Shown: positions 1 through 64,000, counted from the stretch's first letter. The stretch: DNA of 64,000 nucleotides from Acidobacteriota bacterium (GCA_018268955.1 JAFDVO010000004.1:124001-188000); one strand, 5' to 3'. Program-made: numbers and translations. The notes: a model not told the origin generated them from the letters alone.

Positions 1-942
1 AACCTCGGCACCCACTCCGTGTTCGATCTCGCCAGGGTCGCTGCGGAACTCCTCGGCATGCCGTGGGACAAGGTCGAGGTCGCGTGGGGCAACACGAGCA
101 AGCACCTGCCCTACTCCTGCCTCTCGGTCGGCAGCCAGACGACGCACGCGATGACGCGCGCCAACCACGCCGCGGCGATGGATGCCAGGCGCAAGCTCCA
201 GGAGATCGCGGCACGCACGCTTGGCGGGAATCCCGAAGACTATGAGCTCGGCGGCGAGCGGGTGTTCCGACGCGGCAGTCCCACGCGTGGACTCTCCTAC
301 GCCGAGGCTGCCACGCGGGCGATTGCGCTCGGCGGCCCGTTCGACGGCCACGCGCTGCCGGAAGACATCCACCCGACGACGAGAGCCGCCGCGACGGCGC
401 TGGCCGGGCTGGGGCTGATGGGCGTGGCGAAGGACACCTACCCTCACGACGGCACCACCTATTCGTTCGTTGTCGGGTTCGCGGAGGTCGAGGTCGATCT
501 CGAAACGGGGAAGCCGACGCTCGTCGACTACCTGGGGATGGCTGACATCGGCACCGTGATCAACCCGCGCAGCATGGTGGCGCAGGTCTGCGGCGGCAGC
601 TGCCTCGGGATCGGTCACGCGCTCACCCAGAAGTGGGTGTACGACCCGCACTATGGGGTGCCGCTGGCGAAGCGCTTCCACCACACCAAGCCGCTCACCA
701 TCCTCGATGTGCCGTCCCGGATGCATGCGGACGCCGTCGGGCTGCCGGATCCCGAGACGCCTGTCGGTGCGCGCGGCGTCGGTGAGCCGCCGGTGGGCGC
801 TGCCTACGGGGCGGTGATGAACGCGATTGCCAGCGCCGTCGGCGTCGACGCGTTCCGCCGGGCGCCGGTCACATCGGACGTCCTGCTGATGACGCTCGAG
901 CACGGCGGGCGCCAGCACGCGCCACTGCAGGCGCACCTGTAG
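1..942 (+). CDS. Xanthine dehydrogenase-family molybdopterin-binding subunit, C-terminal part
   Basis: This is the C-terminal part of a large molybdenum hydroxylase subunit of the xanthine/aldehyde oxidase family, which binds the Mo-molybdopterin cofactor and hydroxylates its substrate. The reading frame is open from base 1 (residues NLGTHS precede the first possible start at 19), so the 5' end lies outside the window. Recognisable elements are the VAAELLGMPWDKVEVAWGNT segment of the second Mo-binding domain, the stretch ending CGGSCLGIGHAL, and GARGVGEPPVGAAYG near the end, which holds the conserved active-site Glu (GxGE). The (2Fe-2S) and FAD partner subunits are not visible. The substrate cannot be inferred. 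The next gene is convergent, 35 bp away. Confidence 0.9.
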   Translation, partial: NLGTHSVFDLARVAAELLGMPWDKVEVAWGNTSKHLPYSCLSVGSQTTHAMTRANHAAAMDARRKLQEIAARTLGGNPEDYELGGERVFRRGSPTRGLSYAEAATRAIALGGPFDGHALPEDIHPTTRAAATALAGLGLMGVAKDTYPHDGTTYSFVVGFAEVEVDLETGKPTLVDYLGMADIGTVINPRSMVAQVCGGSCLGIGHALTQKWVYDPHYGVPLAKRFHHTKPLTILDVPSRMHADAVGLPDPETPVGARGVGEPPVGAAYGAVMNAIASAVGVDAFRRAPVTSDVLLMTLEHGGRQHAPLQAHL

Positions 943-977
943 GGCACGTCCGACGAGGACGCGCCCAGCGGCTCCGC

Positions 978-3227
978 TCAGCGCAGCACGTCGAACAGGT
1001 GCGAGTACTTGATGATGAATGCGCGGTTCACGGGGCCGAGCCCGTTGAACGCCTCCGTGTCGTTGTAGACCACGTAGAGGCCGGTCGCCGCGTCACGCTG
1101 CCAGTTGAAGCGCAGGTTGGTCGACCAGCGGCGCGTGACGTCGTTGTACTGGATCAGCGCCTGCGCATTCACCATTGGCGAGAAGTTGTAGGCGAACCGG
1201 AAGCTCCCGAGGTTCGTCTGGAAATCGCCCTGGGGCAGGTGGATGTCGCTGATCGTCCAGCGGATGCTCGACGTGAACGCGGCCCCCTTCCGGATGTTGA
1301 GCTGCGGTGCCCAGCTGTTCTGCGTGCCTGAGAGGAAGCCACCGACATTGTACGAGCCGCTCACCGAGATCCACTTGCGGCGATCGGTGTTGAACAGTCC
1401 TGCGGCGTAGGGGCTCCGGTAGCTGCCGGCCGGCACCGTCACCGAGCGGCCGCCGCTCCTGTAGACGGTGAACGGCTGGCGCAGCCCTTCCCACTGCACG
1501 TTGACGGCCGGGCTGACGCTGTAGCCCTTCTCGAAATCCCACGCGTTGTCGACGTGCAGCGTCGCCGTCTCCTGGAAGCCGTCGAAGCCCCAGAAGCTCT
1601 CGTAGCTGTAGTGCGGACGCCACTCACGCAGGCCGTGCCTGGTGAGCCATGGCGTGCGGACGTTCTCGTACCACCCCGTGAAGAACTGCCGGAAGCCATC
1701 GCCTGGCCGCTCCAGGAAGCCGACCTCCGGGTTGAAGTCGGCGCCGACCTCCGTGTACTCGTAGAACGTACGGCGCGCCCGCGTCTGGTACTGGATGCCG
1801 CTGCTGAAGGCGTGTTCGCTGCTCGTGGCGCCTGGCGTTTCGGTGCGTGCCGCGAAGCCGGTCCAGGTCCACTTCTCGCCCATGCCCCACTTGCCGTCCA
1901 CGCCCCAACTGCGGTTCCAGTTGTCCTTGCCGGCCAGGTCTCCGGTCCCGACGCGGCTCACGAACATCGCGCCGACGCTCGAGCGGTTCGGCAGGTCCTT
2001 GGCGACGCGAAAGGCGCCGAAGTTGTTCGCGGCGACGCTGCCGACCGACTCGGTCTGCATGTCGAGCGCACCGATGTTCACGCCGGCCACCTTGCCCGAC
2101 AGGCGTGCGCCCCCCCTGATGGGGACCAGCGTGCCGCTGTCGGTGATGCCGATGCGGCGGCTGAAGAAGAGATCGATCTCACCGTTCTTGCCGACGGCGA
2201 ACAGCCCGCGGTTCTCGAGGAAGAACGGACGCTTCTCCGGGAACAGCAGGTTGAAGCGCGTGAGGTTCACCTGCTGCTCGTCCACCTCGACCTGCGCGAA
2301 GTCCGTGTTGTAGGTGAGGTCCAGGTTCAGGCTCGACGTGACCCCGATCTTGGCGTCGACGCCCCAGTTCGCGTCACGCTCCGTCTTGCTCCCGGGCGTG
2401 AAGTTGCGGTTCGCGGAGCCAAGCGCGTACGGCATCACCTTGAAGTTCCTTGGGGCCGCAACGTTCAGATCGCGAAGTTCGCCGGCCGACGACAGGCGCG
2501 TGATGTTGTAGACACGCGTCAGCGGCGACCAGTAGACCTGCTCCCGCTTCCGCTCGATGGAGCGCGCGAAGTTGAGCCCCCACACCTGCGGCGGGGGGCC
2601 GTAGCGCAGGGTGCGGAGCGGAATCATGAACTCCGCCGACCAGCCCTTGTCGGTGATCTTCGTCTTCACGTCCCACGCGCCGTCCCAGTTGACGTTGAGG
2701 CCGCCGCCCGATCCGCCGCCCGTACGCCCGAGCGCGGGCGCGCCGGTCGACTGCTGCTCGCCCTCGTTCCGCACCTGTGCGTCGTACTGCATCCCGACCG
2801 GGGTCGTGCCGAAGATGAACCCGTTCTGGCGGTCGTGGTACGTGTCGAGGATCAGCTGGAACGAGTCCTGACCGCTCAGCGCCGAGTCGCGCCGCGCGTC
2901 CGAAGTGACGATGTGCGAGGGGTCGCTGTCATAGGCCATCACGCCGACGTAGATCGCGCGGTCGTCGTAGAGAATCCGCACCTCGGTCGGCTCCGTGGCC
3001 GGCTGCCCTTCGGACGGCTCGGTCTGCACGAAATCGGTGATCGGCGTCGCCTGCTGCCAGACACGCTCGTCGAGCACACCGTCGATCGACGGCGCTTCGC
3101 CAGTGCGGGTGGCCGTCGCGCGGCGGCCAGCCGCCGCGGCACGCTGAGCTGGCTGGGCAAATGCGGGGATCGACGCGGCAAGCGCCAGCGCCACGGATGC
3201 GACAGTTCGGACAGTACTCACGCACAC
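978..3227 (-). CDS. DUF5916 protein with N-terminal CBM9-like domain (outer-membrane barrel)
   Basis: The 749-residue exported protein starts at a GTG. It has a signal peptide (about residues 1-25, ending AFAQ). A CBM9-like carbohydrate-binding region follows (about 45-230, with GEAPSIDGVLDERVWQQA). The rest is a beta-rich DUF5916 region that probably forms an outer-membrane barrel, and it ends in alternating aromatic strands typical of barrel C-termini. Such proteins are frequent in Acidobacteriota and Bacteroidota; their substrate is generally unknown. The gene is convergent with the oxidase gene and lies downstream of three beta-propeller genes on the same strand, separated by a 225-bp gap with short repeats. 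Family assignment is firm; the function in glycan binding or transport is inference. Confidence 0.82.
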   Translation of the reverse strand: MCVSTVRTVASVALALAASIPAFAQPAQRAAAAGRRATATRTGEAPSIDGVLDERVWQQATPITDFVQTEPSEGQPATEPTEVRILYDDRAIYVGVMAYDSDPSHIVTSDARRDSALSGQDSFQLILDTYHDRQNGFIFGTTPVGMQYDAQVRNEGEQQSTGAPALGRTGGGSGGGLNVNWDGAWDVKTKITDKGWSAEFMIPLRTLRYGPPPQVWGLNFARSIERKREQVYWSPLTRVYNITRLSSAGELRDLNVAAPRNFKVMPYALGSANRNFTPGSKTERDANWGVDAKIGVTSSLNLDLTYNTDFAQVEVDEQQVNLTRFNLLFPEKRPFFLENRGLFAVGKNGEIDLFFSRRIGITDSGTLVPIRGGARLSGKVAGVNIGALDMQTESVGSVAANNFGAFRVAKDLPNRSSVGAMFVSRVGTGDLAGKDNWNRSWGVDGKWGMGEKWTWTGFAARTETPGATSSEHAFSSGIQYQTRARRTFYEYTEVGADFNPEVGFLERPGDGFRQFFTGWYENVRTPWLTRHGLREWRPHYSYESFWGFDGFQETATLHVDNAWDFEKGYSVSPAVNVQWEGLRQPFTVYRSGGRSVTVPAGSYRSPYAAGLFNTDRRKWISVSGSYNVGGFLSGTQNSWAPQLNIRKGAAFTSSIRWTISDIHLPQGDFQTNLGSFRFAYNFSPMVNAQALIQYNDVTRRWSTNLRFNWQRDAATGLYVVYNDTEAFNGLGPVNRAFIIKYSHLFDVLR

Positions 3228-3400
3228 CCTTTACAAGGAATCAGGCAAACCTTCATGAACATCACGTGCTGAAGCCGCAAATTTTACACGGAGACTTCGT
3301 CAGCCGCGCGTAAGGTTCACCGAAATGGGCGGGATTCTCGAGGCGGGTGCCGGCAGGCCTGCGAAGGCGCGCCGGAAGCGATGCTCCCGACGCGCCAGTA

Positions 3401-3440
3401 CTTCTGACTTCTAACGTCTCACGTCTAACGTCTAACGTCA
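3401..3440. repeat. Intergenic TCTAACG-type short tandem repeat
   Basis: Imperfect copies of a heptanucleotide (TCTAACG, with a TTCTGAC variant) lie between two minus-strand genes. The same unit recurs at 20.46-20.51 kb and 30.86-30.93 kb. It has no coding potential and no spacer structure. Confidence 0.75.
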
Positions 3441-3452
3441 GCTCCCTGCCGC

Positions 3453-4643
3453 CTAGCGGCTGGTCGACGTCGGCCAGACCACGCCCATCTCCTTGCGCGG
3501 CACCGCACCGATCCCCTTGGCGACGAACTTCTGCACGCGCCGCCCCTGGTAGGTCTCGGTTGTGTAGAGGTTCCCCTTCGAGTCGATCGCGATGCTGTGG
3601 ATCGAGTAGAACTGGCCCGGGTAGTGCCCCCCCTCGCCGAAGTTGTAGACCTCCTGCAGCGACTGGCGGTCGATGATGCGAATCTTCGAGTTCCGCCCGT
3701 CGGACATGAAGATGTACTTCTGCTGCGGGTCCTTCGAGAACGCCACGTCCCACACCGAGCCGTCACCCAGCGAGTCCTTGGCGTACTGCTGTTCCTTGAC
3801 GAACTTCCCGTCCTTCGTGAACACCTGCATGCGGTCGTTCACGCGGTCGCAGACGTAGACGAACCCGTCGACCGACAGGTCGGCGCAGTGCACCGGGTTG
3901 CGGAACTGCTGCGCGAGCGGCGCATTCGGGTTGTAGCGGCCGAGGTCCTTGTCGTCCGGCTTGTTGCCGTATGCGCCCCAGAACCGCTTGAACTGCCCAG
4001 TGTCGGCATCCATGACGACAACGCGCTTGTTGCCGTAGCCGTCGGCGACGTAGACCTCGTTCGCCTTCTCGTCGACGAACACCTTGGCCACCTGGAAGAA
4101 GTGGTCGGTGGCGTTGCTGTCGGCCTTCACGCCCTTCTTGCCGAACTGCTTCACGAACTTCCCGTCGCGCGTGAACTTCAGCACGAGGCCGTCGGTGCCG
4201 CCGTTGCCGCCGATCCAGACAAAACCCTTCGTGTCGGCATAGATGCCGTGATTCGAGTCAGGCCAGTCGTACCCCTGGCCCGGGCCGCCCCAGGCGTGGA
4301 CGACGTTGCCGGCCTGATCGAATTCGATGATGGGCGGCGCCTTCTTGCAGCACTCGCCGGTGGGTGGGTTCTGGTCCGCCGCGGCTTCGACCGGATCCAG
4401 CGAGTCGTTGCGATGGATGATCCAGACATGGTCCTGGTTGTCCACCCAGACACCGATGGTCTGGCCGATGTACCAACCATTCGGCAGCGGCTTGGGCCAC
4501 ATCGGATCCACTTCGAACCTGGGCGCGGTGATACCGGCCCCGCCCGCCTGCGCCGATGCCCGCTTCTCGAACACGCTCTGGCCGATGCCGAGCGCGGCGA
4601 GGAGGGCGATGAATCCTGCCCCGATGAATACGTTCCGCTTCAT
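3453..4643 (-). CDS. PAL-like NHL six-bladed beta-propeller protein (paralog 1)
   Basis: A 396-residue secreted protein with a signal peptide (about 1-32) and NHL-type propeller blades. It resembles the lyase half (PAL) of peptidylglycine alpha-amidating monooxygenase, which cleaves peptidyl-alpha-hydroxyglycine on a zinc site. Residues matching PAL's site by position in the motifs are His132 (SNHGI), His252 (NPVHCAD) and His349 (SIHSIAID) as candidate Zn ligands, Tyr203 (VADGYGNKR), Arg78 (IIHR) and Arg267 (CDRVNDR). A vicinal Cys98-Cys99 pair (ECC) is shared with both neighbouring paralogs. It is one of three tandem propeller genes, with copper monooxygenase-like genes 4 kb away. Actual lyase activity is unproven; an alternative is a generic secreted NHL oxidoreductase or lactonase. 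Confidence 0.8.
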   Translation of the reverse strand: MKRNVFIGAGFIALLAALGIGQSVFEKRASAQAGGAGITAPRFEVDPMWPKPLPNGWYIGQTIGVWVDNQDHVWIIHRNDSLDPVEAAADQNPPTGECCKKAPPIIEFDQAGNVVHAWGGPGQGYDWPDSNHGIYADTKGFVWIGGNGGTDGLVLKFTRDGKFVKQFGKKGVKADSNATDHFFQVAKVFVDEKANEVYVADGYGNKRVVVMDADTGQFKRFWGAYGNKPDDKDLGRYNPNAPLAQQFRNPVHCADLSVDGFVYVCDRVNDRMQVFTKDGKFVKEQQYAKDSLGDGSVWDVAFSKDPQQKYIFMSDGRNSKIRIIDRQSLQEVYNFGEGGHYPGQFYSIHSIAIDSKGNLYTTETYQGRRVQKFVAKGIGAVPRKEMGVVWPTSTSR

Positions 4644-4668
4644 CTCGTCTTCTCCTCTCGACGCCCGC

Positions 4669-5886
4669 TCAGCGCCCGGCTACGAACTTCTGCACGCGCT
4701 TGCCGTGGTGCTGCTCGCCCGTGTAGACGTTGCCCTTCGAGTCGACCGCAATGCTGCCCACCGCCAGGAAGCGCCCGGGCTGCCGGCCGCCCTGCCCGAT
4801 GGAGCCCACCTCGTTCAGCGACGCGCGGTCGAGAATCCGCACCTTCTTGTTCTGGCCGTCGGCCACGAACAGGTAGCGCTGCTGCGCGTCGTTCGAGAAC
4901 GCCACATCCCACACGGATCCGAACGACGACACCGCGCCGAACTGCCCGCCGACGACGGCGCCGCCCGTGTTCTTGGCGATGATCGCTTCCTTGACGAACT
5001 TGCCGTCCTTGCCGAAGACCTGGATGCGGTTGCTGGTGCGATCGCAGACGTAGACGTTGCCGTCCTTTGCGATGTCGATGCAGGTGACGTCCCGGAACTG
5101 GCGCGCGGGCGCGGCATTCGGGTCGTACGCGCCAGGGTCGGCACCGGGCTTCTCGCCGTAGGCGCCCCACGCGCGCTTGAATTTCCCGCTCTCACTGTCG
5201 AACACCGCGATGCGGCGGTTGCCGGTGTCCGCGACGTAGACCTCGTTCGCCGCGGTATCCACCGCCACGGCCGCCGGCCTGCTCAGCGCGTCGTCTCCGG
5301 TGCTCTGGCCCGGCTTGCCGATCTGGAGGAGGAACTGGCCGGACTTCGAGAACTTCAGGACGTGCGCGTCACCTGGTGCGGCCGCGCCGGCGCCCGCACC
5401 GGCGCCACGCCCGCCGGCGCCCGCTGGAGGCGTGACCAGCCCGGCCGCCGTGATCCACACGTTTCCCTTGCCGTCGACCGCGAGGCTGCCGGGAGACTGC
5501 GGCCACGTGTAGCCCTGGCCGGGACCGCCGAAGCTCGAGACGACCTTGCCGGTCGCATCCAGTTCGAGGACGAACGGCGCGGCGGTGCAGCAGACGCTCG
5601 ACGTCGGAGGCGTGAGCATCATGCCCTTCTCGTTCGCCTCGAGGGAGTCGCCGCCCCGGTGAACGACCCAGACATGATCCTGCGCGTCGACAGCAACGCC
5701 GGTGATGGACCCGAACACCCAGTGGTTCGGCAGTGGCTGCGGCCAGAGCGGCTCGACCCGGTACGCGGGCGCGGCGGCCGCTCCCGTGCGCGCCTGCGCA
5801 TGAACCACGGGCCCCGCCAGCGCAACGGCACACGCGCCCGCGGCCAACGCGCCGGCGGCAATGCCTACTTTCGAGAATGGCTTCAT
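4669..5886 (-). CDS. PAL-like NHL beta-propeller, metal-site-degenerate paralog 2
   Basis: A 405-residue secreted propeller homologous to its two neighbours. The start at 5886 is chosen because a strong ribosome-binding site (GGAGGAGGG) lies just upstream and a signal peptide (MKPFSKVG... to HAQA) follows directly; longer frames run into the upstream terminator. The fold is kept (Cys99-Cys100, CDRTSNR, FGGPGQGYTWP). All three candidate zinc histidines of the paralogs are replaced: NHGI becomes PGSL, PVHCAD becomes VTCID, and IHSIAID becomes VGSIAVD. The DGYGN tyrosine is lost by a deletion (DTGN). A Gly/Ala-rich insert sits at about residues 155-171. It probably lacks the lyase-like chemistry and may be a binding or scaffold paralog. 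Confidence 0.78.
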   Translation of the reverse strand: MKPFSKVGIAAGALAAGACAVALAGPVVHAQARTGAAAAPAYRVEPLWPQPLPNHWVFGSITGVAVDAQDHVWVVHRGGDSLEANEKGMMLTPPTSSVCCTAAPFVLELDATGKVVSSFGGPGQGYTWPQSPGSLAVDGKGNVWITAAGLVTPPAGAGGRGAGAGAGAAAPGDAHVLKFSKSGQFLLQIGKPGQSTGDDALSRPAAVAVDTAANEVYVADTGNRRIAVFDSESGKFKRAWGAYGEKPGADPGAYDPNAAPARQFRDVTCIDIAKDGNVYVCDRTSNRIQVFGKDGKFVKEAIIAKNTGGAVVGGQFGAVSSFGSVWDVAFSNDAQQRYLFVADGQNKKVRILDRASLNEVGSIGQGGRQPGRFLAVGSIAVDSKGNVYTGEQHHGKRVQKFVAGR

Positions 5887-5917
5887 ATCCCTCCTCCGTA
5901 GGCGGGGGAGTATATAT

Positions 5918-5958
5918 AAAAAAGGCGCCGAACCCTTTCGGATTCGGCGCCTTTTTTT
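5918..5958. terminator. Bidirectional Rho-independent terminator
   Basis: A perfect 9-bp stem (5924-5932 with 5943-5951, GGCGCCGAA) with a 10-nt loop is flanked by a T-run at 5952-5958 and an A-run at 5918-5923. It can therefore terminate on both strands. On the minus strand it separates the 6059-7258 propeller gene from the 4669-5886 gene, which must have its own promoter. Confidence 0.85.
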
Positions 5959-6036
5959 GGCTCTGGGCTCTGGGCTGCTGGCTCTCGGCATGGACGGCTT
6001 CACGACTGAGGCCGACCACGCCCGAAGGCTGCAGTC

Positions 6037-6054
6037 GGGAGCCCGAAGGCTCCC
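6037..6054 (-). other. Stem-loop just after the 6059-7258 stop codon
   Basis: GGGAGCC and GGCTCCC form a 7-bp stem with a CGAA tetraloop, starting 5 bp beyond the stop codon of the minus-strand propeller gene. There is no T-run, so it is more likely an mRNA 3'-end stabiliser or a repeat hairpin than a terminator. Confidence 0.45.
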
Positions 6055-6058
6055 GCGC

Positions 6059-7258
6059 TTAGCGGGTCGTCGGGAAGACGATGCCCTGGTCCTGCTTCGT
6101 CACAGGGCGCAGGCCCTTGTAGACGAACTTCTGGACGCGCTTGCCCTCGTAGGTTTCCGTCGTGTAGATGTTGCCCTTCGAGTCGGTCGCGATGGAGTGC
6201 ACCGCGTACCAGCCGCCCGGCTGACGGCTGCCGTCGCCGAAGCTGGTGAGGATCTCGAGCGACTGACGATCCATCACGTACACCTTCTCGTTCGAACCAT
6301 CGGCGAGGTAGATGTACTTCTGCTGCGGATCCTTCGAGAAGGCGATATCCCACACCGCACCGTCGCCGAGGGTCTTCGGCTTGATGCGCTGTTCCTTCAC
6401 GAACTTGCCGTCCTTCTGGAAGACCTGGATGCGGTCGTTCACGCGGTCGCAGACGTAGACGAAGCCGTCGTTGGAGGGCTCGGCGCAGTGGACCGGGTTG
6501 CGGAACTGGCGGATGAGCGGAGCGTCCGGGTTGTAGCGGCCCATGTTGGTGTCGTCCGGCTTCTCGCCGTACGCGCCCCAGTACCGCTTGATCTTGCCGG
6601 TGTCGAGGTCGATGACCGCCACGCGCTTGTTGCCGTAGCCGTCAGCCACGTAGCCCTCGTTCGCCTTCTCGTCGAGCGAGACCTTCGCGACCTTGTTGAA
6701 GGCCCAGGTGTCGTTGCTGCCGGCGTTCGCGTACGCGAAGCCGAACTGCTTGATGAACTTGCCGTCCTGGGTGAACTTCAGGATGTGGCCGTCGTTGCCG
6801 CCGTTGCCACCAATGTAGACGTTGCCCTTCGAATCGGGCGTGATGCCGTGGTTCGACTCAGGCCACTCGTAGCCCTGGCCAGGGCCGCCCCAGCCCGCGA
6901 CGAAGTTGCCGGTCGGGCCGTCGAACACCATGACGGGCGGAGCCGCCACGCAGCATTCGGACATCGGGGGGTTCTGCGCCGCGTAGATCTCCTTGCGATC
7001 GAGCGTCGCCGCACCACGATGAATGATGTAGACGCGGTCCTTGTTGTCCACGCCCAGGCCGATGACGTTGCCGTACAGCCAGCCCTTGTTGAGCGGCTTC
7101 GGCCACATCGGGTCGACTTCGAAGTACGGCGCCTGCACGGCAGCCTTGCCCTGCGCGGCAGCAGCCTTTTCCATCATGCTCTGCGCCACGCCGAGCGTCG
7201 CGAGCGCGCCGACGAACGTCGCCCCCACGAACAGATTCTTCCTGCTCATTCCCCTCAT
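6059..7258 (-). CDS. PAL-like NHL six-bladed beta-propeller protein (paralog 3)
   Basis: A 399-residue secreted propeller. The start at 7258 is preceded by GGAGG at a 7-nt spacing; a second in-frame ATG (MSRKN) lies three codons in. The signal peptide spans about 1-36. The PAL-like site is complete: candidate zinc ligands His137 (SNHGI), His257 (NPVHCAE) and His354 (AVHSIATD), with Tyr208 (DGYGN), Arg81 and Arg272 (CDRVNDR), and the paired Cys102-Cys103. It is closer to the 3453-4643 paralog than to the degenerate one between them. Its transcript ends at the bidirectional terminator. The catalytic role in hydroxyglycine-type cleavage is inferred from motif matches only. Confidence 0.8.
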   Translation of the reverse strand: MRGMSRKNLFVGATFVGALATLGVAQSMMEKAAAAQGKAAVQAPYFEVDPMWPKPLNKGWLYGNVIGLGVDNKDRVYIIHRGAATLDRKEIYAAQNPPMSECCVAAPPVMVFDGPTGNFVAGWGGPGQGYEWPESNHGITPDSKGNVYIGGNGGNDGHILKFTQDGKFIKQFGFAYANAGSNDTWAFNKVAKVSLDEKANEGYVADGYGNKRVAVIDLDTGKIKRYWGAYGEKPDDTNMGRYNPDAPLIRQFRNPVHCAEPSNDGFVYVCDRVNDRIQVFQKDGKFVKEQRIKPKTLGDGAVWDIAFSKDPQQKYIYLADGSNEKVYVMDRQSLEILTSFGDGSRQPGGWYAVHSIATDSKGNIYTTETYEGKRVQKFVYKGLRPVTKQDQGIVFPTTR

Positions 7259-7373
7259 CCTTTAGCCTCCGGCTCTCCCCAAAGCTTCGCGGTGGAGGGC
7301 GTCAGTATACATAACCCGGCACAGCCTTGCGAACGGAATGCTATCCCACTATCCTTGAGGCCTTTAGGGACTC

Positions 7374-8705
7374 ATGATGCAGGGTTGGTACGGCTCGTGG
7401 CGCCGCTTCGCGGCCGCCGGTCTCCTCGCGATCGCCTGCGCCATCCCGGCGCTGCTCTCCGCGCACGAAATCCCGAACGACGTCACCATCCAGAGCTTCA
7501 TCAGGGCCGACGGCTCCGAACTGAAGCTGCTGGTGCGCGTGCCGCTCATCGCGATGCGCGACATGACGTGGCGCTTCAAGGGCCAGGACATCATCGACCT
7601 CGAGCGCTCGGCACAGGCGCTGCACGACGCCTCCACGCTCTGGGTCGGCGACGATGTGACGGTCTACGAGGACGGGCGGAAGCTCGGACCGCAGACCGTC
7701 GCGGCCGTGCGCGCCACGCCTGCGGAGGATCGATCGTTCGAGAACTACGACTCGGCGCTGGCGCTGCTCACCGCGCCCCAGACCGACGCGGATGTGACGG
7801 TGGCCACCGGCTACCTCGATCTCCTCTTTACCTATCCCATTCAGTCCGCGTCATCGCGCTTCTCGATAGAGCCGAAGTGGGGGCGCCTGGGCCTGCGGGC
7901 GGTCACCGTGATGCGCCTGATCCTCGGGGACGGCACCGTGCGCGCGTTCGAGGTCACGGGCAACCCCGGCGTGGTGGACCTGGATCCGCGCTGGATTCAG
8001 GCGGCGTGGCGGTTCGTGAAGCTCGGGTTCGAGCACATCCTCGACGGCACGGATCACCTGCTGTTCCTCTTCTGCCTGGTGATCCCCTTCCGCCGGTTCC
8101 GATCGCTCATCACGATCGTCACGGCGTTCACGGTCGCGCATTCCATCACGCTGATTGCGTCGGCCTACGACCTCGGCCCGGATGCGCTCTGGTTCCCCCC
8201 GCTGATCGAGATGCTCATCGCGACCTCGATCGTCTACATGGCGCTCGAGAACATCGTCGGTGCCAGCCTGCACCGGCGCTGGCTCATCACCTTCGGCTTC
8301 GGCCTGGTGCACGGCTTCGGCTTCTCGTTCGCCTTGAAACAGACGCTGCAGTTCGCCGGATCACACCTGCTGACGTCGCTGCTGTCGTTCAACGTCGGGG
8401 TCGAACTCGGGCAACTGCTGGTGCTGCTGCTCCTGCTGCCGGCGCTGGACTTCCTGTTCTCGCGCGTGGTGCAGGAGCGCATGGGCACGATCATCCTGTC
8501 CGCGCTGGTGGCCCACACCGGCTGGCACTGGATGACGGAGCGCTACGGCGTCTTCTCGCAGTATCCGGTCACGATGCCGGAGTTCACGCCGGCCTTCATT
8601 GCCGAACTGCTCCGGTACGCGATGGCGCTCGTGGCGCTCGCCGGCATCCTCTGGGCTATCTCGGCCTTCACCAAATCGCGCGACGACGCCGAGGCGACGT
8701 CCTGA
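7374..8705 (+). CDS. HupE/UreJ-family membrane protein
   Basis: A 443-residue protein with a signal peptide (cleavage near SAHE), an extracytoplasmic region to about residue 210, and a polytopic C-terminal half of about seven helices. The membrane part carries the HupE/UreJ signature: HILDGTDHLLFLF, VTAFTVAHSITL, HGFGFSFAL and FNVGVELGQL. Classical HupE/UreJ proteins are linked to nickel or cobalt supply; long forms with an N-terminal soluble domain are common in Acidobacteriota and are not known to be nickel transporters. No hydrogenase or urease genes are visible, so the substrate is open. Two ATGs are adjacent (7374 and 7377). The gene is divergent from the propeller genes and convergent with the copper oxygenase gene. 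Confidence 0.82.
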   Translation: MMQGWYGSWRRFAAAGLLAIACAIPALLSAHEIPNDVTIQSFIRADGSELKLLVRVPLIAMRDMTWRFKGQDIIDLERSAQALHDASTLWVGDDVTVYEDGRKLGPQTVAAVRATPAEDRSFENYDSALALLTAPQTDADVTVATGYLDLLFTYPIQSASSRFSIEPKWGRLGLRAVTVMRLILGDGTVRAFEVTGNPGVVDLDPRWIQAAWRFVKLGFEHILDGTDHLLFLFCLVIPFRRFRSLITIVTAFTVAHSITLIASAYDLGPDALWFPPLIEMLIATSIVYMALENIVGASLHRRWLITFGFGLVHGFGFSFALKQTLQFAGSHLLTSLLSFNVGVELGQLLVLLLLLPALDFLFSRVVQERMGTIILSALVAHTGWHWMTERYGVFSQYPVTMPEFTPAFIAELLRYAMALVALAGILWAISAFTKSRDDAEATS

Positions 8706-8710
8706 CGCCC

Positions 8711-8801
8711 AAGGCTTCGGGCTGCGGGCTGCGGGCTCTGGGGCCGTCGGCTCTGGGCCTGAAGCCGAGCACGCCGGGAGCCTGAAGCCGGGAGCCTGAA
8801 G
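8711..8801. repeat. Intergenic GGGCTCT / CCTGAAGCC-type repeats
   Basis: Imperfect short units (GGGCTGC, GGGCTCT, then GGGAGCCTGAAGCC copies) fill the gap between two convergent genes. The same word family occurs at 5960-6055, 30200-30310 and 48460-48475. Confidence 0.65.
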
Positions 8802-8805
8802 CCCC

Positions 8806-10869
8806 TTAGCGCGGCAATCTGAAGGCGAGCCGCTGACGGTAGCCGTCGCGGCGAGCGGCGATGGCTGATGCATCAGCGGGCTTCAATGCCAGCGCGGCAT
8901 TCGCGGTGTCGACGGCACGGTCGAAGTCGTCGTTCGCCGCCTGCGCCGCAGCCAGGACATCCAGCGCGCCGGCATCCTTTCTCATCGTCAGCGACACCGC
9001 CCGCTCGGCCAGCCTGATGGCGAGGCCCGGATCGCGCAGCGCGTCCAGCGGTGAGGCGGCCAGCAGCCACGCGAGGTCGACGAGCGGACCTGGCGAGTCG
9101 GGCGCCAATTCGACAGCCTTCTTCAGGTGCGCGATGGCGTCCGGCTGCTTGCCCAGCCTGAGCGACGCAATGCCCGCGTTGTAGTGCGCCTGCGCATTCG
9201 AGGGATCGAGACGAAGGGCCTCAGCGAGGTGCGTGAGCGCCTCCTGGGCCTTGCCGGTGCTGAGCAGGATGCTCGCAAGGTTGTTGTGCGCCTGCGGGTA
9301 GTCCTTGCGGATGGCCAGCGCGCGCTGGTACTCGAGGACGGCCGAGTCGTAGTCACCGGCTACCGTCAGCGCGGTCCCGAGGTTGAAGTGCGCGGGGGCC
9401 GACTCGGGCTCGAGGTGCGCGGCGGCCCGAAAATGCCTGACCGCGTCCTGCGGCTTCTTCAACTCGAGGTAGAGCGCGGCGAGCGTGGTGTGCAGCGGCG
9501 CACTGTCGGGTTCCGACTCGAGCCATCGCTCGTATCCGATGGTGTCCTCGGTCATCACCTTCGTGCCGAACTGATCGTTCAGGAGCGCGAGATCCCGATC
9601 GGTGCGCGTCAGCACCTGAATCCAGAGGTCGCCCATCTCGTCCGACGACCGCTGCCCCCAGTAGACCCGCCGCGGCGGCTGGTCCGGGTTGCGGGGATTC
9701 TCCGGTGAGTTGTCGTAGGTGTAGCGCATCTGGAGCCGCGTTCCCTTCGGCAGCCAGAACGGCGTGACGTAGCGATACACGTGCTGCCAGCGGAAGTCCC
9801 AGCGCCGGATGTGGATCAGCGGCCGCACGGATCCGTCAGGGAGGTTGGCGAAGCCGACGATCTCCTTCGCGCGGTAGTGCGCGTGCGGCTGCACCGCCTG
9901 CACCTCGACGTCCACCGGCGTGACGAAGGAGTCGGTGATGACGTACTCCTTCTCACCAGGCGGGATGTCGATGCTCTGTCGGCCGAGACGCAGCATCGCG
10001 GGCGTCCGCTCGGGCGGATCGCTGGTGAAGTAGAAGCCGACCGATGCCTGGACCGGCTCCTCCCGTCCGCTCGGCTGCATGTGCAGTTCCACGACGAGAT
10101 CGGTGTTCGGCTCGAGGCGCCACGCGAGGCCTTTCGGCAGGAGCGGCGGCACCTGGCCTGGCGTCCACCCGAGGAAATGCCCGTCCGGGTACACGGCGGA
10201 GTTTGCGATGAGCCCCGAGTAGCCCGGGCCCGGCTCGGCCTCGTCGAACTTCCTCGAGGCGTCGGTGTGGTCGATCCGGATGTTCGCGTGGTGCACGACG
10301 CGCGGGTTGCCCGGCTTGAACTCCATCCCGCGCACGTACTTCATCACGCTGACCGGCAGCTTGATGACGAACACGCGGAAGCTGTCTGTACCGTCGGCTT
10401 GAAGTGTGTAAGGGGGCGTGGTGACGATCAGGTCCGGCTTCCCGAGTTGCCAGCCCTCCGTCCACTCTGGCGGAACCGGGGTGAGGGCGCGGTCCCCCTC
10501 GGGGGCGCCGTCCGCCTGCCAGCGCTGGAAGAGGTCGACCTCCTCAGGCGTGAGCCGGGGCTGGCCAACGAACTCCCCACCGTAGTCACCGTCCGCCTGC
10601 CATGGAGGCATGACTCCCGACCGGGTCAGCAGCGCCATTTGCGTCGCGTGGCCGCGCGCACTCGCATACGTCAGCAGGCTGAATGGGGCTGCCCCACCAG
10701 GCCGATGGCAGACCCCGCACTTCGCATGGACGATCGGTGCGATGTCCTTCGCGAACGTCACTGGGGACTGCGCAAGGGACGGCGTCACGCGCAGCATGCA
10801 CGCGAGCAGGGCCAGCAGGATGGCTGCGTGCTTCGTCCTCGCCGAGCCGCCGCGGTGCACGGCAGTCAT
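8806..10869 (-). CDS. Cytochrome c - copper type II (PHM-like) monooxygenase - TPR fusion protein (paralog A)
   Basis: A 687-residue exported protein with a signal peptide (about 1-34). A c-type heme domain follows, with Cys51-x2-Cys54-His55 and a candidate axial Met in VMPPW. The two-lobed region at about 140-425 has a ligand pattern matching PHM/dopamine-hydroxylase copper sites: His193-His194 (VVHHAN), His263 (ELHMQP), His329-x-His331 (PHAHY) and Met412 (DEMGDLW). TPR repeats run from about 440 to 660. In PHM the two coppers hydroxylate a C-H bond with reductant and O2; here the fused heme could deliver electrons (inference). The ATG overlaps the stop of the redoxin gene (ATGA), implying coupled translation. 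Substrate unknown. Confidence 0.85.
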   Translation of the reverse strand: MTAVHRGGSARTKHAAILLALLACMLRVTPSLAQSPVTFAKDIAPIVHAKCGVCHRPGGAAPFSLLTYASARGHATQMALLTRSGVMPPWQADGDYGGEFVGQPRLTPEEVDLFQRWQADGAPEGDRALTPVPPEWTEGWQLGKPDLIVTTPPYTLQADGTDSFRVFVIKLPVSVMKYVRGMEFKPGNPRVVHHANIRIDHTDASRKFDEAEPGPGYSGLIANSAVYPDGHFLGWTPGQVPPLLPKGLAWRLEPNTDLVVELHMQPSGREEPVQASVGFYFTSDPPERTPAMLRLGRQSIDIPPGEKEYVITDSFVTPVDVEVQAVQPHAHYRAKEIVGFANLPDGSVRPLIHIRRWDFRWQHVYRYVTPFWLPKGTRLQMRYTYDNSPENPRNPDQPPRRVYWGQRSSDEMGDLWIQVLTRTDRDLALLNDQFGTKVMTEDTIGYERWLESEPDSAPLHTTLAALYLELKKPQDAVRHFRAAAHLEPESAPAHFNLGTALTVAGDYDSAVLEYQRALAIRKDYPQAHNNLASILLSTGKAQEALTHLAEALRLDPSNAQAHYNAGIASLRLGKQPDAIAHLKKAVELAPDSPGPLVDLAWLLAASPLDALRDPGLAIRLAERAVSLTMRKDAGALDVLAAAQAANDDFDRAVDTANAALALKPADASAIAARRDGYRQRLAFRLPR

Positions 10870-11462
10870 TGCACGAAGTCCGCGATGAAGCAGCCAACGG
10901 CCGGAGCCGAGTCGGCCGCGGGCTTCCCTCCCGCGAGCACCGCGGTGAGCGCCTCGAAGAGATCGCGGCGGGTGGCAGCGGGACGCTCCACGCCGAGGCT
11001 CACGAATCGATCGTCGATGCGGCCGTGGTACACGAGTGTTCGCTGCCGATCGAACAGCGCCGCTTCCGGCGTGATGGTCACCCTGGCCAGCTTCACCAGG
11101 TCGTGGTGCGGATCGAGCAGCGCATGCACCGGATACGAATATGCCTTCAGGTGCTCGCGTACGGCGTCAGCCGAATCGGCGGGGTTGGGGTAGACAAGCC
11201 AGAACGCGACGTTCTTCGGCGCAAACGCCGAGTGCAGGCGCTGCACTTCAGGCGCGTAGCGGTTCGAGACCGGACAATCGATGCTGGCGAAGAGGAACAG
11301 GATGGCGGCGCTGTTCTCCGCCGCCAGGAACGGGTCGACCACCCGACCATCCACGTCGCGCAGCGGCACGCTCGGACCCGCCGCCCGCAGCGACACATTC
11401 CCGCGCACGCCGAGCAGCACGAGGCCCGCGCACACCAGCACGAACGCGGCTCTTCGAGACAT
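10866..11462 (-). CDS. Redoxin (AhpC/TSA-like thioredoxin-fold) protein
   Basis: A 198-residue exported thioredoxin-fold protein. The start at 11462 (MSRRAAF) is chosen because it gives a clean signal peptide; longer frames run into intergenic repeats. A single peroxidatic-type cysteine sits in FASIDCPVSNRYAPE, and a second cysteine lies near the end (AVGCFIADF). There is no CxxC. Similar redoxins occur beside cytochrome/copper-monooxygenase proteins in Acidobacteriota and Planctomycetota. The 4-nt overlap with the downstream copper-oxygenase gene suggests it reduces or protects that enzyme or helps deliver copper; this role is inference. Confidence 0.78.
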   Translation of the reverse strand: MSRRAAFVLVCAGLVLLGVRGNVSLRAAGPSVPLRDVDGRVVDPFLAAENSAAILFLFASIDCPVSNRYAPEVQRLHSAFAPKNVAFWLVYPNPADSADAVREHLKAYSYPVHALLDPHHDLVKLARVTITPEAALFDRQRTLVYHGRIDDRFVSLGVERPAATRRDLFEALTAVLAGGKPAADSAPAVGCFIADFVQ

Positions 11463-11529
11463 CAGCGCGATTGTAACTCCCCGCCGAACCGCTCTACCCA
11501 CCCATGTCCACAACGGCGCCCCAGCAGCA

Positions 11530-11698
11530 CAGAATGCAGGAATGCAGGAATGCAGGAATACAGGAATGCGGGGACGCAGGAACGCAAGAGCGCAGGAACC
11601 CAAACCGCTGACATGCATCAATGCCGAAGCGTTTGAGCGTCTTGGCGTTTACGCGTTTTTGCGTTTAGCGTTTTCGCGTTTTCGCATTTCGCGTTTTA
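11530..11698. repeat. Intergenic GCAGGAAT and GCGTTT(T/A) short repeats
   Basis: Two repeat types are stacked: tandem octamers GCAGGAAT around 11531-11570, then GCGTTTT/GCGTTTA words around 11630-11698. The second type reaches the last codons of the next minus-strand gene. The octamer recurs at 42.29 kb and the GCGTTT word at 23.82 and 37.95 kb. Confidence 0.7.
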
Positions 11699-13924
11699 CC
11701 GCTCCCACCCGCCGCCCTGCACGTCCGCGTCGCCGCGAGTGGCCGATCGGTACACGTCGAGCCGCTGGCGGATCTCGGCAGCGAGGCGGTCGTTCTTCAC
11801 GGCGAGGGCACGTTGGAGCGCGAGCTGGGCCGTGCGAGCGGCGAGCTCGATGCGCCCGGCGGCTGCATAGGCCGCGGCCAGCACGTCGAGCGCGGCTGGG
11901 TTCGACTGCCGCTCGGCCCCGCTGGTGCGTTCCGCAATGCGGGTCGCCTCGCGCGCGTCGAGCACCTCGGCGTTCGTGGCCAGGACCCAGGCGAGGTCCA
12001 GGGCGAACACCACGCTCTCAGGTCGCAGTTGCAGCGCACGACGCCAGGCCCGTACTGCCTCGCGTGCCTGCCCGCCCGCGATGAACGCGCGACCGAGGTT
12101 GTAGAGCGCGTCGGGGTGATCCGGCCGCGTCCGCAGCGCAGCCTGGAACTCGGCGAGCGCACCCGCACGGTCGCCCTGGGCGAGACGCACGCGTCCGAGG
12201 TTGTTGTGCGCCCCCACGTGAGCCGACCGGGACGCGAGCGCCGCCCGGTAGTGTGCCTCGGCGTCGGCCGACCGTCCGACGAGCTCCAGCGCGATGCCAA
12301 GGTTGTTGTGCGCTTCGGCGTAGTCCGGCCGCAGCGCGATCGCGCGCTCGAACCGTGCAATCGCCTCGTCCACGCGCTGCTGTCCCATGGCGACGACCCC
12401 GAGGTTGTAGTGCCCCATCGGGAGCGACGGGTCCGCCTGCACGGCACGCTCGAACTGCACGACCGCCTCCGCTGCCCGACCCACCTGCACGTAGGCCACC
12501 CCCAGCGCGATCCGCGTGGCTGCGTCGGCGGGTTGGTCCGCCAGCCGCTTCTCTTCGCCGGCAATGTCGGCGTCGATGTTCTTGCGCGTCACCATGGCCC
12601 TGAGCGTGCCGGCGTCCGTATCGCGCACGGGGACGACCTGCAGGAGCAGCTCGCCCATCTCATCGCTCGTCTCTGAACCGAAGCGCACGCGGCGCGGCGG
12701 CGCCGACGGGTTGTGTGGATTGCGCGCGGAGTTGTCGTACCGGTAGCGCATCTCGATCGTCGTGCCGCGTCGGAGCAGCACCGGTTCGGTCCACGCATAC
12801 TCGTCCTGCCAGTTGAAGTTCCACTCCGGGATCCTGAGGAGCGTCCGCACGCCGCCGGTGGGAAGCGTCGCCTCCACCTGCATGCTCGACGCGAGGTAGT
12901 GCGCGTGAGGCGAGATGCTGAACGCGCGCACGTCCACCGGGAGCGTCAGGCGGTCCACGACCTCGTAAGCGGCGTCTCCCGCCGGAATGTCAATCGTCTT
13001 GGACCCGAGGCGCAGCACGATGGGGATCCTCTCCGGTGGCGCATCCGTGAAGTACAGGCCGATCGAGGGCTGTACGCCTTCTGCACGTCCGGTCGGCTTC
13101 AGGTGAAGCTGCACAACGAGGTCGGTCCCGGGCTCCAGTGACCATGGAAAGCGTTCGGGGGTCACGCGCTTGCCAGGCGCCCAGCCCAGGAAGTGCCCTT
13201 CGGGAAACCGCGCACCCGGTACGTCCATCCCGCCAAAACCCGGTCCCGGCTCGCGCTCGTCGAGTCGACGCACGTCGCCGCTGTCATCGAGCAGCATGCG
13301 TGCGTGATGCACCAGGCGCGCATTGCCCGCCCGGAACTCGAGGGCACGCACGAAGCGCCGGTCCTCGAGAGGAATGCGAAGGACGAAGTTCCGAAAGACA
13401 TCGGGCCCGTCGGCCGGCACCTCGAACGGCTCCGGGAGGCTGACGACGAGGTCGGGCGTTCCGAGCTGCCAGCCCGCGCTGAACGGCGGGGTCGGACGCG
13501 CATCACCACTGTCCCCTTCCAGCAGTCCGTCATCCACCCAGCGGGTGAGCGTCTGGATCTCCTCCGGCAGCAGCCGCCTGTCGCCTTCGAACTCGTCCCG
13601 CTCACCGTCGGGCGGCCACGGCGGCATCACGTGGGTGGAAACCGCCGTCGCGATCAGCCGCGCGCGCTGTCGGGCGTCCGCATACGTCAGCAGGCCGAAC
13701 GGGGCCGCGCCGCCGGGCCGGTGGCAGGTCGCACACTTGTCGAAGAGGATGGGAGCAACGTCGCGATGGAAGGTGGTCGGCGCCGCCGATCGGACGGGCG
13801 CCTGCGCTGACACTCCGCGTGCGGCGCAGACGACGAGCGCCACGCCAACGCACGTCGCGATGGCGATCGCACGGGCCCGCGTCGATGTGCTGGTTGCCTG
13901 GGAATGGACCGTCGAACGCACCAC
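11696..13924 (-). CDS. Cytochrome c - copper type II (PHM-like) monooxygenase - TPR fusion protein (paralog B)
   Basis: A 742-residue exported protein with a GTG start and signal peptide (about 1-41). The heme site is Cys64-x2-Cys67-His68 with VMPPW. The copper-ligand pattern is His206-His207 (LVHHAR), His274 (QLHLKP), His340-x-His342 (PHAHY) and Met423 (DEMGEL). TPR units fill about 435-700 and are more numerous than in the other two copies. The upstream gene on the same strand encodes paralog C, 68 bp away, so the two may be co-transcribed. All catalytic-type residues are kept, so a functional monooxygenase is plausible. Confidence 0.83.
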   Translation of the reverse strand: MVRSTVHSQATSTSTRARAIAIATCVGVALVVCAARGVSAQAPVRSAAPTTFHRDVAPILFDKCATCHRPGGAAPFGLLTYADARQRARLIATAVSTHVMPPWPPDGERDEFEGDRRLLPEEIQTLTRWVDDGLLEGDSGDARPTPPFSAGWQLGTPDLVVSLPEPFEVPADGPDVFRNFVLRIPLEDRRFVRALEFRAGNARLVHHARMLLDDSGDVRRLDEREPGPGFGGMDVPGARFPEGHFLGWAPGKRVTPERFPWSLEPGTDLVVQLHLKPTGRAEGVQPSIGLYFTDAPPERIPIVLRLGSKTIDIPAGDAAYEVVDRLTLPVDVRAFSISPHAHYLASSMQVEATLPTGGVRTLLRIPEWNFNWQDEYAWTEPVLLRRGTTIEMRYRYDNSARNPHNPSAPPRRVRFGSETSDEMGELLLQVVPVRDTDAGTLRAMVTRKNIDADIAGEEKRLADQPADAATRIALGVAYVQVGRAAEAVVQFERAVQADPSLPMGHYNLGVVAMGQQRVDEAIARFERAIALRPDYAEAHNNLGIALELVGRSADAEAHYRAALASRSAHVGAHNNLGRVRLAQGDRAGALAEFQAALRTRPDHPDALYNLGRAFIAGGQAREAVRAWRRALQLRPESVVFALDLAWVLATNAEVLDAREATRIAERTSGAERQSNPAALDVLAAAYAAAGRIELAARTAQLALQRALAVKNDRLAAEIRQRLDVYRSATRGDADVQGGGWER

Positions 13925-13992
13925 GCCGTTATCTGCCCGTGAAGCCCGTCACGTGGAGGAATACGACGCCGGGACGGCTGGCGTTTCGCGGC

Positions 13993-16032
13993 TCAGCGGA
14001 CGACGGGCGTGTGCTGCCGGTACAGCTGGAGGCGTTCGCGGATCTCGTTGGCGAGCAGCGCCTGCCCTGACGCGTCAGCCACCTGGGCACCGACCGTCGC
14101 CACCCTGATCGCGTTCTCGAACTCACCAAGGGCCGCATAGGCCGCCGCCACCGCATCGAAGGCCTGGGGGTCCGCGCCGCGACTGAGCTGGCGCGCGCGG
14201 TCGGCCAGTGCGATCGCCTGCCCTGGCCGACGCAGGGCGGGGTCAGCGGCCGTTGCACGGATCCACGCGAGTCCTGTGAGCGCAGCGACCGACTCCGGCT
14301 GAACGCGGAGCGCCTGCTCGAAGGCGTCCGCGGCGTCAGCGGGCCGTCCCTGAATCAGCAGCAGCCGTCCCAGGTTGCTGCGCGCCTCGGCATTCTCGGG
14401 CCGCAGTTCCACCGCCTTGCGGTAGTGCGCAGCCGCCTCGTCAAGGCGACCGGCCACGTGGAGCATCGCGCCAAGGTTGTTGTGGGCCTCGGCATGGTTC
14501 GGATCCAGCCGCACGGCCGCTTCGTATTCGCGTGTGGCTTCCGGATACTGCCGCAGCATCGAGAGCGCGATGCCGTAGTTGTAGTGCGTCGGGGCCGAAT
14601 CGCTGTTCAGCCTGAGCGATTCACGGAAGTGCGGAACCGCCTCCTGGGGACGTCCATCCTGCAGGTACAGCATCGCCACCGCATCGTGCCGCAGCGGGTT
14701 CTTCGGATCGCCCTGCAGCACCCGCGTGTAGGCCGCAATGTCCTCCCCGCGGGTCTTCTTCGCGATGTCGGCGGCCAGCAGGCCGGTATCCTCGACGCGC
14801 ACGGGCACCAGCTGCACCCAGAGGTCGCCCATCTCGTCCGTCGTGTTCTGGCCCCAGACGATCCGCTGCGGCGGCTGGAAGGGGTTGCGGGCGTTCGTCG
14901 CCGAGTTGTCGTACGTGAAGCGCATCCGGATGACGCTCCCCTTCGGCAGCAGCACCGGCGACGCGAAGCGGTAGACGTCCTGCCAGCGGAAGTCCCAGTC
15001 ACGGATCTCGATGAGCGGACGCGTCGTGCCGTCGGGCAGCTGTGCCTCGGCGAACATCTCGCGTCCGAGATTGTGCGCATGCGGCTGCAACCCCAGCACG
15101 CGCGCGTCCACTGGTAGCGTGTAGCTGTCGCGGATCTCGTAGGCCCGCTCGCCTGGCGCGATGTCGATCGTCTCGCTACCCATGCGCAGGCCGACGGGCG
15201 TCTGCACCGGCGGCGTGTCGGTGAAGAAGAAGCCGACGCTCACCCGGATCGGCTCGGGCTTGCCTGTCGGCTGCAGGTGCAACTGCACGATGAGATCGCT
15301 GCCCGGTTCGAGCCGCCACGGCATGCCCTCAGGTGAGGGCCGCGGCTGCTGCCCCGGCGTCCACCCGAGCAGGTACCCCGGCGGGTACGCGGCGTCCTGC
15401 ACCATGCCGCCCACGTAGCCAGGCTCCGGATCCGCAGCGTCGAGGCGACGCGAGGACCGGGTGTGGTCGACGCCTATGTTGGCGTGGTGGACACCACGCC
15501 CATTGCCCGCCCTGAACTCCATAGCGGTCACGTAGCGGGTGGCGGTGGTCGGAATGGGCAGGACGAACGTGCGGAAGAGGTCCGGGCCGTCAGGCCTGAG
15601 CGTGTACGCCTCGGGCATGGTGACCACGACATCCGGCACGCCGAGTTGCCAGCCGTCGGCGAACACCGGCATCGGCGGCAGGTCCTTCGGATCGCCCTCG
15701 GGCCCGCCCTGCGCGACCCAGTCCTGAATGACCTGGATCTGGGCGTCCGTCAACGAGCGGTCGTCAAGGAAGAGCCCGTGCTCGTTCACCGGTTTCCACG
15801 GCGGCATCACGCGACGCTTCGTCGCATCGGCGATCAGCGTCATGCGCTGACGTGCGTCTCGATAGGTCTGGAGCGGGAACGGTCCGATTTCACCGGGCCG
15901 ATGGCAGCCGGTGCAGTGCGCGAACACGATCGGTGCCACGTCACGCGCGTAGGTGACGGGGCCGGCCGCGTAAAGCGGCGACGCCACACCAAGCGCGACG
16001 AGCAGCACGCACAGCGCCCGGAACATGCTCAC
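13993..16032 (-). CDS. Cytochrome c - copper type II (PHM-like) monooxygenase - TPR fusion protein (paralog C)
   Basis: A 679-residue exported protein with a signal peptide (about 1-23). The GTG start at 16032 could instead be the ATG two codons later. The heme site is Cys40-x2-Cys43-His44 with VMPPW. Copper ligands by pattern are His182-His183 (GVHHAN), His252 (QLHLQP), His318-x-His320 (PHAHN) and Met401 (DEMGDLW). TPRs run from about 430 to 650. Its start is only 38 bp from the divergent glycosyltransferase gene at 16071, so a compact divergent promoter must lie in that gap. Confidence 0.83.
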   Translation of the reverse strand: MSMFRALCVLLVALGVASPLYAAGPVTYARDVAPIVFAHCTGCHRPGEIGPFPLQTYRDARQRMTLIADATKRRVMPPWKPVNEHGLFLDDRSLTDAQIQVIQDWVAQGGPEGDPKDLPPMPVFADGWQLGVPDVVVTMPEAYTLRPDGPDLFRTFVLPIPTTATRYVTAMEFRAGNGRGVHHANIGVDHTRSSRRLDAADPEPGYVGGMVQDAAYPPGYLLGWTPGQQPRPSPEGMPWRLEPGSDLIVQLHLQPTGKPEPIRVSVGFFFTDTPPVQTPVGLRMGSETIDIAPGERAYEIRDSYTLPVDARVLGLQPHAHNLGREMFAEAQLPDGTTRPLIEIRDWDFRWQDVYRFASPVLLPKGSVIRMRFTYDNSATNARNPFQPPQRIVWGQNTTDEMGDLWVQLVPVRVEDTGLLAADIAKKTRGEDIAAYTRVLQGDPKNPLRHDAVAMLYLQDGRPQEAVPHFRESLRLNSDSAPTHYNYGIALSMLRQYPEATREYEAAVRLDPNHAEAHNNLGAMLHVAGRLDEAAAHYRKAVELRPENAEARSNLGRLLLIQGRPADAADAFEQALRVQPESVAALTGLAWIRATAADPALRRPGQAIALADRARQLSRGADPQAFDAVAAAYAALGEFENAIRVATVGAQVADASGQALLANEIRERLQLYRQHTPVVR

Positions 16033-16070
16033 AGGGGGGACTCGGCACTATCATACTTGGTCTCCCTGAC

Positions 16071-18323
16071 ATGACCCGGGCCGGCAGGACGCATTCACTT
16101 CCCAACAACGCCGCACCGCTCCTCGTGCGGGACGACAACGGTGTCCTCCGCTCGGTTGGGCTCATCTTCGCTGCCGCCCTGCTCGTCAGGCTGCTGCATG
16201 TCTGGCTGCTCAGCCGTTCGCCGTACTTCGACACGCTGCTGGGCGATGCTCGCGGATATGACGAATGGGCGCGCCGGCTCGCGGCGGGCGACTGGATCGG
16301 CACGGACGTCTTCTATCAGGCGCCGCTCTACCCCTACTTCCTCGGCGTCCTCTACAAGCTGTTCGGGCACAGCCTCTGGGCCGTGCGCGTCGTGCAGGCG
16401 CTCCTCGGCGCCGGCTCCTGTGCCCTGCTCGCGCTCGCGGGCCAGCGGTTCTTCTCGCGAACGGTCGGGTTGCTGGCGGGCTTCTCGCTCGCCTTCTACG
16501 CACCGGCGATCTTCTTCGATGCGCTGCTCCAGAAGTCGGTCCTCGACCTCTTCTTCCTGACGCTCTCGCTGTGGTGCATCGGCCGGCTCGTCGACAATCG
16601 GTCCGCGCGCGGCTCCTGGCTCGGCCTCGGGCTTGCGATGGGTGGCCTGAGCCTCACACGCGAGAACGCCCTGGTCTTCATCGCCGTGATCGTGATCTGG
16701 GCGCTGACGGCGACGAACGTGTCGCCGGGAAGGTCGGGAGGGCCAGGACCGGCAGGGGCCGATCGTTCTCGGGAGCAGCATTCACTCGTCGGCCTGGGCG
16801 CCTTCGTGCTCGGGCTCGCGCTCGTGCTCCTGCCGGTCGCCGTGCGGAACTACGCCGTCGGCGGCGGGTTCTACCTGACGACGTCGCAGTTCGGCCCGAA
16901 CTTCTACATCGGCAACAACCCGCAGGCGGACGGCACGTATGCCTCGCTGCGCTTCGGCCGTGGTGCGCCGGAGTACGAGCGGACCGACGCGACCGAACTG
17001 GCGGAGCATGCGCTCGGAAGGCAGCTGTCGCCAGCGGAGGTCTCCGGCTACTGGACCGATCAGGCGCTCACCTTCATCACGAAGCAGCCCGGTGCCTGGC
17101 TCACGCTGGTCGGCCGCAAGGTGCTGCTCCTCGTGAACCGGTCGGAAATGCTCGACACCGAAGCGCAGGAGAGCCATGCGGAATGGTCGTGGCCGCTGCG
17201 CATCGGCCGCTGGGTCGGCCACTTCGGCCTTCTCGTTCCACTTGCTGTCGTCGGCCTGATCGTCTCGTGGCCCGCGAGGCGACGCCTCAGCGTGCTCTAC
17301 CTGATGCTCACGGCATACGCGGCGAGCGTCGTCCTCTTCTACGTCTTCGCGCGTTACCGATTCCCGCTGGTTCCGCTGCTGCTCCTCTTCGCTGCGGCAG
17401 GAGTCGCGGCGCTCCCGGAGTGGATTCGAACGCACGCGGCCCGGCCACGGATCACCCTCGCCATCGTCGTGGTCGGCGCCGCGACGCTTGCCAACTGGCC
17501 GCTGCTCTCGCCGCCCCTGATGATGGCGATCACCGAGACGAACCTGGCCAGCGCGCTCCAGACCGAAGGCAAGGTCCAGCAGGCGGCCGAGCATTACGCG
17601 CGTGCCATCGAACTCCAGCCCGACTACGCGCCGGCGTATAACAACCTCGGCGTGCTCCAGCGCTCCATGGGCCGCGCGGACGATGCGATTGCGACCTATC
17701 GACGCGCGCTGTCGCTGAAGGGCAACTACCCGGACGCACACTACAACCTCGCCAACGCGCTGCTCGAGAAGGGGCAGCCTCAGGAAGCGGCGGAGCATTT
17801 CACGATCGCGCTCCGATCCATTCCCGACTCCGCAGGCGTCGCCAACAACCTCGGCGTCGCGCTGGCCGGGCAGAACCGTCAGCAGGACGCGCTCGCAGCG
17901 TTCAGGTCCGCCACAGCTGCCGAACCCCGCTCGGCCCTTGCCCACCGCAACCTGGCGGACGCCCTGTCAGCGGCCGGACATCTCGATGAGGCGTTCGCCG
18001 AGTACCGGACGGCGATGTCACTCGATCCGCAGGATCCGTCCGCCCCGTACAACCTTGGCGTCGCGCTGCTCGAGGCGCAGCGCATTCCGGACGCGATTGC
18101 CGCGCTGCGCACGGCGGTTCGGCTCGCGCCGCAGTCGGTGGACGCACACAACAACCTGGGCATCGCGCTGGGGTCGTCGGGCGATCTCGATGGGGCCATC
18201 GCTGAATTCCAGCGCGCACTGGCCATCGACAGCACGTCCGCCGAGGCTCGCCAGAACCTCGAGATGGCGCAGGCCGCGCGTGCGCAGGGCTCGCGTGCGC
18301 AGGGCGCGGGACGGCGGCCGTGA
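16071..18323 (+). CDS. GT39-type membrane glycosyltransferase with C-terminal TPR domain
   Basis: A 750-residue inner-membrane protein. Residues about 25-500 form roughly ten hydrophobic helices resembling the ArnT/PMT-type (GT-C) glycosyltransferases, with an acidic first periplasmic loop (GDARGYDEWA) as in their catalytic site and FARYRFPLVPLLLL near the end. Residues 510-740 are six or so TPR units (YNNLGVLQ, HYNLANALL, HNNLGIALG). GT-C enzymes transfer a sugar from a polyprenyl-phosphate donor. The stop overlaps the next start by 4 nt, so both proteins are probably made together. The acceptor (protein or lipid) is unknown. Confidence 0.8.
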   Translation: MTRAGRTHSLPNNAAPLLVRDDNGVLRSVGLIFAAALLVRLLHVWLLSRSPYFDTLLGDARGYDEWARRLAAGDWIGTDVFYQAPLYPYFLGVLYKLFGHSLWAVRVVQALLGAGSCALLALAGQRFFSRTVGLLAGFSLAFYAPAIFFDALLQKSVLDLFFLTLSLWCIGRLVDNRSARGSWLGLGLAMGGLSLTRENALVFIAVIVIWALTATNVSPGRSGGPGPAGADRSREQHSLVGLGAFVLGLALVLLPVAVRNYAVGGGFYLTTSQFGPNFYIGNNPQADGTYASLRFGRGAPEYERTDATELAEHALGRQLSPAEVSGYWTDQALTFITKQPGAWLTLVGRKVLLLVNRSEMLDTEAQESHAEWSWPLRIGRWVGHFGLLVPLAVVGLIVSWPARRRLSVLYLMLTAYAASVVLFYVFARYRFPLVPLLLLFAAAGVAALPEWIRTHAARPRITLAIVVVGAATLANWPLLSPPLMMAITETNLASALQTEGKVQQAAEHYARAIELQPDYAPAYNNLGVLQRSMGRADDAIATYRRALSLKGNYPDAHYNLANALLEKGQPQEAAEHFTIALRSIPDSAGVANNLGVALAGQNRQQDALAAFRSATAAEPRSALAHRNLADALSAAGHLDEAFAEYRTAMSLDPQDPSAPYNLGVALLEAQRIPDAIAALRTAVRLAPQSVDAHNNLGIALGSSGDLDGAIAEFQRALAIDSTSAEARQNLEMAQAARAQGSRAQGAGRRP

Positions 18324-20311
18324 CCGCGCGACGTGGTCGGCCGCCGCGATACCCGGAGCGTCGCGCAGATTCCCCAGATGCAAGCCGCGGAACCCGATCG
18401 CACTCCGCCTCGCCACCCTGGTGGCCTGTCGCCCTGGTCATCGCCCTGACCGCGGGGGCGTACGCGAATGCCCTCAACAACCCCTTCGTGTTCGACGATG
18501 CGAGCACGATCGTGGGGAACGGAACGATCCGCTCGATCGGTTCGGCCCTGATGGGCGGCCCGGTCCAGACCGCCACCGCGGGACGACCGCTCGTGAACCT
18601 CTCCTTCGCTCTCAACTATGCGCTCGGAGGCACCTCACCGGTCGGCTATCACGTGGTCAACCTCTCCATCCATGTCGCGTGTGCGCTCGTCCTCATCGGG
18701 GTGCTACAGCGCCTGTTCGCCGCACCCGCCTTCGCCACGTGGACGCAGGGTCGCGAGCGCGGCCTCGCATTGGTCGTCGCCGTGCTATGGGCGGTGCATC
18801 CGCTGAACAGCGAAGTCGTCAACTACGTCACGCAGCGGACCGAGTCGTCGATGGCGCTCGCCCTGCTGCTCACGCTCTACTGTGGGCTTCGGTGGGTCGG
18901 ATCCGGCAGCACGCGCTGGCAGGCAGGCGCTGTGGCGGCGTGCGCCGCCGGCATGGCCTGCAAGGAGACGATGGTGGTGGCGCCCCTGCTGATGCTGGCG
19001 ACCGACGCCCTCATTTCCGCAAGGTCGCCTGTTGACGTGCTGCGACAGCGCGGCCGCTTCTACGGCCTTCTTGCCGCCACGTGGCTGGTCCTGGCGCTGC
19101 TCGTCTTCGAGGGACCCCGCTGGCGCAGCGCCGGGTTTTCCAGCGGCGTGTCGCCGTGGACCTATCTGCTGAACCAACCGCGCATCATCGTGCACTACCT
19201 GCGCGTCGCGCTGCTGCCCTACGGGCTCGTGCTCGACTACGGCGAGCCAACCACGATGGCCCTCACTGCTGCCCTGGCACCTGGCCTCCTGGTCGCCGCG
19301 CTCATCGTCGCTACCGGGTGGGCGTGGGCCACGGCGCCCGCGTTGGGATTCCTGGGCACCTGGTTCTTCCTCACTCTCGCCCCAACGTCATCACTCTTGC
19401 CGATCGCCACCGAGGTCGGCGCGGAACGTCGCATGTACCTGCCACTCATCGCTCTCGTGTCCGCCCTCGTCCTGCTCGTCACGCGCGTCGTCGCCAACTC
19501 TCGCGGTCCGGCACAATCACGAGCGGTATGGCGCATCGTCGTTGGTGCGGCGTGTGCCCTGCTCATGGTGCTCACGGTGAACCGCAACCGCGAGTACTCG
19601 GACACGCTCACCTTGTGGAGAACGGTGGTCGACCGGTGGCCGCACAGCCGGGCACTCTATAACCTCGGGGTCGAGCTCAGCGCCGCGGGACAACGCGAGC
19701 AGGCGCTCGCGGCATACCAGCAGGCCGCGCCGGGCAGCACGGATGCGGAGTACGCGCTCGGCTACGAGGCGCAGGCGGACGGTCGTTACGACGAAGCGGC
19801 GGCGCACTACCTCGCGGTCATCGCGCGCCGCGCCGACGACGTCAATGTGCCGAGGGCGTATCACCAGCTTGGCCGCGTGCGTCTCGCGCAGAAGCGGTAC
19901 GACGAGGCGATTGCGGCATTCCGGGAGGTGCTCGCGCGAAAGCCGAACGACCCCGATGCGCTGGCCGGGATCGCGGATACGCTGCTGGCGCAGGAGAAGC
20001 CGGCCGACGCAGTGGCCGCTTACCGTGCGTACCTGGCCGTGAGGCCGAACGCGACCGACGCGATGATGAACATGGGGATCGCGCTCGTGAAGCTCGATCG
20101 GGACGCTGAGGCTCGCGACGTCTTCGCCTCCATCGTCCAGCACGAGCCCCAGAATGTCGCCGCGCACGTGAACCTCGCCTATGCGCTGGCCAACACCGGC
20201 CGGTTCGGCGACTCGGTTCGGGAGTTCCGTCGCGCGCTCGAACTCGAGCAGGACCCGCAGGGCCGCCGCGAGATCGAAGCCGCGATTGCGGAGCTGCTCG
20301 GAAACCACTGA
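18320..20311 (+). CDS. TMTC-like membrane protein with TPR repeats (putative O-mannosyltransferase-type)
   Basis: A 663-residue polytopic protein starting at GTG, overlapping the upstream gene by 4 nt (GTGA). The membrane half (about 33-415) begins NPFVFDD and contains RPLVNLSFALNYALGG and YHVVNLSIHVACALV, a pattern shared with eukaryotic TMTC proteins and bacterial GT-C enzymes. Residues about 430-655 are TPRs. TMTC proteins in animals O-mannosylate cadherins; activity here is only inferred from the shared architecture. A strong hairpin terminator lies about 115 bp downstream. Confidence 0.75.
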   Translation: MTARRGRPPRYPERRADSPDASRGTRSHSASPPWWPVALVIALTAGAYANALNNPFVFDDASTIVGNGTIRSIGSALMGGPVQTATAGRPLVNLSFALNYALGGTSPVGYHVVNLSIHVACALVLIGVLQRLFAAPAFATWTQGRERGLALVVAVLWAVHPLNSEVVNYVTQRTESSMALALLLTLYCGLRWVGSGSTRWQAGAVAACAAGMACKETMVVAPLLMLATDALISARSPVDVLRQRGRFYGLLAATWLVLALLVFEGPRWRSAGFSSGVSPWTYLLNQPRIIVHYLRVALLPYGLVLDYGEPTTMALTAALAPGLLVAALIVATGWAWATAPALGFLGTWFFLTLAPTSSLLPIATEVGAERRMYLPLIALVSALVLLVTRVVANSRGPAQSRAVWRIVVGAACALLMVLTVNRNREYSDTLTLWRTVVDRWPHSRALYNLGVELSAAGQREQALAAYQQAAPGSTDAEYALGYEAQADGRYDEAAAHYLAVIARRADDVNVPRAYHQLGRVRLAQKRYDEAIAAFREVLARKPNDPDALAGIADTLLAQEKPADAVAAYRAYLAVRPNATDAMMNMGIALVKLDRDAEARDVFASIVQHEPQNVAAHVNLAYALANTGRFGDSVREFRRALELEQDPQGRREIEAAIAELLGNH

Positions 20312-20318
20312 CGTTCCG

Positions 20319-20415
20319 AACTCGGAATTGGGAACTCAGAACTCAGAACTCCAGGGCCGCGAAGGTCGGGAGGGCCGGGAGGCTCGGGAGGGTCGGGAGG
20401 CTCGGGAGGCTCGGG
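20319..20415. repeat. Intergenic repeats (CAGAACT and GGGAGGCTC units)
   Basis: A short GAACTCAGAACT stretch is followed by about eight imperfect GGGAGG(C/G)TC units between the TMTC-like gene and its terminator. TTCTGACTTCTAA units follow at 20469-20505, after the terminator. Confidence 0.65.
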
Positions 20416-20426
20416 GAAAGAGAAGA

Positions 20427-20460
20427 GGCGGCGGGTGGTTATCCCCACCCGCCGCCTTTT
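20427..20460 (+). terminator. Rho-independent terminator after the glycosyltransferase-TPR pair
   Basis: A perfect 12-bp GC-rich stem (20427-20438 with 20445-20456) has a 6-nt loop and is followed by TTTT. It terminates the plus-strand operon. It also sits between convergent genes. Confidence 0.8.
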
Positions 20461-20515
20461 CGTGTTTCAAGTTCTGACTTCTAACTTCTGACTTCTAACT
20501 TCTGAACGAACGCCC

Positions 20516-23494
20516 TTACCACTTCACCTGCGCGCCGACGCCGAGCATGCGCGGCTGCATCACCGAGTTGGCGTAGCGATAGGAGCTGCTGAGGACGTTG
20601 TTGGTCACGTAGCTGATGATCGCATCCGAATTGTTCACGTTGAACATCTCGAACTGCGGCGTCACCGTGAAGCGGGTCACCTTGAACGTCTTGGACACCT
20701 TCAGATCGAGCTGGTTGATCCGCTCGTTGAAGTACGCGGCCGGCGCAATCAGCGGGACGCTGAGGGTCGCTGGCTGGAAGGTGCTGGGGAGAATGACGGA
20801 CCCAGCCGGGCACGGCGCCGGGCAGTTCGACGGGTAACGCGTGACGCCGCGAGTGATGGCCATGTACTGGCTGGTCGTCGGGCTGCCGGCGGTACCGGAC
20901 GGCCCCTGGTTGGACTGGAACGAGCCGCTCAGCTGGATGCCGTAGGGCAGCGGGTAGTTGCCGGCGATCTTGAACTGCTTGCTGAACGGGATGTCGTTCT
21001 GCGTGTCGTCGCAGAAGAGCAATGCGTTCGGATTGTCAGCCGCGGCGCAGATTGTCTCCAGCTGTCGCTCGAAGGCAAAGCCGCCAAACAACTGCGAGCC
21101 CCTGCCGAGACGCGCCCGGAACTCGAGGTTGAAGGCGTTGTAGGTGCGCTTGCGATCCGGGTCGTTCGTATCCAGGTTCCGGGTCGGGAGTGCCTGTGCG
21201 GCAGCCGTGCGGGCGTAGACCGTGATCGGCTGGCCGGTCACGGCGTTGTAGATCGTCATCGGCGTGTAGTTCGGGTTCTGCGTCGGATCAGAACCTGTGT
21301 ACAGCCAGCTCTGGTTGATGGTCCGCGTCAGGTTATGGAACTGCCCGGTGAACCAGCTGCCAGTCAGCGAGAGGCGCGGGAGAAGCTCGTGCTGGATCTC
21401 CACGCCCTGCTCGAGATTCCACGTGCGCGGATACGCGCCGTACTCGTTCGGCGACGCGACGCCGAAGTTGGAGGGCAGGGAGTTGAAGTTGATCTCGCAG
21501 CCGACCGACGGGTACGTGCACGCCGGCGCCCGTGAACCATCCGCGTTGTACAGCTGCCCCTGCGCGATGTTGTCGCCGTTCACGTCGGTCCACGCGAGCG
21601 CCGCCGTCTGCGACTGGAACGGGTTGTACAGCGACGCGATGCCGGTGGTGCGCGCCTGGTTGTAGCGGTTCAACGAATACTTGAGCGCCGTCTTCGCGTT
21701 GCCGAAGACGTCGTACACCGCAGAGAACCGGGGCGCGGGATCATGCCACTTCGGAACGGCGGGCACCTCGTCGAAGCTGCGGGCGGGGACGAAACGGCCG
21801 GCTGGCGACTTCGACGCCATGACCGACGCTTCGAGCCACTCGTACCGGATCCCGGCCGTCATCGTCAGCCGCTTCATGGTGAACGTGTCCTGCACGAAGA
21901 TGCCGACGTCGTAGTTCAGGCGCTCACCGTAACGCGCGAGCGGGGTGTTGCGAATGACGACCGTGTCCGGCCTCGTGTACGGGATGCCGGTCGCTGAGCT
22001 GCGATACACCTGGTAGAGGTCCCCGTTCGCATCCACGGTGTGAGAGAACGTCCCGCGCTGGTATTGGATGCCGGTCTTCAAATTGTGCGCACCGGTGACG
22101 TACGAGATCGAGGTCTGCCAGTTGTAGCGCGCCGGGCTCTGCGTGTTCTGGCCGGTTGCGGCCCGCTTCAGCCCACCGAGGTCTGCCTCGCTCATGCCGG
22201 TCGTGGCATACCATGCGTCGGTCCAGCGGGGCTGCTCGACGCCGGGACGGTAGCTGTTCGTGTAGTACTCGAGGTTGCTGGAGAAGCCGCCCTCGACGAG
22301 CAGGCGCGGTGTCAGTGTTCCGGTCAGCTTCGCCTGGTTCGTGTGATACGCGGGCGAGAACCACTGGATGGCTGCGGTCTCCGGCTCGTACTTGCTCTGC
22401 ATGTCGTGGCCGCGGTATTTGTCGATCTCGTCCTGGTAGGCGCCGAACTTCCACTTCGGGGTGACCTGCCAGGTGACGCGCGCGAGCGCACTCCTGATGA
22501 ACTGATCGTCGACGCCTCGACTGCCATCCTTGAACTGCGTGTCGGCGATGAAGTTGTTCACCGAGAAGTAGCGTGCCGATACGAAGAACCAGACCTTGTC
22601 CTTCTTAATCGGCCCGCCCTGCGCCACGGTTGCGTCGATGATCCGGTCGATGCCGTTGCCGGTCTTGAGGTTCTGCGCGACCAGGCGGTCGGTCAGGTTG
22701 CTGCCCTGCCACTGGTGCGGGCGGTAGGCGGTCTTGAAGTCCCCGTTGAAGCGGTTGCCGCCTTCGCGGGGAATCATGTTCAGGCGAACGCCGCCGGAGG
22801 ACGTTTCGGCACCAATGCCGGACGTCTGGTACGAGACCTCCTGGTTCATCGCGTCGTTGAAGTAGCTCTGGACCGCACCGTCGCTCTGCAGCCCGTTCAC
22901 GATCATGCCGTCGATCATGATCGTGTTGTTCGCCGTGCTCATGCCGTGGGTCGACATGTAGGTCTGCTGCATCGCACGGGCACCGCCCGTGTCGGGCAGG
23001 TTCAACGACACGCCGACGATGAGCTGCCCCATGCCCTGGATGGTGCGGCCGGTCGGAATGGCGTCGATCGCTTCGCGGTTCAGGACCTGGGTGTGCACGG
23101 CGGTCTGCACGTCAACCGTGGGCGCATCGCCCGTGACCGTGAGGGTCTCCTCGAGGGCACCGACTTTCATGTCGGCGTTGATGGTCATCGTGAACTGTGC
23201 GGGCAACTCCAGCCCGTCACGCTTGAAGGACTGGAACCCTTCCAGCGCGAACGTCACGCTGTAGACCCCCGGTCGAAGATCCACGATGCGGTACTGACCG
23301 TTGCCGTCGGTCACCACCGACCGGGTCTTCTCGATCAACGCGTCACTGGCCGCCTCGACGGTCACGCCCGGCAGCACGGCACCCGACGTGTCCTTCACCA
23401 CACCGACGATCGCGCTCTGCGCGTGCGCCACGGCCGGCAGCAACACCAGCCACGCCAGCGCCGCAGCCGCCAACCCCAGGATCCGTTGCCTCAT
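20516..23494 (-). CDS. Oar-like TonB-dependent receptor with carboxypeptidase-regulatory-like domain
   Basis: A 992-residue outer-membrane protein. The start at 23494 (MRQRILG) is chosen over an upstream in-frame ATG because AGAGGAGG lies 6 nt before it and the signal peptide (ending AHAQS) follows. Residues about 28-105 are a carboxypeptidase-regulatory-like beta domain (GVVKDTSGAVLPGVTV, DGNGQYRI, LRPGVYSVTF). A plug domain follows, then a long barrel ending in Trp (VGAQVKW). Such receptors are greatly expanded in Acidobacteriota and usually import glycans or peptides. No partner SusD-like gene is adjacent and no clear TonB box was seen, so the ligand is open. Confidence 0.88.
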   Translation of the reverse strand: MRQRILGLAAAALAWLVLLPAVAHAQSAIVGVVKDTSGAVLPGVTVEAASDALIEKTRSVVTDGNGQYRIVDLRPGVYSVTFALEGFQSFKRDGLELPAQFTMTINADMKVGALEETLTVTGDAPTVDVQTAVHTQVLNREAIDAIPTGRTIQGMGQLIVGVSLNLPDTGGARAMQQTYMSTHGMSTANNTIMIDGMIVNGLQSDGAVQSYFNDAMNQEVSYQTSGIGAETSSGGVRLNMIPREGGNRFNGDFKTAYRPHQWQGSNLTDRLVAQNLKTGNGIDRIIDATVAQGGPIKKDKVWFFVSARYFSVNNFIADTQFKDGSRGVDDQFIRSALARVTWQVTPKWKFGAYQDEIDKYRGHDMQSKYEPETAAIQWFSPAYHTNQAKLTGTLTPRLLVEGGFSSNLEYYTNSYRPGVEQPRWTDAWYATTGMSEADLGGLKRAATGQNTQSPARYNWQTSISYVTGAHNLKTGIQYQRGTFSHTVDANGDLYQVYRSSATGIPYTRPDTVVIRNTPLARYGERLNYDVGIFVQDTFTMKRLTMTAGIRYEWLEASVMASKSPAGRFVPARSFDEVPAVPKWHDPAPRFSAVYDVFGNAKTALKYSLNRYNQARTTGIASLYNPFQSQTAALAWTDVNGDNIAQGQLYNADGSRAPACTYPSVGCEINFNSLPSNFGVASPNEYGAYPRTWNLEQGVEIQHELLPRLSLTGSWFTGQFHNLTRTINQSWLYTGSDPTQNPNYTPMTIYNAVTGQPITVYARTAAAQALPTRNLDTNDPDRKRTYNAFNLEFRARLGRGSQLFGGFAFERQLETICAAADNPNALLFCDDTQNDIPFSKQFKIAGNYPLPYGIQLSGSFQSNQGPSGTAGSPTTSQYMAITRGVTRYPSNCPAPCPAGSVILPSTFQPATLSVPLIAPAAYFNERINQLDLKVSKTFKVTRFTVTPQFEMFNVNNSDAIISYVTNNVLSSSYRYANSVMQPRMLGVGAQVKW

Positions 23495-23935
23495 CCGATG
23501 CCTCCTCTGTGCTTTCACGTTGACCACCGACGAACATGAGAGCGTGCACGACCCGTATGACAGGTGCCCGAGCCGACAACCCGGATCCGATGAGCTTGCA
23601 AGGAAATCAGTAAAAATGTGAGGACAGAGGCTAAGGGAGGAGTGATAGTCCCGTCAACGACAGAACGGTAGGTGCGGGGCGGTATCTCGCCGACGCCTTC
23701 GCTTTGTTGGATCGGGCACCGCCCCAGCTCAGCCATGGGGATCCCGGTACCATAGAGCGCCACCCGCGCGCGTGCGGCGCTCGGCGTCACTCACGATAGA
23801 CATCCAGCAATTGCCAACCGGCGTTCAGCGTTTTGCGTTCAGCGTTTTGCATTTAGCGTTTTTGCGTTTTGCGTTCAGCGTTTTGCGTTTTGCGTTTTGC
23901 GTTTTGCGTTTAGCGTTTTTCAGGTCCCTTCGTCC
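23495..23935. other. Divergent intergenic region with GCGTTTTGC repeats
   Basis: This 441-bp gap separates the divergent TonB-receptor and acyl-CoA ligase genes, so it must hold both promoters; no convincing -35/-10 pair could be fixed by eye. At 23821-23925 it contains more than ten imperfect copies of GCGTTTTGC/GCGTTCAGC, ending about 10 bp before the ligase start. No conserved small gene or riboswitch fold was recognised in the rest. Confidence 0.6.
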
Positions 23936-25588
23936 ATGCACCGTCCCTGGCTCGATCACTACGACTACTGGGTGCCGCCGCACCTCACCTATCCCGAACG
24001 TCCGCTGTGGGAGATCCTGGATGCGACCTGCATCGACGTCCCGGACCGGGTCGCTACCGTGTTCCTGGGCGCGACGCTCACCTACCGCGAGGTGAAGACG
24101 CGATCGGACCGCTTCGCAGCCGCCCTCCGCGCCCTCGGCATCGGGCCGGGAGACCGGGTCGGCATCATGCTGCCCAACTGCCCGCAGTACGTCATCGCGG
24201 CGTTCGGCATCCTCCGGGCCGGCGCGATCGTGGTGAACCTGAATCCCACGTTCACGCCGCGTGAGCTCCAGATCGTCGCGGCCGACTCTGGCCTGCGCCT
24301 GGTGGTCACGCTCGACGCGCTCGTTCCGCTGGTGCGCAGCGTCGGCGCGCCAGCCGCCATCGACCACATCGTCGTCACGGCACTGGCCGAGTACGGCGCC
24401 GGAGGAGCGCAAGCGCCACGTCTGGACGGCTGCCTGGCGTTCGCGGACCTCACGGTCGGCGACGGCCAGCCGCCAATCACGCGCGCGGCCGTGCATCCGG
24501 ACGATGTGGCTGTGCTGCAGTACACAGGCGGGACAACCGGGATGCCGAAGGGCGCGATGCTGACGCATCGCAACATCTTCGCGAACGTCGTGCAGACGGA
24601 GGTCTACACCTACCGCGCCCGCACGCGCGGCGAGGGGCGGTACATGCTGATCATCCCGTTCTTCCACATCTTCGGCTTCACCGTCGGGATGATGAAGGGC
24701 GCGTGGGTCGGGGCCACGATGCTGCTCTTCCCCCGGTTCGACGTCGATGCGGTGCTCGCCGCCGTCCGCGAACACGTGCCGACCTACTTCCCTGGTGTGC
24801 CGACGATCTGGGCCGCGCTGCTCGCGCATCCGGAGGCGCCGCAGGCGGGGCTCGATCGCATCCGCATCTGCACGAGCGGCGCGGCGCCGCTCTCCCAGGA
24901 GTTCATCGACCGCTTCGAGCAGACCTTCGGCCGCGCGCTCTTCGAAGGCTTCGGGCTGTCCGAGGCGTCGCCCGTGACGCACAGCACTCCCCTCTTCGGG
25001 ATGCGCAAGGTCGGCACCGTGGGCCTGCCGATGCCGGACACGGACATCAAGGTGGTGGACCTCCAGACGGGCGAGCGGGATCTGCCACTCGGCGAAGCGG
25101 GCGAGCTGTGCATCTCCGGTCCGCAGATCATGAAGGGCTACTGGAACCAGCCGGACGAGACGGCGAGAGTCCTCCGGCGGCACGCCGACGGGCGTCTGTG
25201 GCTCCACACCGGCGACGTCGCCGTCATCGACGCGGACGGCTACACCCGCATCGTCCAGCGCAAGAAGGACACGATCATCGTGGACGGGTTCAACGTGTAT
25301 CCGTCCGAGGTGGAAGCGGTGCTCGTCGAACACCCGGCCGTCCGCATGGCCGCCGTGCTCGGCCAACCCGATCCGTATCACGGCGAAGTGGTGCGCGCGT
25401 GCGTGGTGTTCCACGAGGGGCAGCATGCCTCCGCGGAGGCGCTCATCGCGCACTGCCGCCAGGGGCTCGCCCCGTACAAAGTGCCCGCGACGATCGACGT
25501 CCGACGGGAACTGCCGCTGACCGCCGTCGGCAAGGTCCTGTACCGCGTCCTGCGAGAGGAACTGGCATCGTCCGGGTCCCCGGCCTGA
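23936..25588 (+). CDS. Long-chain acyl-CoA synthetase (AMP-forming)
   Basis: A 550-residue ANL-superfamily enzyme that activates a carboxylic acid to an acyl-adenylate and then an acyl-CoA. The start at 23936 (MHRPW) is used because the in-frame codons upstream lie in the intergenic repeat. Visible motifs are the P-loop YTGGTTGMPKG (196-206), GFGLSEASP, YWNQPDETA, the hinge region LHTGDVAVID with RKKDTIIVDGFNVYPSEVE, and the catalytic Lys533 in GKVLYR. Similarity to FadD-type ligases supports a fatty-acid substrate. It stands alone between the TonB receptor and a PEGA protein, with no beta-oxidation neighbours visible. Confidence 0.88.
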   Translation: MHRPWLDHYDYWVPPHLTYPERPLWEILDATCIDVPDRVATVFLGATLTYREVKTRSDRFAAALRALGIGPGDRVGIMLPNCPQYVIAAFGILRAGAIVVNLNPTFTPRELQIVAADSGLRLVVTLDALVPLVRSVGAPAAIDHIVVTALAEYGAGGAQAPRLDGCLAFADLTVGDGQPPITRAAVHPDDVAVLQYTGGTTGMPKGAMLTHRNIFANVVQTEVYTYRARTRGEGRYMLIIPFFHIFGFTVGMMKGAWVGATMLLFPRFDVDAVLAAVREHVPTYFPGVPTIWAALLAHPEAPQAGLDRIRICTSGAAPLSQEFIDRFEQTFGRALFEGFGLSEASPVTHSTPLFGMRKVGTVGLPMPDTDIKVVDLQTGERDLPLGEAGELCISGPQIMKGYWNQPDETARVLRRHADGRLWLHTGDVAVIDADGYTRIVQRKKDTIIVDGFNVYPSEVEAVLVEHPAVRMAAVLGQPDPYHGEVVRACVVFHEGQHASAEALIAHCRQGLAPYKVPATIDVRRELPLTAVGKVLYRVLREELASSGSPA

Positions 25589-25730
25589 CGCCACCGGGGC
25601 CGGACAGTCGGTGTCCGACGCACGTGACGGTCGCGCGCGACCGCATGCACGAAGGCACGGATCGATAAGGAAAAACAGGGCGCCGTGCGTGGCAGCGATC
25701 CTGCGAGCGTCAGCTCACGGAGATTTTCAT

Positions 25731-26324
25731 ATGAGCACCTCACGCACTCTGCTTCTCGCGACCGCTCTCGCGGGCGTGCTGGTCGTGCCGTCGGTGACCA
25801 ATGCCCAGCCGCGCGGGCGAGCGGTCCCCCGCGGATCGGTCCGACCCGCGCCCGGGCGTCCCCCGGCCGTTGCCGTGCGGCCGCCGATCCGGCCGTACGC
25901 CTACCGGCCGTACGTCTACCGCCCCTACTACTACACGCCGTATCGCCCAGGCGTGAGCCTCGGCTTCTACTTCGGCTACCCCGGATACGCGGGGCCATAC
26001 GCCTACGGCTACGGCGCTCCCTACGGCTATCCCTATCGCTACGGCTATCCGCCGTACGGCTACGGGTACCCCGCCTATGCGGCGCGGCCGTACGGAGGCG
26101 TGCGCATCGATCTTCCGCAGCGCGAGGCAGAGGTGTACGTCGACAGTTACTACGTGGGCATCGTCGACGACTTCGATGGCGCGCTGCAGCAGGTCAATCT
26201 CGAACCGGGTCCTCACCGGGTCGAGGTGCGGCTCGACGGCTTCGAACCGGTGGCGTTCGACGTCAATGTCGAGCCCGGACGGACGATCACCTACCGGTCA
26301 GCATTGCGGCAGGCTGAGCCGTAA
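25731..26324 (+). CDS. Secreted PEGA-domain protein with Tyr/Gly/Pro-rich stretch
   Basis: A 197-residue exported protein. The start at 25731 has ACGGAG 8 nt upstream and a good signal peptide (to about residue 25, TNAQP). Residues about 45-120 are very rich in Tyr, Gly and Pro (repeated PYGY, RPY, YGYP words). The C-terminal 70 residues are a PEGA domain (EVYVDSYYVGIVDDFDG, LEPGPHRVEVRLDGFEP), usually linked to surface or S-layer-type structures. The Tyr-rich linker may bind cell-wall material; this is inference. Confidence 0.8.
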   Translation: MSTSRTLLLATALAGVLVVPSVTNAQPRGRAVPRGSVRPAPGRPPAVAVRPPIRPYAYRPYVYRPYYYTPYRPGVSLGFYFGYPGYAGPYAYGYGAPYGYPYRYGYPPYGYGYPAYAARPYGGVRIDLPQREAEVYVDSYYVGIVDDFDGALQQVNLEPGPHRVEVRLDGFEPVAFDVNVEPGRTITYRSALRQAEP

Positions 26325-26380
26325 GCAGCGACGCTCGTCCGGCACGGCTTTGGCTATGTGTGGAGCAGGAGGAATTGGAC

Positions 26381-26557
26381 ATGCTCCACATGGCGCTCGT
26401 ATTTCTCGTGATCGGCCTCATTGCGGCCGTCCTGGGCTTCACCACCATCGCGGGCGCGTCGTTCGCCATCGCGAAGTTCCTGGCGGGCCTGTTCCTGGTG
26501 CTCTTCCTCGTCTTCCTGGTGATCGCTCTCACCGCGGCGAAGAAGATCGTCGACTGA
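26381..26557 (+). CDS. DUF1328-family small membrane protein
   Basis: A 58-residue, two-helix inner-membrane protein of the DUF1328 (YtjA-like) family: MLHMALVFLVIGLIAAVLGF, then TTIAGASFAIAKFLAGLFL. The start is ATG 26381, preceded by AGGAGG at 8 nt; a GTG seven codons upstream is less likely. The function of the family is unknown; members often respond to envelope stress. Confidence 0.85.
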   Translation: MLHMALVFLVIGLIAAVLGFTTIAGASFAIAKFLAGLFLVLFLVFLVIALTAAKKIVD

Positions 26558-26611
26558 CGGCGCCCATGGCCTGAGCGGATACAATGGAGGCTCTCGAACG
26601 CGAGACCTCCA

Positions 26612-28141
26612 TTGCACGCTCGCCGGCGTCCTTCCTTCCTTCCGCTCCTTGGCGCACTTGCCGTCTGCGCGCTGATCCTGGCCCTCGGGACCGGCCATCC
26701 GTCTGGCCAGTCGTCGTCGACGAGCCTGCAGGTGGTGTCGCGCGACGGTCGTCGTGCGATGGCGCTCACCGCGAGCAACGGCCAGGAGCTGATCGCACTG
26801 GACGACCTCGCCTCCGCTTTTCAGTTGGCCGTGCGTGAGGAACGAGGCGCGGTCACGGTCGCGTACAAGGGCCGCACCATCGTGCTGACGCCGGACCAGA
26901 CGATCGCGTCTGTCGCTGGCCGTCTGATCTCGCTCTCGGTTCCGCCGCAGCACTCCGGCACGCGCTGGCTCGTCCCGCTCGACTTCATCACCCGTGCCCT
27001 CACACCCATCTACGACCAGCGTCTCGACCTCCGGCGCCCCTCGCACCTGCTGATCGTCGGCGACCTGCGCGTGCCTCGAGTGGTGGTCCGGCATGAGCCG
27101 CTCGGGAACTCGGCGCGCGTCACCGTCGACGTCACGCCCGCGACGAGCATCGCCGTGGCGCAGCAGGGTCCGCGACTGCTCATCCGGGTGGACGGCGACG
27201 CGCTCGACGCCACGCTGCCGGCCTTCCAATCGATCGGCTTCGTCCAGGCGATTCGTCTCGCCGACGCCACCAACATCGCCCTCGATCTCGGTCCTCGGTT
27301 CGCGAGCTTCCGCTCGGCCACCAGCGCGATCGACGGTGGCTCACGCGTCACGGTCGAGGTCGTCGGGAACGAGGCGCTCGCGCCACCCGCTGGACCCGCG
27401 GCACCAGCGCCCGCGGTCACCGATCAGCAGCCGCTGCCCAGCCCCGGCGGCGCCGCCGGCCTCCGCACCGTCGCGATCGACGCCGGACATGGCGGCGACG
27501 ATGCCGGGGCCCGTGGCCCGGCCGGCACAGCGGAAAAGGACGTGACGCTGAACGTCGCGCGCCGGCTGAGGGGGCTGCTCGAGGCCAGGCTCGGCGTACG
27601 CGTGGTGATGACCAGAGACGACGACCGCACGCTGCCGGTCGAGACGCGGAGTGCGACCGCGAACAACAACAAGGCGGACCTTCTCGTCAGCCTCCATGCG
27701 AACACGTCGTTCCGACCGGAGGTGAGCGGCGCGACGGTGTACGTCGCCGCGTTCAGCGATGCGGACCTCGCCGTGGAAGGGCTCGCGCCGGAGCGTCTGC
27801 CGGTGTTCGGCGGAGGGCTGCGCACGATCGAGGTCGTGCCGTGGAACCTTGCGCAGATCCCGCATCGGGCGGAGTCCGAACGCGTCGCCCAGGTCGTGGT
27901 GGAGGCGATGCGCGGCCGCGTACCGCTGGCGGCGCGGGCCGTCGAACATGCGCCGCTGCGCCTGCTCGAGTCGGCGAACATGCCGGCGGTGCTCGTGGAA
28001 ATGGGGTACCTGACGAACGCCGAGCAGGAGACCGCGCTCGCCGGCGCTGACCTGCCGGGCGCCGTGGCGCAGGCCCTCTTCGATGCGATCGTTCGCGTGC
28101 GCGACACCGTGAGTGGGTCCGCGGAAGGCCCGGGGCGATGA
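26612..28141 (+). CDS. N-acetylmuramoyl-L-alanine amidase (stalk + AMIN + Amidase_3)
   Basis: A 509-residue exported peptidoglycan amidase that cleaves the bond between N-acetylmuramic acid and L-Ala. It appears to use a TTG start at 26612, since no ATG precedes the conserved region. In order: signal peptide (about 1-32); a copper-amine-oxidase-N-like stalk domain (about 40-150); an AMIN domain (about 155-255); a Pro/Ala linker; and Amidase_3 (about 285-500). The zinc and catalytic motifs are present: IDAGHGGDDAG, EKDVTLN, SLHAN and LVEMGYLTN. The stop overlaps the GerMN gene by 4 nt. The amidase-GerM-rph order is typical of the phylum. Confidence 0.9.
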   Translation: MHARRRPSFLPLLGALAVCALILALGTGHPSGQSSSTSLQVVSRDGRRAMALTASNGQELIALDDLASAFQLAVREERGAVTVAYKGRTIVLTPDQTIASVAGRLISLSVPPQHSGTRWLVPLDFITRALTPIYDQRLDLRRPSHLLIVGDLRVPRVVVRHEPLGNSARVTVDVTPATSIAVAQQGPRLLIRVDGDALDATLPAFQSIGFVQAIRLADATNIALDLGPRFASFRSATSAIDGGSRVTVEVVGNEALAPPAGPAAPAPAVTDQQPLPSPGGAAGLRTVAIDAGHGGDDAGARGPAGTAEKDVTLNVARRLRGLLEARLGVRVVMTRDDDRTLPVETRSATANNNKADLLVSLHANTSFRPEVSGATVYVAAFSDADLAVEGLAPERLPVFGGGLRTIEVVPWNLAQIPHRAESERVAQVVVEAMRGRVPLAARAVEHAPLRLLESANMPAVLVEMGYLTNAEQETALAGADLPGAVAQALFDAIVRVRDTVSGSAEGPGR

Positions 28142-28782
28142 GCGGGCGTCGCACGGCGCTCGTCGCCATCGTGTGTGCCGCCGCCATCGCCGTCGGCTGG
28201 CTGCTGTTCGTCGGGCTGCCCCGCTGGTACGGACGGCCCGTCTCGAGCCCGCCGCCCCCACCGACCACCGATGCGCGAGCGGACGATGTCAGGAAGATCA
28301 CCGTGCGCCTGTTCTATGTCGGCCCTGATGGCACACGCCTGACGAGCATCGAGCGCGAGGTGCCATACGCGGAGCAGCCAGCGGCGCAGGCGCGGCACAT
28401 CATAGACGCGCAGATCGCTCCGGCGGCGGCGCCGCTCGTGTCCGCGATCCCCTCAGGGACGACCCTGCGCGCGGTGTTCGTCACGCCCGACGGCTCTGCC
28501 TACGTCGACCTCGGCGGCGCCATCGCCAGCGGGCATCCAGGTGGATCCACAAGCGAGTTGCTGACGGTCTACTCCATCGTCCAGGCCCTGACCGTCAACC
28601 TGCCGGCCATCACGTCGGTGCAGCTGCTGGTCGACGGCAAGGAAGTCGATACGCTCGCAGGGCACGTGGACCTGAAGCGCCCGCTGCCCCGCAACGACGG
28701 CTGGGTGGCGGATGCAGCGGAGCCGGTGTCGCCCCCGCCCACACCGCCGACCGACGCGCCGGCCGCGACGCCGCCACGGTAG
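28138..28782 (+). CDS. GerMN-domain protein
   Basis: A 214-residue membrane-anchored protein with one N-terminal helix (about 8-26), a Pro-rich linker and a GerMN domain (about 50-185: [56 protein letters not shown]), then a Pro/Ala-rich tail. GerM was named in sporulation, but the domain is widespread in non-sporulators and is thought to act at the cell wall. It overlaps the amidase gene by 4 nt, supporting an envelope role. Confidence 0.85.
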
Positions 28783-28856
28783 AATTGCGACACCGCGCCC
28801 GCGACGCGACGACGCGCGCCGGTCGTATCACCCGCTCGATCAACGAAGGACTCTGC

Positions 28857-29591
28857 ATGCGCTCCGACAACCGCGCGCCGAACCAGCTGCGCGAGACCAC
28901 CATCACCCCTCACTTCCTTCCGCACGCCGAAGGTTCGGTCCTCATCGAGGCGGGACGCACGCGCGTCATCTGCACCGCGAGCGTCGAGGACCGCGTGCCG
29001 CCGTTCCTCCGCAACTCCGGGAAAGGGTGGGTGACGGCCGAGTACGGCATGCTGCCGCGCGCGACCAGCACGCGCACGCAGCGCGAGGCCACGGCCGGCA
29101 AGGTGGGCGGACGCACGCAGGAGATCCAGCGGCTCATCGGTCGGTCACTGCGATCCGTCACGAACCTGCAGGCGCTCGGCGAGAAGACGATCTGGATCGA
29201 CTGCGACGTCATCCAGGCCGACGGGGGCACGCGCACCGCATCGATCACCGGCGCGTTCGTCGCGCTCGCCCTCGCCTTCGAGACACTCCGCTCGCGCGAT
29301 GCGATCCGCACGATTCCGCTGAACGACTCGGTCGCGGCGATCAGCGTCGGCATTGTCGACGGTGAAGCCCTGCTCGACCTGGCGTATGAGGACGACTCGC
29401 GCGCTGAGGTGGACATGAACATCGTGAAGACCGGCGACGGTCGCTTCATCGAGGTGCAGGGGACCGCCGAAGGGTTGCCCTTCAATCGCGAGGCGCTGGA
29501 TAGCCTGCTGGGGCTGGCCGATGAGGGGATTCGGCAGCTGACCGCCAAGCAGAAGGCGATCGTCGGTCACCTCGTGAAGTTCCCGGACTGA
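28857..29591 (+). CDS. rph: Ribonuclease PH
   Basis: A 244-residue phosphorolytic 3'-5' exoribonuclease that trims tRNA 3' ends. The ATG at 28857 has GAAGGA 6 nt upstream. Family motifs are clear: [47 protein letters not shown] and [20 protein letters not shown]. Length is normal for the family. It follows the amidase-GerMN pair, an order also seen as gerM-rph-rdgB in Bacillus. Confidence 0.95.
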
Positions 29592-29596
29592 CCCGC

Positions 29597-30199
29597 ATGC
29601 GCCTCGTTCGCGCGATGCTGTCGACGCCGGTCGGACCGATGCTGGCGCTTGCGTCGGACGAGGCGCTCTGCGCGCTCGAGTTCCGGGCTGATGCCCGGCT
29701 GACGCGTCTGGATGCGCGGCTGCTCCGCTTCCACGCGCAGCCTGCGGTGGAGGACGGGTCCAACGGCGTCATCGACCGCACGCGCGAGTGGCTGGATGCG
29801 TACTTCGCCGGCCGCCGTGCCGACGCGGATGCGCTTCCGCTGGGTGCGCTCGGCACGCGCTTCGAGCAGCGCGTCTGGAAGGCGCTGCGCACGATCCCAC
29901 CGGGCGAGACCCGCAGCTACGGACAGGTGGCGGCGCAGGTGGCGGCGACGGTGAACGCGTCGCGCGCCGTCGGGCTCGCGAACGGCGCCAACCCGATCGC
30001 CATCATCGTGCCGTGCCACCGGGTCATCGGTGCCGACGGCACGCTCACCGGCTACGGCGGCGGGCTCGACCGTAAGCGCTGGCTGCTCGAGCACGAACAG
30101 CAGTACTGGCCGACCGACACGAGCCTCTCACGCGTGACCGCCGCCCATCATCACCGCCAGCCGCGCGACGCGCGCCAGCCCCGCTTCGACTTCCAGTAG
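29597..30199 (+). CDS. ogt: Methylated-DNA-[protein]-cysteine S-methyltransferase
   Basis: A 200-residue single-turnover DNA-repair protein that moves alkyl groups from O6-alkylguanine to its own cysteine. The acceptor Cys140 lies in IIVPCHRVIG, preceded by the helix-turn-helix region TRSYGQVAAQ and followed by YGGGLDRKRWLLEHE. It starts 5 bp after rph and is probably co-transcribed with it. Confidence 0.9.
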   Translation: MRLVRAMLSTPVGPMLALASDEALCALEFRADARLTRLDARLLRFHAQPAVEDGSNGVIDRTREWLDAYFAGRRADADALPLGALGTRFEQRVWKALRTIPPGETRSYGQVAAQVAATVNASRAVGLANGANPIAIIVPCHRVIGADGTLTGYGGGLDRKRWLLEHEQQYWPTDTSLSRVTAAHHHRQPRDARQPRFDFQ

Positions 30200-30310
30200 C
30201 TCACCGGAAGCCTGAAGCCCTGAGCCCCACGGATCTCGGGCCCGAAGCCGACCGCCCAGAAGCCTGAAGCCCGAAGCCTGAAGCCCGCAGTCTGGAGCCT
30301 GCTCTCCACG
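30200..30310. repeat. Intergenic CCTGAAGCC-type repeats
   Basis: Imperfect copies of GAAGCCTGAAGCCC fill the gap between the convergent ogt and NTF2-like genes. They match the family seen at 8770-8801. Confidence 0.7.
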
Positions 30311-30312
30311 CG

Positions 30313-30816
30313 TCACCGCGCCGGCCGATCCGAGCCCCAGGCGTCACGTGCCACGCGCCACTGTCCATCGCGTTCGCGGTGGAAGACGATCAGGCCCCAG
30401 CCTGAGTCGTTGGCAGTGCCGCCGCCGTCGGTCTCGGGGTCGCGGATGATGACCGAATCACTTGCCGTGTACGCGTAGCGCCCGACCGCCCACTCCCCGC
30501 TGAGCTGCAGGTCCTGCATGGACTTCGTCCAGTGGGTCGTCACTTCCTGCAGGTATCGGGCGGCCCATGCGGAGACGGCGTCCTTGCCGACAATCGCATG
30601 TTGGTTCGGGACCAGATAGACGACATCGTCCGCGAGGGCGGCGCTCCACTGCTCGACCTTGTTGCTGTTGATCGCCGCGACGTATCCCTCCAGTGCCCGC
30701 TGCACCGCGGCTCGGACGGCGGCAGGGTCCTCAGCGCTTCGGCGCGAGCCGAATCCGCACGCCATGCTTCCGACGATCGCCAGCAGCGCCACGGCGCACG
30801 TCAACCTCCTGCCCAT
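30313..30816 (-). CDS. NTF2-like (SnoaL/DUF4440-type) lipoprotein
   Basis: A 167-residue putative lipoprotein with signal peptide and lipobox ending GSMAC, followed by an NTF2-fold domain (VQRALEGYVAAINSNKVEQW, VPNQHAIVGKDAVSAW, WRVARDAWGSD). The start at 30816 (MGRRLT) gives the best signal peptide; a GTG at 30849 would add 11 residues. Such domains are ketosteroid-isomerase-like; many have no known substrate. It lies between ogt and rdgB on the opposite strand to ogt. Confidence 0.78.
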   Translation of the reverse strand: MGRRLTCAVALLAIVGSMACGFGSRRSAEDPAAVRAAVQRALEGYVAAINSNKVEQWSAALADDVVYLVPNQHAIVGKDAVSAWAARYLQEVTTHWTKSMQDLQLSGEWAVGRYAYTASDSVIIRDPETDGGGTANDSGWGLIVFHRERDGQWRVARDAWGSDRPAR

Positions 30817-30858
30817 TCTCACCACGCCACCCGCCACGATCCGGTCCACCCTGTCCCT

Positions 30859-30928
30859 CTGACTTCTGCCTTCTAACGTCTAACCTCTAACGTCTAACGT
30901 CTAACGTCTAACCTCTAACGTCTAACCT
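30859..30928. repeat. TCTAACG heptanucleotide tandem repeat running into the rdgB 3' end
   Basis: About nine copies of TCTAACG/TCTAACC lie between the lipoprotein and rdgB genes. The run overlaps the last codons and stop of rdgB (stop at 30922-30924). Confidence 0.8.
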
Positions 30929-31524
30929 TTAACGTTCAACGTCCTCTCGAGCCAGTCCCTGAGTTGTCGGAACGCCGCGCCCCTGTGGCTGACGGTGCTC
31001 TTGCGGTCGCCCGCCTCGGCGAGCGTGCAACGAAAGGGTGGGTAGTAGAAGATCGGGTCGTACCCGAAGCCGCCGTCACCCCTCGGTTCCGGCGCGATCT
31101 CGCCTTCCACTGTTCCGCGCGCTTCGAAGAGGACCTCGTTCGCGTCTGCCACCGCAAGCGCGCACACGAACCGCGCAGAGCTCGTGGCCGCCCCAGCGCG
31201 CTCGAGCGCGTCGTAGATCAGCGCGAACTTTTCCGGATAGGTGCTCTGCTCGCCGCCGAACCGGGCGGACTGCACGCCCGGCGCTCCACCCATCGCATCG
31301 ACTTCGAGCCCTGAGTCCTCGGCGACCGTCATCGTACCGGTGGCCGCCGCGTAGTACAGCGCTTTCTCCCGCGCGTTTTCCGCGAAAGTGGAACCGGTCT
31401 CCTCAGGAGTGGTAACGGCTGGGTAATCGGCGAGCGTCCGCACCTCGATCGGCAGGCCGGCCAGCAGTTCCCGAATCTCACGCAGCTTGCCCTGGTTGGT
31501 GGTCGCAACGACGAGCGCGGTCAT
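30922..31524 (-). CDS. rdgB: XTP/dITP diphosphatase (non-canonical purine NTP pyrophosphatase)
   Basis: A 200-residue RdgB/HAM1-family enzyme that removes ITP, dITP and XTP from the nucleotide pool. Motifs: VVATTNQGKLREIRELL at the N-terminus, ENAREKA, AEDSGLEVDAMGGAPGVQSAR, GDGGFGYDPIF and the C-terminal SHRGAAFRQL. The C-terminal residues after the domain (LNVKG) derive from the adjoining repeat. In many genomes rdgB follows rph directly; here it lies nearby but inverted, with two genes between. Confidence 0.93.
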   Translation of the reverse strand: MTALVVATTNQGKLREIRELLAGLPIEVRTLADYPAVTTPEETGSTFAENAREKALYYAAATGTMTVAEDSGLEVDAMGGAPGVQSARFGGEQSTYPEKFALIYDALERAGAATSSARFVCALAVADANEVLFEARGTVEGEIAPEPRGDGGFGYDPIFYYPPFRCTLAEAGDRKSTVSHRGAAFRQLRDWLERTLNVKG

Positions 31525-31588
31525 GGGGAGATCTTACGGGGGAACGCCGCCCTCGGGACCGGGGACTCGGGACTGGAGGAACTCGGTC

Positions 31589-31855
31589 CTACGCCGCCGC
31601 CACTGGTCGACGCGCGGCCGGGACACGCAGCGGACGTGCGTGCTCGATGCGCATGAAGGCGCCATCGCGTGTGCGGAAGAGGAACTGGGAATCGACGAGC
31701 GCGTCGAGCAGGGCGCGGCAGGCCGCGGCGTCGAGGTTCCACAGTCGGCGGGCCTGCGCCTCCGTGAGCCGCAGGCCGGGCATTTCGAGGAACTCGCCCT
31801 GCACCCGCTTCAACACGTCGTCAGTCGCGCAGCTCACCTGTCCGCTCATGGTCAT
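31589..31855 (-). CDS. Small hypothetical protein with winged-helix-like region
   Basis: An 88-residue protein. The start at 31855 (MTMSGQ; the second ATG at 31849 is equally possible) follows AGGGGG. The core LRLTEAQARRLWNLDAAACRALLDALVDSQFLFRTRDG resembles a compact winged-helix DNA-binding fold common in small Acidobacteriota proteins, but there is no firm family name. It is divergent from the 32095 gene. Confidence 0.6.
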   Translation of the reverse strand: MTMSGQVSCATDDVLKRVQGEFLEMPGLRLTEAQARRLWNLDAAACRALLDALVDSQFLFRTRDGAFMRIEHARPLRVPAARRPVAAA

Positions 31856-32094
31856 GTCCCCCCTGTGGTCGGTCCGATCGTCGGTGCGAAGCGCAGCAGC
31901 AACCGATATGCCACTCATCGTCACCGGCGCGTCGCTCGCAGTTTCCGAGGAAAGCCGCGCGGACGCGTCATCGCGTCTGCCCGGCCGACGCAGGGGTCTG
32001 CTGCACTCGTCCGCGTACTGACGCGGCTTGTAAGGAATCACGTCACCGCAGGCCACGCTCGATCTGGTCCCGCAGTTTGCATCTCGCCTCGGGC

Positions 32095-32505
32095 ATGGAC
32101 GAGCAGACACGCAATCACGCCAGCCTGAACCAGACGATGTATCGCGCGGACGAGAGCGTGTGGGACCGCCGCGGGTGGAACGGCCAGCCCGAGCGTGCGA
32201 GCCTCACGCGGATTCTCGTCGGTGTCGGAGGAGGCGCGCTCGCCGTGCAGGGCCTGCGGCAGGGCACGTGGCAGGGACGCATGCTGGCCGGCATCGGCAC
32301 CACCCTCGCCATGTGGGCGCTGACCGGCAAGGGGGACCTTACGGAGGCGCGGCAGTGGTTTACGGACGTCCTGGAGCGGCGCCCCTGGCTCCGGGAGGAC
32401 GACCACGTCGTGATGGATGCGTCGGCCGATTCGTTCCCCGCGAGCGACTCGCCGGCGTGGACCCCGACCGTCGGCACCGGACTGCGGCGCCGGGTGACGC
32501 ACTGA
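32095..32505 (+). CDS. Hypothetical membrane-associated protein (DUF2892-like)
   Basis: A 136-residue protein. The start is ATG 32095, without a strong ribosome-binding site. Two short hydrophobic helices (about 38-78, RILVGVGGGALAVQG and MLAGIGTTLAMWAL) resemble DUF2892, and the C-terminus carries an ADSFPASDSPAW motif seen in many small stress-related bacterial proteins. The next gene starts 1 bp after its stop, so the two are an operon. Confidence 0.6.
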   Translation: MDEQTRNHASLNQTMYRADESVWDRRGWNGQPERASLTRILVGVGGGALAVQGLRQGTWQGRMLAGIGTTLAMWALTGKGDLTEARQWFTDVLERRPWLREDDHVVMDASADSFPASDSPAWTPTVGTGLRRRVTH

Positions 32506-32506
32506 C

Positions 32507-33622
32507 ATGCTCAAGGCCTTCCGGATCCCCATCGGGTGGGTGGAGCTCGGCAAGCGCACGGTGTCCGAGGTCATGGCCGACAACTGCCTTGGCCTTGCCG
32601 CGCAGCTTGCCTACTATTTCTTCCTCGCGCTCTTCCCGGCCCTGCTCTTCCTCGTCGCCCTGATCAGCTTCATCCCGATCCAGAACCTGATGGACACGAT
32701 CATGGGCACCCTGTCGCGGGTGGCGCCGGGCGAAGTGCTGACCATCGTCCAGGACCAGATCCTGAAGATCGCGCACGACCAGGCCGGCGGGCTGCTCACC
32801 TTCGGCATGCTCGGCACGATCTGGAGCTCGTCGTCTGGTGTCACGGCGGTGATCGACTCGCTGAACCAGGCGTATGACATCCAGGAAGCACGGCCGTGGT
32901 GGAAAGTGCGGCTGGTCGCCCTCGGCCTCACCGTCGCGCTGGCGCTGTTCATCGTCACGTCGACCGTGCTGGTCGTCGCCGGACCGGCGCTGGCTGAGAA
33001 GGTGGCGGACTGGATCGGACTCGGCGCGGTGTTCACGTGGACCTGGAAGATCGTGCAGTGGCCGGTCGTCTTCCTGATGATCGCCACCGCCATCGCGTTG
33101 ATCTTCTATTACGCGCCCGACGCGGAGCAGGACTGGGTCTGGATCACACCAGGGTCGCTCGTCGCGACGCTGCTGTGGCTGCTCATCTCGCTCGGATTCA
33201 AGTTCTACGTCTCGAACTTCGGCTCGTACAACGCGACCTATGGGGCCATCGGCGGCGTGATTGTCCTGCTCCTGTGGTTCTACGTGTCGGCGCTCGCCGT
33301 CCTCGTCGGCGCCGAGATGAACGCCGAAATCGAGCACGCCTCGCCGTACGGCAAGGACCCCGGCGAGAAGAAGCTTGGCGAGAAGAAGAAGATCGGCCCG
33401 CTTGCCGAACGCACGTGGCAGGAGAAGAAGCGTGCGGGGGCGCTGCGCCCCGCGTGGGGTGGGTTGAACTGCGGCGTCGACGCGGAACTGCCGCCTGACA
33501 CGCCGGTCCGCGCGCGCGACCCACGCCCGAGCGACTGGATCCTCAGCGGTGTGGTGCTTGGCGAGGCCGCGCTCATGACATGGGCGAAGCTGCGCGCCCG
33601 CTTCAACAAAGTCAAGGCCTGA
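32507..33622 (+). CDS. YihY/BrkB-family membrane protein
   Basis: A 371-residue polytopic inner-membrane protein with the YihY/virulence-factor-BrkB domain at about 15-285: DNCLGLAAQLAYYFFLALFP near the start, LTFGMLGTIWSSSSGVTAVIDSLN, YYAPDAEQDWVW and YGAIGGVIVLLLWFYVSALAVLVGAEMNAE. The last about 90 residues are charged and cytoplasmic. Despite older names it is not RNase BN; the true role is unknown. It follows the 32095 gene by 1 bp. Confidence 0.85.
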   Translation: MLKAFRIPIGWVELGKRTVSEVMADNCLGLAAQLAYYFFLALFPALLFLVALISFIPIQNLMDTIMGTLSRVAPGEVLTIVQDQILKIAHDQAGGLLTFGMLGTIWSSSSGVTAVIDSLNQAYDIQEARPWWKVRLVALGLTVALALFIVTSTVLVVAGPALAEKVADWIGLGAVFTWTWKIVQWPVVFLMIATAIALIFYYAPDAEQDWVWITPGSLVATLLWLLISLGFKFYVSNFGSYNATYGAIGGVIVLLLWFYVSALAVLVGAEMNAEIEHASPYGKDPGEKKLGEKKKIGPLAERTWQEKKRAGALRPAWGGLNCGVDAELPPDTPVRARDPRPSDWILSGVVLGEAALMTWAKLRARFNKVKA

Positions 33623-33631
33623 CACGCCCGC

Positions 33632-33656
33632 GGGCCGGATTGAGACCATCCGGCCC
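33632..33656 (+). terminator. Stem-loop downstream of the BrkB-type gene (probable terminator)
   Basis: A perfect 9-bp stem (33632-33640 with 33648-33656, GGGCCGGAT) and 7-nt loop sit 10 bp after the stop codon. No T-run follows, so intrinsic termination is uncertain. Confidence 0.45.
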
Positions 33657-33746
33657 GGCCGTGCGTCTGAACGGTTGCAATCCCACTGGGCCGGGCTATG
33701 CTTGCCCGCGTGCAGCACCGGATAGAATGCCGCCAAGCGGGCCGAG

Positions 33747-36035
33747 ATGAGTTGGCTGTTTAACGTCCTGTTCAAGTACCCGGGCTTCGTGTTCCGACAG
33801 GGCGACTTCACCTTCGCCGCATCCCGGACGACGATGATCGTGGTGGGACTGGCCGGCCTGCTCGCGGCCGTCAGCCTCATCACCTATCGACGCGTGCGCA
33901 GCGATCGGCATCCGCGCGAGCGCGCGGTGCTGATGGCGATCCGGCTCGCCCTGCTCGCGCTCATCGTGTTCTGCCTGTTCCGCCCTTCCCTCGTCCTGCG
34001 CGCGGCGGTGCCGCAGCAGAACTTCCTCGGCATCCTCATCGACGACTCGCGCAGCATGACGATCGCCGACCGCGACGGGAAGCCGCGCACGGAGTTCGTG
34101 CAGCAGCAGTTCGCGCCAGGCGGGGCGCTCGAGAAGGCGCTCGCGCAGAAGTTCGTGCTCCGCTATTTCCGTTTCTCCTCGTCGGCCGATCGCCTCTCCA
34201 ACGCAGCCGACCTGAAGTACGCCGGCACGGCGACGCACCTGGGCCAGGCGCTCGAACGCGCGCGCGACGAGTTGTCCGGGCTTCCGCTCGCCGGCCTGGT
34301 GATGGTGACCGACGGCGCGGACACGTCGGCCGAAACGCTCGACGAGCCGCTGGCCAGCCTGAAGGCGCGGCAGATCCCGGTGTTCCCGCTCGGCGTCGGC
34401 GCCGATCGCTTCGCACGCGACATCCAGATCAGCCGTGTCGAGACGCCACGCAGCACGCTCAAGGGCACCTCGCTCGCCGTGGACGTCGTCGTCGCGCAGA
34501 CCGGGTACGCCGGTTCGACCGTGTCGCTGCAGGTGGAAGACGATGGGCGGATCGTGAACGCGCAGGATGTGGTCCTGCCGCCTGACGGGCAGTCGGCCAC
34601 CGTGCGCGTCAACTTCACGGCCAACGACGCCGGGGCGCGCCTCTTCACGTTCAAGATCGCCCCGCAGGCGGACGAGCAGGTCACGCAGAACAACGCCCGC
34701 ACCGCCATGGTCGAAGTCGCGGATCGTCGGGAGCGCGTGCTCTACATGGAAGGCGAGCCGCGGCCCGAGATGAAGTTCATTCGCCGCGCGGTGAGTGACG
34801 ACCCGAACCTCGCAGTCACCATCCTCCAGCGCACCGCCGAGGACAAGTACCTCCGCCTCGACGTCAACAGCCCCGACGAGGTCGTCGGCGGCTTCCCGAA
34901 GACGCGCGAGGAGCTGTTCGCCTACCGCGCGATCATCCTCGGCAGCGTCGAGGCCGCCTCCTTCTCGCCCGACCAGTTGCGCATGCTCGCGGATTTCGTG
35001 AGCAAGCGCGGTGGCGGCCTGCTGATGCTCGGCGGCCGTCGCGCGTTCGCCGAGGGGGGCTGGGCTGGAACCCCGGTGGCCGAAGTGCTGCCTGTCGAGT
35101 TCAACGGCGGCGCCCGTGGCCCGTCCACGGCGACCGCGTACTTCACGCGTCTGGCCGTGAAGCCGACCTCCGCCGGCGCGGTATATCCGGTGACACAGCT
35201 CGCCGACAACGCGAAGGCGTCGGCGACCAAGTGGGAAGGGATGCCAACGGTCACCGCGGTGAACCAGGTTCGCGCGGTGAAGCCGGGCGCGACCGTGCTG
35301 CTGACCGGCACGACCGATACGCGACAGGACCAGATCGTCCTCGCGTACCAGCGGTACGGCCGCGGGAAGTCCCTGGCCTTCCCCATCCAGGATTCGTGGA
35401 TGTGGAAGATGGATGCGAGCATCCCGGTCGAGGACACGACGCACGCCACGTTCTGGCGGCGGCTCGTCCGCTGGCTGGTGGACGGCGTCCCGGAGCCTGT
35501 GGAGATCACGTCGAGCATCGATCGGGTCGAGCCGGGCGAGCCACTCAAGCTCACCGCCGATGTCGTCGACCCGGCCTTCGTGGAGGTGAACGACGCACAG
35601 GTGCTGGCGCAGGTCACCTCTCCCTCGGGCAAGACAACCGAGATCCCGCTGGAATGGACCGTCTCGAAGGACGGCGAGTACAAGGGCCAGTACATCCCCG
35701 AGGAGCCCGGCACGTACTCGGTGAAGACCACCGCGATGCGGGACGGCAAGGAACTCGGCGCCAATACGATGCACGCGCGCGCGTCCGCAGGTGACGCGGA
35801 GTACTTCGATGCGCCGATGCGCGCCTCGCTGCTCACGCGCGTCGCCGAGGACACGGGCGGCCAGTTCTTCACGACCGACACCGCGTCGTCGCTCCCCGAA
35901 GCCATCAACTACAGCGGCCGAGGCGTCACGGTTGTCGAAGAGCGGGACCTGTGGGACATGCCGATCATCCTCATCGCGATGCTCGGCCTGATTGCCGCGG
36001 AGTGGAGCTACCGCCGCCAGCGAGGCCTCGCATGA
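33747..36035 (+). CDS. VWA-domain membrane protein with glutamine-amidotransferase-like region
   Basis: A 762-residue membrane protein with N-terminal helices (about 28-47 and 62-82). A von Willebrand A domain follows with an intact MIDAS (Asp99-x-Ser101-x-Ser103, a Thr in GTATHLG, an Asp in VTDGAD). Beta-sandwich regions come next, then a class-I glutamine-amidotransferase-like domain (about 330-600: VLYMEGEPRPEMKFIRR, GGGLLMLGG) that lacks an obvious catalytic Cys. A final helix lies at about 735-752. It is the first gene of a membrane/VWA cluster and overlaps the next gene by 4 nt. Related proteins occur beside MoxR ATPases. Confidence 0.8.
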   Translation: MSWLFNVLFKYPGFVFRQGDFTFAASRTTMIVVGLAGLLAAVSLITYRRVRSDRHPRERAVLMAIRLALLALIVFCLFRPSLVLRAAVPQQNFLGILIDDSRSMTIADRDGKPRTEFVQQQFAPGGALEKALAQKFVLRYFRFSSSADRLSNAADLKYAGTATHLGQALERARDELSGLPLAGLVMVTDGADTSAETLDEPLASLKARQIPVFPLGVGADRFARDIQISRVETPRSTLKGTSLAVDVVVAQTGYAGSTVSLQVEDDGRIVNAQDVVLPPDGQSATVRVNFTANDAGARLFTFKIAPQADEQVTQNNARTAMVEVADRRERVLYMEGEPRPEMKFIRRAVSDDPNLAVTILQRTAEDKYLRLDVNSPDEVVGGFPKTREELFAYRAIILGSVEAASFSPDQLRMLADFVSKRGGGLLMLGGRRAFAEGGWAGTPVAEVLPVEFNGGARGPSTATAYFTRLAVKPTSAGAVYPVTQLADNAKASATKWEGMPTVTAVNQVRAVKPGATVLLTGTTDTRQDQIVLAYQRYGRGKSLAFPIQDSWMWKMDASIPVEDTTHATFWRRLVRWLVDGVPEPVEITSSIDRVEPGEPLKLTADVVDPAFVEVNDAQVLAQVTSPSGKTTEIPLEWTVSKDGEYKGQYIPEEPGTYSVKTTAMRDGKELGANTMHARASAGDAEYFDAPMRASLLTRVAEDTGGQFFTTDTASSLPEAINYSGRGVTVVEERDLWDMPIILIAMLGLIAAEWSYRRQRGLA

Positions 36036-37081
36036 GCCGTTGGATGCAGTCCCACCTGCCCTACCTGGCCTACCAGCCCTTCGTCGCGGCAGCTGTGGCC
36101 CGGATGCGTCAGGCCAGCCTGCCCCGCCTGCCCCTCGTGGTTCTTGCGGCGTGCGCAGCCTTCCTCGTCACGCCGGTCCGCGCGTCGGCGCAGGACGTCC
36201 ACGTGCTTGTCGTCACCGGCGTGGGCGGAGACGAGGAGCACGTCACCCAGTTCAACAAGTGGGCTGGCGCGATCGTCGATTCCGCGAAGAAGCACGGGGT
36301 GATGGACGCGAACGTCACCTGGCTCGGGGAAACGCCGGACAAGGACGCGCGCATAAAGGGGCGCGCCACACGCGACAGCGTGACGAAGGCGTTCACGGAT
36401 CTCGCGTCGCGCGCCAAGGCGAATGACGAAGTGCTGGTCATCCTGATCGGCCACGGCAGCTTCGACGGGCGCATGGGCGCGTTCAACCTGCCCGGGCCGG
36501 ACCTCACCGCAGCCGACTACGCAACGCTGCTCCAGAAGTTCACGACGCAGAAGGTTGCGTTCGTGAACACGGCGAGTTCGAGCGGTGCGTTCCTCCAGCC
36601 GCTGGCGGGCCCCGCCCGCACGATTGTCACCGCCACGCGCACGGGCGGTGAGCGGAACGAGACCCGGTTCGCGGAGTTCTTCGTCGAGGCGCTGGACGCC
36701 GAGGAGGCCGATCGCGACCGCAACGGGCGCGTGTCCATCCAGGAAGCGTTCGACTACGCAGCCAACAAGGTCAAGACGGCGTACGAGAAGGAAGGGCACA
36801 TCCTGACCGAGCACGCCACGTTGGACGACTCGGCGCAGGGCAAGCTCGCGAGCACGCAGTACCTGGCTCCCGAGCGGTCGCGGACGACGGCGGCGCAGAG
36901 CGCGTCGCCGCAGTTGCGCGCCCTGCTCGAGCAGCGGGACGCACTCGAGCGGCAGGTCAACGACCTGCGGCTCAAGAAGGATTCCATGGAACAGGCGGCG
37001 TACGACAAGCAGTTGGAGACGCTGCTGACCGAGCTGGCCGTGAAGACCCGGCAGATCAGGGAACTCGAAGGGCGGAAATGA
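36032..37081 (+). CDS. Caspase/C13-like pseudoenzyme with EF-hand loop and C-terminal coiled coil
   Basis: A 349-residue exported protein. The start at 36032 overlaps the previous stop (ATGA); Met25 (36104) would give a more classic signal peptide (LPRLPLVVLAACAAFLVTPV to ASAQ). The core (about 55-245) has a caspase/legumain-like fold with the His-Gly dyad at 141-142 (ILIGHGSFDG). The expected catalytic Cys segment reads NTASSSGAF (180-187), with no cysteine, so peptidase activity is unlikely. Residues 227-238 form a canonical EF-hand loop (D227, D229, N231, G232, S235, E238). The last about 50 residues are coiled coil. It is coupled to the VWA and DUF4159 genes. Confidence 0.72.
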   Translation: MSRWMQSHLPYLAYQPFVAAAVARMRQASLPRLPLVVLAACAAFLVTPVRASAQDVHVLVVTGVGGDEEHVTQFNKWAGAIVDSAKKHGVMDANVTWLGETPDKDARIKGRATRDSVTKAFTDLASRAKANDEVLVILIGHGSFDGRMGAFNLPGPDLTAADYATLLQKFTTQKVAFVNTASSSGAFLQPLAGPARTIVTATRTGGERNETRFAEFFVEALDAEEADRDRNGRVSIQEAFDYAANKVKTAYEKEGHILTEHATLDDSAQGKLASTQYLAPERSRTTAAQSASPQLRALLEQRDALERQVNDLRLKKDSMEQAAYDKQLETLLTELAVKTRQIRELEGRK

Positions 37082-37854
37082 AGCGCATCCTGGCCGTGCT
37101 CGCGGTGGTCGCGGCCGCCGCGACCGCAGCGGCACAGGGCCAAGGGGTCGCGATCGGCCCATGGCGGCCGACGCACGGAGCGGAGATCAAGCCGAATGTG
37201 CCGTATACCGGGCAGTTCACGTTCGTGCGCTTGCGGTACGGGGCGCCGATCCCCTATCAGTCGCAGCGCGTGCCGTGGTCGCACGACTACCCGGACGGCG
37301 AGCAGCACTTCATGCAGATCATGAACGAGGTCACGTATCTCAAGCCCCGCCTGTTCGAGAGCAACGTGATGGCGCTCGACGATCCGGACCTGCCGCGCTT
37401 CCCCGTCGCCTATATGTCCGAGCCCGGCTACTGGATCCTGACCGACTCGGAAGCGTCCGCGTTCCGGGCCTACCTGCTCAAGGGGGGCTTCGCGATCTTC
37501 GACGACTTCGCGGAGAACCGCGGCGGCTGGGACTACTTCGAGCAGATGTTCCGTCGCGTGATGCCCGAGGCGAAGTGGGTCGAACTCGACGGATCGCACC
37601 CGATCTTCCACTGCTTCTTCGAGATTCCCGATCCGCTGGCGTTCCTGCCGCCCTACGACCAGGAACTCAAGCCGGCCTACCTCGGGGTGTACGAGGACAA
37701 CGACCCGTCGAAGCGGCTGCTGGCGATCGTCAACTACAACAACGACATCTCCGAGTACTGGGAGTACTCGGGCCAGGGCTTCGCCCCGGTGAGCGAGGAG
37801 AACGAGGCGTACAAGCTTGGCGTCAATTACGTGATCTATGGCCTCACACATTGA
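37078..37854 (+). CDS. DUF4159 domain protein
   Basis: A 258-residue exported protein with a signal peptide (about 1-20) and a DUF4159 domain (TFVRLRYG, YLKPRLFESNVMALDDPDLPRFPVAYMSEPGYWILTD read in parts, GGFAIFDDFAENRGGWDYFEQMFRRVMPEAKWVELD). The fold resembles a glutamine-amidotransferase-like sandwich without the catalytic triad. It overlaps the upstream gene by 4 nt. DUF4159 proteins usually accompany MoxR/DUF58/VWA clusters in Acidobacteriota; the role is unknown. Confidence 0.85.
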   Translation: MKRILAVLAVVAAAATAAAQGQGVAIGPWRPTHGAEIKPNVPYTGQFTFVRLRYGAPIPYQSQRVPWSHDYPDGEQHFMQIMNEVTYLKPRLFESNVMALDDPDLPRFPVAYMSEPGYWILTDSEASAFRAYLLKGGFAIFDDFAENRGGWDYFEQMFRRVMPEAKWVELDGSHPIFHCFFEIPDPLAFLPPYDQELKPAYLGVYEDNDPSKRLLAIVNYNNDISEYWEYSGQGFAPVSEENEAYKLGVNYVIYGLTH

Positions 37855-37947
37855 CCGTCGCAACGCACGAACGCTGGAACGCGGAACGCAACCGGCCGGT
37901 TCAGCATGACGGGCGTGTCGAATCTCACCATCCGGGTTAGGGCTTTG

Positions 37948-38021
37948 AGCGTTTTGGGTCTTAGCGGTCTAGCGTGCGGTCTAGCATTTCTGCGTCTAGC
38001 GTCTTAGCGTTTTAGCGTTTT
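37948..38021. repeat. Intergenic AGCGTTTT / AGCGTCT repeats
   Basis: About nine imperfect TAGCG(T/G)(T/C)TT words lie between the DUF4159 and MoxR genes, ending about 10 bp before the MoxR ribosome-binding site. They match the GCGTTT family. Confidence 0.7.
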
Positions 38022-38040
38022 CCCTGAGGAGAACCCCACC

Positions 38041-39063
38041 GTGGCTTCCAACGTCGAACTGCAGCAGGACGACATCGCGCTCGCCGACAAGATGAACGAG
38101 GGGCGCAAGGCGATTCTCGCCGAGCTCCACAAGCGCATCATCGGCCAGCATCACGTCATGGAGCTGGTGCTCCAGACCCTCTTCGTCGGCGGCAACAGCC
38201 TGATCATCGGCGTGCCGGGGCTCGCGAAGACGCTCCTCATCCAGACACTCGCGCAGGTGCTGGAGCTGAAGTTCAAGCGCATCCAGTTCACGCCCGACCT
38301 GATGCCGTCGGACATCACCGGCACGGACATCATCAACGAGGACCCGGCCACCGGACGCCGCCAGATGGTCTTCGCACCGGGCCCGATCTTCAGCAACATC
38401 GTGCTGGCCGACGAAATCAACCGGACGCCGCCGAAGACGCAGGCCGCCCTGCTCGAGGCGATGCAGGAACACCGCGTCACGATCCAGGGGCGCACCTATC
38501 AGCTCGAGGAGCCGTTCTACGTATTCGCCACGCAGAACCCGATCGAGCTCGAGGGCACCTATCCGCTGCCGGAAGCCCAGCTCGACCGCTTCATGTTCCA
38601 CATCCTCATGGAGCACCCGCCGGAGGAAGAAGAACTCGCGGTGGTCCGCGAGACGACCGGCATCATCGACCCGCACTTCAACCGGCCTGTCAGCGCGGCG
38701 GACCTCGTCGCGTTCCAGCGCCTCGTCCGGCGCGTCCCGGTCGCCGATCCAGTGCTGCGATACGCCCTCTCGCTCGTGCGCACGAGCCGTCCCAAGGCGC
38801 CGAACGCGCCCGAATCGGTCAAGAAGTGGGTGGCCTTTGGCGCGTCGGTCCGCGCGGCGCAATTCCTCGTGCTCGGCGCCAAGGCGCGCGCGCTCACCAG
38901 CGGCCGCTACCACGTCAGCTTCGACGACATCCGCGCGATGGCCCACCCGGTCCTCCGCCACCGCGTGCTCGTGAACTTCCGCGCCGAGTCGGAAGGGGTC
39001 TCGACCGACTCGATCATCGACGAGCTGCTCGAACGCGTGCCCGTGCCCGCGTCCGGCATGTGA
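38041..39063 (+). CDS. MoxR-family AAA+ ATPase
   Basis: A 340-residue ATPase starting at GTG, with TGAGGAGA upstream. Walker A is GVPGLAKT (57-64); Walker B is NIVLADEINRTPPKTQAALLEAMQE, the MoxR signature; sensor 1 lies in FATQNPIELEGTYPLPEAQLDRF. MoxR proteins act as chaperones that mature or insert metal into partner proteins, often VWA proteins. The following DUF58 and BatA-type genes are the usual partners. Confidence 0.93.
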   Translation: MASNVELQQDDIALADKMNEGRKAILAELHKRIIGQHHVMELVLQTLFVGGNSLIIGVPGLAKTLLIQTLAQVLELKFKRIQFTPDLMPSDITGTDIINEDPATGRRQMVFAPGPIFSNIVLADEINRTPPKTQAALLEAMQEHRVTIQGRTYQLEEPFYVFATQNPIELEGTYPLPEAQLDRFMFHILMEHPPEEEELAVVRETTGIIDPHFNRPVSAADLVAFQRLVRRVPVADPVLRYALSLVRTSRPKAPNAPESVKKWVAFGASVRAAQFLVLGAKARALTSGRYHVSFDDIRAMAHPVLRHRVLVNFRAESEGVSTDSIIDELLERVPVPASGM

Positions 39064-39165
39064 CACGGGCGAAAGGGCGGGTAGGGCTGGAAGGACAGGT
39101 AAGGCGGGTGGGACTGCATCAGTCCGGCCTGCCCTACCGGCCCAACCTGCCTCGTGCGACACGAG
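39064..39165. repeat. Intergenic GGCGGGTAGG / CCTGCCCTACC repeats with inverted arm
   Basis: Short units related to CTACCTGCC occur on both strands, centred on a small hairpin (GGACTG, 3-nt loop, CAGTCC near 39110-39124). They lie between moxR and the DUF58 gene and belong to the CTACCTGCC family seen at 46.16 kb. Confidence 0.5.
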
Positions 39166-39183
39166 TCGTCTGACGGAGCTCTC

Positions 39184-40101
39184 ATGGCAGTGTCTGGACG
39201 CGGACAAATGGCGGGCGCGCGGTTCGTGGATCCGAAGATCCTCGCGCGTGTCGGCAACCTCGAACTGGTCGCGCGCAACGTCGTCGATGGCTTCATCAAC
39301 GGCCTGCACCGGGCGCCGACCTTTGGCGCGTCGATCGACTTCGCCGAGCACCGCGGGTACGTCCCTGGGGACGACATCCGGCGGGTGGACTGGCGGTTGT
39401 ACGCCCGCACGGACCGCTACTACATCAAGCAGTACGAGGCGGACACCAACACCAACTTCACCGTGCTGTTCGACATCTCGAAGTCGATGTCGTTCGCGAG
39501 CCGCGGCGTCACCAAGCTGGAGTACGGCTCGTTCCTCGCCGCGTGCCTCGCCTATCTTGCGCATCGGCAGCGTGACCGGGTCGGCATCATCACCTTCGAC
39601 TCCGACATCGTCACGCACGTGCCGCCGTCGGCGAAGCACTTCGACCAGGTCCTCCACACGCTCGACAAGGCACGGGCGGAACGGCCGGGCCACCTGAGCG
39701 CGCCGCTCCACAAGATGGCGGAGCACTTCAAGCGTCGCGGCATCCTGCTGCTGATTTCGGACTTCTACGACAGCCCGGACGCCATCCTCGACGCGATCAA
39801 GCCGCTCCGCTTCCTCGGCAACGACCTGATCGTCTTCCACGTGCTCGACCCGCAGGAGATCGACTTCGATTTCGACGATGCGTCGACGTTCCAGGATCTC
39901 GAGAGCGGTGAGCAGATCCCGGTCGTCCCGCAGTCGTTCCGCGCCGAGTATCGCCGGCTGATCCAGGAGCACATCAACCGCCTGACCGAGAAGTTCTCGG
40001 AACAACGGATCGACTACGCGCTCTGCAACACCAGCCAGCCGCTCGACCACGCGCTGTTCTCGTATCTGTCGAGCCGCGAGAAGCTCGCACGTGTGCGCTG
40101 A
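39184..40101 (+). CDS. DUF58 domain protein
   Basis: A 305-residue protein. The start at 39184 has ACGGAG 5 nt upstream. It carries the DUF58 signature DDIRRVDWRLYARTDRYYIKQYE (63-85) and a VWA-type site (FDISKSM, Asp97-x-Ser99-x-Ser101). DUF58 proteins are the standard partners of MoxR ATPases; a role in envelope or metal-dependent assembly is inferred. Confidence 0.88.
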   Translation: MAVSGRGQMAGARFVDPKILARVGNLELVARNVVDGFINGLHRAPTFGASIDFAEHRGYVPGDDIRRVDWRLYARTDRYYIKQYEADTNTNFTVLFDISKSMSFASRGVTKLEYGSFLAACLAYLAHRQRDRVGIITFDSDIVTHVPPSAKHFDQVLHTLDKARAERPGHLSAPLHKMAEHFKRRGILLLISDFYDSPDAILDAIKPLRFLGNDLIVFHVLDPQEIDFDFDDASTFQDLESGEQIPVVPQSFRAEYRRLIQEHINRLTEKFSEQRIDYALCNTSQPLDHALFSYLSSREKLARVR

Positions 40102-40122
40102 TGAGGGCGGACGCAGCCCGTT

Positions 40123-40198
40123 GTCAGCAATTAGCAATCAGCGATTGGCGATTAGCGATTAGCGATTAGCGATTAGCGATTAGCGATTAGCGATTGGC
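40123..40198. repeat. GCGATTA heptanucleotide array
   Basis: Eight head-to-tail 7-mers occupy 40141-40196: six perfect GCGATTA units flanked on each side by GCGATTG. Degenerate copies lie at 40123-40140. The array ends about 10 bp before the start of the BatA-like gene. Confidence 0.9.
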
Positions 40199-40205
40199 AC
40201 CGTCC

Positions 40206-42254
40206 ATGTCTTTCCTCTCCCCTCTCTTCTTCCTCGGCCTCGGGGCGATTGCGGTGCCGATTGTCGTGCACCTCATCCAGCGCGAGCGGAAGCGGGTCAT
40301 CGAGTTTCCGTCGCTGATGTTCGTGCAGAAGATTCCGTATCAGTCGGTGAGGCGGCGCCGGATCCGGCACTGGGGGCTCCTGCTCCTCCGTGCCGCGGCC
40401 ATCGCGCTCATCGTCGCGGCGTTCGCGAGGCCGTTCCTGCCGGCGAGCGCGGCGGCTGCCCTCGGGGCCTCGACCGGCGGCTCACGCGAGGTGGTGATCC
40501 TGGTCGACCAGTCGGCCAGCATGGGCTACGGCGATCGGTGGCAGCGCGCGAAGGACGAAGCGGCACGCGTGATCTCCTCGATCGGCACGACCGACAGGGC
40601 CACGCTCGTCCTGTTCAGTCGCAACGCCGAAGAGACCATCCGCGCCACAGCCGACCGCGGCCGCCTCGAGGCCGCCCTGCGCGCCGCACAGCTGACGTCC
40701 GGCGCGACGCGATTCGGCCCCGCCTTGAAGCTGGCCGAGAGCATCCTTGACCGCTCGACGCTGCCCCGCAAGGAGGCCGTGCTGATCTCCGACTTCCAGA
40801 AGACCGGCTGGTCCGGCTCCGAGGACGTCCACTTTCCAGAAGGGATGGCGCTGACGCCGGTCTCTGTCGCCACCGAAACTGTCGCCAACCTTGCCGTCCC
40901 GTCGGTGAGCTTCGCGCGCTCCTCCTTCTCCAACCAGGAGCGCATCACCGTGACCGCCGGCGTCGCCAACAAGAGCGCCAACCCGGTCACCGGGGTGCCG
41001 GTCTCGCTGGAGATCGAAGGGCGTGTCATCGAAACGCTCCCGGTCAACATCGGCCCGAACGCCTCTGCCTCCGTGGCCTTCTCCCCGTTCACGCTGAGCG
41101 ATCCTTCCGTCCACGGCGTCGTGAAGGCCGGGTCTGACCCGATGCCCGCCGACAACAGCTTCGATTTCGTGGTCACGCCGAGCCAGGCGGTGTCCGTCCT
41201 GCTCGTGGACAGTGGCGGCGCCTCGAGCTTCTTCCTGACCAAGGCCCTCGGGATCGGCAACACGCCGACGTTCAACGTCGAGGTCGTGCAGGCGGCGCGG
41301 GTCACGCCGCAGATGCTCGAGAAGCGATCGGCCGTCATTCTCAACGACGCGGCCCTGCCCGCAGCCTTCGCTGGCGGCGCGCTGCGCAAGTTCGTCGAGG
41401 GCGGCGGCGGGGTGCTGGTGGCTGTCGGCGAGCACACCAACTGGCCGCAGAACGACGCGGAGATGCTGCCGGGGCAGCTCGGCCAGGTCGTGGATCGCAC
41501 TGACGGTCGGGGCGCGACGATCGGCTTCCGCGACTACAGCCACCCTGTGTTCGAGGTCTTCAAGGCGCCGCGCAGCGGCGACTTCTCGGCGGCCCGCGTC
41601 CTCCGCTACCGGGCGCTGCAGGCCTCGCCGGATGCGCGCGTGCTCGCCCGGTACGACGATGGCGCCGTCGCCGTTGCGGAACGGCGCGTCGGGTCAGGCC
41701 GCGTCATCGTGATGACGACGACGCTGGATGACTCGTGGAATGACCTCGAGCTGAAGCCGGTGTACCTGCCGCTCGTACACCAGCTCGTCCGGCACCTCGC
41801 ACAGTATGAGCAGTCCAGCTCGTGGGCCACGGTTGGGCAGGTCGTCGATCTGGCAACCGTCGTGAAGGGCAAGGGCGATCGCGTGGTCGTCACGCCGGCC
41901 GGCGACCGGCGCACCGTGGGGGCCAATGAGCCGACAGTGCTCGAGCTGACCGAGCATGGCGCCTACGAGATCCGCAACGCCTCGACACCGTCCGCCCGCG
42001 GCGATCGGATTGCGGTGAACATCGATCCGGCCGAGTCGGACCTCACGACGATGGACACGAGCGAACTCGTGGCTTCGGCGACGGGACACGCGACCCAGGC
42101 CGGCAGCACGGCGGCCGCCGCGGTGGAGGTCACACCTGAGGAAGCCGAGAAGCGTCAGAACATCTGGTGGTACTTGCTCCTCGCGGGCATGGCGCTCCTC
42201 GTGGCAGAACTGGTGATTGCCAACCGCCTCTCGGAGCACGAGAGGTTCACCTGA
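40206..42254 (+). CDS. BatA-like membrane protein with VWA domain
   Basis: A 682-residue inner-membrane protein. Residues 1-80 form the BatA N-terminal module (FLSPLFFLGLGAIAVPIVVHL, helices at about 5-24 and 56-78). A VWA domain with MIDAS Asp101-x-Ser103-x-Ser105 (LVDQSASM) follows, then beta-sandwich repeats and a glutamine-amidotransferase-like region (about 320-520), and a C-terminal helix (about 655-675). The start is ATG 40206; an upstream in-frame codon lies in the repeat. In other bacteria Bat proteins work with MoxR and are linked to oxidative stress tolerance; the function is not proven here. Confidence 0.85.
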   Translation: MSFLSPLFFLGLGAIAVPIVVHLIQRERKRVIEFPSLMFVQKIPYQSVRRRRIRHWGLLLLRAAAIALIVAAFARPFLPASAAAALGASTGGSREVVILVDQSASMGYGDRWQRAKDEAARVISSIGTTDRATLVLFSRNAEETIRATADRGRLEAALRAAQLTSGATRFGPALKLAESILDRSTLPRKEAVLISDFQKTGWSGSEDVHFPEGMALTPVSVATETVANLAVPSVSFARSSFSNQERITVTAGVANKSANPVTGVPVSLEIEGRVIETLPVNIGPNASASVAFSPFTLSDPSVHGVVKAGSDPMPADNSFDFVVTPSQAVSVLLVDSGGASSFFLTKALGIGNTPTFNVEVVQAARVTPQMLEKRSAVILNDAALPAAFAGGALRKFVEGGGGVLVAVGEHTNWPQNDAEMLPGQLGQVVDRTDGRGATIGFRDYSHPVFEVFKAPRSGDFSAARVLRYRALQASPDARVLARYDDGAVAVAERRVGSGRVIVMTTTLDDSWNDLELKPVYLPLVHQLVRHLAQYEQSSSWATVGQVVDLATVVKGKGDRVVVTPAGDRRTVGANEPTVLELTEHGAYEIRNASTPSARGDRIAVNIDPAESDLTTMDTSELVASATGHATQAGSTAAAAVEVTPEEAEKRQNIWWYLLLAGMALLVAELVIANRLSEHERFT

Positions 42255-42288
42255 GCGGGCGGCGACACCATGAGCACCGCCGCATGGG

Positions 42289-42325
42289 ATGCAGGAATGC
42301 AGGAATGCAGGAATGCACGAACGCA
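42289..42325. repeat. GCAGGAAT octanucleotide tandem repeat
   Basis: Three to four tandem GCAGGAAT units lie between the BatA-like and DUF4175 genes. They are identical to the octamer at 11531-11560, about 31 kb away. Confidence 0.75.
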
Positions 42326-42443
42326 CGGCGGCATCGTCCACATGCGCCTGACGCGGACCGGGCTGGCCGCGGGGTTGTGAAAAGATAAAGAACTCCCTGT
42401 CCCCGGGCGTATCATCTGGGGACTGGTGGGAGGAGGGCCCACG

Positions 42444-45400
42444 ATGGCGTACGAACCGGGTGGCTCCAGGCACGAGGAGCTCGTCGCAGTTATTCATCGC
42501 GTCCGGAATCGCTGGCGTCTGAAGCTCGCCCTTCGCGGGGCGGTCATCGTGGTGGCCGGTACCCTGCTGGCGCTGCTGCTCTCGGCGTCCACGCTCGAGG
42601 CGCTGCGCTTCTCGCCCGCCGCCATCATCAGCTTCCGCATCGTCGCCCTGCTGGTGTTCGCCGGCCTCGTGATGATCGGCTTCGTCCAGCCGCTGCGGCG
42701 TCGCGTCTCGGACGGCCAGGTGGCGCTGTACCTCGAAGAAAAGGATCCGACGCTCCAGGCGGCGATCCTCAGCGCCATCGAGTCGATCGATGCCGTCCAG
42801 CAGAGCACCGACGATCGCGGCCCCTCTCCCGCACTCGTCGACAAGCTGGTCGAACAGGCCATCGAGAAGTGCCGCGCGCTCGAAGACGGCCTCGCCGTCG
42901 AGCGCAGGGGCCTGCGCACGCAGGTGATGGCCCTGGGCCTCATCGCAGCCGCCGCGACGCTGCTGATCGCCTTTGGTCCCGCGTTCCTGCGCAGCGGCAT
43001 GTCGGCGCTGCTGATCATCTCGCGCAGTGCCGAAGCCGCAAGCCCCTACAAGATCGAGGTTGTCCCCGGCAGCACCAAGGTGCCGAAGGGGGCCGACCAG
43101 AACGTCCGCGCCAGGCTCCTCGGCTTCTCCTCCGCAAATGCGACCCTGATGGTGCGGACCGATCCGCAGGGTGCCTTCGAGCGCGTGCCGCTGGTCGCCG
43201 CCAGCGACCCGGGCAGCTTCGAAGGGATGCTGTTCCACCTCGACAAGTCGGCGGACTACTACGTCGAGTCCAATGGCGTCCGCTCGGGCAACTTCCGGCT
43301 CGACGTCGTGGAACTGCCGACCGTCGACAAGCTGGTGATGGAGTATCGCTTCCCCGCCTATACCGGGCTCGAACCACGCACCGTCGATCCGGGCGGCGAC
43401 GTGGCGGCCATCAAGGGGACTGACGTCCACCTGACGATCACGCCGACGATGGCGACGCCTGGTGGGCGGGTGATCCTGAACGAGAAGGAGTCGCTGCCGC
43501 TCACGAAGGCGGCGGACGGCACGTTCGCCGCGAGCTTCTCCGTCAAGGAGCAGGGCTTCTACAAGATCGAGCTCGAGGGGCCCGCAGGCGAGAAGGTCAA
43601 CGCGTCACCGCAGTACACGATCGACGTCCTCACGGACCAGACGCCCTCCGTGCACTTCAACAAGCCGGGTCGGGACACGAACGCCACGCCGGTCGAGGAG
43701 GTCTTCGCCGAGGTGCGCGCCGATGACGACTACGGCGTGAAGAGCGTCGACATGTTCTACTCGGTGAACGGTGGCGAGGAGAAGACGGTGCATCTCTTCG
43801 GCGGCTCCAAGGCGCTGCCGGAGGTGACCGCGAGCCACACCATCTACCTCGAGGAACTGGGCCTCAAGCCTGGCGACTTCGTGTCCTACTACGCGAAGGC
43901 GGCGGACAACGACGCGGTCGACGGCTCGCAGACGACGACCAGCGACATCTACTTCGTGCAGATCCGCCCGTTCAAGAAGGACTACAAGCCGGCGCAGTCG
44001 ATGGCGGGCGGCGGCGGTGGCGGCGGAGCCGGCGACCAGGTGGGTCAGCTCTCGCAGCAGCAGCGCGAGATCGTGGCGGCGACGTTCAACATCGTCCGTG
44101 ACCGCGCGAAGATGCCGGCCGACAAGTTCCGTGAGCAGGCCGTCTTCCTCACGCTGGCCCAGGCGAAGCTGCGGCAGCAGGTCGAGGAGCTGAGCGGAAA
44201 GATGAACAGCCGGCTCGATGCGGTCGACCCGGCGTTCAAGGCGATCGCCGAGGCGCTCCCGAAGGCCGCCAAGGAAATGGCGGCAGCCGAGAACAACCTG
44301 AAGGGGCTGCAGGCGAAGGAAGCGCTGTCGCCCGAACAGCGTGCGCTCAAGCTGCTGCAGGATGCCGAGCAGCAGTACGAAGTGCAGGTGTCCCAGCAGC
44401 GTGGTGGAGGCGGAGGCGGCGGCGGGCAGAACCAGATGTCCGAGGACCTCGCGGATCTGTTCGAGCTGGAGCTGGACAAGCTGGCGAACCAGTACGAGAT
44501 GCAGCAGCGTGCCGAGCAGCAGGGGGCGGATCGGCAGGTCGACGAGATCGCCGAGAAGCTCAAGGAGCTCGCCCGTCGTCAGCAGCAGGAAGCCGAGCGG
44601 CAGCAGCGGATGGCTGCGCAGGGACAGCAGTCGTCGGGTGGCGGCGGTGGTGGCGAGGCGCAGCGGCAGCTGGCGAAGGAACTCGAGGAGGCTGCGCGTC
44701 GGCTGCAGCAGCTGACGCGTGAGCAGCAGCGGCAGGACCTGGCCGATGCCGCGCGCCAACTGCAGGATGCGGCGAACGCGATGCGCCAGGCGGCGGCGAA
44801 CGGATCGCGGGATGCGGGCGCACAGGCCGCGTCGGCGCTCGACAAGATTCGCGAGGCGCAGCAGCGCCTGTCACGTAACCAGAACGGCCGCAGCGAGCGC
44901 GACGTCCAGGATGCCAAGCGCCAGGCGGAAGCGTTGGCGGACGAGCAGAAGCAGATCGCGTCCGAAGTGCAGGGCATGGACGGCATGTCCGGCGCGGCGA
45001 AGGACGCGAAGGCGCAGTCGCTCCAGGCGCGCAAGGACGCGATGGACCAGAAGCTCGGGCAGCTGCAGGATCAGCTCGAGAAGCTCGCCAACGGCGCGCG
45101 CGGCAATGCCAGGGATGCGGCGCGCAAGCTGGACGAAGCGGCCGGCAGCATCACCGACAAGCGCATGCGCGAGAAGGTGCGCTACACCAAGAACACGCTG
45201 CGCGGCCAGCCGAGCGATTATGCCAAGGCGATGGAGTCCGACATCCAGTCGAACCTCGAGGCGCTGAAGAACAAGATCGGCGACGCCGAGTCGGCAATGG
45301 GACAGGCGAACAAGCAGGACGCCGTCGGCCGCGCGGCCGACAAGGCGCGCGACCTCGTGCGCGGCATGGAGTCGCTCGATCAGCGCATGCGCGATCGCGC

Positions 45401-46067
45401 ACAGCAGAACGCACGGAACGGCCAGCAGGGACAACAGGGGCAGCAAGGCCAGCAGGGGCGGGCCGGCCAGCCGGGGCAGCAGGGACAGCAGGGGCAGGCC
45501 GGGCAGCAGGGACGGCAAGGGCAGGCTGGCCAGCAGGGACAGGCCGGGCAGCAGGGCCAACAGGGGCAGGCTGGGCAGGCTGGGCAGGCTGGACAGCAGG
45601 GTCAGCAGGCGCAGGCCGGGCAGGCCGGTGGCAACCAGGGCGGGAACGGATACGCCGGCGGCGCGTACGGTGGCCGCTACGATAACGGCTACGGCGTGAA
45701 CCGCGGCACGTACCGCTTCGACCCGGCCGACGCACGTCAATTCAGGAACGACTTCCGCGAATGGCAGAACGACGCGCAGGCGCTGCGCCGTGAGCTCGCG
45801 AAGGCCGGCGTGGAGACGAAAGATCTCGATCAAATCCTGCGCGACCTGCGCGCGTTCGACAGCGACGCCGCATTCACCGACGGCAACTCGCTGGCGGCGT
45901 TGCAGCAGGCCGCTCTGGACAAGCTGAAGAAGTTCGAGTTCGCGCTGCGCCGCAAGGCCGAGGGCGGCGATCAGGCGCTGTCGCTCTCGGGGTCGGACGA
46001 AGTGCCGAGCGGGTTCCGCCAGGCCATCGAGGAGTACTACCGCGCGCTCGCGAAGAAGCAGCAATAG
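42444..46067 (+). CDS. DUF4175-type large membrane protein with collagen-like Gly-Gln tract
   Basis: A 1207-residue protein. The start is ATG 42444 behind a strong GGAGGAGGG site. Three hydrophobic helices (about 30-52, 58-82 and 160-182) are followed by beta-sandwich domains (about 195-510) and a Gly-rich hinge. A long Gln/Arg/Ala-rich coiled-coil region (about 530-990) leads into a tract of Gly-x-x triplets rich in Gln (993-1072, GQQ/GQA), and then a helical C-terminus. It belongs with DUF4175-like proteins that end MoxR/VWA clusters. The architecture suggests a membrane-anchored periplasmic scaffold. It is the largest gene of the cluster. Confidence 0.8.
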   Translation: MAYEPGGSRHEELVAVIHRVRNRWRLKLALRGAVIVVAGTLLALLLSASTLEALRFSPAAIISFRIVALLVFAGLVMIGFVQPLRRRVSDGQVALYLEEKDPTLQAAILSAIESIDAVQQSTDDRGPSPALVDKLVEQAIEKCRALEDGLAVERRGLRTQVMALGLIAAAATLLIAFGPAFLRSGMSALLIISRSAEAASPYKIEVVPGSTKVPKGADQNVRARLLGFSSANATLMVRTDPQGAFERVPLVAASDPGSFEGMLFHLDKSADYYVESNGVRSGNFRLDVVELPTVDKLVMEYRFPAYTGLEPRTVDPGGDVAAIKGTDVHLTITPTMATPGGRVILNEKESLPLTKAADGTFAASFSVKEQGFYKIELEGPAGEKVNASPQYTIDVLTDQTPSVHFNKPGRDTNATPVEEVFAEVRADDDYGVKSVDMFYSVNGGEEKTVHLFGGSKALPEVTASHTIYLEELGLKPGDFVSYYAKAADNDAVDGSQTTTSDIYFVQIRPFKKDYKPAQSMAGGGGGGGAGDQVGQLSQQQREIVAATFNIVRDRAKMPADKFREQAVFLTLAQAKLRQQVEELSGKMNSRLDAVDPAFKAIAEALPKAAKEMAAAENNLKGLQAKEALSPEQRALKLLQDAEQQYEVQVSQQRGGGGGGGGQNQMSEDLADLFELELDKLANQYEMQQRAEQQGADRQVDEIAEKLKELARRQQQEAERQQRMAAQGQQSSGGGGGGEAQRQLAKELEEAARRLQQLTREQQRQDLADAARQLQDAANAMRQAAANGSRDAGAQAASALDKIREAQQRLSRNQNGRSERDVQDAKRQAEALADEQKQIASEVQGMDGMSGAAKDAKAQSLQARKDAMDQKLGQLQDQLEKLANGARGNARDAARKLDEAAGSITDKRMREKVRYTKNTLRGQPSDYAKAMESDIQSNLEALKNKIGDAESAMGQANKQDAVGRAADKARDLVRGMESLDQRMRDRAQQNARNGQQGQQGQQGQQGRAGQPGQQGQQGQAGQQGRQGQAGQQGQAGQQGQQGQAGQAGQAGQQGQQAQAGQAGGNQGGNGYAGGAYGGRYDNGYGVNRGTYRFDPADARQFRNDFREWQNDAQALRRELAKAGVETKDLDQILRDLRAFDSDAAFTDGNSLAALQQAALDKLKKFEFALRRKAEGGDQALSLSGSDEVPSGFRQAIEEYYRALAKKQQ
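45421..45660 (+). repeat. In-frame GGxCAGxAG repeat encoding collagen-like Gly-Gln-Gln triplets
   Basis: About 25 imperfect 9-bp units code for Gly-Gln-Gln/Gly-Gln-Ala triplets (residues 993-1072 of the DUF4175-type protein). The 9-bp period keeps the reading frame, so copy number could change without truncating the protein. Confidence 0.85.
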
Positions 46068-46074
46068 GGCATTG

Positions 46075-46330
46075 CGAATTGCTGAATGCTAATCGCTGAT
46101 TCCTAATTGCTGGTGGCCAAAGGGGTCGCCGTCTCGCGTAGCGAGCGCGACCCCGGCGGCGCTACCTCGCCCCTACCTGCCCTACCTGCCTGCCCCTACC
46201 TGCCTGCCCCTACCTGCCCCTACCTGCCCCACCTGCCTCACCTGCCTCACCTGCCCTAGCTGCCCTAACTGCCCCACCCGCCCTGCCGCTCGAGTCTGCA
46301 GTCTGAATTCTGAGATCTGAGGTTCAGCGT
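46075..46330. repeat. Intergenic CTACCTGCC-type repeat block
   Basis: ATTGCTGAATGCTAAT-like words (46075-46112) are followed by more than a dozen imperfect CTACCTGCC/CACCTGCCT units (46160-46285) and TCTGAATTCTGAGATCTGAG words to about 46322. They fill the whole gap between two convergent genes. No hairpin with a T-run was seen. Confidence 0.75.
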
Positions 46331-46333
46331 CTC

Positions 46334-47623
46334 TCACGCGCTGAGTCGTTCTGGCGTGGCCTGGTCGCAGTCTGCCCAGAGGTACGCGTCCAGCGCGACG
46401 CGGAAGCGGCTCTCCTGCCCTGTCGGCGCCATCTCCACGACCAGGCGTTCCGAGTCCGCCGGCAGTCCGCTTCGTGCCATCGCGCTTTGCACGAAGGTCG
46501 GCGCGCTCACCTCGAACGGCTCCTTCGCGTCCACGGCCGCATCCCGAATGGCGTTCGCCAGCATCGTTGCGAGGTCGCCCAGGACCGCAACCGATGAGCG
46601 GATGTCGGTGTCGCCGGCCTTCGACGCGAGCTGGCGAATCAGGTCGGTGGTGCTCTGGACCGCGAGGCGCACCCCCAGCTCACCTGCCTTGACGGTGATG
46701 ATGGCGTGCGCACCGAGGATGTCGGAAGGCCCGGCATCGCGCACGTCCGCGTCCGCCGAAAGCCGGGCCGTGAACACATCGGCGGTCGTGCGAACGATGA
46801 CGTCGCGGAGCGACGGGACAGCCGCGAGGAGTTGCTGCAGCGTGCCCTTGAGGTGCAAGTTGGGCAACGGGATGAAGCGGCGGAGGTCGCGCAGCACCAC
46901 CGCCGCGTTCGTGCTGCGCCCCACGACGCCGGTATAGAGGCCGCTGGCCGATTCGGTCGCGATCTCCTCCGGAGTGGCCACCTTGATGATCCCTTCCGTT
47001 CCCATCCGCTTCAGGTAGCGGCCGAGGGCCTGTGGCCCGATCGGTCCGATGTCGCGGCCGATGAGCGCCGTTGACGGCAACGCACTCCAGGCTTCGTTCA
47101 GCGCCTTGGCTCCGGTCGGCACGAGCGAGATGCGGCAATGCGGCTCGAGGATGGTGCCGAGCGTGTCGCGGAACTCCGAGTCTCCGTCAACGATCAGCGT
47201 GTGCGGTCTGCTGTCGGCCGTGTCGTCTGCTGGGGCGGCGGTGCGACCGTTGCGCAGTTGCCGTTCCACGACGTGGTGTAGCGCATCGTGCAGGCGCGCC
47301 AGCCGCACCGGCTTCAACAGGTAATCGGCGACCGACAGCTCGAGTCCGCGCATCACGGCCTCGCGAGAGCGATCGCGCGTCACCATGACGACGGGCAAGG
47401 TCCGCAGCCGCTCGTCCTGACGGATCAGGGCCACGGCCTCGAAGCCGTCCAGCACCGGCAGGTCGGTGTCGAGCATCAGCGCGTCGTAGCGCTCGTGCTC
47501 GAGGCGGTCGATTGCGTCGGTCCCGGATGCGCAGGTATCCACCTGGCACCCCTCCACCTGGTGCAGCAGGCGGGCGAGCGCGGCACTCGAGCCGGGGTCG
47601 CTGTCGCAGATCAGGATCCGCAT
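46334..47623 (-). CDS. Response regulator with two receiver-like domains and a CheX-like C-terminal domain
   Basis: A 429-residue cytoplasmic protein. The start at 47623 (MRILICD) has GAGG 7 nt upstream; a longer frame adds unrelated residues. Receiver 1 (1-121) has acidic Asp7/Asp9, phospho-acceptor Asp52 (LDTDLP) and Lys104 (LLKP). A second receiver-like segment (about 140-215, TLIVDGDSEFRDTL) lacks a clear phospho-acceptor. The last about 150 residues resemble CheX/CheC-type domains (ITVKAGELGVRLAV, VLGDLATMLANAI, FEVSAPTFVQSAM), which bind or dephosphorylate CheY. No chemotaxis genes are near. No cognate kinase is visible. Confidence 0.72.
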   Translation of the reverse strand: MRILICDSDPGSSAALARLLHQVEGCQVDTCASGTDAIDRLEHERYDALMLDTDLPVLDGFEAVALIRQDERLRTLPVVMVTRDRSREAVMRGLELSVADYLLKPVRLARLHDALHHVVERQLRNGRTAAPADDTADSRPHTLIVDGDSEFRDTLGTILEPHCRISLVPTGAKALNEAWSALPSTALIGRDIGPIGPQALGRYLKRMGTEGIIKVATPEEIATESASGLYTGVVGRSTNAAVVLRDLRRFIPLPNLHLKGTLQQLLAAVPSLRDVIVRTTADVFTARLSADADVRDAGPSDILGAHAIITVKAGELGVRLAVQSTTDLIRQLASKAGDTDIRSSVAVLGDLATMLANAIRDAAVDAKEPFEVSAPTFVQSAMARSGLPADSERLVVEMAPTGQESRFRVALDAYLWADCDQATPERLSA

Positions 47624-47810
47624 TGGCGCGCCTCGAGGGCGCAGTACCTCCTTGCCAGACCATATTCGGCAGAGATCCCCAAATGGTTGAGCCGCAAGCA
47701 GTTTGTGTAGGAACGATCCCGACGGTCGCTGTAGGACACAAACGCGTTCCAGGGACACGAACCGCGGCAACTCCGTTGAATCCAAAGCACTTCACGCCAA
47801 GCCCGGCCTT

Positions 47811-47873
47811 TGCCTGCCCTGCCCGCCTTCCTGCCTGGCGAGCCTACCCTGCCTGCCTGCCTTCCCTACCAGC
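47811..47873. repeat. Intergenic CCTGCC-type repeats
   Basis: Imperfect CCTGCC(C/T) and CCTACC units lie upstream of the GNAT gene, in the same word family as 46160-46285. Confidence 0.55.
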
Positions 47874-47901
47874 CGTGTGAGCGACAATAGCGTCACACAC
47901 G

Positions 47902-48363
47902 ATGACGACTACGTCCCTGCTACAGGTCAGGCCCGCGACGATGGCGGACCTCGACTTCCTCGTCGCCGGCAACCTGGCGATGGCGCTCGAAACGGAACAC
48001 CTGCGGCTCGACCGCGAAATCCTGCGGGAGGGTGTCCGCACCGTGCTCGAGCAGCGGGCGCCTGGCGCGTACTGGGTCGTCGAGCTCGACGGCGTGGTCG
48101 TCGGTCAGTTGATGGTGACCTACGAGTGGAGCGACTGGCGGAACCGGATTGTGTGGTGGATCCAGTCGGTCTACGTGATGCCGGACGCGCGGCAGCACGG
48201 CGTGTTCCGGCGCCTCTATACGCACGTGCGCGAGGCGGCCAAGGCTGCGGGCGCCGGGGGCGTGCGGCTCTATGTGGACACGACTAACGTCCGAGCGCAG
48301 CAGGTCTACTCAGCGCTGGGGATGAGCGGGGATCACTACCGTGTGTTCGAAGATATGTTCTGA
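47902..48363 (+). CDS. GNAT-family N-acetyltransferase
   Basis: A 153-residue acetyl-CoA-dependent acetyltransferase: VRPATMADLDFLVAGNLAMA at the start, VVELDGVVVGQLMVTYEWSDW, VYVMPDARQHGVFRRLYTHV (acetyl-CoA-binding motif A) and YVDTTNVRAQQVYSALGMSGDHYRVFEDMF. The last is typical of small-molecule acetyltransferases. Substrate unknown. It is the last backbone gene before the tRNA and island. Confidence 0.85.
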   Translation: MTTTSLLQVRPATMADLDFLVAGNLAMALETEHLRLDREILREGVRTVLEQRAPGAYWVVELDGVVVGQLMVTYEWSDWRNRIVWWIQSVYVMPDARQHGVFRRLYTHVREAAKAAGAGGVRLYVDTTNVRAQQVYSALGMSGDHYRVFEDMF

Positions 48364-48440
48364 CGGTCCGACGTTCCGACGTTCCGACGTCAGAACTCTG
48401 AATTCTGAATTCAGAGTTCCGAGTTCTGAGATCGGAACGT
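48364..48440. repeat. Intergenic GACGTTCC and CTGAATTC repeats
   Basis: Tandem GACGTTCC units are followed by CAGAACTCTGAATTCTGAATTCAGAGTTCC, an imperfect inverted array (described in parts), just after the GNAT stop codon. Confidence 0.55.
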
Positions 48441-48537
48441 TGAGGCTCTGGGCTTCGGGCGGGTCGCCTCTGGGCGACGTGCGATATGCGATGGGCGGTC
48501 GGCTCCGGGCGTGGCCATCGGCGACCAACAGTCGTAG

Positions 48538-48559
48538 GCGGAAGGCTTCAGCCTTCCGC
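48538..48559. repeat. Palindromic GCGGAAGGCT...AGCCTTCCGC element
   Basis: A perfect 10-bp inverted repeat (48538-48547 with 48550-48559) resembles REP-type intergenic palindromes. There is no T-run. It lies about 60 bp upstream of the tRNA gene. Confidence 0.55.
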
Positions 48560-48621
48560 GAATGGCTGTCGCCCGCATGGGCTAGAATGAGGAGTTCCCG
48601 CGGCGCCAGTCGCGGACGGGT

Positions 48622-48698
48622 CGGGGCGTAGCGCAGCCTGGTAGCGCACCTGCCTTGGGCGCAGGGGGTCGCTGGTTCGAATCCAGTCGCCCCGACCA
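48622..48698 (+). tRNA. tRNA-Pro (anticodon TGG)
   Basis: A full 77-nt cloverleaf with encoded CCA. The acceptor stem CGGGGCG pairs with CGCCCCG. The D-arm is GCGC/GCGC. The anticodon stem CCTGC/GCAGG has loop CTTGGGC, giving anticodon TGG at 48656-48658. The T-arm is GCTGG/CCAGT with TTCGAAT. The discriminator base is A. The recombinase gene lies 110 bp beyond its 3' end, facing it, so this gene is the likely attachment site of the island. Confidence 0.95.
48676..48698 (+). other. Probable attachment site (att core) at the tRNA-Pro 3' end
   Basis: Islands with tyrosine recombinases usually integrate into tRNA 3' ends (T-loop to CCA), and the recombinase gene begins right beside this one. 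The exact core cannot be seen because the matching downstream copy lies outside the window. Confidence 0.5.
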
Positions 48699-48808
48699 AA
48701 ATTCTTAGCGTTTTAGAACGCTTGTGAATCTGGCGAACGTGGATCGAGCGTCGGCTGACAATTGGCTGACAATCGGTAGCGTGCCAACCCTGCTCGGTCT
48801 GCATTCCT

Positions 48809-50212
48809 TCACCCAATCTGAGCGGTCGCTTCATCATGGTGCTGGACGCGATTGACGCGTCGTTCGCGCGCCTGGCGCATCGACTCGGCCAGGGAGCTCG
48901 CACGAGCGTTCATGTAGCGCTGCGTCGTCGTGATGCTGGAGTGCCCGGCGAGCAGCTGCAGCTCGTGAACGGGAACGCCATCGTCCGCCAACCGTGACAA
49001 CGCCTCGTGTCGGAGGTCGTGCCAGTGAAGGTCGATCTGCGCGAGCGCCTTCCGGTTGGACACCCGCTTGCCGCTGCCGACTCGCGTCGGCTTGATGCCG
49101 TTCGCCAGCAGGAGCAGCGTCTCCCAGGCTGACTTCAGGCTGGCCACGTACGCGCCGGTCGTTGCCTCGCCGAACACGTACGCATCCGGTCCGAGGAATG
49201 CACGCCGGCGCAAGAGCTTCTCCAGCCGGCTGCCTGCCTCGAACGGAATGACACGTGCGACTTCGGTCTTCGAGTGCTCCTTGAGAATCCGGATCCAGCG
49301 ATGTCGCCACTCGACCTGCTTGTTCTGGATCTTGAGCATCTCGCCACGACGGCAGCCCGTGTCGAGGGCGCCGATGATTCGGTCGCGCATCTCGTCACCA
49401 GTGGTCAGCTTGACCTCCGGATTCCAGATGTGACCGCGAACGATCGCGCTGCACAGCGGTCGGGAGATCTTGAACGCTGCCGCGATGTCTCGTTGCTCGA
49501 TGCCGGCTTTGGCTCGTGCTCGGATCTCGTTGACATCGTCCCAGGTCAGCTTCGCCATGCTGCGCGTAGGTTCGTTTAGAAGCTTGCACGCCTCCAAGAG
49601 CCGTTGTTCCTCGGCCTCAGACACGCGCCGCTCTCGCCGGCGTTCGCTCTTCGCAGGGATTCTGACGCCGCGAGGATGGAACGCCGTCTTCGTGAGGAGA
49701 TCGCGACCGATCGCCCAGTTGCAGACGTGACGCAACCGAGCCAGGTAGCGATTGGTGGTCGCAATCGCGCGGTTCGCGTACCGAGCCTTGAAGTCTTCGA
49801 TCGCGTCGGGGCGTTCGAGCGCCGTCGCCGGCAGCGTGCCGAGTTGAGCTCTGAGAACGTTCAGTTGGCTCAGCATGCCCGCTCGGCTCTTGAGCGGCTC
49901 GACCTCGACGTAGCGTGTGCGATACAGCTTCAGCAGGTCGGCCACCGTCGTCGGTCGTTCGAACTTCGTCTCGCGTTCGATCGGCACGCGGGGATCTTTC
50001 CCGGAGACGATCTCGGCGATGAACTTCGGTTCCCAGACCTTCTCGGCTTCCTGCTTGGACGTCACCGGTGCTGTCGCCCCTCGCGCCAGGGCGAAGTCGT
50101 CCACGGGCATTCGGTAGCGTCGATGTTTGTGCATGACATCCAGCCACCACGGATGCTCGCAGCGCGGGCTCGTCTTGCAGCCTTTGCTGCGACACGGCTT
50201 TCGAACAGCCAT
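48809..50212 (-). CDS. Tyrosine recombinase/integrase with an internal HTH insertion
   Basis: A 467-residue site-specific recombinase. The N-terminus has a Cys/His cluster (C7, C12, C18, H20). A core-binding domain spans about 85-185. The catalytic domain has Arg288 (TGCRRGEM), Lys315 (HSKT), His398-x2-Arg401 (HDLRH), His424 (LAGHSS) and the nucleophile Tyr433 (QRYMN), so it should be active. Residues about 222-262 are an unusual insertion resembling a resolvase/HNH-associated HTH (LTWDDVNEIRARAKAG, QRDIAAAFKISR, IVRGHIW). It is directed toward the tRNA-Pro and follows the excisionase-like gene by 17 bp. Confidence 0.9.
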   Translation of the reverse strand: MAVRKPCRSKGCKTSPRCEHPWWLDVMHKHRRYRMPVDDFALARGATAPVTSKQEAEKVWEPKFIAEIVSGKDPRVPIERETKFERPTTVADLLKLYRTRYVEVEPLKSRAGMLSQLNVLRAQLGTLPATALERPDAIEDFKARYANRAIATTNRYLARLRHVCNWAIGRDLLTKTAFHPRGVRIPAKSERRRERRVSEAEEQRLLEACKLLNEPTRSMAKLTWDDVNEIRARAKAGIEQRDIAAAFKISRPLCSAIVRGHIWNPEVKLTTGDEMRDRIIGALDTGCRRGEMLKIQNKQVEWRHRWIRILKEHSKTEVARVIPFEAGSRLEKLLRRRAFLGPDAYVFGEATTGAYVASLKSAWETLLLLANGIKPTRVGSGKRVSNRKALAQIDLHWHDLRHEALSRLADDGVPVHELQLLAGHSSITTTQRYMNARASSLAESMRQARERRVNRVQHHDEATAQIG

Positions 50213-50229
50213 ACGGGTCCTCCTTTTGG

Positions 50230-50499
50230 TTATGCGACTTTCGTTGGAGCTCCTCGACGGAGCCAGTCGAGGACATCTGCGGGATGAAACCTCCTTCCTC
50301 TGGCGCCGATGCGTTGCGATCGGAGCAGTCCGCGCCAGTATGCGCGACGAACCGTCTCTTCGTGACAGCCGACGAACTTGGCCACCTCGCGAGCGTTCAG
50401 CAGCCGGTTCGGCAGCCCCTCCGACTCGTACGCTGCCGCCTCCTCCGCGACTCGATTCTCGACTCCATCAGGTTCCGGATACGAATACTCGTTCCTCAT
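50230..50499 (-). CDS. HTH (MerR/AlpA-like) excisionase-type protein
   Basis: An 89-residue protein. ATG 50499 is chosen because GGAGGAGG lies immediately upstream. The C-terminal half is a MerR-like winged helix of the excisionase type (NRLLNAREVAKFVGCHEETVRRAYWRGLL, then RRFHPADVLDWLRRG). The N-terminal about 35 residues are acidic. It lies 17 bp upstream of the recombinase gene on the same strand, the usual place for a recombination-directionality factor or regulator. Confidence 0.82.
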   Translation of the reverse strand: MRNEYSYPEPDGVENRVAEEAAAYESEGLPNRLLNAREVAKFVGCHEETVRRAYWRGLLRSQRIGARGRRFHPADVLDWLRRGAPTKVA

Positions 50500-50520
50500 A
50501 GCCTCCTCCGAGGATCCACG

Positions 50521-50563
50521 CCGGTCGGCGCCTCGCCTGAAAGCCGGCGAAGGCGGCGACCGG
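50521..50563 (-). promoter_or_regulatory. Long imperfect hairpin upstream of the excisionase-like gene
   Basis: About 17 bp of imperfect stem (50521-50537 with 50546-50563, two single-base bulges) and an 8-nt loop lie about 20 bp upstream of the start codon in the transcript leader. It may be a regulatory leader structure or a protein-binding site. Confidence 0.45.
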
Positions 50564-51440
50564 CGCACAGGGTGCCGCACCTCGCGAAGGTGCAGATACC
50601 GAAGTTGTTGGGAACGGCGAGCCGGGAGGCCCCGCGCGGGAGTGAAGGACCTGAGGTCGATCACCGATCCGGCGGCCGGCTCGGAGGCCCGGCGGCAGGA
50701 GGGACCTGAGGCCGCTCATGCCTTTCCGGGTTTGAGCCGATGACTATCCGTCAGCTTCTACTCCGTGACGGTGTCGGCGGACCAGCGCCCGCCAGGTCGG
50801 CTCGTGGGTCAGTTTCGACGCCCGGGGGCTGTGCCCGCGGGCTATCGTCTGCCTCCAGGCACCGCGTCGACATCTCGCATATCGAGGATGCCGTTCGCAG
50901 CTGCCCTCAGTACGATGGAGTCACCGGCCCATCGGTGGTGTGATCCGGTGCAGTGGGCCCTGAGGGCGTACTGCAATGGTCAGCGAGGTCGTTCAGTGCC
51001 GGTTGCCTCGAGTAGCCTCTTGCCGTCTCAGGCTGTCCCGCGCCGGCTGCGACCTTCTTCCACCGTCCCGGTGATCGGGTGCTTCATGCTGGTGCTCTGA
51101 GAGCGACGAGCGCGAAGCAGGCTCCACGCTGATCTAAGACCGAACGTGGAGTGTGGCGACTAATCGCCACTGACGAATGGATTGAAGTTACGCTCGTCGT
51201 CGATGCGTGTCAAGTCGATCGACGACAGTCGACAGAGAACGACTGTCGCGCTTCTCGCGACTCCGCGACGCTCATCGAACTCCGTGCATCGATGTGCCGC
51301 GTCTTGGCCTCGACGCAGGCCTTGACGGCAACCTGCGAAAAGGACGTCGACCGTCGAGCACGCTGGCGGCGTCGCGGCGTTCATTCTTGTCGTATCGATG
51401 CGAACGGAGAGTGTTGTGGTCGACCCCCTCCTTCCTCGAT
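50564..51440. other. Unassigned 0.88-kb stretch with two stem-loops
   Basis: No open frame here has recognisable family features. Two perfect hairpins stand out: 51153-51159 with 51164-51170 (GTGGCGA, loop CTAA), and 51223-51231 with 51240-51248 (CGACAGTCG, 8-nt loop). The stretch follows the 3' end of the minus-strand 51441-52826 gene, so one hairpin may end that transcript, though neither has a T-run. It could also hold degraded island genes. Confidence 0.4.
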
Positions 51441-52826
51441 TCATTTTCGAGGCTCGAAGCTGTCCGGCACCTGCAATTCAACACCAAATGGCAGAGACAC
51501 AATTCCATGCCTCTCCTCGTTTCGCGGACGGGATTGTTGCCAATCGTCCAACCCCGCGTCCGCTCTCTTCACCGCTGTGAACGCTTCGTCTGCCGTCTGC
51601 GCTTCCCGGATGGCACCGCTCAACGTCAGTAACGGCTCTGCCAAGTTCACGGCTACAGGGCCTAACTCTGTATCGACGATGGTTGAACCGTCTTCAGCCG
51701 CAGCAGTACGCCGGATGCGTTCCCGGAATTCAACGTCAGCGCTCTCGAACAACCGCGCCCTTTCGTTTACGGTCGCTGCAGGTCGACGTCCGCGAACTGA
51801 CCTCTCGCGACGTTCCTGCACAGACACTGCGACCGCGAGAGCATTCCGTGGCATGTGAAGCCCTCGAAAGAGTCCGAACAGATGCGCAGAAACGATTTCC
51901 ACTGCAGCATCCGGAGACAACTGCGGTGGAGAGTCGTCCTTTTGATTCCACGCTCTCACTTGCATCCGCCGCGTCCACGCTTCTCGGCCACCAGGATTGA
52001 CGCGCGTGGCGACGACTATATGTCGCGGAATGCTCACGGTCGACCCACGCACCTTGACGATGATGTTCCGCGCTTGTTTCGACCAAGCGATCGGACACGT
52101 CTGAAGATTGGTCAGCGGCCGGCGGTTCCCTTTGGACTCAGCTACTGCCCACTCGAGCGCTCCTGGCGCCTGTGTCGTGGGCCGAAGCGCCAGATAGTCT
52201 GGGCACAATCTCGAGCCACTACGAGGTCGTCGTAAGGTCGTTACGATGCTACGAGGGAATGCCGGATGCCAAGCGGACCGGTCGACCACCTGGGCGGCAT
52301 TCGCGTAAAACGCACTTACGGGAGCCACCCAGCGATATCCTTCCGACGCAAGTACGTGGCGAGTCCCGGCGACTCCCAGCATCCAAGAGAGAACGCTCTT
52401 CCACTGGCGCTCGCTGCGACCAGCCTCCGTGCGTACAGCCAGAAGCTCTCTGCCCGACCGACGGACGACTTCGATGAGAAACGGGGGCCAGCCGATGAAC
52501 GAAGAGCCTACAGCGGCGGGCAGCGAGGGTACCCAGTCCGCAAGTAGATGTCCGGCAATCTGACTCGTGTCCAAGGGCAAGAACGTTTGAGTGCTTGCGC
52601 CGACGCCCCAAAACTCGACTAAGGTAGGAATCGCGACCTCCTCTAGCTGGTCGTTCTTCGATCGCAGCCGTCGTGGCACCGCACGACCGCACGAGAGCGC
52701 AAACCCCTTGATCGATCCATCACCGAATCCGAATCGATCCGCTGACTTGTCGCTGCTGCGGTTTGGCGTTCGAGTACCGGCGAGGAGTTTCCCAACCGAG
52801 CTCGAGTTGCCGTTTCCCAGCGACAT
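51441..52826 (-). CDS. Hypothetical protein with PD-(D/E)XK-like signature
   Basis: A 461-residue protein with no confident family. The ATG at 52826 overlaps the upstream gene by 107 nt; a GTG at 52679 would avoid overlap and give 412 residues, and no good ribosome-binding site decides between them. The middle region contains CPDYLALRP and, about 15 residues later, WAVAESKGN, spaced like the Pro-Asp and Glu-x-Lys of PD-(D/E)XK nucleases; the following residues contain the predicted strand IIVKVRG. Base composition is lower in GC than the backbone. It lies immediately after the DUF4062 gene on the same strand, so they are probably one operon. Confidence 0.6.
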   Translation of the reverse strand: MSLGNGNSSSVGKLLAGTRTPNRSSDKSADRFGFGDGSIKGFALSCGRAVPRRLRSKNDQLEEVAIPTLVEFWGVGASTQTFLPLDTSQIAGHLLADWVPSLPAAVGSSFIGWPPFLIEVVRRSGRELLAVRTEAGRSERQWKSVLSWMLGVAGTRHVLASEGYRWVAPVSAFYANAAQVVDRSAWHPAFPRSIVTTLRRPRSGSRLCPDYLALRPTTQAPGALEWAVAESKGNRRPLTNLQTCPIAWSKQARNIIVKVRGSTVSIPRHIVVATRVNPGGREAWTRRMQVRAWNQKDDSPPQLSPDAAVEIVSAHLFGLFRGLHMPRNALAVAVSVQERRERSVRGRRPAATVNERARLFESADVEFRERIRRTAAAEDGSTIVDTELGPVAVNLAEPLLTLSGAIREAQTADEAFTAVKRADAGLDDWQQSRPRNEERHGIVSLPFGVELQVPDSFEPRK

Positions 52827-53895
52827 CAGCGCCCAGCCTGAACTTTGTGATTCGCGCGATTCGGCCGCTGCCAACCAAAGCCTCTGCCAAAAGTAGTTGA
52901 GCAATCGCTCGGAAGATCTCGTCCGGAATCTTTTCCTTGCGAAGAGATGCGAGTGGGTCTCCAAGATCGGCCATGAAATCCATCTGCTGCTCACTCAATG
53001 GGTTCTGCTCGTCGAGCAGTGCGACTCGAATCGCAATCTCAGTGAGATCGTCAGGTGTTTTCTTGCCCAGCGCCACGTCCAGCAGAGAATCTCGCTGCGC
53101 CTCTCTGCGCTCAAGCGAGATTCGATATGCCCGTGACGTTGATGCAGTCGTAGTCACTTCAATATCCGTGACTCGCACAGCTTGGCTGCGTCCGTGCCAC
53201 GTGAACTGGCCGTCGAAGCTGCTCCATCGTTCGCCGGCCATCTGATCAAGCGCGTGACTGACGTCCCTACTTCGCACCTTAGCAGCGACCACAATCTGTT
53301 CTTTGGTTTCGCTCACCGACGACGCGCGGAACACGACATTACCCAACTTGCACCAAGGCGCCAGGTCCTCAGCAGCGATCCGCTCAAGGCGACGGACCAC
53401 GGCCGCGGGCAGATCTCCGGCCGCGACGATCGGTGCCGTGTGGAACTGCCACACTTCTTCGAGGAATGCCTGTTGACGACCTTCGCGGTCCGGCACATCG
53501 AGCGGGTAGACGCTGATGCGGAGACCGTGCTCTTCGGCAAACAGGTATTCGGTGTGAGTGGCGGAAAAGCGCGTCGGCAATAGCCGACCGTACCGTTGTC
53601 CCAAAATGCCGACGTACACAGTACTCGACGCAACTTCAGCGGTGTACGCGTCGTTAGGGTCGCCGTCACGGCCACCGAACTCCTCAAACCAAACGGGCTC
53701 GGCGCCAAGGGTTCGAATCGCCTGGGCGACTGCTTTTCGCTCTGTCTTCAGTTCATCCATCACGCTCGATATGAATATGCGTTGGTCCCGCGCCCAATGC
53801 TGAATCTCGTTCGACGACGGAAGTTCTGCCGCGGCAGCGAGATCGATCGTCAGTGGCTCTGCGTCGCCGTCTCGATCACGTGACCTGTTTCGCAT
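52720..53895 (-). CDS. DUF4062 (TIR-like/deoxyribosyltransferase-fold) protein
   Basis: A 391-residue protein. The start at 53895 (MRNRSRD) is preceded by GGAG at 6 nt; longer frames would overlap the divergent zinc-ribbon gene. Residues about 35-140 are a DUF4062 domain: QRIFISSVMDELKTERKAV, LGAEPVWFEEFGG, DAYTAEVASSTVYVGILGQRYG and ATHTEYLFAEEHGLRISVY. This domain is related in fold to TIR and nucleoside-deoxyribosyltransferase domains and often starts multidomain conflict or signalling proteins. The rest (about 150-391) is not recognised. It is likely paired with the downstream nuclease-like gene. Confidence 0.78.
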   Translation of the reverse strand: MRNRSRDRDGDAEPLTIDLAAAAELPSSNEIQHWARDQRIFISSVMDELKTERKAVAQAIRTLGAEPVWFEEFGGRDGDPNDAYTAEVASSTVYVGILGQRYGRLLPTRFSATHTEYLFAEEHGLRISVYPLDVPDREGRQQAFLEEVWQFHTAPIVAAGDLPAAVVRRLERIAAEDLAPWCKLGNVVFRASSVSETKEQIVVAAKVRSRDVSHALDQMAGERWSSFDGQFTWHGRSQAVRVTDIEVTTTASTSRAYRISLERREAQRDSLLDVALGKKTPDDLTEIAIRVALLDEQNPLSEQQMDFMADLGDPLASLRKEKIPDEIFRAIAQLLLAEALVGSGRIARITKFRLGADVAGKRQLELGWETPRRYSNAKPQQRQVSGSIRIR

Positions 53896-53941
53896 CAACG
53901 ACTCCAGAATCAGCGTACACTCGTTCCGCACAGGAAGCAGC

Positions 53942-54091
53942 ATGCGACCAGCGACAATCGTTTGCAAGGAATGCGGTTATCAGGAGCGCATGCAAATCAT
54001 GACCGAGGATGAGAAGCGAGATCCGCGAATACCGAAATCGCCGATCCGATGCAAGCGGTGCGGTAGTTCGAGCGTGCTCGTCCGACATTAA
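53942..54091 (+). CDS. Tiny zinc-ribbon protein
   Basis: A 49-residue protein with two CxxC pairs (VCKECGY near residue 8 and RCKRCGS near residue 37), spaced like a zinc ribbon. ATG 53942 has ACAGGA upstream at a good distance. It is divergent from the DUF4062 gene, 46 bp from that gene's start, so the gap must hold both promoters. Many such ribbons are nucleic-acid-binding; the role here is unknown. Confidence 0.6.
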   Translation: MRPATIVCKECGYQERMQIMTEDEKRDPRIPKSPIRCKRCGSSSVLVRH

Positions 54092-54189
54092 CGATGGGCT
54101 CACATCTCCAATCACAAGAGGTTGGAGCTCGATTACTGGGCGCCGAGGGCGGAATCCAGTTCCGGAGGGCGCGACGTGTCGCAATCGCC

Positions 54190-54770
54190 TCAACCTCTAA
54201 CGAGAGACAGCAGCTCTCGGGTGAGCGCCGTGCACGATTCCGCGATGACCGGCGGGTCTTGAGCCGCTCGGTAGCTCGAATTGCCATCTGTGTGCCGGCA
54301 GCGTCGGTGGGCCCGACCAGATCGGCCACCAGGGCAATGGCCTCGCCGGTCACTGTGGCCAAAAGCGGATCCTGGCGGAGACGAATCAGTCCATCCGGCA
54401 ATCGGCGCGATTCCACGCCCCGCAGCGATCGAAGGACGTTTAAACCGTCCTTGCCTCCCAGCCGTTTCGTGCACGGCTTTAGGTTGCGGTCCGAGATCTT
54501 GTGCGCCGTGGCAACGAGCAAGGCGCTGGACGCGCAACGCGAATGTCGAACGCGCGCGGATCGTCGGGCGCCGGCGCGCGTAGCGTGTGGAAGTCGTAGT
54601 CGACGAGTGCTCCCTCAAGGCCCGCGCACGAAGGCCAGTTCGATTCCCGTGGTTGCCAAGTCGCGCGGCAGGACGACCGCCTCCGCGGCGGCTTCCGGCA
54701 CCAGAAGATCAACAGGACTGGAGCGTTTACGGCCGGCCTGAGTGCGTCTCGAGGCTACCTGAACGGTTGA
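54190..54770 (-). pseudogene. Frameshifted nucleotidyltransferase-like relic
   Basis: The minus strand carries pieces of one protein in three frames. First is AGRKRSSPVDLLVPEAAAEA...GIELAFVRG. It continues in a second frame as GLEGALVDYDFHTLRAP...RAFDIRVA, in a third as LLVATAHKISDRNLKP...KRLGGKDGLNVLRSL...GPTDAAGTQMAIRATE, and ends AESCTALTRELLSLVRG at 54190. Together they match, in order, a nucleotidyltransferase-like family often seen in actinobacteria, but the N-terminus is missing and at least three frameshifts intervene. It is therefore a decayed gene, next to an intact nucleotidyltransferase gene. Confidence 0.65.
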
Positions 54771-54806
54771 CCTAGTGTTCCCGTTTCAGATACGTTTGTC
54801 CCCGTC

Positions 54807-55499
54807 TTGGGAACAACACCAGCGGCGATCGACCCCGCAACCGTCCTCTTTGGCAGCACCCGGCGGCGCGTTCTCGCCTGGCTCCTGGGCCATGCCGACG
54901 AAGCGTACTACCTGAGGGAGCTCGCGCGACACATCGGTGGTGCGGTCGGGGCAGTTCAACGCGAGCTGGAATTGCTGACGGCCTGTGGGCTCGTGCGTCG
55001 CGAGGTCCGCGGCAAGCAGGTGTACTTCCAGGCGAATCATGACGCCGCGATCTTTCCCGAGCTGCGCGGGCTTTTCGCGAAGACGTCGGGACTCGTGGAC
55101 ATCCTGCGTGAAGCTCTGATGCCACTCGCCGACCGCATCGTTGCAGCATTCGTGTTCGGCTCCGCCCCGCGGGGCGACCTTCACGCCGAGAGCGACATCG
55201 ACCTGATGGTCATTGGTGACACATCCTTTGGCGATGTGATCACAGCGGTACAAGGTGCTGAGAAGCGACTCGGGCGGGACGTCAACCCGACCGTGTACTC
55301 GGTCGATGAGTTCCGAGGAAAGATTGAAGCGAAGCATCACTTTCTGACGACTGTGCTCGCTGAACCGAAGCTGCTCGTTCTGGGCGATGAAGACGGGCTG
55401 CACTCGGTCTCGCCAAAACGACAGCATGAACAGGGTGCCATTCGCTCGAAACGGCCTCGGACATCGCAGCCCGAACGTCATCGGGCGCGGAGAGGCTGA
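54807..55499 (+). CDS. Winged-helix / nucleotidyltransferase (MNT-like) protein
   Basis: A 230-residue protein starting at TTG. Residues about 10-75 form an ArsR-like winged helix (RRVLAWLLGHADEAYYLRELAR, GAVQRELELLTACGLV). Residues about 105-200 are a minimal nucleotidyltransferase domain with the active-site motif FGSAPRGDLHAESDIDLMVIG (Gly-Ser plus Asp-x-Asp). Such genes are usually auto-regulated and often act with a HEPN partner in toxin-antitoxin or defence loci. No adjacent HEPN gene is seen, although a HEPN domain appears in the ATPase 7.3 kb downstream. An inverted GTTCCC/GGGAAC pair (54777-54782 and 54809-54814) brackets the start and may be its operator. Confidence 0.82.
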   Translation: MGTTPAAIDPATVLFGSTRRRVLAWLLGHADEAYYLRELARHIGGAVGAVQRELELLTACGLVRREVRGKQVYFQANHDAAIFPELRGLFAKTSGLVDILREALMPLADRIVAAFVFGSAPRGDLHAESDIDLMVIGDTSFGDVITAVQGAEKRLGRDVNPTVYSVDEFRGKIEAKHHFLTTVLAEPKLLVLGDEDGLHSVSPKRQHEQGAIRSKRPRTSQPERHRARRG

Positions 55500-55507
55500 T
55501 TCCTCAC

Positions 55508-55606
55508 ATGTCTAAAGCTGCCGAATCCAACGTTCCGTGGATCTCGTACTCGACGAAGCCTGCTCAGTATCGGATTGCCCGCATAACCGACATATCGTGC
55601 TCATGA
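55508..55606 (+). CDS. Possible 32-residue leader peptide overlapping the helicase start
   Basis: A short frame from ATG 55508 (MSKAAESNVPWISYSTKPAQ, then YRIARITDISCS) ends in TGA overlapping the helicase ATG (ATGA). There is no strong ribosome-binding site. It may be a translational-coupling leader or chance. Confidence 0.3.
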   Translation: MSKAAESNVPWISYSTKPAQYRIARITDISCS

Positions 55607-58600
55607 GACTCGAGGATCTCCAGCCCAACGTCGCCGTTCGAGGCATTCTTCCGGAAGCCCTGGTCACCATCGTGAGCGTCCAGTGGTATGGCGATAACGC
55701 CCTGGAACTCACGTACAAGGACCCGGCCGGCCGGGTGAGCAACGAAGTCCTGTACCGCTCTGATGAAGCGCGCCTCCAGGTGGCGGAAAGGGGCAGGCCA
55801 TGGAGCTTCGACGGCGACGGGAAGCTGTTCCGGCTCGTCGCCGAGGCACACCGCATCCGGCTCGCGCATCTGTTCGATCCGGTCCTCGCTGTTCACACCT
55901 CGCTGGTCGAACCGTTGCCCCACCAGATCACCGCCGTCTACGAGGAAATGCTGCCGCGGCAGCCGTTGCGATTCCTGCTGGCAGACGACCCGGGCGCCGG
56001 CAAGACGATCATGGCCGGCTTGCTGATGAAGGAAATGATGGCGCGCGGCGATCTGCAGCGATGCCTGGTGGTCTGCCCAGGCAGCCTCGCCGAGCAGTGG
56101 CAGGACGAGCTGTATCGCCGCTTTCATCTGAAGTTCGACATTCTCACCAACGACAAGTTGGAATCGTCCGCGACCGGCAACTGGTTCCGCGATACGAATC
56201 TGGCCATCGCCAGGCTCGACAAGCTTTCGCGCAACGACGACGTACAGGCGAAGCTGCTCGCGCCCGACTGCCAGTGGGACCTAGTCGTGTGCGACGAAGC
56301 GCACAAGATGTCGGCGACGTTTTTCGGCGGCGAGGTGAAGTACACGAAGCGCTACAAGCTCGGACAGTTGTTGTCGGGCGTCACTCGCCACTTCCTACTG
56401 ATGACGGCGACGCCCCACAACGGCAAGGAGGAAGACTTCCAGTTGTTCATGGCGCTGCTGGATGGCGACCGCTTCGAGGGCAAGTTCCGTGACGGCGTCC
56501 ACGTGACCGACGTCAGCGATCTGATGCGTCGGATGGTCAAGGAGAAGCTGCTCAAATTCGACGGGACACCGCTCTTTCCGCAGCGCTTTGCTAACACCCT
56601 GCCTTACAAGCTCTCCGATGCCGAAGCGCAGTTGTACAAGATGGTCACGGACTACGTCCGCCAGGAGTGGCGTAAGGCCGACGACCTTCAAAACGACAAG
56701 CGTGCGAACACCGTCGGCTTCGCGCTGACGATGCTTCAGCGGCGGCTCGCCTCCTCTCCCGAGGCCATCTACCAGTCGCTCCGCCGCCGCCGGGAGCGAC
56801 TCGAAAAGAAGCTGCGCGAGGTGGAGCTGATGCACCGGGCTGCGCTCCTTGCGGGACCGAGCCCGGACGTGCCCGAGTTGGACGCCGACGACGTGGACGA
56901 TCTCGACGATGCGGCGGACGATGAGATGGAGCAGGTCGAGGCGGAGGTCCTCGACCAGGCGACTGCGGCTCGTACGGCAGAGGAGTTGCGCGCGGAGATT
57001 GCCGCGCTGCTTGTCCTCGAGCGGACGGCGAATGATGTACGGCGAACGGGCGATGATCGAAAGTGGGTCGAGCTCGCCGGCTTATTGCACGAAAACCTGC
57101 AGCAGGCGCTCAACGAGAAGCTTGTCATCTTCACCGAGCACCGGGACACACTCGCCTATCTTCAGGGGCGGATCTCGCGCGTGTTCGGCAACGAGGAGGC
57201 CGTGCAGGTGATCCACGGCAGCATGGGACGAGAGGATCGAATGAAGGCGCAGGAGGCCTTCCGCCACGATCCATCCGTGCGCGTGCTCATCGCCACCGAC
57301 GCCGCCGGCGAAGGCATCAACCTCCAGCGCGCCCACCTGATGGTCAACTACGACCTGCCGTGGAATCCGAATCGCATTGAGCAGCGGTTCGGGCGCATCC
57401 ACCGCATTGGCCAGACGGAGCCGTGTCACCTGTGGAACCTCGTGGCCGACGAGACGCGTGAAGGCGACGTCTACCGGAGGCTGCTGGAGAAGCTGGCGGA
57501 AGCGAGGAGTGCTCTCGGCGGGCAGGTGTACGACGTCCTGGGGCGCGTCCAGTTCGATGGCAAGCCTTTGCGCGAGCTGCTTATTCAGGCGATCCGTTTC
57601 GGCGAGCAACCCGAGACCCGCGCCTATCTCACCACCGTCGTCGAGCAGGCGATGGATCGCGAGCGGCTGCAGACGCTGATCGAAGACAGAGTGCTCGACC
57701 CGACGATCATGGACGCCAGCAAGGTGCAGCGCGTGCGCGAGGACATGGAGCGCGCTGACGCCCGCCGACTGCAGCCGCACTACATCGAATCGTTTTTCCT
57801 CGAGGCATTCTCGCGCCTCGGTGGCCGGGCAAGTCAGCGCGAGAGTCGGCGCTACGAGGTCACGCACGTCCCGGCAACGGTCCGAAGCCGAGACCGGCAG
57901 ATTGGTGTCGGCGAACCGGTCCTTCAGCGCTACGAGCGGATCGTTTTCGAAAAGGCGCTGATTACCCAGCACGGTAAGCCATTCGCGGCCTTCGTCTGTC
58001 CGGGCCATCCGCTGCTTGACGCTACGTTGGACCTGACACTCGAGGCCAATCGCGATCTGCTCAAGCGTGGCACCGTGCTCGTGGACGAGAAGGACTACGG
58101 CGTGACCCCGCGCGTGTTGTGCGTGCTCGACCATGGGGTCCAGGACGCCAGCCTGTTGCCGTCGGGGGAACGGCGAACCGTCTCGCGCCGGATGCTCTAT
58201 GTGGAGCTCGACGCGAACGGCCAGGCACGGCATCTCCAATATGCGCCGTATCTGGACTACCGGCCGCTCGCAGGGGACGAGCCCACCGCCAGCGATATCC
58301 TTGCGCGGCCTGAGGCCGGCTGGATCGCGACTGGCATCGAGCAGAAGGCGCAAGCGTACGCGATTGCGTCTGTGGTGCCTGAGCATGTCGAGGAGATTCG
58401 CCGGCGCCGTGTTGGCTGGGTCGAGAAAACCCGGGCGGCGGTGAAGGACCGGCTCACGAAGGAGATCGCGCACTGGGATCACCGCGCCGCCCAGTTGAAA
58501 GCGCAGGAAGAGGCCGGGAGGCCGGGCGCACGCTTGAACTCGCAGGAGGCGAGGCGCCGCGCCGAGGATCTTCATGCCCGGTTGAAGCGACGGCTGGACG

Positions 58601-59106
58601 AACTCGCCCGCGAGGGCCAGGTTTCGGCGCAGCCGCCCGTCCTCATCGGCGCTCTCGTCATTGCGCCGCTCGGCCTCGTTCGGCAGATGGTAGGTCGTCC
58701 ACTTACCGGTGCGCAGATCGACACGATGGCCGCCGCCGCGCGCGCACGCGCCATCGTCATGGACGTGGAGCGCGGGCTCGGATTCGATCCAACAGACCGC
58801 GAATTCGAGCGGCTTGGGTATGACATCGAGAGCCGAGCCGGCGGCGGACGCCTGCGATTCATCGAGGTGAAAGGTCGCGTCACCGGCGCCGACACTGTCA
58901 CCGTGACGAAGAACGAGATCCTGACGAGCCTAAACAAACCCGAGGACTTCGTCCTCGCTCTCGTCGAGTTTCTCGATCACGATCGGCACAACGTCCGATA
59001 TCTGCGACAGCCGTTCGAGCGGAGCGGTATCACAACTGACTTCAACGGCGCGAGCGTGGACTTTCCGCTCGCTGACTTGCTCGCAAGAGCCGGAGATCCG
59101 AGCTGA
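55603..59106 (+). CDS. SNF2-type helicase with C-terminal DUF3883 (DrmD-like)
   Basis: A 1167-residue predicted DNA translocase. The start at 55603 (MRLEDLQPN) matches the usual start of the family; a GTG 22 codons upstream is less likely. Motifs: Walker A DDPGAGKT (128-135), DEAH at 231-234, LMTATPHNGKEEDF, an acidic coiled-coil insertion (about 405-480), and the helicase C-domain with TDAAGEGINLQRA and RFGRIHRIGQ. The last about 120 residues are DUF3883 (RLRFIEVKGR), a nuclease-like domain. It shares the layout of DISARM DrmD and of helicases that accompany DUF1156/DUF499 genes. The downstream methyltransferase starts within its stop codon, so they form one operon. Confidence 0.88.
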   Translation: MRLEDLQPNVAVRGILPEALVTIVSVQWYGDNALELTYKDPAGRVSNEVLYRSDEARLQVAERGRPWSFDGDGKLFRLVAEAHRIRLAHLFDPVLAVHTSLVEPLPHQITAVYEEMLPRQPLRFLLADDPGAGKTIMAGLLMKEMMARGDLQRCLVVCPGSLAEQWQDELYRRFHLKFDILTNDKLESSATGNWFRDTNLAIARLDKLSRNDDVQAKLLAPDCQWDLVVCDEAHKMSATFFGGEVKYTKRYKLGQLLSGVTRHFLLMTATPHNGKEEDFQLFMALLDGDRFEGKFRDGVHVTDVSDLMRRMVKEKLLKFDGTPLFPQRFANTLPYKLSDAEAQLYKMVTDYVRQEWRKADDLQNDKRANTVGFALTMLQRRLASSPEAIYQSLRRRRERLEKKLREVELMHRAALLAGPSPDVPELDADDVDDLDDAADDEMEQVEAEVLDQATAARTAEELRAEIAALLVLERTANDVRRTGDDRKWVELAGLLHENLQQALNEKLVIFTEHRDTLAYLQGRISRVFGNEEAVQVIHGSMGREDRMKAQEAFRHDPSVRVLIATDAAGEGINLQRAHLMVNYDLPWNPNRIEQRFGRIHRIGQTEPCHLWNLVADETREGDVYRRLLEKLAEARSALGGQVYDVLGRVQFDGKPLRELLIQAIRFGEQPETRAYLTTVVEQAMDRERLQTLIEDRVLDPTIMDASKVQRVREDMERADARRLQPHYIESFFLEAFSRLGGRASQRESRRYEVTHVPATVRSRDRQIGVGEPVLQRYERIVFEKALITQHGKPFAAFVCPGHPLLDATLDLTLEANRDLLKRGTVLVDEKDYGVTPRVLCVLDHGVQDASLLPSGERRTVSRRMLYVELDANGQARHLQYAPYLDYRPLAGDEPTASDILARPEAGWIATGIEQKAQAYAIASVVPEHVEEIRRRRVGWVEKTRAAVKDRLTKEIAHWDHRAAQLKAQEEAGRPGARLNSQEARRRAEDLHARLKRRLDELAREGQVSAQPPVLIGALVIAPLGLVRQMVGRPLTGAQIDTMAAAARARAIVMDVERGLGFDPTDREFERLGYDIESRAGGGRLRFIEVKGRVTGADTVTVTKNEILTSLNKPEDFVLALVEFLDHDRHNVRYLRQPFERSGITTDFNGASVDFPLADLLARAGDPS

Positions 59107-61997
59107 TGGCGACGAAGCGCAAGAAACTGATTGAAGTTGCACTGCCGCTTGAAGCGATCAACCGGGCCTCGGCTAAGGAGAAGGCGATCCGGCATGGGCA
59201 CCCGAGCAACGTCCACCGTTGGTGGGCTCGTCGGCCTTTTGCTTCAGCAAGGGCTGTCGTTTTCGCGCAGATGGTGGACGACCCGTCGGCGAACCCGGAC
59301 CTGTTTCCGACTGAGAAGTCCCAGCAAAAGGAGCGTGCTCGGCTGTTGAGGATCATCGAGGACTTGGTTCAGTGGGAGAACACCTCCAACGACGAGGTGC
59401 TGAGTCGAGCCCGTGAGGAAATCTGGCAAAGCTGGCGCCGAACATGTGCTCAACACGCCGACCATCGCCGAGCACGGGAGTTGTTCGACCGTCAGAAGCT
59501 TCCCGCTTTTCACGATCCTTTTGCCGGCGGCGGGGCGCTGCCACTGGAAGCGCAGCGGCTCGGACTCGAGAGCTACGCCAGCGATCTGAATCCCGTAGCG
59601 GCCTTGATCAACAAGGCGATGATCGAGATTCCACCGCGGTTCGCTGACAAGCCGTCGGTCAACCCTGAGGCGCGCAGGAGCGCGACGCTGCTTACTGGCA
59701 AGTGGAAGGGAGCACAAGGATTAGCCGAGGACGTGCGCTACTACGGGAAATGGATGCGCAACAAAGCCGAGCAACGCGTCGGTAACCTCTACCCGCCAAT
59801 CGAGGTGACGGCCGCGATGGCGAAGGAGCGGCCGGATCTGAAGCCGAACGTCGGGCAGAAGCTCACCGTGATCGCGTGGCTCTGGGCGCGGACGGTCAAG
59901 AGTCCCAATCCAGCCTTCGCGCATGTCGACGTGCCACTGGCCTCATCCTTCATGCTCGCTACGAGGCCTGGGAAGGAGGCGTACGTAGAACCTGTCATTG
60001 AAGGATCCGGCTACCGCTTCACCGTAAAGGTCGGCAAACCGAAGAATGTGGAGGCAGTAAAGGGCGGCACTAAGCTCTCGCGCGGTGCCAACTTTCAGTG
60101 TGTGATGTCCGGAACGCCAATCGCCGGCGATTACATCAAGGCCGAAGGGAAGGCCGGACGTATGGGTGCCCGGCTGATGGCCATCGTGGCCGAGGGTGAC
60201 CGAGGGCGTGTGTTTCTCGCCCCGACCCCAGAGCATGAGGCGGCAGCCCGCAGGGCAAATGCGGAATGGAGGCCGGAACTCACGATCTCCGGTAGTACCC
60301 AGTACCTTGGCGTGAAGCCCTACGGCATGGATCGTTTCGATCAGCTCTTCACCGAACGGCAGCTCGTCACGCTAGCGACCTTCTCTGACTTGGTCCAGGA
60401 CGCGCAGGAGCGAGTTCGGCTGGACGCTCTCGCAGCGGGTCTTTCGGACGACAAGAGATCTCTTGGCGACGGTGGCACTGGGGCAGTGGCTTACGCGGAA
60501 GCGGTGGCGATCTACTTGAGCTTGATCGTCAGTAAGACTGCCGACTCTAACAACGCCTTGTGTCCTTGGGAGCCCGTCGCCCAGTGCACTCGACAGCTGT
60601 TCGGACGACAGGCGATTTCAATGTTGTGGGATTACGGCGAAGCGAACCCGCTTCACGATAGCTCTGGCGGACTGATAACAAATGTTCTTGGACATACCCG
60701 CGGCCTGGAATTCCTGCCGAGCAACTGCATCGACGGGCACGCCCAGCAGGCTGATGCTGCCACCCAAAGTCTTAGTGAAGGCAAAGTGATCGCGACCGAT
60801 CCACCTTATTACGACAACGTTCCTTACGCCGACCTATCGGACTTCTTCTATCTGTGGCTACGGCGGTCGCTCAAGCCCATGCTGCCAGATCTGTTCTCGA
60901 CGCTCGCAGTACCAAAGGCCGAGGAACTCGTGGCATTTGCTTATCGCCACGATAGCAAGAAGTCGGCGGAAACATTTTTTCTCAAGGGAATGACGAAGGC
61001 CATGCATCGTTTGGCGGAGCAGGCACACCCGAGCTTCCCCATCAGCATCTTCTATGCCTTCCGCCAGTCAGAAACCGAGAACGAAGAAGGAACCGCGAGC
61101 ACCGGTTGGGAAACGTTTCTCGCAGCGGTTATTGATGCCGGGTTTTCTATCAGTGGCACCTGGCCTATGCGTACGGAGATGACCGCAGCGATGAAGAGTC
61201 TCAAGAACAACTTGGCGTCTAGCATCGTCCTCGTCTGTCGCCCACGGAGTGCCGATGCAACTGTCGCAACCCGTCGCGAGTTTGCCGCCGCGCTCAAGGC
61301 CGAACTGCCAGCATCTCTCGCCAACCTTCAGCGCGGCAACATAGCTCCTGTGGACCTCGCCCAGGCTGCGATCGGGCCAGGGATGGCGGTTTATACCCGC
61401 TACGACAAGGTTCTCGACGCGGAAGGCAAACCGTTCACGGTGCGCGAAGCGCTCGCGCTCATCAATCAGACTCTCGACGAGGCGCTCGCTGAACAGGAGG
61501 GCGACTTTGATGCGGACAGCCGTTGGGCCGTTGCCTGGTTCGACCAGCACGGATTTGCTGATGGTGAGTACGGGGTGGCGGAGACGTTGAGCAAGGCGAA
61601 GAATACTAGCGTGCAAGGGCTAGTGGATTCGGGAATTCTCAAATCTAGCCGCGGCGATGTACGGCTTCTGAAGCCTTCTGAGCTGGCCGCCAACTGGGAT
61701 CCATTAACAGACACACGTCTCAGCGCGTGGGAAAGCGTTCATCAGTTGATCCGAGTGCTGGAATCGCGTGGCGAAGCCGCAGCTGCCGAACTCGTCGCGA
61801 AGCTCGGTAGCAAGGCCGAACTCGCCCGCGAGCTGTGCTACCGGTTGTACACGTTATGCGAGCGGAAGAAGCGCGCGACTGAAGCGCTGTCGTACAACGG
61901 CCTCGTACAGAGTTTCCCGGAACTGGAACGTCTGGCTAAGGAGCCCGGCCGAAGGGTGCCCGCGCAAGCGAGCATACTCGTCGAGGATGAAGAGTAA
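59106..61997 (+). CDS. DUF1156 DNA methyltransferase (adenine-specific type)
   Basis: A 963-residue DNA methyltransferase. The N-terminal DUF1156 signature is IEVALPLEAINRASAKEKAI with SNVHRWWARRP (9-43). Motif I is DPFAGGGALPLEA (137-149) and motif IV is DPPYYDN (565-571), placing it with N6-adenine or N4-cytosine amino-methyltransferases of COG1743 type. Such enzymes are thought to mark self DNA in multi-gene defence systems with a SNF2 helicase and DUF499 ATPase. The start codon overlaps the helicase stop by 1 nt. Codon use is visibly less GC-rich than in the backbone. Confidence 0.88.
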   Translation: MATKRKKLIEVALPLEAINRASAKEKAIRHGHPSNVHRWWARRPFASARAVVFAQMVDDPSANPDLFPTEKSQQKERARLLRIIEDLVQWENTSNDEVLSRAREEIWQSWRRTCAQHADHRRARELFDRQKLPAFHDPFAGGGALPLEAQRLGLESYASDLNPVAALINKAMIEIPPRFADKPSVNPEARRSATLLTGKWKGAQGLAEDVRYYGKWMRNKAEQRVGNLYPPIEVTAAMAKERPDLKPNVGQKLTVIAWLWARTVKSPNPAFAHVDVPLASSFMLATRPGKEAYVEPVIEGSGYRFTVKVGKPKNVEAVKGGTKLSRGANFQCVMSGTPIAGDYIKAEGKAGRMGARLMAIVAEGDRGRVFLAPTPEHEAAARRANAEWRPELTISGSTQYLGVKPYGMDRFDQLFTERQLVTLATFSDLVQDAQERVRLDALAAGLSDDKRSLGDGGTGAVAYAEAVAIYLSLIVSKTADSNNALCPWEPVAQCTRQLFGRQAISMLWDYGEANPLHDSSGGLITNVLGHTRGLEFLPSNCIDGHAQQADAATQSLSEGKVIATDPPYYDNVPYADLSDFFYLWLRRSLKPMLPDLFSTLAVPKAEELVAFAYRHDSKKSAETFFLKGMTKAMHRLAEQAHPSFPISIFYAFRQSETENEEGTASTGWETFLAAVIDAGFSISGTWPMRTEMTAAMKSLKNNLASSIVLVCRPRSADATVATRREFAAALKAELPASLANLQRGNIAPVDLAQAAIGPGMAVYTRYDKVLDAEGKPFTVREALALINQTLDEALAEQEGDFDADSRWAVAWFDQHGFADGEYGVAETLSKAKNTSVQGLVDSGILKSSRGDVRLLKPSELAANWDPLTDTRLSAWESVHQLIRVLESRGEAAAAELVAKLGSKAELARELCYRLYTLCERKKRATEALSYNGLVQSFPELERLAKEPGRRVPAQASILVEDEE

Positions 61998-62000
61998 CGC

Positions 62001-62581
62001 ATGGCCGTCGCGCCTCTCGTCGTCGTGCTCGCCGGACCCAACGGTGCCGGCAAGAGCACGAGCGCGGCACACCTTCTTCGCGGTGCACTGGCGGTGGACG
62101 AGTTCGTCAACGCCGACACGATCGCGCAAGGACTATCGGCCTATCGCCCGGAGTCGGCGGCGGTGACGGCCGGTTGCGTCATGCTCGACCGCCTGCGTCT
62201 CATCGCACGTGAGCGTCGCGACTTCGCCTTCGAGACAACACTTGCCGGCCGAGGACATGCGCGGTGGCTGCAAGACCTTCGCGCCGCCGGTTATCGCGCC
62301 CACCTGATCTTCCTCGCTCTATCTGCCGCGGAGCTTGCCGTGGCGCGCGTTGCCGAGCGTGTGCGGCAAGGTGGCCATGATGTGCCGGAGGTGGTCGTGC
62401 GCGGCGTTTTGTCGCCGGACTGCGCAACTTCTTCGAGGTGTATCGAACGATTGTGGATGGCTGGCACATGTACGACAACAGCACCGTCACGGGTCCGCGC
62501 CTGATTGCTCATGGCGCTGCGGGTGCGCCCAGCAGGATCGCTGACCAGGCTGCATGGCATCGCCTGGAGGAACTCAGATGA
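62001..62581 (+). pseudogene. Zeta-toxin-like P-loop kinase gene with a single frameshift
   Basis: Residues from ATG 62001 match zeta-type toxins, which phosphorylate UDP-GlcNAc-type substrates: Walker A LAGPNGAGKST, FVNADTIAQGLSAYRPESAA and FAFETTLAG. After VPEVVVR (about 62406) the frame turns to nonsense ending at 62504. Reading on in the -1 frame gives RRFVAGLRNFFEVYRTIVDGWHMYDN and continues to a stop at 62579-62581. That stop overlaps the next gene's ATG by 4 nt (ATGA), showing that this was the original frame. The likely cause is loss of one base near 62400-62410, or a sequencing error. Confidence 0.75.
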
Positions 62582-62778
62582 CCGATAGCCCTAACGCTTC
62601 CCTTCCTCCCGTCGAACGAATCAACGACCACTCGCGCATCCTCGATGCGCTGCGCCAGGCCGTGCGGGAGGCACTCCTCAGCCACAAGCGAGCCGGCAAC
62701 CCCGTGGCCGTCTGGCAGAACGAGCGCGTTGTCTGGGTGCCAGCCGACGAGATTCCTCTCGACGGGCACGACGAGTAG
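62578..62778 (+). CDS. Small hypothetical protein, possible partner of the zeta-like gene
   Basis: A 66-residue protein (ILDALRQAVREALLSHKRAG, VAVWQNERVVWVPADEI). Similar short proteins are commonly encoded beside zeta-type kinases. ATG 62578 overlaps the stop of the restored zeta frame (ATGA), so the two were translationally coupled. An antitoxin role is inference. The next gene begins 5 bp downstream. Confidence 0.65.
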   Translation: MTDSPNASLPPVERINDHSRILDALRQAVREALLSHKRAGNPVAVWQNERVVWVPADEIPLDGHDE

Positions 62779-62782
62779 CACT

Positions 62783-64000
62783 ATGGCGATCACGAATCAG
62801 GACCGAGTCGGCAAGGCGATGGACCTCCTGCGCCAGGGACTGGCGCCCTTCGTCGAGCGGGAGGTGCAGGAGAAGGTTCGCATCGGTGCGGTCAACATGG
62901 ACACGGTTCGGAGATTTTCCGAAGACCCAACGTTGGCGAAGAAGCCAATTACCGAGTGGGACATAGCAGCTCTGCTGAAGCTGATGGTCGCGGCGTGGAG
63001 GGATGTCTTCGGTACAACTCTTGGCCGTTCAGATCTCTCCCTCGCCCAGGAACTTCGCGACTGGCGGAACAAGTGGGCGCATCAGGAGCGATTCACGAGC
63101 CGCGATGCGGAGCGCGCACTTGATTCTGCCTCGCGGCTGTTGACGGCGATTTCCGCACCCCAAGCCGAAGAGATCGACAAGATCATGCTGGAGCTTCGGA
63201 GATTGACCTTCGAAGAACAAGTGCGCAACGAGAAGAAGAAGGTCGGCGGCTCGCTGATCGAGAGCGCGGCGGCGGGAAGCCTGAAGCCATGGCGCGATGT
63301 GGTCACGCCACATGCGGATGTGGCGAGCGGCCGTTACCAGCAGGCCGAATTCGCGGCCGACCTCTGGCAAGTTCATATCGGCCAGGGAACCGCCGAGTAC
63401 AACAATCCGAAAGAATTCTTCAGGCGAACGTACCTCACCGAAAGCCTCAAGCGCCTCCTTGTAGGCGCTGTTCGTCGAGTCAACGGTAAAGGTGGCGATC
63501 CCGTCGTCCAGCTGCAGACGAACTTCGGCGGCGGCAAGACTCACTCGATGCTTGCCCTCTATCACCTGTTTTCCGGGACGGCCGTCGCCGACTTGGCCGG
63601 CGTGGACGCCGTGATGGCCGACGCTGGCGCGAAGAGCCTGCCGAAGGTGAAGCGTGTCGTGCTGGTGGGAAACAAGATCTCTCCGGGCAATCCGGCGACG
63701 AAGTCGGACGGCACGGTGGTCCACACGCTCTGGGGCGAACTGGCGTGGCAGCTCGGTGGAAAGAAGGCCTTCAGCCGCATAGCAAAGGACGACGAGAAGG
63801 CGACGAGCCCTGGTGATGTTCTGCGCGAGCTGTTCGTCGAGTACGGTCCGTGTCTGATCCTGATCGACGAATGGGTCGCGTACGCGCGTCAGTTGCACGA
63901 CCAGAGCGATCTCCCCGCAGGCAGCTTCGAGACGATGTTCACGTTCGCGCAGGCGCTGACGGAGTCGGCAAAGCTCGCGAACAACTGCCTCCTGGTCGTC
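62783..64000 (+). CDS. Swt1-type HEPN - DUF499 ATPase (partial, runs off the window)
   Basis: The frame is open from ATG 62783 to the end of the window (406 residues visible). Residues about 5-120 are a Swt1-type HEPN domain with the RNase motif Arg95-Asn-x3-His100 (RNKWAH). A DUF499-type AAA+ ATPase begins about residue 185, with Walker A FGGGKTHS (248-255) and Walker B CLILIDEW (357-364). HEPN domains are typical RNA-cleaving effectors in defence. With the SNF2 helicase and DUF1156 methyltransferase it completes a COG1483/COG1743-type set. The C-terminus lies outside the window. Confidence 0.85.
   Translation, partial: MAITNQDRVGKAMDLLRQGLAPFVEREVQEKVRIGAVNMDTVRRFSEDPTLAKKPITEWDIAALLKLMVAAWRDVFGTTLGRSDLSLAQELRDWRNKWAHQERFTSRDAERALDSASRLLTAISAPQAEEIDKIMLELRRLTFEEQVRNEKKKVGGSLIESAAAGSLKPWRDVVTPHADVASGRYQQAEFAADLWQVHIGQGTAEYNNPKEFFRRTYLTESLKRLLVGAVRRVNGKGGDPVVQLQTNFGGGKTHSMLALYHLFSGTAVADLAGVDAVMADAGAKSLPKVKRVVLVGNKISPGNPATKSDGTVVHTLWGELAWQLGGKKAFSRIAKDDEKATSPGDVLRELFVEYGPCLILIDEWVAYARQLHDQSDLPAGSFETMFTFAQALTESAKLANNCLLVV

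Follow-up and report, generated by a model that had tools for sequence, protein, structure and literature searches.

The soil-type acidobacterium studied here carries, adjoining one another, secreted relatives of both halves of the animal peptide-amidating enzyme, the copper hydroxylase PHM and the zinc lyase PAL. We hold the homology of both halves to be near certain, the hydroxylase half being homologous to PHM and dopamine β-hydroxylase (DBH). Each PHM-like protein of the locus is a fusion of a cytochrome c, a PHM/DBM-type copper core, and TPR repeats, an architecture that an earlier note on this DNA had missed. We read these proteins as self-wired, heme-fed copper hydroxylases that act, at least partly, alongside PAL-type lyases, their substrates being small, non-peptide, or varied.

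The window, by which we mean the whole stretch analyzed, comprises 64,000 nucleotides of Acidobacteriota bacterium (GCA_018268955.1 JAFDVO010000004.1:124001-188000), and the feature of interest spans positions 3453 to 16032. The six open reading frames that the earlier note had placed there, three PHM-like proteins and three propellers, are borne out, all on the minus strand, and an N-terminal hydrophobic segment consistent with export can be read from the sequence of all six. The features, by position in the window, are as follows.

978 to 3227, minus strand: outer-membrane-type protein with CBM9/DUF5916; in G016 and G059 the propellers are followed by a relative
3453 to 4643, minus strand: PAL-like propeller 3; all six PAL catalytic residues present
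4669 to 6003, minus strand: PAL-like propeller 2, degenerate; three zinc histidines and the tyrosine lost, both arginines kept
6059 to 7258, minus strand: PAL-like propeller 1; R81, H137, Y208, H257, R272, and H354 correspond to PAL R533, H585, Y654, H690, R706, and H786
7374 to 8705, plus strand: HupE/UreJ_2 metal permease, between the PHM-like and propeller groups and divergent from the propellers
8806 to 10869, minus strand: PHM-like protein 1, 687 aa; architecture as in PHM-like protein 3; structure predicted, pLDDT 81
9634 to 9636, minus strand: M412 of PHM-like protein 1, predicted CuM ligand in SSDEMGDLW; rat M314
9877 to 9885, minus strand: H329-x-H331 of PHM-like protein 1, predicted CuM ligands; rat H242 and H244; residue 327 is Gln versus rat Arg240
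10081 to 10083, minus strand: H263 of PHM-like protein 1, predicted third CuH ligand; rat H172
10288 to 10293, minus strand: H193 and H194 of PHM-like protein 1, predicted CuH ligand pair, equivalent to rat H107 and H108
10705 to 10719, minus strand: CxxCH of PHM-like protein 1, the heme-binding motif (C51, C54, H55), with M87 of VMPPW as the candidate axial ligand
10866 to 11621, minus strand: AhpC/TSA-type redoxin; it shares 4 bases with the start of PHM-like protein 1, an overlap also found in L041
11696 to 13924, minus strand: PHM-like protein 2, 742 aa; architecture as in PHM-like protein 3
13993 to 16032, minus strand: PHM-like protein 3, 679 aa; putative signal peptide, then a cytochrome c site, a PHM/DBM-type copper core, and TPR
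16071 to 20311, plus strand: two glycosyltransferase-TPR type proteins, divergent from the TPR-type PHM genes; the first matches PMT_2

Relatives of the two glycosyltransferase-TPR proteins stand at the equivalent place in four other loci (L041, L050, L054, and L066).

PHM-like proteins are fused to a cytochrome c

The three PHM-like proteins of the window can be aligned over their first 440 residues, in which a CxxCH and a later MPPW are followed by HH, H, HxH, and M. All three carry the complete set of six copper ligands (H193, H194, H263, H329, H331, and M412 in protein 1 numbering), as the earlier note had recognized; their counterparts in rat PHM are H107, H108, and H172 at CuH and H242, H244, and M314 at CuM (PMC6123673). 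A profile built from nine diverse cores of the same genome retrieved human DBH as its sole meaningful PDB match (E 0.002), in an alignment that pairs HH, H, and HxH with their counterparts. This diversity was needed to reach DBH: a profile of three PHM-like sequences returned chance matches only, and a single-sequence PDB search with a full-length protein was swamped by TPR matches. Foldseek matched the AlphaFold model of PHM-like protein 1 to rat PHM (3mll, E 9.6e-11, TMt 0.62; 1phm, E 2.8e-10); among the matches listed there were many further rat PHM entries, and the rest concerned the TPR part. VIA-align with the full-length model gave TPR chains alone among the matches listed and is therefore uninformative on the core.

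Domain libraries recognize the tail far more readily than the core. Pfam finds the C-terminal TPR repeats and leaves Cu2_monoox_C and Cytochrome_CBB3 below threshold; the former matches six of the nine cores (best E 5e-4), with the window proteins below the cut-off or unmatched, and the latter reaches E 0.02-0.03 in two of the three window proteins, also below the cut-off. An NCBIfam scan of the PHM-like proteins returned TPR-type matches only, none for the core, and the cytochrome segment of PHM-like protein 1 was modelled with low confidence. It is the shared motifs, the DBH profile match, and the rat PHM fold match that together establish the cytochrome c-PHM/DBM-TPR fusion. From the predicted fold and the conservation of the ligands, we infer that these residues would converge on metal sites.

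The genome as a whole encodes 19 cytochrome c-PHM proteins, scattered over many contigs, most of them about 450-500 aa long and without TPR. The CxxCH and distal Met (C51, C54, H55, and M87) are invariant in all 19, and 18 have both the heme site and every copper ligand, as do all 20 PHM-like proteins in the 19 context loci that we inspected. The remaining paralogue (C44:279560-280570, in L020) keeps the CxxCH and Met and has lost all six copper ligands; it is possibly a heme-only pseudo-enzyme. The family is unevenly distributed in the order: of 40 genomes, 26 have no match at E 1e-50, and the others have up to 18. Among plasmids there was one distant, unannotated PHM-like match, in Nonomuraea, and among viral contigs no relative was found; a contig search with a single-protein query yielded nine loci.

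Two further observations concern this family. In G018 (C35:347255-350257), a single open frame of 1389 aa apparently encodes two cytochrome c-PHM modules. Next to cytochrome c-PHM genes without TPR (L055, L058, L061, L062, and L066) stands a predicted exported protein of ~300 aa with a motif near QPVFDGW, of which we saw six copies; the two that were scanned had no Pfam or NCBIfam match.

The Arg240 position and the substrate

The sequence of rat PHM in the PDB reads RVHTH, with arginine two residues before H242, and the bacterial proteins read QPHAH, among other variants, at the same place. We take Arg240 of PHM to be the residue that binds the carboxylate group of a glycine-extended substrate. 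In the ligand-keeping copies (18 paralogues from the genome itself and 20 context-locus proteins, two sets that overlap) this position is Gln, Ser, Thr, His, Met, Glu, Tyr, or Trp, and in none is it Arg; DBH likewise has Gln two residues before HxH. On these grounds the family is not PHM in the strict sense, and because the position is never Arg, peptides, which the earlier note had entertained as substrates, are not favored.

A true bacterial peptide amidation, in which glycine-extended secreted peptides would be hydroxylated and then cleaved to amides, would accord with the pair of folds and with catalytic residues that match those of animal PAM, both PAL arginines included. We nevertheless judge it very unlikely, given the replacement of Arg240 in every ligand-keeping copy examined and the presence of up to 19 PHM-like paralogues in a single genome.

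PAL-like propellers, intact and catalytically empty

The propeller profile matches rat PAL (E 7.5e-13) over a single stretch of 230 residues, and TRIM-type NHL proteins match it too. For the model of propeller 1 (pLDDT 85), the best Foldseek match is PAL itself (3fvz, E 1.8e-18). VIA-align, however, scores Drosophila Thin at Z 32.2 and PAL at 31.8, a tie that makes the fold alone indecisive and leaves the decision to the catalytic residues. We take H585, H690, and H786 of PAL to be the zinc ligands and Y654, R533, and R706 to have catalytic roles. All six are kept in propellers 1 and 3, just as the earlier note had proposed that two of the three propellers keep PAL-like positions, and the complete set recurs in 14 of 18 aligned proteins and in 21 of the 25 propellers of the 19 context loci. 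The other four aligned propellers have lost the three histidines and the tyrosine together and kept both arginines. The position of rat PAL Asp787, which we assume to be a structural calcium site, is Ser in 18 of 18 aligned rows, and for this reason we name the proteins PAL-like and do not file them as PAL.

Propeller 2 shows that same joint loss. It falls into a single clade (support 100/100) with the middle propellers of L041, of G016, and of L049, a close relative, and the dN/dS of the dead propeller (0.13, versus 0.10-0.17 for its intact neighbors) indicates purifying selection. A catalytically empty propeller has accordingly been retained, perhaps as a partner subunit.

Could all of the propellers be non-catalytic sensors or scaffolds, their resemblance to PAL being merely that of the NHL fold? 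Such a reading could draw on the equal VIA-align scores of PAL and of NHL proteins without known lyase activity, on a middle propeller that is under purifying selection without zinc ligands, and on the serine at the animal calcium-site aspartate. The three histidines and the tyrosine, however, are kept or lost jointly, as expected for a metal active site, and we consider this explanation most improbable.

Two contigs filed as Acidimicrobiia (L047) and Bifidobacterium breve (L049) carry window-like propeller clusters, and L049 resembles a contig of G043; both probably represent mislabelled or contaminated metagenome-assembled genomes.

Linkage to PHM-like genes and to HupE

By tests that ignore phylogeny and contig breaks and that include the window itself, 9 of 74 PAL clusters in 40 genomes lie within 5 kb of a PHM cluster, against 1.33 expected by random placement (p about 1e-5); 20 PAL clusters in 18 genomes have HupE within 2 kb, against 0.35 expected; HupE occurs within 5 kb of 9 PHM clusters, where 1.11 would be expected; and 13 genomes have both families, 1 has PHM only, 10 have PAL only, and 16 have neither (Fisher p 9e-4). 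Within the family, by a test of the same kind, a close PAL is present in 19 of the 19 genomes with a close TPR-PHM and in 4 of the 8 without (p 0.004). The earlier note had named co-occurrence as a check on the pairing: it is biased in the expected direction, and a result in which the two families never co-occur was not found. HupE, to which that note had also drawn attention, is the most constant neighbor of PAL-like genes, steadier than PHM. Most PHM-like copies have no lyase nearby, since only 9 of the 108 PHM clusters in the 40 genomes are near PAL.

The order of genes in the window recurs in another genus: L041 has glycosyltransferase-TPR, PHM, a redoxin overlapping PHM, HupE, PAL, dead PAL, and PAL. 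G016 shows PHM, redoxin, and PHM, then HupE, dead PAL, and PAL, and G060 has part of the arrangement. In G043, of the same genus as the window, the PHM group stops at a contig edge and the PAL group is on another contig. In one distant family, PHM, DUF2911, and PAL of G038 (L059) stand in an operon-like row, separated by about 67 bases each; the DUF2911 protein is identified there through a relative in L057. In the same family, G008 twice has PAL and PHM as immediate neighbors. Loci in which PHM is directly beside PAL without HupE occur in family f8 (L055, L056, and L059). In good assemblies from the window's own family (G044, G056, and G059), however, PHM and PAL are unlinked.

PAL-like genes also occur on plasmids without annotated PHM nearby, in Methylobacterium (50% identity), Skermanella (with HupE), Bradyrhizobium, and Priestia, some of them amid small-molecule catabolic genes, so the PAL-like enzyme evidently has an independent life. 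DUF1592, DUF1552, ankyrin, and PQQ quinoprotein genes recur in islands. DUF1552 (HXXSHH) proteins number at least 23-39 per genome in G008, G028, G038, G018, and G033, and some stand beside DUF1592-type cytochromes, ankyrins, and PHM-like genes.

These data bear on a rival account in which the two families are independent: exported metalloenzymes would cluster in catabolic islands and share a HupE metal supply, the PAL-like enzyme working with HupE and the PHM-like enzyme alone. The association of HupE with PAL is far stronger than that of PHM with PAL, PHM too lies near HupE more often than expected, Skermanella combines a PAL-like gene and HupE with no annotated PHM, the PAL-like genes of Methylobacterium and Bradyrhizobium sit amid transport and catabolic genes, and the islands are recurrent. 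Independence does not, however, readily accommodate the near absence of PHM-only genomes (1 of 14) or the direct PHM-PAL neighbors of f8, which lack HupE. We regard it as a serious contender whose probability falls short of even.

What stands of the hydroxylate-then-cleave pathway suggested by the earlier note is that both homologues are real, that their co-location exceeds random placement, that their co-occurrence is biased, and that the arrangement is syntenic in L041. The pathway reading is weakened because 10 of 23 propeller genomes have PAL without PHM, because HupE is the strongest partner, and because pairs in the same family are unlinked. That the PHM-like and PAL-like enzymes act in sequence is, in our estimate, evenly balanced.

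A model for a proposed pathway

Our reading of heme-fed hydroxylases working at least partly with PAL-type lyases can be drawn as a model for exported enzymes encoded by the locus. The PHM-like protein would be a copper monooxygenase with a built-in N-terminal cytochrome c domain, the most likely source of electrons for its coppers in lieu of the ascorbate that the animal enzymes use, and its TPR tail would serve in docking. It would hydroxylate the carbon next to nitrogen or oxygen on small substrates, and propellers 1 and 3, as putative PAL-type zinc lyases, would most likely break the hydroxylated product, which would be hemiaminal- or hemiacetal-like. HupE would import the metal, with the redoxin assisting in metal loading or cysteine handling for the PHM gene that it overlaps.

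Relation to known systems and significance

To our knowledge, nearly all known cases of PHM, DBH, and PAL chemistry are eukaryotic. The animal PAM enzyme (rat 1phm/3mll and 3fvz) shares with the proteins described here the PHM fold with HH, H, HxH, and M and the PAL fold with its six catalytic residues. The system of the window differs in being bacterial, in the fusion of the PHM part to cytochrome c and TPR, in the absence of Arg240, in the replacement of Asp787 by Ser, and in its extra dead propeller. DBH (4zel) has the copper ligands in register and the same Gln before HxH, whereas its DOMON domain contrasts with the cytochrome c and TPR of the window proteins. Some other bacterial PAL-like propellers are 26-27% identical to propeller 1 and have no PHM or HupE annotated nearby. 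In planarians, PHM and PAL are separate genes (PMC5461114).

A chemical parallel exists in enzymes unrelated to either family. MdgH/MdgL demethylate methylguanidine in bacteria by the stepwise removal of an N-alkyl group, a hydroxylase acting before a lyase (PMC12508155), a two-step dealkylation to which we liken the proposed pathway. MdgH/MdgL, however, consists of an Fe/2-oxoglutarate enzyme and a lyase that, according to its authors, has no sequence homology to PAL (PMC12508155). The same 2025 paper on bacterial stepwise dealkylation states that no similar lyase is known except the PAL of peptide-hormone amidation (PMC12508155). Our search of the open-licence literature turned up no account of cytochrome c-PHM fusions in bacteria, an absence that is weak evidence. 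Neither fold is new. What the searchable literature does not seem to describe is the joining of cytochrome c, PHM, and TPR in one protein, the expansion of this fusion, or its association with PAL-type and dead propellers.

At its broadest, and as a tentative proposal to which we give somewhat less than even weight, a large heme-fused, ascorbate-free PHM-type family would act outside the cytoplasm with PAL-type lyases and HupE in the dealkylation of small N- or O-substituted molecules, with the conserved dead propeller as a partner subunit, and would be a bacterial counterpart, perhaps an ancestor, of animal amidation. With its 19 cytochrome c-PHM fusions, of which some adjoin PAL-type propellers, this genome makes the origin of the amidation enzymes testable. 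The same genome makes it possible to test whether heme replaces ascorbate as the electron source of a PHM-type copper enzyme, and it is a possible source of bacterial enzymes for C-H hydroxylation and amide release.
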